27,665 bases of DNA, taken from the IMG/VR virus record IMGVR_UViG_3300042261_001067, positions 1 to 27,665 of that record. The stretch is one strand, 5' to 3'. The stretch's first letter is position 1, and the number at the start of each line of letters is the position of its first letter. A model generated the notes under the pieces. The model saw only the letters and a program-made list of their open reading frames with translations. It did not search any database and was not told the origin of the DNA. This document shows positions 1 through 27,665 of the stretch, in pieces. The position numbers and the translations under genes were made by a program. This DNA is from a virus.

Positions 1-536
1 GCTACATTCTTTTTATATAATTCTTTTATTAATTCATGCATTGTGTTATTAGGAAAAGCGCATCCTAATGACATTGAAATAATATTAAAATCGTGTTTTA
101 ATGCCTCTTCTAATGCTGCATTAATAATGTTCATTCCACCCGTACCATTTCTATCTAAAGCTTTATAAGTTGTTATCATTACTTTAGGTGCCACTCCAAC
201 CATGCCAATTTGATTATTTTGTGCTGCTATAATTCCTGCACAATGTGTAGAATGTCCTTGCATGTCTTCAATTCCTTCATCCTTTATAAATGTTTTACTA
301 TTATTGACATCAATTGCTCCAACCAAATCAGGATGAACATTATACACTCCATCTTTTTTAGTAACTGGACAACCTGTATCAATTATACAAATTTTTACGG
401 CTTCTCCTTGCGTAATTCCCCAAACATCATTAATATGTTGACTAACTATTTGCCATCCAACATTTTGTGATAAAATAGATACAACTCTTTTTACATTAAA
501 GGGTGGTAATTTAACTGGATTTTTATAATTTTTCAT
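1..536 (-). CDS. Intracellular-subtilisin-like serine protease (S8 family), C-terminus cut by window edge
   Basis: Reading from the start at 536, 178 complete codons are present and the frame runs off position 1, so the catalytic Ser region is not visible. Residues around D53 (CIIDTGC) match the subtilase catalytic Asp motif, H95 in GHSTHCAGI matches the catalytic His motif (the usual GHGTH Gly is Ser), and IISMSLG at about 152-158 is the conserved substrate-binding strand. There is no signal peptide; the short N-terminal region (LPPFNV) and DTGC resemble Bacillus intracellular subtilisins, so a cytoplasmic or virion-associated protease is likely. The ribosome site AAGGTG sits just before the ATG, and a TATAAATA element lies 16 nt upstream. 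It follows a strong terminator, so it should be its own transcription unit. Its role (virion maturation or host protein turnover) is unknown. Family assignment is firm; function in the phage is inference. Confidence 0.9.
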   Translation of the reverse strand, partial: MKNYKNPVKLPPFNVKRVVSILSQNVGWQIVSQHINDVWGITQGEAVKICIIDTGCPVTKKDGVYNVHPDLVGAIDVNNSKTFIKDEGIEDMQGHSTHCAGIIAAQNNQIGMVGVAPKVMITTYKALDRNGTGGMNIINAALEEALKHDFNIISMSLGCAFPNNTMHELIKELYKKNV

Positions 537-552
537 AATTTCACCTTTTAAT

Positions 553-560
553 TATTTATA
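553..560 (-). promoter_or_regulatory. T4-late-like promoter TATAAATA for the subtilase gene
   Basis: A perfect TATAAATA lies 16 nt before the protease ATG. The block ATAAATAATTAAAAGG (promoter core plus ribosome site) is identical to the one upstream of the lipoprotein gene at 1116. With T4 late spacing the transcript would begin at about 547, leaving a leader of about 11 nt that is essentially just the Shine-Dalgarno site. Confidence 0.6.
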
Positions 561-570
561 AAAATCAACA

Positions 571-597
571 AAAAAGGCAGACTTTTAAATCTGCCTT
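571..597 (-). terminator. Rho-independent terminator after the lipoprotein gene
   Basis: On the minus strand AAGGCAGA pairs perfectly with TCTGCCTT (8 bp, 8-nt loop) and is followed by TTTTT. It lies about 27 nt beyond the lipoprotein stop at 625 and directly before the promoter of the protease gene. The T-tract is only on the minus-strand side, so it ends right-to-left transcription. It is the only convincing intrinsic terminator seen in the window. Confidence 0.85.
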
Positions 598-624
598 AAT
601 CTCTTTATTAAATTTTAATTAATT

Positions 625-1116
625 TTATGGTGCTTCGGTATTTGTTGTATTTCCACCACCATTGTTACTATTATTTTCTCCAACATTTATATTATTTCCA
701 TTGGAATTTTCCATAGTAATTGTAGTATTTTCATCTGATTTGTTTCCGCCATTATCAGAAATTTGACCAATTGCCCAAATTAATCCACCTACTATACCTC
801 CATCAGCCAGTAAAGATAATGAACTAGAAACTGGTGCTTCTGCAAAGGTTTTAAAATAACTAATAGTATCAGAACTCATACTAAAAGCTAACATTGCACC
901 TTTACCATCGGTAGTAGGAACAATTTTTAAAACGGTTGAAGGCTTAATGCCCATATTAACAGCTTTAATTTGCTCTGCATTTCCAGTAGCAACTATGTTT
1001 TCTTTAATAAGATTTTCTTTAACCCTACCATGATTATAAGTGCTTATACAACCTGTGCTAACGATTAAACCAAACATTACGCTTCCCATTATTGTATTTT
1101 TTATTATTTTATTCAT
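625..1116 (-). CDS. Putative lipoprotein with Asn/Gly-rich tail
   Basis: The protein has 163 residues. The N-terminus is a typical lipoprotein signal: Lys residues, a hydrophobic stretch (about 9-19) and VSTGC with Cys at 23, although Ser at -3 is not the ideal lipobox residue. The mature part is about 95 residues without a recognised domain and includes a Gly/Ala/Leu-rich segment (about 100-118) that could contact a membrane. The last 40 residues are low-complexity Asn/Gly/Thr. An AAAAGGA ribosome site precedes ATG, and an AATAAATA element lies upstream. A strong terminator follows, so this gene closes the leftward operon. Phage lipoproteins are known in superinfection exclusion and lysis control, but nothing in the sequence decides between these. 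Confidence 0.75.
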   Translation of the reverse strand: MNKIIKNTIMGSVMFGLIVSTGCISTYNHGRVKENLIKENIVATGNAEQIKAVNMGIKPSTVLKIVPTTDGKGAMLAFSMSSDTISYFKTFAEAPVSSSLSLLADGGIVGGLIWAIGQISDNGGNKSDENTTITMENSNGNNINVGENNSNNGGGNTTNTEAP

Positions 1117-1134
1117 ATATTTATTCCTTTTAAT

Positions 1135-1142
1135 TATTTATT
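1135..1142 (-). promoter_or_regulatory. TAAATA-type promoter (AATAAATA) for the lipoprotein gene
   Basis: The octamer AATAAATA lies 18 nt before the ATG at 1116 and is embedded in the 16-nt block shared exactly with the protease promoter (ATAAATAATTAAAAGG). The 77-base gap between this gene and the upstream stop at 1194 contains nothing else recognisable. Confidence 0.5.
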
Positions 1143-1193
1143 ATTATCACCTTAAAAGCAAGTATATTATATAATTTTATAAAATCAAGTAAA

Positions 1194-1655
1194 TTATTGT
1201 AACAATTTTATAAAAGCCAATAAAATATTTAAAAGTGAATTATGAAATGTTATTAAAATTGATAATATTAATAAAAATATGGGAAGCCATTTAATTGTAA
1301 TCTTCTTAAACCATTGTTTCCAACTTAAATTTTCATCATTATTTTTAAATTTTTCCAATTCGCTTTTTAATTCTTTTATACCCATTTGAGTATCTTCTGC
1401 CATTTTTTTAGCGGCTGTGATTGCTTCTTGTTCTTCTTTATGATATTTTTCTACTAATTTTTCAAAATTTTCTATAGCAATTGTTAAATTTTTTATTGCC
1501 CACACTATGCTATTTTCTGGACTTCCATTTCCAAATAGAGCTTTATGATGATCGCTTATTCTTGTTGTATTATCTTCTAATGCCTTTTGAATTAAAGCCA
1601 ATGTTACTACAATTTGTTCATTATCTTTTTCATATTCGTGTGTTTTTGGTGGCAT
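1194..1655 (-). CDS. Coiled-coil protein with C-terminal membrane anchor, XhlA/holin-accessory-like
   Basis: The start at 1655 (MPPKTHEYEK) is chosen over an upstream ATG at 1685 because CAGGAG lies 7 nt before it and the preceding cupin stop (1657-1659) is one base away. That gives 153 residues. A charged helical region (about 5-110) contains HHKALFGNGSPE, reminiscent of the HxxxLFGN segment of XhlA-type phage proteins. It is followed by a coiled coil rich in Glu/Lys and one clear transmembrane segment near the C-terminus (WLPIFLLILSILI, about 122-134) with basic residues before it (KKITIK). This layout fits a cytoplasmic coiled coil tethered to the inner membrane, as for phage lysis accessory proteins. 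The gene is translationally linked to the cupin gene. No holin activity can be proven from sequence. Confidence 0.7.
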   Translation of the reverse strand: MPPKTHEYEKDNEQIVVTLALIQKALEDNTTRISDHHKALFGNGSPENSIVWAIKNLTIAIENFEKLVEKYHKEEQEAITAAKKMAEDTQMGIKELKSELEKFKNNDENLSWKQWFKKITIKWLPIFLLILSILITFHNSLLNILLAFIKLLQ

Positions 1656-1656
1656 A

Positions 1657-2112
1657 TTAAACTCCTGTATCGGGCCATGTATCACAAGCTGGTAGGGTTA
1701 TTGCTATAAAAATTGAATCTGTTACAAATTTACAATCATGTGCTACATAGGCTTGTATCATAATAATATCATCTTTCTTTAATATATGTAGTGGTTCGTT
1801 GTCTATTTTCAAATGTATTTCGCCAGAAATTACTTTAATTATTTCAATTTCTTCGTGTATATGACTTTCCATTTTAGTATCTTTAATAGCTGTTGAATAG
1901 GCTACTGCAACTTCTTTATGTTTTAATAAACCTTTTGTAACTAATTTTCCATTGTCGCAAGGTATTTCATATTCTTTTGGTGATAAACTATAATTAGTTT
2001 TAACAATATCATTAAAATTAATATTATATCTCATTCCTAATTGTGCTATGTTTTTAGCAATATTAGAAAGGTCTATTGTTTTTGTATTTGTTTTATAATC
2101 TTCAAAATTCAT
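1657..2112 (-). CDS. Small cupin-fold protein
   Basis: The start at 2112 (MNFEDYKTNT) is preferred to 2166 because AAGGAT lies just upstream, an ACTAAATA element lies 16 nt upstream, and the longer form would overlap the fibre gene. The product has 151 residues. The C-terminal half has cupin motif 1 (HIHEEIEIIKVISGE, about 89-103) and a degenerate motif 2 ending in a His (IIMIQAYVAHD), giving the usual metal ligands His-x-His, Glu and a distal His. Cupins bind metal and small molecules or act as structural beta-barrels; no substrate can be assigned. The first 55 residues are helical and unfamiliar. It sits between a tail fibre and a membrane-anchored protein. Confidence 0.8.
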   Translation of the reverse strand: MNFEDYKTNTKTIDLSNIAKNIAQLGMRYNINFNDIVKTNYSLSPKEYEIPCDNGKLVTKGLLKHKEVAVAYSTAIKDTKMESHIHEEIEIIKVISGEIHLKIDNEPLHILKKDDIIMIQAYVAHDCKFVTDSIFIAITLPACDTWPDTGV

Positions 2113-2128
2113 AATTATATCCTTAAAA

Positions 2129-2136
2129 TATTTAGT
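2129..2136 (-). promoter_or_regulatory. TAAATA-type promoter (ACTAAATA) for the cupin gene
   Basis: ACTAAATA lies 16 nt before the cupin ATG at 2112 and overlaps the last codons and stop of the upstream fibre gene (stop at 2132). The same octamer, with the same spacing, occurs before the plus-strand endonuclease gene. Confidence 0.45.
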
Positions 2137-5100
2137 ATAATATTTGACCAGACCACCAATTTCCATTACTTGTATCTAAAGTTGTACCGCCATTTTGAAT
2201 TTGTGAAAATATTTCATAATAATCCATTACATTTGTTGTTATATCTACAAATGAATAAGACGCATATAAATCTTCACCTGCGGCGGTTGTTCTTTTTGAG
2301 AATACCCTACATTTAGAAGCCCCATTTTTGTACACATAAATGTACACTGTACTGTTATTTGCCATATCAACACTAATATTTCCATCAATTTTTATCATTA
2401 CATTAGAAGCATTGGGAGTCCATCTAGCAGCAGAATTAGAATATATTCCATTAACATTCAACACTAAATTAGTATATAATACTTTATCTATTGTATTGTT
2501 ACCAAAAGTTTGTACACCTCCACCAAGGTTTGCATAAAATTTAGTAGATGTTGCTACATTATTCCATTTTTGTGTATTTATATCAATATTATTTAATCTG
2601 TTTGAATTATTATTTATTCGAACTTGCAGATTAGTTTCTGCAACATAAGCTCTATTAGTTTCCGTATTAATTTGTGCTTGTAAATTAGTATTAATAATAT
2701 TAATAAGATTTGTAGTATCTCCGTATGCAATAAATTCGTTATTAGAATATAAATTTGATGATAATCTATACATATTACTAATTACACCAGAACCGTTAAC
2801 ATGTAACATCATTAATGGATTTGTTGTACCTATACCAAAAAAGGAATTAGATGTTCCTGTTTGTGGAACCAAAGACATCATCGGCCAAACAAGATGAGAA
2901 AATTCGTCACCTGTGTCCGTCATATCTATGTCCCATATAATAGGTTTACGTCTATTATTAGACATATAAAAAGTTCCATTTGCAGAGCTAGAAATTATTG
3001 ATGCTTTTCCTCTATTATTGCCTGATCCTCTAATTACCATTCTAATAGATTCATCAATATCATTAATAGCAAAAAATGCTGCGGTTGAATTTGATGCTGT
3101 TGATGCGTTTTTAACCGTATATCTCATAGAACCAGAAAATGATCCGTCCATATAATATGATCTAATATTTACTAATATTTGACCTGTTGTTGAATTTGAA
3201 GATAAGCATGTTCCTACCATTATAATAGCATCAGACAATATAGTAGATGCTTTTGATAATAATCCATTAGTGCCTAAATATATCATGTCGTTGGGTGAAA
3301 ATACTGATGTGTCAATGTCTCTAACAGGACCAAAATTAGCAACTTCAATATTATCACCATAGTTTCCACTAGCTAGAGTTACACCTATGATTGGTAAGGT
3401 TGATGAATCGTTTCTGCTAGAATATTTTATAAGGGGTTTATTACTATAAATACCAGACTGATATACAACTCTTCCTTTTTGAATACCATTGGTTTCACCA
3501 ATTATTACACTTATGGGAACTAGCTGAATATCCGTATATGTTGCCAATGTTCCCCCTTGTGATGGTAATATATAAGTATTTGTTGTGTTTGCAGGAATAT
3601 CAGATGCAGAAAATTTTGCTGCACCACTATTTGTAAGCATGAAAGCACTACTTGAAAAAACAGGATTTTCATAAGTTGTATATTTATTTGGAGTCAATCC
3701 ACCTAAAGTATCAGGTTTCCAAGGGCGCACACTTACATAACCGTTTGTTGAACTTATATGACAAGTTCCAATTTGTTGTACAATATTTGTACCTGTAGGG
3801 GCAACATTTGTAATTCCACCATCAATTGTTGCGCTTACGTATAATTTATCACCAGAAGCAAAAGCAGAGGTATCCATTGTTGCTTCCATTCTTCCGAAAA
3901 ACATTATTCTTCCAATACTTCCTGTTGCTATACCACCAACTTGTACAACCAAACCAATGCTAGGCATGGTTTCGGGTTTTGATCCATTTGATCTTTTGAC
4001 AATAGGAGTGTTTAATGGTGACAACCCGCTAGATATATATACTGCTTCACCAACATTAAGTTTAGTTGTTTCAGCATTATATCCATTATAAAAATTATCT
4101 CTAGCCAATCTTGCAGAATTTCCAGAAGAATCTATAAAATATGGATTTTCCAACCCTGCATAAGTATAAGGATATAATCTTACGTGTCCCGCTTGTGGCG
4201 TAGAAGGTGTAACTGTATTAATTAAAGACATGTCAACTGCTCCACCAAAAATTTGATCCCCATTTTGGTGTGGAGTATTAATATAAAATTTGCCAGAATT
4301 ACCATAATTTGTATAAATTCTTGGATGATAATCAAAAGCATTTGCTTGTATTATTTCGGTATCATATATTCTAATTTTATCGTTAGTTGCAGATGCAACA
4401 CCTAACCATATATTTGACGAAGACCCTGATACTATTCTAATATGATTATTTCTGCTTATTGCAACTCCATCACCAGTTCCGTCTTTAGAATATGCAATAA
4501 ATAAATTACAACTATTAGTAGGAGCCATATATATGCGATGCACATTACCTTGTGATAATGTTCTACCTATTGCATCTTTTTGTGCCACTATTCTAATTTC
4601 GTTTTCATGTATAGTATTTGTATCATTTAAATAAATGTTAAATAATCCACCTATAAAAGTATTAATACATGCTGAATCTGTATTATTATGGGTTAACATC
4701 ATATTTATGATATCATTGGTGTCAGTACATGTAATTTCAGATGATGATCCAAATGATGTAAATTGACTCAATCCTGCATTGTTTGTATCTGTAGTGTGTT
4801 CAAAAATTTGTGCATTACAAATGCTACCCGCACTATTGGCATTGTCATATAATTGTAAATATGTTGTTGCATAAACTTCTGCTAAACCTCTATACATATG
4901 TATTACGCTTTTATAATTATCATCGTTATCATAAGTAGAAGATAAATAACAGGAACGAATGCCTATATAAGCTGAATCTGATCCTGCATTTATCATCAAA
5001 GCGTCAGAGTTTGTCGCTCTTACAGTTAGTAAAGAAATTTCACTTCCTGTTTCGTCTATATATTGTGGAGGAAAAGTGATGTTTCCTAAAATTATTGTTG

Positions 5101-6571
5101 ATTCAATATCATCCCCTCTTATACTCACATAATTTGACATTGTAATATTTTCGGTATATGTACCAGGACTTATACAGATTAGAAAACGATTACTAGAATT
5201 TGCATTTATTGCTGCTGCGTTTATTGCTGCTTGAATTGTTTTAAAAGGTAAAATTGAACTTTCTATTAATGCCTCATTATCATCCCCGTTTGAATCTACA
5301 TAAGCCTTTTGATTGTTAATATTATTAATAGTAGAATCCACATAACTTTTATTTGCTGCATCACCAGCATCTACAGGGTTTCCCATTCCCTTTGGAACAA
5401 GTCCACCTGTGTTGGCACCAGCTAAAAGAACTTCTTGTATAGTTGGGGTTGTGGTTGTGCCCCCGCCGCCGCTTGTTGTTAATGCTCCCCTGCGTATCAT
5501 GAATCTTCTATCAACCCAATATGTTAAATCGTTTCTTAAATTAACATCATTACCACTAAAAATATATGCTGTTGAAATTGGAATATAAGGGGTAAAACTA
5601 GGTGGTAAATCTGGATCATCACCTAATATTGCGCTTGTTTCATTTGTGTATTCATAGGTTGGTAGTATCCAGTTTAATTGTCCAGAATCTGCTACAGACA
5701 TGAAAATTCCACGATACCATTTTGATGTATCACAAGCTGCAATACCGTTTGTATTATTCCATAAACCTATAGGAAATTTATTTGTTATTGTTGTTGTAAA
5801 ATTATTTCCGTTTGTTGAATAATACATAACTAATTTATTAGATGTTGAAAAATTAAAAGAATCGTGTACTATTCTATCGGCTAAATTATGATATTCTATA
5901 CCACCTGTTAATAAAATATCTGTTAAATTTGTACCAGTAGGTCTAACTGTTATACCTTCTGTAATAATTGATGGCATAACGTTGGCAAATGCAACATCTT
6001 CATACATTAATTCATCTCCTGCTCCAATACCTTGTCCAACATGAATAATAGAGCCAAAGGCCGTAACAAATGTAGCAACATATATTGCTTCGCTTGCTGG
6101 TGGTCTTGATCCGGTGCTTTTTAATGTTAAAGGATTGCCATTTGTTGCAAAATAATAATAAGTTACAGTATTATCCAGTAATGTGGCACTACCCGAATTA
6201 ACATGATAATAACCATTTTCAGGATCATAAACATCTCCGGTAGTCCATGAAATATTCAAATTTGTAGAAGGATATTTATCATATGTAAAAACTGGATAAT
6301 CTCTGGCAAGACCGCGAGTTGCAGTATCTTCTAAATAATCTTTAAGATTATATCCACCTAATGCACCAACTCTTGCAACACCTTCATTATTTGAAGTAGT
6401 AGATGCTAATTCGTTTGAACTAACTTTCCCATTTACAACAATTGTTAAATTACTTACATCTTGAACTACAATTGGTAAATCTGTAACATTAGGTATCATA
6501 CTGCTACCCGCAAACACGCTTAACGAAAGCCCCATCAATAGAGCAAATAATATTATTACTTTATTTTTCAT
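2132..6571 (-). CDS. Large phage tail fibre/tailspike with signal-like N-terminus, beta-helix and C1q-like tip
   Basis: The product has 1,479 residues. Residues 1-22 look like a Sec signal peptide (Lys-Asn-Lys, hydrophobic core, VFAG). AANKSYVDS at about 405-413 is a motif common in phage fibres. Residues about 430-790 begin with PFKTIQAAINAA and SPGTYTENITM, typical of right-handed parallel beta-helix (pectate-lyase-like) tailspikes. Two related beta domains follow (about 835-950 and 1016-1145; VGEAVYIS / KGRVVYQS, then FASGDKLYVS / FSPNDMIYLG). FGIGTTNPLMMLHVNG (about 1245) is a common fibre hinge. A short coiled coil (about 1280-1335) precedes a C-terminal C1q/TNF-like jelly roll (about 1340-1479). 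AAAGGATG precedes the ATG. It most likely forms a trimeric receptor-binding fibre. A glycan-degrading activity of the helix is possible but no catalytic residues can be named. Confidence 0.88.
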   Translation of the reverse strand: MKNKVIILFALLMGLSLSVFAGSSMIPNVTDLPIVVQDVSNLTIVVNGKVSSNELASTTSNNEGVARVGALGGYNLKDYLEDTATRGLARDYPVFTYDKYPSTNLNISWTTGDVYDPENGYYHVNSGSATLLDNTVTYYYFATNGNPLTLKSTGSRPPASEAIYVATFVTAFGSIIHVGQGIGAGDELMYEDVAFANVMPSIITEGITVRPTGTNLTDILLTGGIEYHNLADRIVHDSFNFSTSNKLVMYYSTNGNNFTTTITNKFPIGLWNNTNGIAACDTSKWYRGIFMSVADSGQLNWILPTYEYTNETSAILGDDPDLPPSFTPYIPISTAYIFSGNDVNLRNDLTYWVDRRFMIRRGALTTSGGGGTTTTPTIQEVLLAGANTGGLVPKGMGNPVDAGDAANKSYVDSTINNINNQKAYVDSNGDDNEALIESSILPFKTIQAAINAAAINANSSNRFLICISPGTYTENITMSNYVSIRGDDIESTIILGNITFPPQYIDETGSEISLLTVRATNSDALMINAGSDSAYIGIRSCYLSSTYDNDDNYKSVIHMYRGLAEVYATTYLQLYDNANSAGSICNAQIFEHTTDTNNAGLSQFTSFGSSSEITCTDTNDIINMMLTHNNTDSACINTFIGGLFNIYLNDTNTIHENEIRIVAQKDAIGRTLSQGNVHRIYMAPTNSCNLFIAYSKDGTGDGVAISRNNHIRIVSGSSSNIWLGVASATNDKIRIYDTEIIQANAFDYHPRIYTNYGNSGKFYINTPHQNGDQIFGGAVDMSLINTVTPSTPQAGHVRLYPYTYAGLENPYFIDSSGNSARLARDNFYNGYNAETTKLNVGEAVYISSGLSPLNTPIVKRSNGSKPETMPSIGLVVQVGGIATGSIGRIMFFGRMEATMDTSAFASGDKLYVSATIDGGITNVAPTGTNIVQQIGTCHISSTNGYVSVRPWKPDTLGGLTPNKYTTYENPVFSSSAFMLTNSGAAKFSASDIPANTTNTYILPSQGGTLATYTDIQLVPISVIIGETNGIQKGRVVYQSGIYSNKPLIKYSSRNDSSTLPIIGVTLASGNYGDNIEVANFGPVRDIDTSVFSPNDMIYLGTNGLLSKASTILSDAIIMVGTCLSSNSTTGQILVNIRSYYMDGSFSGSMRYTVKNASTASNSTAAFFAINDIDESIRMVIRGSGNNRGKASIISSSANGTFYMSNNRRKPIIWDIDMTDTGDEFSHLVWPMMSLVPQTGTSNSFFGIGTTNPLMMLHVNGSGVISNMYRLSSNLYSNNEFIAYGDTTNLINIINTNLQAQINTETNRAYVAETNLQVRINNNSNRLNNIDINTQKWNNVATSTKFYANLGGGVQTFGNNTIDKVLYTNLVLNVNGIYSNSAARWTPNASNVMIKIDGNISVDMANNSTVYIYVYKNGASKCRVFSKRTTAAGEDLYASYSFVDITTNVMDYYEIFSQIQNGGTTLDTSNGNWWSGQILY

Positions 6572-6585
6572 ATTATCATCCTTTA

Positions 6586-7077
6586 TTATGATTTATAATG
6601 TCCAAACACTACAACATTTCCACCTGCTACTGATCCAATAGTTATTAATGTTGTTGTTCTTTCTATACTATAAAATGAACCCTTTGGAATTTCCAATCCT
6701 GCCGCTGTTAAAGTTCCAAAATTGGTTGTAGGTGGGTTCGAATATGTTATATATATTGATCCATTTGATCTATTAGAAATTTCCATTAAATTTGCTGCTG
6801 GAGAAAACGATAAGGATGAGGATGAATTTGTAACAAAAGTTAATAAATTTTCATTAGTAGTATTTGGTAAACCACCTGAAAGTATAAGATTTGATGTATC
6901 TGTACCAATATTATATGTTAAAACTGCAAATCTTCCATTTGTTGGAACTCCTGTAAGACCTTCACCATTTGTATAGGTAGAAGGGTATCCAGTTATGGTT
7001 GACATATCTATAGGAACAAATTTTCCGTTTTCTGCTAAACTTGGCGAAAATGGTTTATTAAAATCTACTGTACTCAT
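6586..7077 (-). CDS. Small virion-associated beta protein, tandem paralogue A
   Basis: The product has 163 residues and no recognised family. It is clearly paralogous to the next gene upstream (7088-7534). Shared elements include AE-GKFV-ID-ST-TG-PS near the N-terminus, GR(F/Y)A(V/L)LTY, LPNTT-EN-LT, a FSP segment, GL-I---S(F/Y)YS, and an FGHY(K/R) C-terminus. Predicted strands alternate with Ser/Thr/Asn-rich loops; no signal peptide or membrane segment is visible. The ribosome site AGGGAG overlaps the TAG stop of the paralogue, so the two are translated from one mRNA. The position between fibre and collar genes suggests a small fibre-associated or decoration protein; this is inference from context. 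Confidence 0.7.
   Translation of the reverse strand: MSTVDFNKPFSPSLAENGKFVPIDMSTITGYPSTYTNGEGLTGVPTNGRFAVLTYNIGTDTSNLILSGGLPNTTNENLLTFVTNSSSSLSFSPAANLMEISNRSNGSIYITYSNPPTTNFGTLTAAGLEIPKGSFYSIERTTTLITIGSVAGGNVVVFGHYKS
6590..6597 (-). promoter_or_regulatory. TAAATA-type promoter (TATAAATC) for the tail fibre gene
   Basis: TATAAATC lies 18 nt before the fibre ATG at 6571 and overlaps the end of the preceding gene. One base departs from TATAAATA, and the spacing agrees with the other promoters in the window. Confidence 0.4.
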
Positions 7078-7087
7078 AATTTACTCC

Positions 7088-7534
7088 CTAATTTCTATAA
7101 TGTCCAAATGTTCTTACTTCACAACTACTTAATGTACCTATTGAAACTCTTGAAATTTCCCTTTTCATCGAATAATAACTGTTTGATTGTATTGGCAATC
7201 CCTTAGCTGTTAAATCGTTATATGTTGTAGCATTAAATGACAAATATATTGATTCATTACCACTAAAAACTTCAAAATCTACAACAGGAGGGGAAAATAT
7301 TAATGTGCTGGAACTAGCATTTGTTAGAGTTAAAACGTTTTCTAAAGTTGTATTTGGTAGTAAATTAACAGTATTTGTTGCAGATGTGGCATTAATATCA
7401 TACGTTAAAAGTGCATATCGCCCTCTTGATGAACTTGGTAATCCTGTTAAAGTTGAAGAATCTATTACTACAAATTTTCCGCGCTCTGCTTCGGCGGGGG
7501 CATATCCAGATGCAAAATTTACTTCAATACTCAT
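7088..7534 (-). CDS. Small virion-associated beta protein, tandem paralogue B
   Basis: The start at 7534 (MSIEVNFASGYAPAEAERGKF) is chosen over 7567 because AGGAG lies 8 nt upstream and because the sequence then aligns from its first residues with the paralogue at 6586-7077. That gives 148 residues. Shared blocks are GKFVVID-STLTGLPS, GRYALLTYDI, LPNTTLENVLT and the C-terminal FGHYRN. The family is not recognised. Unlike its neighbours it has a long leader of about 97 nt carrying a branched RNA structure that begins where the predicted transcript starts. The gene ends with TAG, which also forms part of the next gene's ribosome site. Confidence 0.7.
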   Translation of the reverse strand: MSIEVNFASGYAPAEAERGKFVVIDSSTLTGLPSSSRGRYALLTYDINATSATNTVNLLPNTTLENVLTLTNASSSTLIFSPPVVDFEVFSGNESIYLSFNATTYNDLTAKGLPIQSNSYYSMKREISRVSIGTLSSCEVRTFGHYRN

Positions 7535-7587
7535 GTATCTATCTCCTAACAGAATGGCTCGATACAAAGCGGTTGATATACAATACC

Positions 7588-7631
7588 AACAGGAATCTTT
7601 CGATTCGGATTGTTAAACAATCAGTTCTGTT
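7588..7631 (-). promoter_or_regulatory. Structured 5' leader: three-way-junction RNA element
   Basis: On the minus strand AACAG (7631-7627) pairs with CTGTT (7592-7588), enclosing two perfect 5-bp hairpins: GATTG/CAATC with loop TTTAA and GAATC/GATTC with a GAAA tetraloop. The 5' arm coincides with the transcription start predicted from the ACTAAATA element at 7637-7644. A second CTGTT (7552-7548) directly abuts the AGGAG ribosome site, so AACAG could pair there instead. Function (mRNA stability or translational control) is inference. Confidence 0.5.
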
Positions 7632-7636
7632 ATAAG

Positions 7637-7644
7637 TATTTAGT
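7637..7644 (-). promoter_or_regulatory. TAAATA-type promoter (ACTAAATA) for the paralogue pair
   Basis: ACTAAATACTTA is identical over 12 bases to the element before the plus-strand endonuclease gene (12170-12181). Here it lies about 100 nt before the start codon. The intervening leader starts with the branched RNA structure. Confidence 0.45.
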
Positions 7645-7674
7645 AAATTATGAAATTATTTTATATTCTTATTT

Positions 7675-8523
7675 TTAATATTTTATAAAATATTTAACAA
7701 TTGCATAAGGAGGTAAATTTGTGAAAGCTTTTCCGCCGCCTGTTGATAAAACATTGATAGTATGTGTATGTGTTCCAGAATCCATTAATCCATAACCACC
7801 AGCCAAAACACTATTTACTACTCTTGATGCTGTTGTGTCAATATGTCCAATGTGATTGCCATCATAGCTATTTGTAGCAGTATGTGTATGTGCAGGTAAA
7901 TTATTAGTAGTTAGAGTAATAGTATTTAAACCACCTGTTTTACTCATAGAATCATATAAAGGTTGAGAAACATCTAATCCCATTAACGTTCTACCCTTAA
8001 AATTAGGTAAATTAAAAGTATTTGTTCCATCACCAGAACCGTATAAAGTTCCAATATTATCAAATAAATTTAAATATGTAGTTCTTGATACTGCTGAACC
8101 ATCGCATTCTAGCCATCCAGCAGGTGGGTTAGTTCTTGCAAAGGCCAAAACGCAACCTACTGGCATTGAATTAGTTGCTACATAATTTGTGCTAGCTAAT
8201 GGCGCAATATCGTTTGTTGTTGGTAAAGGTGCAATTTTAGCGTCAACATAATTTGTGCTGGCTAATGTATTTGTTGCAATTGTTATACTATTATTAACAT
8301 AATTTGTATCTGCTAAATTATTAGTTATGGAAAATTTTGCAAAAGTATTATCTAGGGTTATTAATAAATTAGTACCTTGTAAATATAAAGTTCCCACAAT
8401 ATAAGCATTATTTATAATATTACTACTACCATTTAATGACACAGGACGATTATATGTTTGTATCTGCCCTAAAGTTGAATAACCTATAAAAGTTAATAAC
8501 ATTGTTAATAATATTTTTTTCAT
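7675..8523 (-). CDS. Phage tail-collar-domain fibre protein with signal-like N-terminus
   Basis: The start at 8523 (MKKILLTMLLTF) has GGAG 8 nt upstream and a TATAAATA element 16 nt upstream; the open frame further up begins only at a TTG. The product has 282 residues. Residues 1-20 resemble a Sec signal (Lys-Lys, hydrophobic core, then GQ). Residues about 65-120 contain repeated TNYV segments (ADTNYV, ASTNYVDAK, ASTNYVATN) typical of fibre shafts. Residues 121-182 form a phage tail-collar domain: PVGCVLAFARTNPPAGWLEC, then LYGSGDGTNTFNLPNFKGR. LPAHTHT at 209-215 and THTHT near 251 recall His-x-His metal-binding regions of collar/short-fibre tips. The ending LPPYAIVKYFIKY is the usual collar C-terminus. 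It is most likely a trimeric fibre tip. Confidence 0.92.
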   Translation of the reverse strand: MKKILLTMLLTFIGYSTLGQIQTYNRPVSLNGSSNIINNAYIVGTLYLQGTNLLITLDNTFAKFSITNNLADTNYVNNSITIATNTLASTNYVDAKIAPLPTTNDIAPLASTNYVATNSMPVGCVLAFARTNPPAGWLECDGSAVSRTTYLNLFDNIGTLYGSGDGTNTFNLPNFKGRTLMGLDVSQPLYDSMSKTGGLNTITLTTNNLPAHTHTATNSYDGNHIGHIDTTASRVVNSVLAGGYGLMDSGTHTHTINVLSTGGGKAFTNLPPYAIVKYFIKY

Positions 8524-8539
8524 AATTATACTCCACAAA

Positions 8540-8547
8540 TATTTATA
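8540..8547 (-). promoter_or_regulatory. T4-late-like promoter TATAAATA for the collar-protein gene
   Basis: A perfect TATAAATA lies 16 nt before the ATG at 8523, in the short AT-rich gap left of the GC-rich island. The predicted leader is about 11 nt and contains GGAG. Confidence 0.6.
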
Positions 8548-8554
8548 AATAATT

Positions 8555-8866
8555 TTACTTTTTACTGTCTTTACCAGCCTCTTTCTTTGCCTTGTCCTTC
8601 GCTGACTTTTCTATCACCTCAATCTCTGCCAGTTTCGCAAACAACTTACTAATGGCATCGTCCTTCTTCGCCTGGTTGTTTGCCGCCTGCCACTCTGCAC
8701 GTAGATCGGCATAGCTGACACCTGCCGTCGCGTTCGTGGAGATTGCTGTTGCAAGATCGTGTTTGTTCGCCTCATCCTGATTCCTGATTCCAAGTGGCTC
8801 GCCGGGTGACAGCGTAGCCGTTACCAGAATCAGTGTTCCGAAAAATATGCAGATGTTCTCTCTCAT
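8555..8866 (-). CDS. Small exported helical protein of the GC-rich island
   Basis: The product has 103 residues. Residues 1-20 look like a signal sequence or membrane anchor (MRENICIFFGTLILVTATLS). The rest is charged and helical (AEWQAANNQAKKDDAISKLF; AEIEVIEKSAKDKAKKEAG), ending in a Lys/Asp tail. The ribosome site AAAGGAG is the best in the region and overlaps the TAA stop of the upstream LamG gene, so the pair is co-translated. The codons are GC-rich, unlike nearly all other genes here, which marks it as co-acquired with the upstream gene. The family is not recognised; a small fibre-assembly partner or periplasmic helper for the LamG protein is possible. Confidence 0.65.
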   Translation of the reverse strand: MRENICIFFGTLILVTATLSPGEPLGIRNQDEANKHDLATAISTNATAGVSYADLRAEWQAANNQAKKDDAISKLFAKLAEIEVIEKSAKDKAKKEAGKDSKK

Positions 8867-10253
8867 GTTGGTTCTCCTTTACGGCGCACAAGGTGCGGCC
8901 ATACCTTTGATTGTGATGTTGATGTTGCTCGATGCCCACACTCCCATATTGTTCGTAGTGGAAGAGAAAGTGCAGTTCGTCCGTAGCGCGGTGAACAGCA
9001 GGTTCGACGGGTCTGTGGAGTCCACCAGTAGCGGCTTGTAGCTCCAGTTCGTCAGCGTACCGTCCACAGATACAGCATAGCCCAACTGGTTGTTTGTCAG
9101 GTCTGCGACAGAGTTCGTGCTTTGCGCGATCCAAGTTAACATCTGGTTTGATACAACAAAACTGACAACCTTGTTGGTAATGGTCAGATACATGGACGAT
9201 TGCATTATCGTGCCGTCGCCCTCAGTCCCAGCTCCGGAATTGTACAAAATCTCAATATCTGACTGAGTTAGGACATTGGTATAGACTCGGACATCATCAA
9301 TGGTCCCCTTGAAATGCTTATCCCCATTGTCAGACCCTACACGCAGGGCGTTTGTACTAACTATACCATCAAACGTACCATAATCAAGGGAGGATGATTT
9401 CAGTGAACCATCGAACCATAAGGATATGTTCGTTATAGACGAACCACCCTTCGTGTTGAAAATGGCAACGACATGGTGCCAATTATCGTCATTAGGCTGT
9501 GCTGAATTGTATAGTCGAGAACCATTAAGACAGCCTACGTCCATCTGATTTCCACTTTGATTGAATGCGACAATAAAGCCTGCGCTAGTAACCCAACCGT
9601 CACCACTTTTGGACAGAAGTATTTGGTTGTCGTCGCCAGAACCATTCTTCTTGAACCACAGCGACACAGATACTGATGTGTTGGTTCCTATGAAGCAGGT
9701 GTCGTCATTCATCCTGATGATGTCACTCGTTCCGTTGAACTCTATGCCGCCATTTATCTTTCCGGTAGCGTGCATATCTGCTGTATTCTGTGAGGCTACA
9801 GCATTGAGGGACGCTCCGGCAGAATCCTCGATTGTTGTATTTGCCGCATCATCATTCATCTTGTAATGCGCGACCATTCCGGTAGGTTCATTCGTTGCAG
9901 CCACAGTAACCTGATTCGCGTATCCTGAACTCACCCATTTGTATCCGCTGCTCAGGTTTGTCATAATCCCGTTTTGATCCGTGAACAGGTAGCTAGGCCC
10001 ATCAATAAAACCGCTCCCGGCAGTCAGGCTATGCAGCGCGTCCAGATACCAACTTCGCAGAAGGTTCTTGCTGATCCACGATGCAACAGAAATCTGCGAG
10101 CCGCTTTTCGTGAGCGTGATCCCGTCCACCGTCTGCAAAGGAACCGCAGGATAGGCAGGAAGGGTAGCATCAGTGATGACGGGTGACAGGTTCGTTCCGC
10201 TCCCGATCCGTAGAACACCGTTGCTCTGACTGGTTAGTGTGGTTGTTACGTCA
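8557..10253. other. GC-rich island, probably horizontally acquired
   Basis: Base composition jumps at both edges. Hand counts give 32/60 G+C at 8641-8700 and 33/60 at 10021-10080, against 14/60 at 8341-8400 and 11/60 at 10321-10380. The right edge falls at about codon 50 of the LamG gene, inside the reading frame. The left edge falls at the end of the small helical gene. The island thus carries the body of one protein and a whole second gene under the phage's own start signals. No terminal repeats, transposase or attachment site were seen. Confidence 0.8.
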
Positions 10254-10402
10254 GCAAATACAATTTTTTCAACGGTTATATTAGTTTTAAAAATAATTGG
10301 ATTTTTTTCTATTTTATAATTTTGAGCAAATACTGTGAAGTTTGTTAATATTATATTTAAAAATATTAACAAACTGTATTTTAATTTAAAATAATTATTC
10401 AT
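8879..10402 (-). CDS. Chimeric LamG-domain adhesin/fibre protein
   Basis: The product has 507 residues. Residues 1-26 look like a Sec signal (MNNYFKLKYSLLIFLNIILT ending in VFAQ). Residues 1-50 are encoded by AT-rich DNA, the remainder by GC-rich DNA. A LamG/concanavalin-like domain spans about 177-395: MVAHYKMNDDAANTTIEDSA, then VSLWFKKNG, NWHHVVAIF, LWFDGSLKSSSLD, and GTIDDVRVYTNVLTQSDIEI. The C-terminal 110 residues are beta-rich without a known family. AAGGA precedes the ATG and a CATAAATA element lies upstream. LamG domains usually bind glycans, so a receptor-binding role is plausible. The sharp composition change indicates that a new body was fused onto a resident N-terminus. Whether it is a virion protein or a secreted one is unresolved. 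Confidence 0.82.
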   Translation of the reverse strand: MNNYFKLKYSLLIFLNIILTNFTVFAQNYKIEKNPIIFKTNITVEKIVFADVTTTLTSQSNGVLRIGSGTNLSPVITDATLPAYPAVPLQTVDGITLTKSGSQISVASWISKNLLRSWYLDALHSLTAGSGFIDGPSYLFTDQNGIMTNLSSGYKWVSSGYANQVTVAATNEPTGMVAHYKMNDDAANTTIEDSAGASLNAVASQNTADMHATGKINGGIEFNGTSDIIRMNDDTCFIGTNTSVSVSLWFKKNGSGDDNQILLSKSGDGWVTSAGFIVAFNQSGNQMDVGCLNGSRLYNSAQPNDDNWHHVVAIFNTKGGSSITNISLWFDGSLKSSSLDYGTFDGIVSTNALRVGSDNGDKHFKGTIDDVRVYTNVLTQSDIEILYNSGAGTEGDGTIMQSSMYLTITNKVVSFVVSNQMLTWIAQSTNSVADLTNNQLGYAVSVDGTLTNWSYKPLLVDSTDPSNLLFTALRTNCTFSSTTNNMGVWASSNINITIKGMAAPCAP

Positions 10403-10419
10403 AATATTTTCCTTACAAC

Positions 10420-10427
10420 TATTTATG
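10420..10427 (-). promoter_or_regulatory. TAAATA-type promoter (CATAAATA) for the LamG gene
   Basis: CATAAATA lies 17 nt before the ATG at 10402 and includes the stop codon region of the upstream fibre gene (stop at 10423). It is in AT-rich DNA, outside the GC-rich island, so the foreign segment appears to be driven by a resident promoter. Confidence 0.5.
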
Positions 10428-11785
10428 TATACAATGGAATTTTTAAAGCACTACCATTTATATTTATGGTTAAAAATAGATCAGATGATGTTACAGTACC
10501 ATAAAATGTTGTAGCATTTGTTAATACTATATCAGAACTACTTAATGTTCCACTTGTGCTCACATTTCCATGCATAGATATTGTACCGTCTGGTGTATAT
10601 GGTTTTATACAATCTGTTGATAGACAATCACTTAATGACAACCCATTTAAATTTAAAGTAGCATCTGATAAACTATAAGTGATATCTTGTCTTTGTAAAG
10701 TTCTACACCATACATCTATAGGTCTTGCAATATCTCTTGCACTTAAATAATAATTATAATTATCTAGTACAAAAAAGCTAAAAGATTGTCCAGCATCAAT
10801 AATCATTCCTACATTATGAGCGTGTTCAACATCAGAATCAGGTAATAATCCTAAATTTCCAACTCTTGCTAACCCAACTACTTTTTCTTGATTTAAATTA
10901 TCTACAACTATACCAAAAATTTCACCATAAGATGTTGATGATAATGCTTCTACAGTAACGGTAACAAATAATTCGTTATCACCCGATGGAACTATTACTA
11001 AAGTACTTGAAGTGTTTGATGCAATAGTTGAAGAATCGCCTAAAGGTTGGTTATAACTTAATTCAGTCCATTTATCTTTAATATTAAAAGTAAAATTCGA
11101 TGATAAACCTAAATAAGTATTAGCACTTATAACATTTGTATTTATTATATTAGCATTATTGATATTATTATTATTTAAATTAATATTATCATAACAATTT
11201 ATATCAGGATTGCCTCGCAAATCTGTCACAGTTAAATCTACTACATCTAAATTACCAACAGGCTCTGTGACTGTTAAATTATCAGTATTAACAGTTGAAA
11301 AATCTCCTGTGCGTGTAACATATAAATCTCTATTGGTTTTTAAATCCCCACCAAAACTTGCCCAAGAGGTTCCAGATATTCCAATACCATTTAAAAGCAA
11401 ATTATTATAACCAGGTATTAAAATATAAGAAGGTATTGATAAACTATAATCTTCTCCAATTACCATAAATCCGCTAAGTTCTGAATAATTTAAGTCTAAT
11501 TGATGAATTGTTGCAGAAAGTGCTGTTAAATTAGATACTAAAAGCTTGTTAGGAGGCAAAATTTCTATTAAATCTCCAGAAAAAGGACGAATATTGTTCG
11601 TTGCTATGTCTCTTGCAGAAAGTAAGGAACCGTCTGGATATATTACAAATTCACCACGCCAATTATTTGAAAAACTTGCAATAGGATCGTGTGCTGAATC
11701 CGGTATTGCAGAATTAGGTTGTGAATGATGATTAAATCTATGAAATTTCAATTTTGTTATCGTTGTTTTTTTAATTACAACTTCA
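10423..11785 (-). CDS. Fibre-like structural protein, 3' exon of an intron-split gene
   Basis: The open frame has no ATG at its 5' end; only a TTG at 11751 could serve, and it lacks a ribosome site. Joining 12074-12043 to 11785-10423 gives 1,395 nt, exactly 464 codons plus stop, with the new N-terminus MFVVPTLVDD-F-EVVIKK continuing in frame. The protein is rich in Asn/Ser/Thr and beta strands. It has a segment of repeated NLTV/DLTVTDL units (about residues 180-205), an Asn-rich linker (LNNNNINNANIINTN), and a C-terminal part with GTISMHGNVSTSGTLSSSD-like repeats typical of phage fibres. YLSARDIARPIDVW echoes LLSARDIATNNIRP nearer the N-terminus. No signal peptide is present, unlike several neighbours. 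Fibre function is inferred from composition and context. Confidence 0.75.
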
Positions 11786-12042
11786 CATAGTTTATATAAT
11801 TCTATATGTTCAGACTATATCATCAACCTTTCGGTTGTGCGGCACTCTTGTCGGATTTATTGTTTTGCTACTCATCCATTAGTCGTTACACCTTCTGGTT
11901 ACTTTTATACTTTTCTCCAGCTTGGCTCGGTATTCAAGCTTTTAACTCGTTCACCGAATTCACCGCATTTTACATTAGATATTTCTATCTAACGCCACTT
12001 TTCAATGGTGAAATCTATTGCTCGTATTATTAACTCTCCTTC
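11786..12042 (-). ncRNA. Group I intron, subgroup IA-like, 257 nt, self-splicing core
   Basis: The core helices can be traced on the minus strand. P3 is TGCGG (11967-11963) with CCGCA (11842-11838). P4 is TTCGGT (11958-11953) with ACCGAG (11931-11926). P6 is CTGG (11920-11917) with CCAG (11898-11895). P7 is GACTA (11884-11880) with TAGTC (11817-11813). P8 is CAACC-GAAA-GGTTG (11837-11824). Between P7 and P3' are extra bases that can form P7.1 (GGAT/ATCC), a hallmark of group IA. P1 pairs exon TGACTT with internal guide GAGTTA, giving the required U.G pair at 12043. After a P9 hairpin (ATATA-GAAT-TATAT) the intron ends ...CTATG, the terminal G at 11786. There is no ORF inside. The class and core are firm; the exact splice sites are predictions supported by the restored reading frame. 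Confidence 0.85.
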
Positions 12043-12074
12043 AAGTCATCTACTAATGTAGGTACAACAAACAT
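12043..12074 (-). CDS. Predicted 32-nt first exon of the fibre-like gene
   Basis: ATG at 12074 opens ten codons (MFVVPTLVDD) plus TT, which joins the first base of the 3' exon to make a Phe codon. Unspliced, the frame reaches a stop within four more codons. No strong Shine-Dalgarno is visible before the ATG; a GTG three codons upstream in frame is an alternative. A TATAAATA element lies 36 nt upstream. Confidence 0.6.
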
Positions 12075-12110
12075 TGTTGCCACTATTCTATTAGAGTTTA
12101 TACTTTAAAA

Positions 12111-12118
12111 TATTTATA
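12111..12118 (-). promoter_or_regulatory. T4-late-like promoter TATAAATA for the intron-containing gene
   Basis: A perfect TATAAATA lies on the minus strand 36 nt before the predicted first-exon ATG. The AT-rich stretch 12075-12194 contains no gene and appears to be a divergent promoter region shared with the plus-strand endonuclease gene. Confidence 0.5.
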
Positions 12119-12169
12119 TACCTAATTAAAAAATTATTAATAAAAATATTATTAAAAATAGTGTTTATA

Positions 12170-12177
12170 ACTAAATA
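12170..12177 (+). promoter_or_regulatory. TAAATA-type promoter (ACTAAATA) for the endonuclease gene
   Basis: ACTAAATACTTA on the plus strand matches, over 12 bases, the minus-strand element at 7633-7644. It lies 17 nt before the endonuclease ATG and is followed by AGAGGAAG as ribosome site. The endonuclease gene therefore seems to have its own late-type promoter. Confidence 0.5.
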
Positions 12178-12194
12178 CTTACAAGAGGAAGCAT

Positions 12195-13496
12195 ATGAAT
12201 TTAGAAATAGAAAAAAACAATTTAAATTTTTATTATTTAATAGGATTAATTTGTACTGATGGTAATATACGATATCCAGAATGCGATAAAACAAATAGAG
12301 CATATAGTGTTAGAATTGGGCTACATAATGATGATATTGATCTATTAAATAAAATCAAAAAATTATATGGAGGTAGTTTATATATATCAAAAACTCATAA
12401 ATATACTGTATGGCAATTAAACGATAAGAATTTGGTAAATTTTCTTAAAGAAATAGGTTTAACAAACAGAAAAACATATAATTTAGATATAGAAAAATGG
12501 TTTGATAATTTAAATATATCATATAAATTATCATTTTTACGTGGATGTTGGGATGGCGATGGATCAATAAATATTTATAATAGAAAAACTGGAGCAACAA
12601 AATCAGTAACAACCCACATTTGTTCTGCTTCTATAAAATTTATTAATCTTTTTAAAAACCATTTCAAATTAGGTCAAATTAAAATTATTTCTAAAGATAA
12701 ACAAAATTCATATAAAAAAGATATAATATCTACAGTTGATTTATATTATTATCATTTAAATGGCAAAAATAGTTTAATATTAAAACAAATATATGAAAAT
12801 ATAGATATAAATAGTTTGTTTATAAAAAGAAAATATGAAAATTGGTTAAAAATTTTAGAATATTATAACACACATCAAGATAGGTTTGTTACTTCTAAAT
12901 ATTATGGAGCATCTTTTTGTAAATCAACAAAAAAATGGACATGTTTAATTAAAAATAATTATAATAATTATAATTTATCTGGATTTCCAACTGAAAAAGA
13001 TGCTGCTATAGCATATGACATTTGTACAATTTTCTTTAAAAAATCTGAATGTAAAATCAATTTTCCAACTTTAATTGATGAATATAATCAAATATTAACA
13101 AACGAGTTAAAAGGTTCAAGTGATTTTAATATATTAAAACAGAACATACAAAGCATAATTCAAAAAGTATCTATATCAAGCAATAAAATAAAAACAAAAA
13201 ATATAAATCAAAAAAATTATAAAGGTGTTCAAAAACACTTTACAAAATTTATTTGTTATATACATTTTAAAAAGAAATCAATACAAGTAAAACCTAGATT
13301 TGATACTGAAATAAAAGCTGCTATTATTAGGGACACTTTATATTATAACATAAATAAAGGTGAAAAACTATACAATTTAAATTTTATAGAAAAAATAGAA
13401 GAATATAAACAATTTGATATTAATACATTAATTAACTATTTTACTCCAAATAAATATAAATTTATAATAGAAAATTTAGATAAAACTGATCAATAA
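12195..13496 (+). CDS. LAGLIDADG homing endonuclease with AP2-like DNA-binding repeats
   Basis: The product has 433 residues and is the only plus-strand gene. LAGLIDADG motif 1 is LIGLICTDGNI (about 15-25) and motif 2 is FLRGCWDGDGS (about 114-124); the Asp residues D22 and D120/D122 sit at the catalytic positions. A single chain with both motifs should act as a monomer cutting an asymmetric site. Residues about 230-290 (YYGASFCKSTKKWTCLI, then GFPTEKDAAIAYDI) and about 337-390 (YKGVQKHFTKFICYI, then FDTEIKAAIIRD) match the AP2 DNA-binding fold found in other homing endonucleases. The gene starts 120 nt from the first exon of the intron-split gene, on the opposite strand, and its end overlaps the next minus-strand gene by 7 nt. 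It is very AT-rich and Asn/Lys-rich. It looks freestanding rather than intron-encoded. Confidence 0.9.
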   Translation: MNLEIEKNNLNFYYLIGLICTDGNIRYPECDKTNRAYSVRIGLHNDDIDLLNKIKKLYGGSLYISKTHKYTVWQLNDKNLVNFLKEIGLTNRKTYNLDIEKWFDNLNISYKLSFLRGCWDGDGSINIYNRKTGATKSVTTHICSASIKFINLFKNHFKLGQIKIISKDKQNSYKKDIISTVDLYYYHLNGKNSLILKQIYENIDINSLFIKRKYENWLKILEYYNTHQDRFVTSKYYGASFCKSTKKWTCLIKNNYNNYNLSGFPTEKDAAIAYDICTIFFKKSECKINFPTLIDEYNQILTNELKGSSDFNILKQNIQSIIQKVSISSNKIKTKNINQKNYKGVQKHFTKFICYIHFKKKSIQVKPRFDTEIKAAIIRDTLYYNINKGEKLYNLNFIEKIEEYKQFDINTLINYFTPNKYKFIIENLDKTDQ

Positions 13497-13696
13497 TTAT
13501 ATACTATTTCTTTATTTTCTTTCCAAACTAAAACTCCATCACTTCTAAGTCCAGTAATTATTACAATTTTTTTCCCTTCTACTATAAAAGGTGCCTTATA
13601 ATTACTCCATTTTATTTTATGATCTGTATGTGAATGAAATATTATTGACAATAAAACAATATTTATTATTAGTAAAATTAATGCACAATATTTCAT
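13490..13696 (-). CDS. Small membrane-anchored protein
   Basis: The product has 68 residues. Residues 4-21 are a hydrophobic N-terminal anchor (CALILLIINIVLLSIIF), followed by a short polar domain with KIKWSNYKAPFIVEGKK and VIITGLRSDGVLVWKENK, probably beta-stranded. The ribosome site TAAGG includes the TAA stop of the upstream gene, so the pair is translationally coupled. The gene converges on the endonuclease gene and their ends overlap by 7 nt. No family is recognised; a small inner-membrane or periplasmic helper is the most one can say. Confidence 0.65.
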   Translation of the reverse strand: MKYCALILLIINIVLLSIIFHSHTDHKIKWSNYKAPFIVEGKKIVIITGLRSDGVLVWKENKEIVYNY

Positions 13697-13703
13697 TTCA
13701 ACC

Positions 13704-14282
13704 TTAAAACATATGAATCATATATAACATAAATTTAATAAATTGTGGAACTTCCATTATTTTAATCAATTTTATAGCAAAAGAAAAATATGTGGTTGTT
13801 ATTAAAACTGCTATAGTATTACCAATAATGAAATTTTTAATAGACATATTTCTAAAAGCAGAACAAATTACAACGCTGCTACTAAGTGGGGTTGGAATTA
13901 ATCTAATTAGTGTTACATAATACCATTTAACATTAGTTATTAATCCTTTTAATAAAATTTTATCATACCATCTTTTAATTTTTTTATTTTTTAAATAATC
14001 AATATATTCTTTTGATATATCTTTATCCTTTTTATAAAATAAAACCCATCTCCAATAAAAGAAATATAAACAACTATTAATTGCCCACAAAAAAGACATT
14101 AATGGTATAGTTATGTAAGGTCCATATAAATAACTGGTATTCATTATAATCCATGTGGGAGGTGGAATACCATTAAAATGGCTTACCATTATTGCTGATA
14201 AGGTATAAATATTATTTGCACCAATACTATATAAAAAATAAAATAGCAATAAAGATAATATAATTATTAAGATTTTTTTCAT
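13704..14282 (-). CDS. VTT/DedA-like (SNARE-associated family) membrane protein
   Basis: The product has 192 residues with hydrophobic segments at about 4-20, 52-80, 115-145 (re-entrant-like) and 150-175. The segment YVTLIRLIPTPLSSSVVICSAFRNMSIKNFIIGNTI resembles the conserved R-x-x-P-x-x-P ... F-x-x-G-N/T block of VTT/DedA/TVP38 proteins, which act in lipid scrambling or transport across the inner membrane. The match is by motif only and the family is divergent. It is encoded inside a run of structural genes, directly before the small anchored protein. The start has no clear ribosome site; a TCTAAATA element ends 6 nt before it, so the mRNA may be leaderless. The role in phage infection is unknown. 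Confidence 0.6.
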   Translation of the reverse strand: MKKILIIILSLLLFYFLYSIGANNIYTLSAIMVSHFNGIPPPTWIIMNTSYLYGPYITIPLMSFLWAINSCLYFFYWRWVLFYKKDKDISKEYIDYLKNKKIKRWYDKILLKGLITNVKWYYVTLIRLIPTPLSSSVVICSAFRNMSIKNFIIGNTIAVLITTTYFSFAIKLIKIMEVPQFIKFMLYMIHMF

Positions 14283-14288
14283 TTATGA

Positions 14289-14296
14289 TATTTAGA
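14289..14296 (-). promoter_or_regulatory. TAAATA-type element (TCTAAATA) before the VTT-like gene
   Basis: TCTAAATA ends 6 nt before the ATG at 14282. With T4-late spacing transcription would begin at or next to the A of the start codon. It overlaps the end region between the two genes (upstream stop at 14299). Confidence 0.35.
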
Positions 14297-14298
14297 AA

Positions 14299-17200
14299 TT
14301 ATTTAATCATGTCAAGTATAACTTCTTCACATTCAAATAATTTTTTAATAGGACGACATAATACAGGAGCAGTAACAAACTCGTTTACTCCAATATATAT
14401 TTCATCTTTAGTATATGGAAGTTTTTGATATTCTTCAGTTGTAAATGATCTTACAACAGGTTTTAAATATTCAGAAACTACATCAATTGTTACAATTTTA
14501 CCATTTGAGTATAAGAAATCTTGATCACAAAAATAACTTAAATCATTTGGTAAATCAAAAGTTGACAACATGGTAACACTTGTAGTATTTTGTATTGTTT
14601 TATAAGCAAATTTACCTAATAAACTCTTTCTAAATAATTCCAAATTATCCCAAAATCTATTTAAACATCTATTAATTACCCAATCTTGTATATATTCGTT
14701 TGAATTAATTAATAAGCTTTCCAACGGCCATGATTTTTCTACAATATCTTGATTTATTTTCACAATAAATAATTTGTCAATATATTTTAATATATGATTA
14801 GGTGTGATAATATATAAATTTTTAAATTCATCATGATAAACATTTTTATAATTTTCAGTATAATTTACAAAATCGTTATTTGCAAAAATTGATTGTGTTT
14901 CGTTATGATACATGATTTTTATGATTTTATCACTATAACAAATATATCCAAATCCATCATCACTACAAGGTCTAATAGTTTTTGCATTATTATAAGTTAA
15001 TGAAATTAATTTAATAAAATTACCATTAGAATCAAATTTAGCAATTTTTGAACTTGTTAAAACATAGATATTATTATTTTCGTCTAAAGTTACGCTTAAT
15101 GGTGCTTCTTGTTTAAAATGATCAATATTAAGAGTTTGTAACCAGCTTCCAGTTCTTGTAAATTTTTTGACAACATTATTTCCTGTATCCGCTACCCAAA
15201 TATTATTTAATTTATCAACATATAAATCTTTAGGATTATTAAACTTGGTTTTAGCATTCGGGCCACCTAAACCTCCCCAATTATATAATAGTGTCCAAGA
15301 TAAATCGTTTTCATTAAATTCAAAAACAATTATTCTATTTTTTGAACCATTTGAAACATTATTTTCATCTATTGTATCTAATAAATAAATTCTATTATCA
15401 GAATCTAATTTTATACTATTAATGTTTGTAAAATAATCGCCAATTGTCTTATAATTAATTGTGCTTATTTGAGTTGCTTTAAAATCTGATGATAATATAT
15501 AAACGTTTGTACCATTTGAAACGTACATTACATTATTTTTTACATAGCAATCTTTGAGATTTGTAAATTTATCATCTATTGCCCAATCAGGATTATTATA
15601 ACCATAAGAAATATTAGGAATATTAACATACCATTTAAAATGTTTACTGCTGTTTGCATAATATATTGTTCCTAACCAACCATAATATTCGGTAGGAGGT
15701 ACATCATATAATTCTGACATATATTGTAAATATTCTAAATTATTATAAAGCTTTGTCATTGATGCATTAAAGGTGTTTTCAACTAACCAATCGTTGTCAC
15801 CTATGGCACAACTATCGTAATCATAAGGCAATTCTAATTTAGTAGATTGGTATACTCGATCAACATTTTCGTCATATAGAGTATAAGCTGTATCAACATT
15901 TACAATATTTTGAAATTCGTTTTGAAGTTCTATAATGCTGTTATAAGAGCTAAAATGCGTTGTTAATATTAAATCTACAATACTTTCATTATTTACGTTG
16001 GTTACATAATTTGTACAAGTTGTTTGAACATAATCATTTCCTCTATCAGTCCATGTAATGTCTTGTACACCACTAAAACATTGAATTAGATTTTCAAATT
16101 TTATATCAGTTCCAGTTACAACATATTTGTTAGGGGTATAAACAACCGGAGTCATAGGATAAACAGTTATATCTTGTTTATTATTTAATGTAGAAACTGG
16201 AGTGTTTGTAAAACACCATGACGCATTTAAAGCAGATGGATGCGATATTTTCAAACTTGGTGTAATTTCAATAATAGGTATAACACTTAATATGTTTGTT
16301 TCATATTTTGGAAAACTCAAATATCCGCTTCCAACATCATCAACATTTATATAAACGTTTGTAGGCGCAGTACTTACTAATAAACTGGCGGTTTTTATAA
16401 CTTGTGAATAAACAGAAGATAATAAGAAACTATAACCGCCAATATAATAATTAAATGGTGTATTATTTATAGAACCATTATTATATAAATAACCACCTGT
16501 TAAATATACATAACTTGGAATTCCCATAGGGCTGACTTGCAAATCTATTATATTTGGTTCTAATCCTGATGACTCTATTCCGTAATATTCAATATGTTTT
16601 TTATGTGATCCAGTTGTTGGTAAAAAAGTTGTACTGAAGTTTTGATATAATGCACCACTTATAGTATCATAATAAGTGCTAGGCATTGTTGTTGGTAGGG
16701 CAGACGTATATAATGCAGCACATATTGAATGATATGTTGTTCCTTGTGGTGAAGCTACAGCAAGCCATCCTGTAGGACTTGTTAATGTTGTTACTGTTTG
16801 ATCACTATTATCTAAACTATTTTGTACACTCCAAATATATTGATTTGCAATTTTATCAGAAGAACTTACAAAAAAGTTTTCTGTATGGCAAAATGAATAA
16901 GCGGATAATCCGGCACTAGATAATAATACTGTGCCAGAATCTGATTCTTTAGAATAAACAACTTGTCCCCATGTGCTGCCGTTCCATTGAAATTCAGGAT
17001 AAATTATCCAATTATCAGCATTTGGAAATTGTGTAAAAACTACACTTTTTTGTGTGGCATTTTTTGTAACATAATCCGTAAATCCATTAGCAGATATTTG
17101 TACTGTTAAATCAATTGTACAAAGATGTGGAACAGTACAGTCAAAAGTATGATAAATTTCTGTGGGTATACTTCCATTTATACTATCAAACGGTATAGTT

Positions 17201-18654
17201 GTGACCAAATCGTTGAAAGTATAAATTAAATTTCCTACTGTACTTGCAGGAATTATAGAATCATTTGAAATTCTGTAATTTCCACTTGTTAAAGGACGAT
17301 AAGTTGTATTTAATGTTAATGGTTCATATTGGAAAGTGCATTGTGGCTTAAATAATGTATCATCATACCATTCAGTTAAATAAATTGTAAAATCAGTATA
17401 TTTTACTGCATTTGTAGTATTATTGCCAGAAAGGGCAGATACTACAAAATTATATGTACATAATCTTGGTGAAGTTGTTGTAATTGATGGAGCTATATAT
17501 AAATTTAAATCCTCAATATTATAGACAGTATTAATAGTATTAAAATTATAAGTGACATTATTCGTCTTTTTAGCATATACACCATTATTGTTGGTTGTGT
17601 TTTTCCATATTAAGTAATAATTAGATGGCAAATTATGTAAAATATTATCTGTAATTCCATACATACTTACAAAATATTGATGCTGTTGAACATCATCAAT
17701 AACACTTGAAACAGTTGCTGTTAATGTTGTATTTTGTGTTATATTTAAATAAGGTCTAAATGTTCCGCTTATTTCTCCAGTATATGAACTTAAACTATAT
17801 ACATAAGAATTTGTAAAATCTGTTGTACTTATATTAATCCAATCTCCAGTAGCTGCACTATATGATGTATTAAATGTTAAAAGAATTTCCTCTTTTTTAG
17901 ATGATAATATTTCAGTAGAAAATGGTGTTAATTTCCATTTAAGTTGTTTATAAGTAGGAAGTCCTATATTATATTGACTAGCAGATAATTCGATTGATGA
18001 TACTGTAGTGTTTTTAACTTCCATGCTTATCGGACCATTAATTTGAATAATGCTATCATATGGTAGATAACTTGTTATAGGTAATGTTGATACTGATAAT
18101 TGATAACTATTATAGTCTATTTCATTTGAACTCAAATATAATGCACTTGCTAAATAAGCTTTATTAGTAATAGTATTATCAAAATTTGAAAAAGATGCTG
18201 AATAATTATATTTTGCAGATAATTCATCCGTACTTGGGCTTGTATACCACCATAAATCACAATTTTTATAAATTGGCATTAAATTATTCGTGGATACTTG
18301 TCTAAACCAAGCAAATGCACTTAAAGAAGTGTCAGTTAACCTACTTTGTTGAACATATAGATGATATGGATTAAATATATAAATAGCACTTGTAGTTGGA
18401 AAATCTGGATGATATGCACATAGTATTACTGCCTGTGTATCTGAAATTGCCGTAACTCTTATGGTGTCTGTATTAGCTGATGAAACCCCCCAATCAAGAG
18501 ATAAATTATCTGCATTTGTGACAGCAACAGGATAAGTAGTATTTAAAACATAATTATCACTACTAAATTTTAAATTTTGCCACGCAACATTAGCAACTGT
18601 GCTTAATGTAAAATATGTTGTACCAGATGTTGTTGTTTCAAATGTTATATTCAT
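14299..18654 (-). CDS. Giant structural/adhesin protein with C-terminal NHL-like beta-propeller
   Basis: The product has 1,451 residues, extremely rich in Ser/Thr/Asn/Tyr and beta strands. The first 1,000 residues appear to be a series of Ig-like beta domains (for example CTIDLTVQISANGFTDYVTK, ending like PKD/Ig strands), without a firm family. Residues about 1005-1300 form an NHL-type propeller: FNNPKDLYVDKLNNIWVADT, then SVTLDENNNIYVLTSSKIAK, with further degenerate blades. The last 150 residues are unlike the rest (WVINRCLNRFWDNLELFRKS) and may dock to the virion. There is no signal peptide. GGA precedes the ATG, and the upstream gene's TAA ends one base before it, indicating coupling. An adhesive tail or baseplate component is likely from size and neighbours. 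Confidence 0.75.
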   Translation of the reverse strand: MNITFETTTSGTTYFTLSTVANVAWQNLKFSSDNYVLNTTYPVAVTNADNLSLDWGVSSANTDTIRVTAISDTQAVILCAYHPDFPTTSAIYIFNPYHLYVQQSRLTDTSLSAFAWFRQVSTNNLMPIYKNCDLWWYTSPSTDELSAKYNYSASFSNFDNTITNKAYLASALYLSSNEIDYNSYQLSVSTLPITSYLPYDSIIQINGPISMEVKNTTVSSIELSASQYNIGLPTYKQLKWKLTPFSTEILSSKKEEILLTFNTSYSAATGDWINISTTDFTNSYVYSLSSYTGEISGTFRPYLNITQNTTLTATVSSVIDDVQQHQYFVSMYGITDNILHNLPSNYYLIWKNTTNNNGVYAKKTNNVTYNFNTINTVYNIEDLNLYIAPSITTTSPRLCTYNFVVSALSGNNTTNAVKYTDFTIYLTEWYDDTLFKPQCTFQYEPLTLNTTYRPLTSGNYRISNDSIIPASTVGNLIYTFNDLVTTIPFDSINGSIPTEIYHTFDCTVPHLCTIDLTVQISANGFTDYVTKNATQKSVVFTQFPNADNWIIYPEFQWNGSTWGQVVYSKESDSGTVLLSSAGLSAYSFCHTENFFVSSSDKIANQYIWSVQNSLDNSDQTVTTLTSPTGWLAVASPQGTTYHSICAALYTSALPTTMPSTYYDTISGALYQNFSTTFLPTTGSHKKHIEYYGIESSGLEPNIIDLQVSPMGIPSYVYLTGGYLYNNGSINNTPFNYYIGGYSFLLSSVYSQVIKTASLLVSTAPTNVYINVDDVGSGYLSFPKYETNILSVIPIIEITPSLKISHPSALNASWCFTNTPVSTLNNKQDITVYPMTPVVYTPNKYVVTGTDIKFENLIQCFSGVQDITWTDRGNDYVQTTCTNYVTNVNNESIVDLILTTHFSSYNSIIELQNEFQNIVNVDTAYTLYDENVDRVYQSTKLELPYDYDSCAIGDNDWLVENTFNASMTKLYNNLEYLQYMSELYDVPPTEYYGWLGTIYYANSSKHFKWYVNIPNISYGYNNPDWAIDDKFTNLKDCYVKNNVMYVSNGTNVYILSSDFKATQISTINYKTIGDYFTNINSIKLDSDNRIYLLDTIDENNVSNGSKNRIIVFEFNENDLSWTLLYNWGGLGGPNAKTKFNNPKDLYVDKLNNIWVADTGNNVVKKFTRTGSWLQTLNIDHFKQEAPLSVTLDENNNIYVLTSSKIAKFDSNGNFIKLISLTYNNAKTIRPCSDDGFGYICYSDKIIKIMYHNETQSIFANNDFVNYTENYKNVYHDEFKNLYIITPNHILKYIDKLFIVKINQDIVEKSWPLESLLINSNEYIQDWVINRCLNRFWDNLELFRKSLLGKFAYKTIQNTTSVTMLSTFDLPNDLSYFCDQDFLYSNGKIVTIDVVSEYLKPVVRSFTTEEYQKLPYTKDEIYIGVNEFVTAPVLCRPIKKLFECEEVILDMIK

Positions 18655-18655
18655 G

Positions 18656-20974
18656 TTATTTCCAAATTATCTTATATAATTCAGCATATGCTGGTGCAAC
18701 CTTTTTAATAGTATCTTTTATAATATTTTCTATTATTATTTTCAAATTTTCATCTTCTATTTGTAAACCAATCAAATTTATATTATAATATTGAGATTTT
18801 TGTCCAGGTAATTTAAATTTAAAAAACCTTACAATTTCTTCAATATAATTCTGATTTCCTGTTGGAATATTCCATACAAGATCAGTAAATTTATATTTAT
18901 CTAAATATAAATTTCTTATATTAAAATTATTTAGTATACTATCATAAATTCTCAAAGCATCTATTTTACCATTAAAGCTATAAGAATTGTATTTTAATTC
19001 CTTTTTAAAGGGTTCGCTCTTTCCTACATCGGTGCCCAAAATTAAAGAGTTTTCATATTTATAATAAATATTGGTATTATTTCCTACTATTTTATTATCT
19101 CTTAAAATGCTATCCATATAAAAATTTATATTATTTCTATCATAAGTAAAGGTAAACATGTGCCAATTTTTATCGTTAAATCCGTCAATTGGGGTGGATA
19201 ATACATGTTTTTCAATTTCGTTGTTATTTCTAATAAAGATATCTGCTTTAATTTGAGGTGTTCTATCATGTTTACAATAATTGAACTTTCGGTTCCAATC
19301 ATATGAATTAATATTTTCTAACATTGGAATTGTATCAAAAATTGAAATATCAATGGATTTAATATAATTACCATTTTTGTCAGTTTTATAAATTTTTTGT
19401 TCGTTTTCATATGTAAAATATGCAAAAGTTTGCCATTCGTCATTTACAAATTCATATGAAAAGTTTAATGTTCTATTTACATTATTCGTATTGTTTCCAA
19501 TTGCTCCTGATACATAATCGAAAGTAGTATTATCCATTTTTAAAAAGCTATTTGTGTCAAAAAGCACCCAAATATTATTATCTTTATCACAAGCTATAAA
19601 ATTCCCACTAATAACTTCTGTGCTATTTTTATAAACAAAATTATTTTTAACTTCCCATATATTGTTATCATTATCTATTAAAATTTGTGATCCGCTTGTA
19701 GATTGTATATTATTATTTAAATCAAATGTGAACATATTATATCCAACAGGTAATATGCTGGTTGTGCTGACTTTATTAGTAAATATATCAAACGATGAAA
19801 TTGTTGAGCTATTACTATCTAATGCCCAAAGTAGTTTATTATTGTCTAAAGCAATACTAGCCAATTCAACAGAATTATCAAAATTAATACTATCTAAAAT
19901 ATCGCTATTATAATCAATTTTATAAATCTTTTTAGAATCATTGTCAGCAATCCATGTGAAATTATTAAAATCAACCACTAAATCAACAGGATTTGAAGGT
20001 TGTGGAAGGGTTTTAGAATTAATAACTAATCCATCTGTATTCATTAATATGATATTGCCATTATTTTCTACAAAAAACATAAACGGGTTATTAAATCCAT
20101 TGTCGTATCTTAAACTATACCCACCACGATTATCTTTAGATAAAATTGTATTATTTCCTTTATTCCAATCATCGCAATAAGCCCAAATATTATAACTCAA
20201 ATTCCCTGTTAAGGCAATTGAACTATTATATAAAGTTTCACAATAATTGGTTGCATGTATTTTTAAACAATCATCTAATGGATATTCAATAGAATTAATT
20301 CCTTCATAATTTACACATTCATTACTAAAATTCTCTATTTTAGTAACGTTGTTATTATATGATAAATCTTCAGGTGTTTCTGACCAAGTTTCTAAATATA
20401 ATTTAAGATGATTTTCAGTAGTTAAACTATTAATTAATGTGGAATTGTGTGAATTTCCTATATGATAATATTTATAATATGAACCTCCTTCAAAAGACAT
20501 TTCACTATCTATATCCACAAGAATGCTAGATGCTACTGGATTTGTTATAAACATTGCAGTTGTGGAATCTATATAACCAGGATTATACCAGCGATCCTTC
20601 CAGATTGGGGTTGTGTTTTCGTCGCTTGAATTACCAGATAACCACGAACATAACCACACGCCAGTTTGTTTGCCTGTTGGTTGACTATTTCCCCATATGC
20701 TATTGGTAAAATAATTTGCTTGTTTTTTCCATATTTTATCACTACTATAAGGATTTTGACCAGCAATTGCACCATCTTGTACCAAAGAACTATCAATTAA
20801 TAATCCACTAGGTGCTGAAATAGGATAATGAAAATAAGTTACTTTATCCTTTTTTAAAACTAATTCAATAGTATCAGATTTAAATCCTAAAAATGGTGTT
20901 TCATATCCGTTTTCTTGATTTGTACCTGTATAAATTTTATTATATTCTCTTATATTTACCGCACTTGTTTGCAT
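18656..20974 (-). CDS. Structural protein with a LamG domain split by a beta-propeller
   Basis: The product has 772 residues. The N-terminal 200 residues are unrecognised beta structure. Residues about 236-304 look like the first half of a LamG/concanavalin domain (YNSSIALTGNLSYNIWAYCD, TILSKDNRGGYSLRYD). Residues about 305-550 are propeller blades (PVDLVVDFNNFTWIADNDSK, LIDNDNNIWEV, IACDKDNNIWVLFD). Residues about 590-692 give the second half of LamG (NWHMFTFTYDRNNINFYMDS, then FNGKIDALRIYDSILNNFNI). The C-terminus has a helical segment ending PAYAELYKIIW. AGGAAG precedes the ATG, whose A is the last base of the upstream TAA. Binding to glycans by LamG is typical of the family; the propeller insertion into LamG is what I infer from motif order. 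Confidence 0.75.
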   Translation of the reverse strand: MQTSAVNIREYNKIYTGTNQENGYETPFLGFKSDTIELVLKKDKVTYFHYPISAPSGLLIDSSLVQDGAIAGQNPYSSDKIWKKQANYFTNSIWGNSQPTGKQTGVWLCSWLSGNSSDENTTPIWKDRWYNPGYIDSTTAMFITNPVASSILVDIDSEMSFEGGSYYKYYHIGNSHNSTLINSLTTENHLKLYLETWSETPEDLSYNNNVTKIENFSNECVNYEGINSIEYPLDDCLKIHATNYCETLYNSSIALTGNLSYNIWAYCDDWNKGNNTILSKDNRGGYSLRYDNGFNNPFMFFVENNGNIILMNTDGLVINSKTLPQPSNPVDLVVDFNNFTWIADNDSKKIYKIDYNSDILDSINFDNSVELASIALDNNKLLWALDSNSSTISSFDIFTNKVSTTSILPVGYNMFTFDLNNNIQSTSGSQILIDNDNNIWEVKNNFVYKNSTEVISGNFIACDKDNNIWVLFDTNSFLKMDNTTFDYVSGAIGNNTNNVNRTLNFSYEFVNDEWQTFAYFTYENEQKIYKTDKNGNYIKSIDISIFDTIPMLENINSYDWNRKFNYCKHDRTPQIKADIFIRNNNEIEKHVLSTPIDGFNDKNWHMFTFTYDRNNINFYMDSILRDNKIVGNNTNIYYKYENSLILGTDVGKSEPFKKELKYNSYSFNGKIDALRIYDSILNNFNIRNLYLDKYKFTDLVWNIPTGNQNYIEEIVRFFKFKLPGQKSQYYNINLIGLQIEDENLKIIIENIIKDTIKKVAPAYAELYKIIWK

Positions 20975-21885
20975 TATATTTTCTTCCTATATTCATAATT
21001 TGGTGTTTGAATAGTTTTCATGTTAGCAAAATTAACATCCATTTGATTATTAATAATATTTATTTTAGTATTATATGGTAAATCAAACAAATGATTTATT
21101 TTAATTCCAGAAATTGATTTAGATTCATTTATTTCAACATTTTTATTGTTTGTTGCATCATTGAAATTGTTATAATACCAAACCCATGTATGATCTCTAG
21201 TAAAACCCGTTGGTATAAAATTTATATCAAAATTATTAATTGTAAATAAATAATCATTGTTTTGTGTGGTTCCGTTTGCTCTTAATTTGCCTTGTTCTGG
21301 TCCATGCTTTGTATAACTCCAATATCTTTCAATTGTTGAGCTTCCCACACCACTTTCATTGGTAATTCTTGTAGTAATATAAGATTGTGAATTATTTAAA
21401 ATATTCATATTAAATTTTTGATGGTGTAATTCATCATTAGGCAATAAAGATTCTAAAGTCAAATCAAATGGTGTTTGATTGCTAACCGTTACATATGTGC
21501 CAGTTCCTTGTAAAAAGGAATAGGTATTGTCAGAATTTACAATAAGTCTAAAATAACTAGAATCACTTGATACTGGTGTTAAATATAATTCATTATCAAC
21601 ATTTGTAACATATTGTGAATTTATTTGTAATACTATATAATCACCTAATATGCAATTATCCAAGGGTGTTTCTTGTATTATATTAAACAAATCTGATGAA
21701 CTAGTTAAATAAAATATGCTATCATTGTTTAAACTTGTATCTACATTATAATCAAATACATTTTGTTTAAAAGTTTGATATCCGTCTTTCCATGCTATTG
21801 AATCTGTATTTAATTTTATATTATTATCATAAGGATAATTAGCAGATAATGGTATCAAATTTAATGTTGAAAGTGTTTGAATCAT
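20974..21885 (-). CDS. Beta-rich structural protein, possible beta-trefoil
   Basis: The product has 303 residues. Residues about 82-150 (GDYIVLQIN, YFRLIVNSDNTYSFLQGTGT, YVTVSNQ) resemble the repeat pattern of fascin/ricin-type beta-trefoil lectins, where a line of form GKYV is followed by a hydrophobic strand and a DGTY turn. The match is weak and covers only about two repeats. The remainder is beta-rich with a Trp/Tyr-rich patch (RDHTWVWYYNN). No signal peptide or membrane segment is seen. Both ends share a base with the neighbouring genes through ATG/TAA overlaps (TAATG), so it is tightly coupled with the two giant genes beside it. It is likely a component of the same adhesive structure. 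Confidence 0.65.
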   Translation of the reverse strand: MIQTLSTLNLIPLSANYPYDNNIKLNTDSIAWKDGYQTFKQNVFDYNVDTSLNNDSIFYLTSSSDLFNIIQETPLDNCILGDYIVLQINSQYVTNVDNELYLTPVSSDSSYFRLIVNSDNTYSFLQGTGTYVTVSNQTPFDLTLESLLPNDELHHQKFNMNILNNSQSYITTRITNESGVGSSTIERYWSYTKHGPEQGKLRANGTTQNNDYLFTINNFDINFIPTGFTRDHTWVWYYNNFNDATNNKNVEINESKSISGIKINHLFDLPYNTKINIINNQMDVNFANMKTIQTPNYEYRKKI

Positions 21886-24800
21886 TATATAACCCCCGAA
21901 ATGGCAACTGTGTATATATTTTTAGTTGTTAATCCTTCAAATAAATATATTATATTTCCAGAAGAATCAAATCTTGAACCTATTAACTTACGCTTTTCGT
22001 CAGCTTGTATATAAGGACTAAAAATTGGTCCTATTGATGTATTGGATGAAGTTAAAATCGCTGTATTTGTGTTACAGGCAAAGGCAGATACACTAATATT
22101 ATAATAATTATTATTTGTAGTATTATTTATATATGTGTGGGGAACTATAGTATAACGAGGATCAATATTATATGTCATAGTTAATCCTTGTGATGTAATA
22201 TCAGACGATGGAATTCTTGTAATTGTTTCAATTGTCCCGTCGCCAAAATCCCACATAACTTTACAAATTGGAAAAGAACCCGCTAAAATATTAGATGCTA
22301 CAAAATAATAAGTTTGAGGTGAAATGCCACTAAAAACACCAGAATATGTAAAACCAGAAACAGCATTGTCACTTATTTTAATTCCGCCAGTATATACTGG
22401 TGGAATTTCTTCGACATATATATAAAATCTTTTAACATCATTAATGGTATCCACATATTTTGCACAAACATCTTGAGTATTTGTTGAACTTGCTTTAACT
22501 GTTAAAGAAACATCATAAGTACCGGGTATAGTATAAGTATGTACCGCAGTATGACCAGTATAATTTGTTTTCCAATTTGGAACATCAAAAGTTCCTTGTG
22601 AAATTACAACATCATCGCTTGAAATTGTATAATAATTAGAGCTAAGTTCTTTTACATTGCTGGAGCCTTCATTATAATAATCACCAAAATTCCAAATATA
22701 TTCTGCAATGGGAAAGGTATGTGCTTCTGATGAATCTTGAAAATAAATTGTTAAATTAGGAGCATAACCAGATATAAATGGATAATTAATATTATTTCCA
22801 TTTAAAATATTTGCAATTTGAATTGCTGGTGTTGGACTATCTGATGTATAATTAGAATTTACTGTATATGCTGTTTTTGCCCAAAATTGTGCAAACGGCT
22901 CAAATTCTGAAATATTCATATAATTGATAAATTCTTTATCAGAAGATGTATTAGTTGTACTTGCCGCAACATTCATAATAAACTTATAATCACCATATCT
23001 GAAGTTTAAACTTGTTAAAGCATCAAAAAAGTTTTGTTCATCTGCTCCTACATTTAAAGCTGTGGTAGTTTGTAAAAATAAACTTGATGTTGGATACCAA
23101 GATATTAAATTATTGTTCGTTGAAAGTGTTACATACCAGCTTGATATTGGATATGTTCTTGCAATAGAACGATCTTGAAAATCTATTTTGATTGGGTCAA
23201 CACCATAAATAATATTATTACGAAGTGCATCGTTGGTATTTCCTTCATTATAAAGCGAAGAACTCTTATCAAATCTATCAACTCCCCAAGTACTATTATT
23301 AAACATAGAAGTTCTAAGATTTAATAAATCTGTGCTTTCTAAATATGCCTTTGGTTCCGGCCATCTTTCTAAAACTGTAACGGTTGCACTCAAAGTATAT
23401 AATGTTGTTACACCTGTATAAACGTTATAAGTGCTTAATGTAAAATATGGGAAATATGATCCACCAGCTTTTCTAATGTGTAGATATTCACTACCATCGT
23501 TATGACCACTTGGTAAATAAAATAAACCAATTTTAGTTGGTTCATTATAAGTATGATTTATTGGAAATACGTCTCTAATTTCTCCATTGTTTTCAATGAC
23601 ATAACGTTTGCTATCGTAATCATCTGTATAAAAATGTATATCTTGTATATCAAAACTTCCGCTATTAACGCTTATAGTTCCTGTTAATGTTAAATTATCG
23701 TAACCGCTTATATGTGTTAATGTTGTAGATACAATATCCCAAGGATAACAATAAGCATATACATCTTGATATCCATTGTTCGAATGTTGAGCCGTTAAAT
23801 TCATACTAACTGTAGGTTGTATAACAGTTGGGTTTTCAGGGTCAGGTTCTGTTGGAAAATTTGGATTAGGATTAATAATATCTTTATTAATTTTAGAGTT
23901 TTCTAAACCTGCTATTAACAAATTACCTGTAAAATCTGAATACTCATATGAATAACCATTCCAATTTTCTAGTTCCAATGTATAAGAAGGTGTTGTTGTA
24001 TCACCGATTGCGTATCCTGGTTTATAAGAATTTAAATAACTACGAGCATTGTTTCCAGAAAACGCTAAATTAATGCAACTATCTTTTGTTCCATACCAAG
24101 GAAATAATCTTCTTCCTTTTAAATTGTTTTCTACCAAAGTCTCTTTTTGTGTAAGAGTCAATCCTGAACTTAAATAACAAGTTTGACTATCAATATTAGC
24201 AAAGGTATTATACCACGCTTCGATTCCAGTTAAACACCCTGCTAAATTTGTAGTATAATCTTTCATTCTTATGCCATAATGTTTTGTATAAGTGCTAGTT
24301 CCCCCAGTTTCTTTTGTTACATTGAATCCTCCACTTGGATTTGTTGATGCATCAGCTTTATAACTATTTGGGTTTATTTCAAATCTTTTATTTTCCACTA
24401 ATGACCACCATGCATCATGCGCCGTTGCTAATGTACCGTTTCCTAACCAATCAGCACTATAGGTGTCATCTACGTTTCCTAATATTGTTGATGCTGGTGA
24501 TGTGTTTACATATCCTGCGTCCCGCAACAAAAACCATTCTATTTCACTGTTATTATAAGATAATGGTTGATTTTCTAAATTATTACTAGGATATCTACAA
24601 TTACCACCACTAGAATAGTCAGATGTTGTGCCAATTCTGTATATCTTGTTTCTGTACAATCCCAACCCCCATATGTTGTTTTCGCCATCAATTCCAACAC
24701 CTTTGCTAGTTCTTGTCTCTCCATCAATTTCATAATTAACTTCGCTGTTGATGGATTTTGAGTCATCTATAACAGAATCAGCATTTTGATTTGTATTTAT

Positions 24801-26156
24801 ATAATGGTCACATATCCACCCATCTTCTCTGCAACAAATTAAATGATAATATTTTTTATCACCATTATTGGGCCATAATGCTGGATTGTCGGTTGTTACT
24901 GTAACATTATATGAATTGATAGAGGTATCTAATCCTGTGGTGTTATCAGATTTAATTACTGCTATAGTATTATATTTACTACTAACACCAAAAACACTTC
25001 CGTCTGGACCGCTTGCTACACCATATATTTTGGGTGTTGTTAATGATGTTTTACTACAATCTAAAACATTAAAAATAGTTAAATATCCAGTATCGTTTGC
25101 ATGGTTTCGTTCTGATACGCAATATTTTGTGTCTTGTTGTGGTATATTAACAATTCCATAACAATAAGTTAAATCACAAATGTCGGTTGTTGATCCAGAA
25201 GTAGATTCGTCACAGGAAACAGGTAGTGATGATGTCAATCCTTTAACAATATGTCCTGTTGGGTCATCGCCACTGTAACAATCTCCAGTACTAGGCTCTA
25301 CGCATATTCCATGACCCGGAGAATCATATTGATAAATATTGTTGAATTTTCCAGTTTGTAAACCATTTTTTAAATTAAATCTAAAAAAATTTCCTGTTCC
25401 ACGGTCAGATGTCCAAGCATATCCCCCTCTTTGTGTATGTTGTGCGGGATTAAGATATAAACTGTTTAAATCGACTGAAGTTCGAGATATACCTCTTGAA
25501 TCAGAATTTAATGATACTAAACTATTTGGTATTTTTGTGACCCAAATTAAATCTCCTTCAAAATGTAAAACATCATGTTTAACCTGTGTTTTGGTTGATG
25601 TGTTGTCGAGAACGCCTGTTTTGCAATGCGAACCAATGCAATATGGCGACGCATCATATACCCCTTTAATCCAAGTTGTTATAATATAATAAACCATGCG
25701 TTTTGTCTGTACAATATCAGTTAATAACGTACTGTCACTACTTGCATCTGTTAAATTGTGATTATTTACTAAAACTGTATCATTATTGTTATAACGATTT
25801 AAATCATCTGAAAATGTTGCAAAATCTGTAATTAATCCAGTTTGTGTAGAAGATTCCACACTTCCATTAAAATAGTCAGTAGTTACTACGACTGAATTAA
25901 TTGGTTCATCATCTGTATCAAACTGTTGTTCAATGGTATAAATTGGTAAAGAAGCAGTATGAATGTTATTTTCGTCTGGTGCTGTGGTTACTGGCACATT
26001 ATATTCACCGATATACCTATAAATTTCAATTTTATAATATTTATAGATATTTGTTTGTTCTAAAGTCCATGTTAAATCAAAGGTATAATTTGTGGCCGCC
26101 GCTGATAATGGCGTACAAGATTCAAATTGTGCATATTTATAATAAGTTGTGCTCAT
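21885..26156 (-). CDS. Giant structural protein with propeller region and two PKD domains
   Basis: The product has 1,423 residues. The first 200 residues are beta domains. Around 230-560 there are propeller-like segments (GGYAWTSDRGTGNFFRFNLK, GICVEPSTGDCYSGDD, GVGIDGENNIWGLGLYRNK) resembling NHL/streptogramin-lyase-type blades. PKD domain 1 at about 1111-1256 has YIWNFGD and HTYTIPGTYDVSLTVKAS. PKD domain 2 at about 1257-1370 has VMWDFGDGT and PHTYINN-YNISVSAFA. The last 50 residues form a short tail (FDSSGNIIYLFEG). PKD domains are extracellular adhesion or spacer modules. No Shine-Dalgarno site is visible, and a CATAAATA element ends 6 nt before ATG. The stop overlaps the next gene's start (TAATG). 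It is most likely a long extended tail or baseplate adhesin. Confidence 0.78.
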   Translation of the reverse strand: MSTTYYKYAQFESCTPLSAAATNYTFDLTWTLEQTNIYKYYKIEIYRYIGEYNVPVTTAPDENNIHTASLPIYTIEQQFDTDDEPINSVVVTTDYFNGSVESSTQTGLITDFATFSDDLNRYNNNDTVLVNNHNLTDASSDSTLLTDIVQTKRMVYYIITTWIKGVYDASPYCIGSHCKTGVLDNTSTKTQVKHDVLHFEGDLIWVTKIPNSLVSLNSDSRGISRTSVDLNSLYLNPAQHTQRGGYAWTSDRGTGNFFRFNLKNGLQTGKFNNIYQYDSPGHGICVEPSTGDCYSGDDPTGHIVKGLTSSLPVSCDESTSGSTTDICDLTYCYGIVNIPQQDTKYCVSERNHANDTGYLTIFNVLDCSKTSLTTPKIYGVASGPDGSVFGVSSKYNTIAVIKSDNTTGLDTSINSYNVTVTTDNPALWPNNGDKKYYHLICCREDGWICDHYINTNQNADSVIDDSKSINSEVNYEIDGETRTSKGVGIDGENNIWGLGLYRNKIYRIGTTSDYSSGGNCRYPSNNLENQPLSYNNSEIEWFLLRDAGYVNTSPASTILGNVDDTYSADWLGNGTLATAHDAWWSLVENKRFEINPNSYKADASTNPSGGFNVTKETGGTSTYTKHYGIRMKDYTTNLAGCLTGIEAWYNTFANIDSQTCYLSSGLTLTQKETLVENNLKGRRLFPWYGTKDSCINLAFSGNNARSYLNSYKPGYAIGDTTTPSYTLELENWNGYSYEYSDFTGNLLIAGLENSKINKDIINPNPNFPTEPDPENPTVIQPTVSMNLTAQHSNNGYQDVYAYCYPWDIVSTTLTHISGYDNLTLTGTISVNSGSFDIQDIHFYTDDYDSKRYVIENNGEIRDVFPINHTYNEPTKIGLFYLPSGHNDGSEYLHIRKAGGSYFPYFTLSTYNVYTGVTTLYTLSATVTVLERWPEPKAYLESTDLLNLRTSMFNNSTWGVDRFDKSSSLYNEGNTNDALRNNIIYGVDPIKIDFQDRSIARTYPISSWYVTLSTNNNLISWYPTSSLFLQTTTALNVGADEQNFFDALTSLNFRYGDYKFIMNVAASTTNTSSDKEFINYMNISEFEPFAQFWAKTAYTVNSNYTSDSPTPAIQIANILNGNNINYPFISGYAPNLTIYFQDSSEAHTFPIAEYIWNFGDYYNEGSSNVKELSSNYYTISSDDVVISQGTFDVPNWKTNYTGHTAVHTYTIPGTYDVSLTVKASSTNTQDVCAKYVDTINDVKRFYIYVEEIPPVYTGGIKISDNAVSGFTYSGVFSGISPQTYYFVASNILAGSFPICKVMWDFGDGTIETITRIPSSDITSQGLTMTYNIDPRYTIVPHTYINNTTNNNYYNISVSAFACNTNTAILTSSNTSIGPIFSPYIQADEKRKLIGSRFDSSGNIIYLFEGLTTKNIYTVAISGVI

Positions 26157-26162
26157 ATTAAA

Positions 26163-26170
26163 TATTTATG
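26163..26170 (-). promoter_or_regulatory. TAAATA-type promoter (CATAAATA) for the PKD gene cluster
   Basis: CATAAATA ends 6 nt before the ATG at 26156 in the 29-base gap after the upstream gene. With T4-late spacing the mRNA would begin at the start codon, which agrees with the lack of a ribosome site. Confidence 0.4.
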
Positions 26171-26185
26171 AATACAACACTATTT

Positions 26186-27661
26186 TCAAGCATTTGGTAT
26201 TACTATCTTTGTATCTATTATTTCAAAATCGTTTTCATTTTTTTGAATATTAATAGTAGTTAAGTACATTCCTTCTTTTTGATCATTATAGCCGATATAA
26301 CTAATATTATAAATACTATAAGTGTCATTATAAGTTAAAACAGGGTGTTCTATAGCTGTTAAATTATAGGCACTCATATTTGTAAAACTTGAGCTAATAT
26401 TATATAATTCTGTTAATCTATTATCATCAATATTATATTCTATTAAAACTGGACGAATTTGATAATCACTTGATAATAATGTACAGATTGTTACTGTTTT
26501 ATCTTTAGATAACCATGTTCCACCATATAAATTATTAGTGCTTAAAGGAATTATGATATTTTCGTTTATTTCACTAGTAATTGTTCCAGTATCATAATCT
26601 AAATCTAATTTAAAGAAAAATATTCCAGCACTAGTATAATACATTAAAGTATCATAAAATACATCAATATCTAATATATTTTCATTTAAAAGAACATTAA
26701 CATCTTCATCTATTGTCGTAATACTGCTTAAACCAGTATAAATATCAGTTAAAATAGAAGATGCTGGTTGAACTATATTTCTGGTATCTCTAACCCATAA
26801 TGTACCATTTATTAAATGTTTTTTGTCATAACTAGTAGAAATATTTTGTAAATTTTTCAATAATGCATATTGATTATTAAATATATCTGTTTTCCATTGA
26901 TAAATTTCATAATTTTGATTTGGAAATTGTGTATACCATTTTTCAATATTATATTGTTTAGTAAAGTTAGTAGGCCAATCTATAGTATTTTCCCAAATAT
27001 CATCAGCTTCACCAAACCAAGGATCGAAAGCATCATTTTGTTGATGTAAACCATAATAATTTTTTCTATTAATTTCAAAATTTGTTTTATATGGAATAAA
27101 CTGTTGATGATTTGCCGCATCTATAATAAATCCTGATTTTTTCCAGTTTGTTATAGGGGCTTTCATCCATGTCGAATCTGTGCTTTCATTCTCAACAATA
27201 ATATTTTGATCTGTTTTTGATGTACTATTGTCAGAGTTATATTGTTCTAAATTAGTAAAAACTTCATAAGAATTTAAATTTGTGCCATTATTTGGAATTT
27301 TCATACTATTTATGGTATTTTTAGTATTTTTAGATAAAGCAGTACTAATTCCTAACATTTTTGGTATAAAATAACCACCAGAATCTTCACTTGAATATAA
27401 ATTTTCAACATGAGAAACCGTTGCTATTGTTGGAAAATGTCTATTAATTAAATTTGCATAAGGTATATCAGATTCTAAATGTAATCCGCTTACTATTGGT
27501 ACGAATATTCCTCCTGTTGGTGGTATGCCTAATGATGTATCAGATAAAATCTCAGACCATGTAAATGCATTATTCGCATAATAATTAACAAAAACTGGTA
27601 ATTCGTCAATTAAAGGAGTTAAAATTAATTTGCTAGTGTTTTCCGTTGCTGATACAATCAT
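26186..27661 (-). CDS. Large unrecognised structural protein, N-terminus at window edge
   Basis: At least 491 residues are visible from the ATG at 27661, but the frame is still open to the window end, so the true start may lie outside. No family is recognised. The first 130 residues include GGIFVPIVSGLHLESDIPYA and GGYFIPKMLGISTALSK, two similar Gly-Gly-x-Phe-x-P segments. The middle is Trp/Tyr/Asn-rich (NDAFDPWFGEADDIWENTID). The C-terminal 200 residues are regular beta strands that could form a propeller (ILDIDVFYDTLMYYTSAGIF, TLLSSDYQIRPVLIEYNIDD). No signal peptide or membrane segment is seen. It heads the block of giant adhesin-like genes and is probably part of the same virion structure. 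Confidence 0.65.
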   Translation of the reverse strand: MIVSATENTSKLILTPLIDELPVFVNYYANNAFTWSEILSDTSLGIPPTGGIFVPIVSGLHLESDIPYANLINRHFPTIATVSHVENLYSSEDSGGYFIPKMLGISTALSKNTKNTINSMKIPNNGTNLNSYEVFTNLEQYNSDNSTSKTDQNIIVENESTDSTWMKAPITNWKKSGFIIDAANHQQFIPYKTNFEINRKNYYGLHQQNDAFDPWFGEADDIWENTIDWPTNFTKQYNIEKWYTQFPNQNYEIYQWKTDIFNNQYALLKNLQNISTSYDKKHLINGTLWVRDTRNIVQPASSILTDIYTGLSSITTIDEDVNVLLNENILDIDVFYDTLMYYTSAGIFFFKLDLDYDTGTITSEINENIIIPLSTNNLYGGTWLSKDKTVTICTLLSSDYQIRPVLIEYNIDDNRLTELYNISSSFTNMSAYNLTAIEHPVLTYNDTYSIYNISYIGYNDQKEGMYLTTINIQKNENDFEIIDTKIVIPNA

Positions 27662-27665
27662 TTCA

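Follow-up and report, generated by a model that had tools for sequence, protein, structure and literature searches.

A GC-rich LamG coding unit joined in frame behind a resident N-terminus in an AT-rich virus record

A LamG gene in the IMG/VR virus record IMGVR_UViG_3300042261_001067 has kept its resident start site and N-terminus and continues, in frame, into ~1.7 kb of foreign coding DNA. The window, that is, the whole stretch of DNA analysed, is this entire metagenome-derived record (27,665 bases), which probably represents part of the genome of an AT-rich tailed phage. Our favoured account, to which we assign a probability of roughly 0.6, is that the unit is a two-gene cassette recently received from another phage, joined behind a resident export signal and encoding an exported lectin-type product.

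Composition and codon use of the island

The best single GC-rich segment of the window, with maximum-likelihood edges at 8574 and 10255, has a G+C content of 49.3%, compared with 28.3% in the rest of the window (log-likelihood gain of 155 nats). In 60-base windows, G+C dropped from ~58% at start 10180 to 15% at start 10260 on one side, and from ~58% at start 8660 to 13% at start 8500 on the other. The GC-rich island fused in frame to an AT-rich N-terminus, as described in the initial annotation, is therefore real. The edges given there, 8557 and 10253, deviate by 2 bases at the LamG joint and by 17 at the opposite end, which is blurred by the Lys-rich final codons of a small gene. The abrupt shift in composition was also recovered, although the hand-counted jump from 20% to 54% G+C becomes 14% to 53% by exact counting.

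Composition and codon use changed together at the island, as the sliding-window comparison that had been proposed revealed. The G+C at the three codon positions (GC1/2/3) was 0.16/0.14/0.12 in codons 1-49 of the LamG gene, rising to 0.51/0.52/0.57 in codons 50-173, 0.47/0.43/0.47 in codons 174-394 and 0.40/0.47/0.68 in codons 395-507. The adjoining 103-aa gene had values of 0.52/0.39/0.56. Thus, GC3 was 0.47-0.68 in the island parts versus 0.09-0.165 in every other gene of the window. When codons were scored against resident usage, the other genes (16 out of 16, leave-one-out) reached +0.45 to +0.69 bits/codon, and codons 1-49 of the LamG gene, with 14% G+C, scored +0.60, whereas the four island parts ranged from -0.69 to -1.28 bits/codon. 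Leucine codons illustrate the reversal: CTG and CTC account for 23 out of 563 island codons versus 7 out of 8169 elsewhere in the window, while TTA is found in 2 and 466 of them, respectively. Since codon use is resident up to codon 49 and reversed thereafter, the N-terminus is resident, and the remainder of the LamG gene and the 103-aa gene are not, as had been proposed. Composition and codon use, by which a recent acquisition would be recognised, both set these foreign parts apart from all resident genes. Promoter-like sites numbered 27, compared with 21.7 (sd 4.2) in shuffles, with no meaningful excess, and no promoter emerged from this comparison.

The chimeric gene and its joint

The chimeric LamG gene (8879..10402, minus strand) encodes 507 aa, its frame is open across the joint, and its product matches PF13385 with E=1.3e-20. 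The resident part starts with a predicted Sec signal peptide (residues 1-26, MNNYFKLKYSLLIFLNIILTNFTVFA|Q; 10325..10402, minus strand), which combines a hydrophobic core, a Q at +1 and resident codons. It continues with a linker (residues 27-49; 10256..10324, minus strand), at the end of which the joint lies, about codons 42-50. The foreign part consists of an N-terminal portion (residues 50-173; 9884..10255, minus strand), the LamG module with its 'NDDAANTT' signature (residues 174-394; 9221..9883, minus strand) and a C-terminal portion with a GC3 of 0.68 (residues 395-507; 8882..9220, minus strand). For the two outer portions, no relatives were found in any collection searched.

A second foreign gene, encoding a 103-aa protein, follows at 8555..8866 on the minus strand. 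Its AAGGAG ribosome-binding site (8874..8879, minus strand) overlaps the LamG stop codon, suggesting that the two genes are probably translated together and that translational coupling is likely. The product has a signal-peptide-like N-terminus, is helical (in a structure model of low confidence) and ends in a Lys-rich tail.

Reading frames are unbroken at both island edges, one of which coincides with a gene end, making misassembly unlikely. We found no long exact repeats at the joints, where direct and inverted repeats are only weak and AT-rich. A resemblance between the foreign N-terminal portion and the region just after the signal peptide of the resident 1479-aa protein (55 aligned columns, shuffle p ~0.009) was too weak to be retained.

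Resident genes of the window

Almost all genes in the window are encoded on the minus strand. Downstream of the island lies a gene for a tail-collar-domain protein (7675..8523, minus strand) with its own predicted signal peptide (YSTLG|QIQ, cut by eye), and upstream a gene for a 442-aa protein without known family (10423..11751, minus strand). Several further proteins of the window fit no known family either, including the tandem paralogues at 6586-7077 and 7088-7567, which share 41% identity. Big structural-type proteins with NHL, PKD and LamG domains are encoded within 14299-26156. The LamG domain encoded at 18656-20974 looks split, with profile positions 9-66 at 20054-20233 and 76-147 at 18926-19180, the two halves being ~290 residues apart with propeller-like repeats in between. 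A VTT/DedA-type membrane protein (13704-14282, E=1e-8) and a cupin protein (1657-2166, E=9e-8) sit within the phage structural region. In the protein encoded at 2132-6571, residues 861-950 match (E=5e-7) a protein whose gene adjoins the putative capsid gene in Acinetobacter phage phiAC-1, an odd match for a fibre-like protein.

A homing-endonuclease-like gene of the LAGLIDADG/HNH type (12195-13496, 20% G+C) lies ~1.8 kb from the island, on the strand opposite to most genes. AP2-like stretches were noticed when reading its translation. This gene could promote local recombination near the island.

The LamG module and its relatives

The Laminin_G_3 profile (PF13385) matched residues 224-383 with 74.6 bits, compared with a gathering cut-off of 27.6, covering profile positions 2-150 of 151. 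In the predicted structure, the LamG stretch alone was well modelled (blocks mostly 63-89 pLDDT, the remainder <50 pLDDT) and adopted a concanavalin-A-like, lectin-type jelly roll, with matches to LamG/ConA-like folds down to E=3e-12. Fold matches to the binding domains of clostridial toxins reflect only the common lectin jelly roll, and we rejected these domains as kin.

To retrieve relatives, viral contigs were scanned with a DNA pattern for the opening motif of the module, ND[NDS]AANTT. This drew 22 viral loci, 19 of which encode a tblastn relative of residues 174-394 (E=5e-23 to 5e-6). The G+C content of these 19 loci spans 31-62%, and their gene contexts are unlike: judging by names read from translations, the module occurs inside DUF2163-like baseplate and distal-tail-like genes, in stand-alone genes and in signal-peptide proteins. 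The module is promiscuous among these viral contigs. An equivalent scan of 84,980 genomes yielded 82 pattern matches, only 3 of them confirmed as relatives, and one of these is the same 15,165-base phage contig as locus L010. Although the patterns and tests of the two scans differed slightly, the confirmation rates (19/22 versus 3/82) suggest that this LamG subtype, ND[ND]A[AT]NTT, is mainly viral. Bacteria often carry LamG domains of the broader kind, which are present, for instance, in 50 out of 193 Omnitrophota genomes.

In all 18 relatives with enough flank to be measured, the G+C content of the LamG gene was within 0.057 of that of the rest of its contig, whereas the window copy differs from its background by 0.21. 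This makes the window copy an outlier and probably a recent arrival, in line with the recent capture that had been suggested.

The search for a donor was less rewarding. With the foreign LamG part and the 103-residue protein as queries, as the initial annotation had advised, no donor of matching composition was found in phages, plasmids, viral contigs or genomes at the sensitivity used. Searches with the LamG protein returned nothing in phages, genomes or viral contigs (peptide patterns), generic LamG only in plasmids and no match among PHROG profiles. The neighbouring genes, used as anchors for syntenic relatives, retrieved none in viral contigs or phages.

A related gene pair in a Mu-like phage contig

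The small gene, used as the sole query against viral contigs, gave no match. Its counterpart came from one of the LamG loci, L012 (IMGVR_UViG_3300031227_000237), a Mu-like phage contig of 62% G+C that carries head protease, major head and tape-measure genes, together with Mu-like transposition genes recognised by reading translations. The LamG gene of this contig (ATG at 7753) starts with a signal peptide and is followed by a gene for a 108-aa Lys-rich signal-peptide protein (10145-10471). The 108-aa and 103-aa proteins align over their full length with 32% identity. This similarity exceeds that of shuffled sequences (z=7.7 at full length, 3.8 for the core) and is weak when the Lys-rich tail is left out. 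When the window protein was stripped of its signal and Lys-rich parts, the L012 gene ranked 1 out of 1377 small ORFs from the fetched loci, by a small margin. A motif scan with the small gene recovered L012 again, the other matches being attributable to chance. The two small genes are probably homologous, with moderate confidence, this being a single relative.

In both loci, a LamG gene with a signal peptide precedes, within a structural region, a small gene for a Lys-rich signal-peptide protein, suggesting that the pair is probably a cassette common to the two. They differ in that L012 has 62% G+C, its LamG module is 32% identical and the N- and C-terminal portions of its LamG protein are unrelated, their alignments with those of the window protein not rising above shuffles. 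These unlike portions indicate that L012 is a cousin and not the donor. The occurrence of the same two-gene pair in a Mu-like contig favours a phage donor. The initial annotation had left the choice between a bacterial genome and a phage of another host; the second is favoured by this pair and by the abundance of the LamG subtype in viral contigs, while the donor itself eluded us. In the same contig, a structural-region protein encoded at 3530-4060 opens like a type IV pilin (MRKKFTTIEMLVVIALIALMAAL).

Signal peptides and the probable host

Residues 1-26 of the LamG protein would constitute a Sec signal peptide, with a hydrophobic core and a cleavage site (FTVFA|Q) that was placed by eye and not by SignalP. 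Glutamine at +1 is typical of signal peptides of Bacteroidota, not of related phyla (PMC5837995), and Porphyromonas phages carry genes whose signal peptides follow this Q rule (PMC10367356). With sites likewise placed by eye, the rule fits the proteins encoded at 8879-10402 (FTVFA|Q) and 7675-8523 (YSTLG|Q) and does not fit that encoded at 2132-6571 (SVFA|G). By reading, it is also broken by the signal peptides of both L012 proteins and by that of the small gene in the window. The protein encoded at 625-1116 opens with a lipobox (STGC), and the large proteins encoded within 14299-27661 have neither signal peptide nor lipobox. The glutamine at +1 and the Porphyromonas phage precedent make Bacteroidota our best guess for the host, a guess drawn from two residues.

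Origin of the cassette and alternative explanations

In the account that we favour, the island would be a recently gained two-gene cassette among the tail-adhesin genes of an AT-rich tailed phage. One gene supplies the mature portion of a LamG (lectin-fold) protein, the other a small helical protein rich in Lys. Composition, codon use and uninterrupted frames show that recombination attached the donor body, in frame, to the start site and predicted signal peptide of the resident gene, about codon 42-50, and that the exchange ended at, or just past, the small gene's stop codon. The most likely source is another phage with a higher G+C content and a different host, and the recipient would have retained an export signal suited to its host while swapping the carbohydrate-facing part. 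The product is most likely Sec-exported, with its lectin-type domain displayed at the cell surface; alternatively, virions may display it if the signal stays uncleaved or if assembly is extracytoplasmic. In what we regard as the weakest step, the displayed domain would bind surface glycans, with the small protein as its partner.

The exchange may instead have been a receptor-binding swap, with the LamG protein as a virion fibre or spike, the N-terminus as its tail anchor, a body that alters host range and a signal that is incidental or unused; we consider this possible, at clearly less than even odds. It would suit a gene in a tail-adhesin block, beside a collar-domain protein and the fibre-like 1479-aa protein, and phage fibres as a rule exchange their C-terminal domains and retain the N-terminus (PMC10684548). 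The fold matches also include LamG-fold virion proteins, such as a 'virion structural protein' of Synechococcus phage S-PM2. However, the 49 kept residues comprise a typical Sec signal peptide and 23 linker residues, without an attachment domain, and no such signal is present in two homologues of the collar protein, one from an Arthrobacter and one from a Microbacterium phage. Moreover, hypervariable binding proteins encoded by phages have been reported without signal peptides (PMC6199706), so we hold back the label of receptor-binding domain capture. A lectin-type fold (Laminin_G_3) is all that is recognised in the protein, and its N-terminus is a predicted signal peptide and short linker in place of a virion-attachment domain. 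With this kept Sec-type signal and its Q at +1, the product is no less likely to be exported from the infected cell than to serve in the virion.

That the cassette is a moron taken straight from a bacterial (or prophage) genome, and not from another phage, appears unlikely: the abundance of LamG domains in bacteria, the signal peptides of both genes, as in secreted bacterial proteins, and a composition like that of a mid-G+C genome would agree with it, whereas the predominantly viral confirmations of the LamG subtype in the two slightly different scans and the same gene pair within a Mu-like phage do not. We consider it very improbable that a piece of another genome was wrongly joined into an AT-rich contig, even if the edges are abrupt, the record is metagenome-derived and no close relative confirms the joint. 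Such a chimera needs two independent false joins on one strand, one of them in frame right after a signal peptide and the other at a gene end that leaves the next start site intact, and the joints have no long exact repeat. Local selection on protein or RNA raising the G+C content of resident DNA is hardly credible, as the change in GC3 from 0.12 to 0.47-0.68 reverses synonymous choice beyond any amino-acid demand, and in the 18 measurable relatives the LamG gene conforms in composition to its contig.

Beyond the favoured account, we put forward a broader and rather doubtful view, in which phages of unrelated hosts would trade a two-gene exported-adhesin cassette, each recipient retaining a signal peptide suited to its host while a new mature part is placed behind it. 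The swap would then be governed by export compatibility, not by tail attachment, and signal-peptide 'tail' proteins would be produced beyond the cytoplasm or displayed on the infected cell. Should the product be exported, this would indicate that phages trade surface-display proteins across hosts, with mature domains swapped behind a host-matched signal peptide. The LamG cassette also supplies a concrete candidate for a small-gene partner.

Comparison with known systems

Phages are well known to swap receptor-facing domains while the N-terminus is retained. Mosaicism of recent origin between distinct phage families has been observed in tail fibres and spikes alone (PMC10684548, Nat Commun 2023). 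The present case resembles that mosaicism in keeping an N-terminal part while exchanging the C-terminal part, and in a recent transfer across unrelated phages that affects tail-adhesin genes. It differs in that the kept part is a signal peptide plus linker, the moved unit comprises a gene body and an entire second gene, and the G+C contrast at the joint is extreme (14% to 53%). The Q-rule genes of Porphyromonas gingivalis phages, whose function is unknown and which are thought to act at the host envelope (PMC10367356), likewise have Sec signals that expose an N-terminal Gln, but they are not reported as mosaic LamG genes, and the host of the window phage is only inferred. The LamG/concanavalin-A-like tail proteins of phages belong to the same domain family (PF13385, E=1.3e-20); unlike the window protein, most of the relatives retrieved here have no signal peptide, and every one that could be measured agrees with its contig in composition. 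By mechanism, this is domain mosaicism of a known type, a clean example and not a new class, in which the joint of a foreign module can be placed within about eight codons and the kept part is a predicted export signal. What sets it apart is the unusually sharp contrast, the unusual junction and the second gene that moved along.
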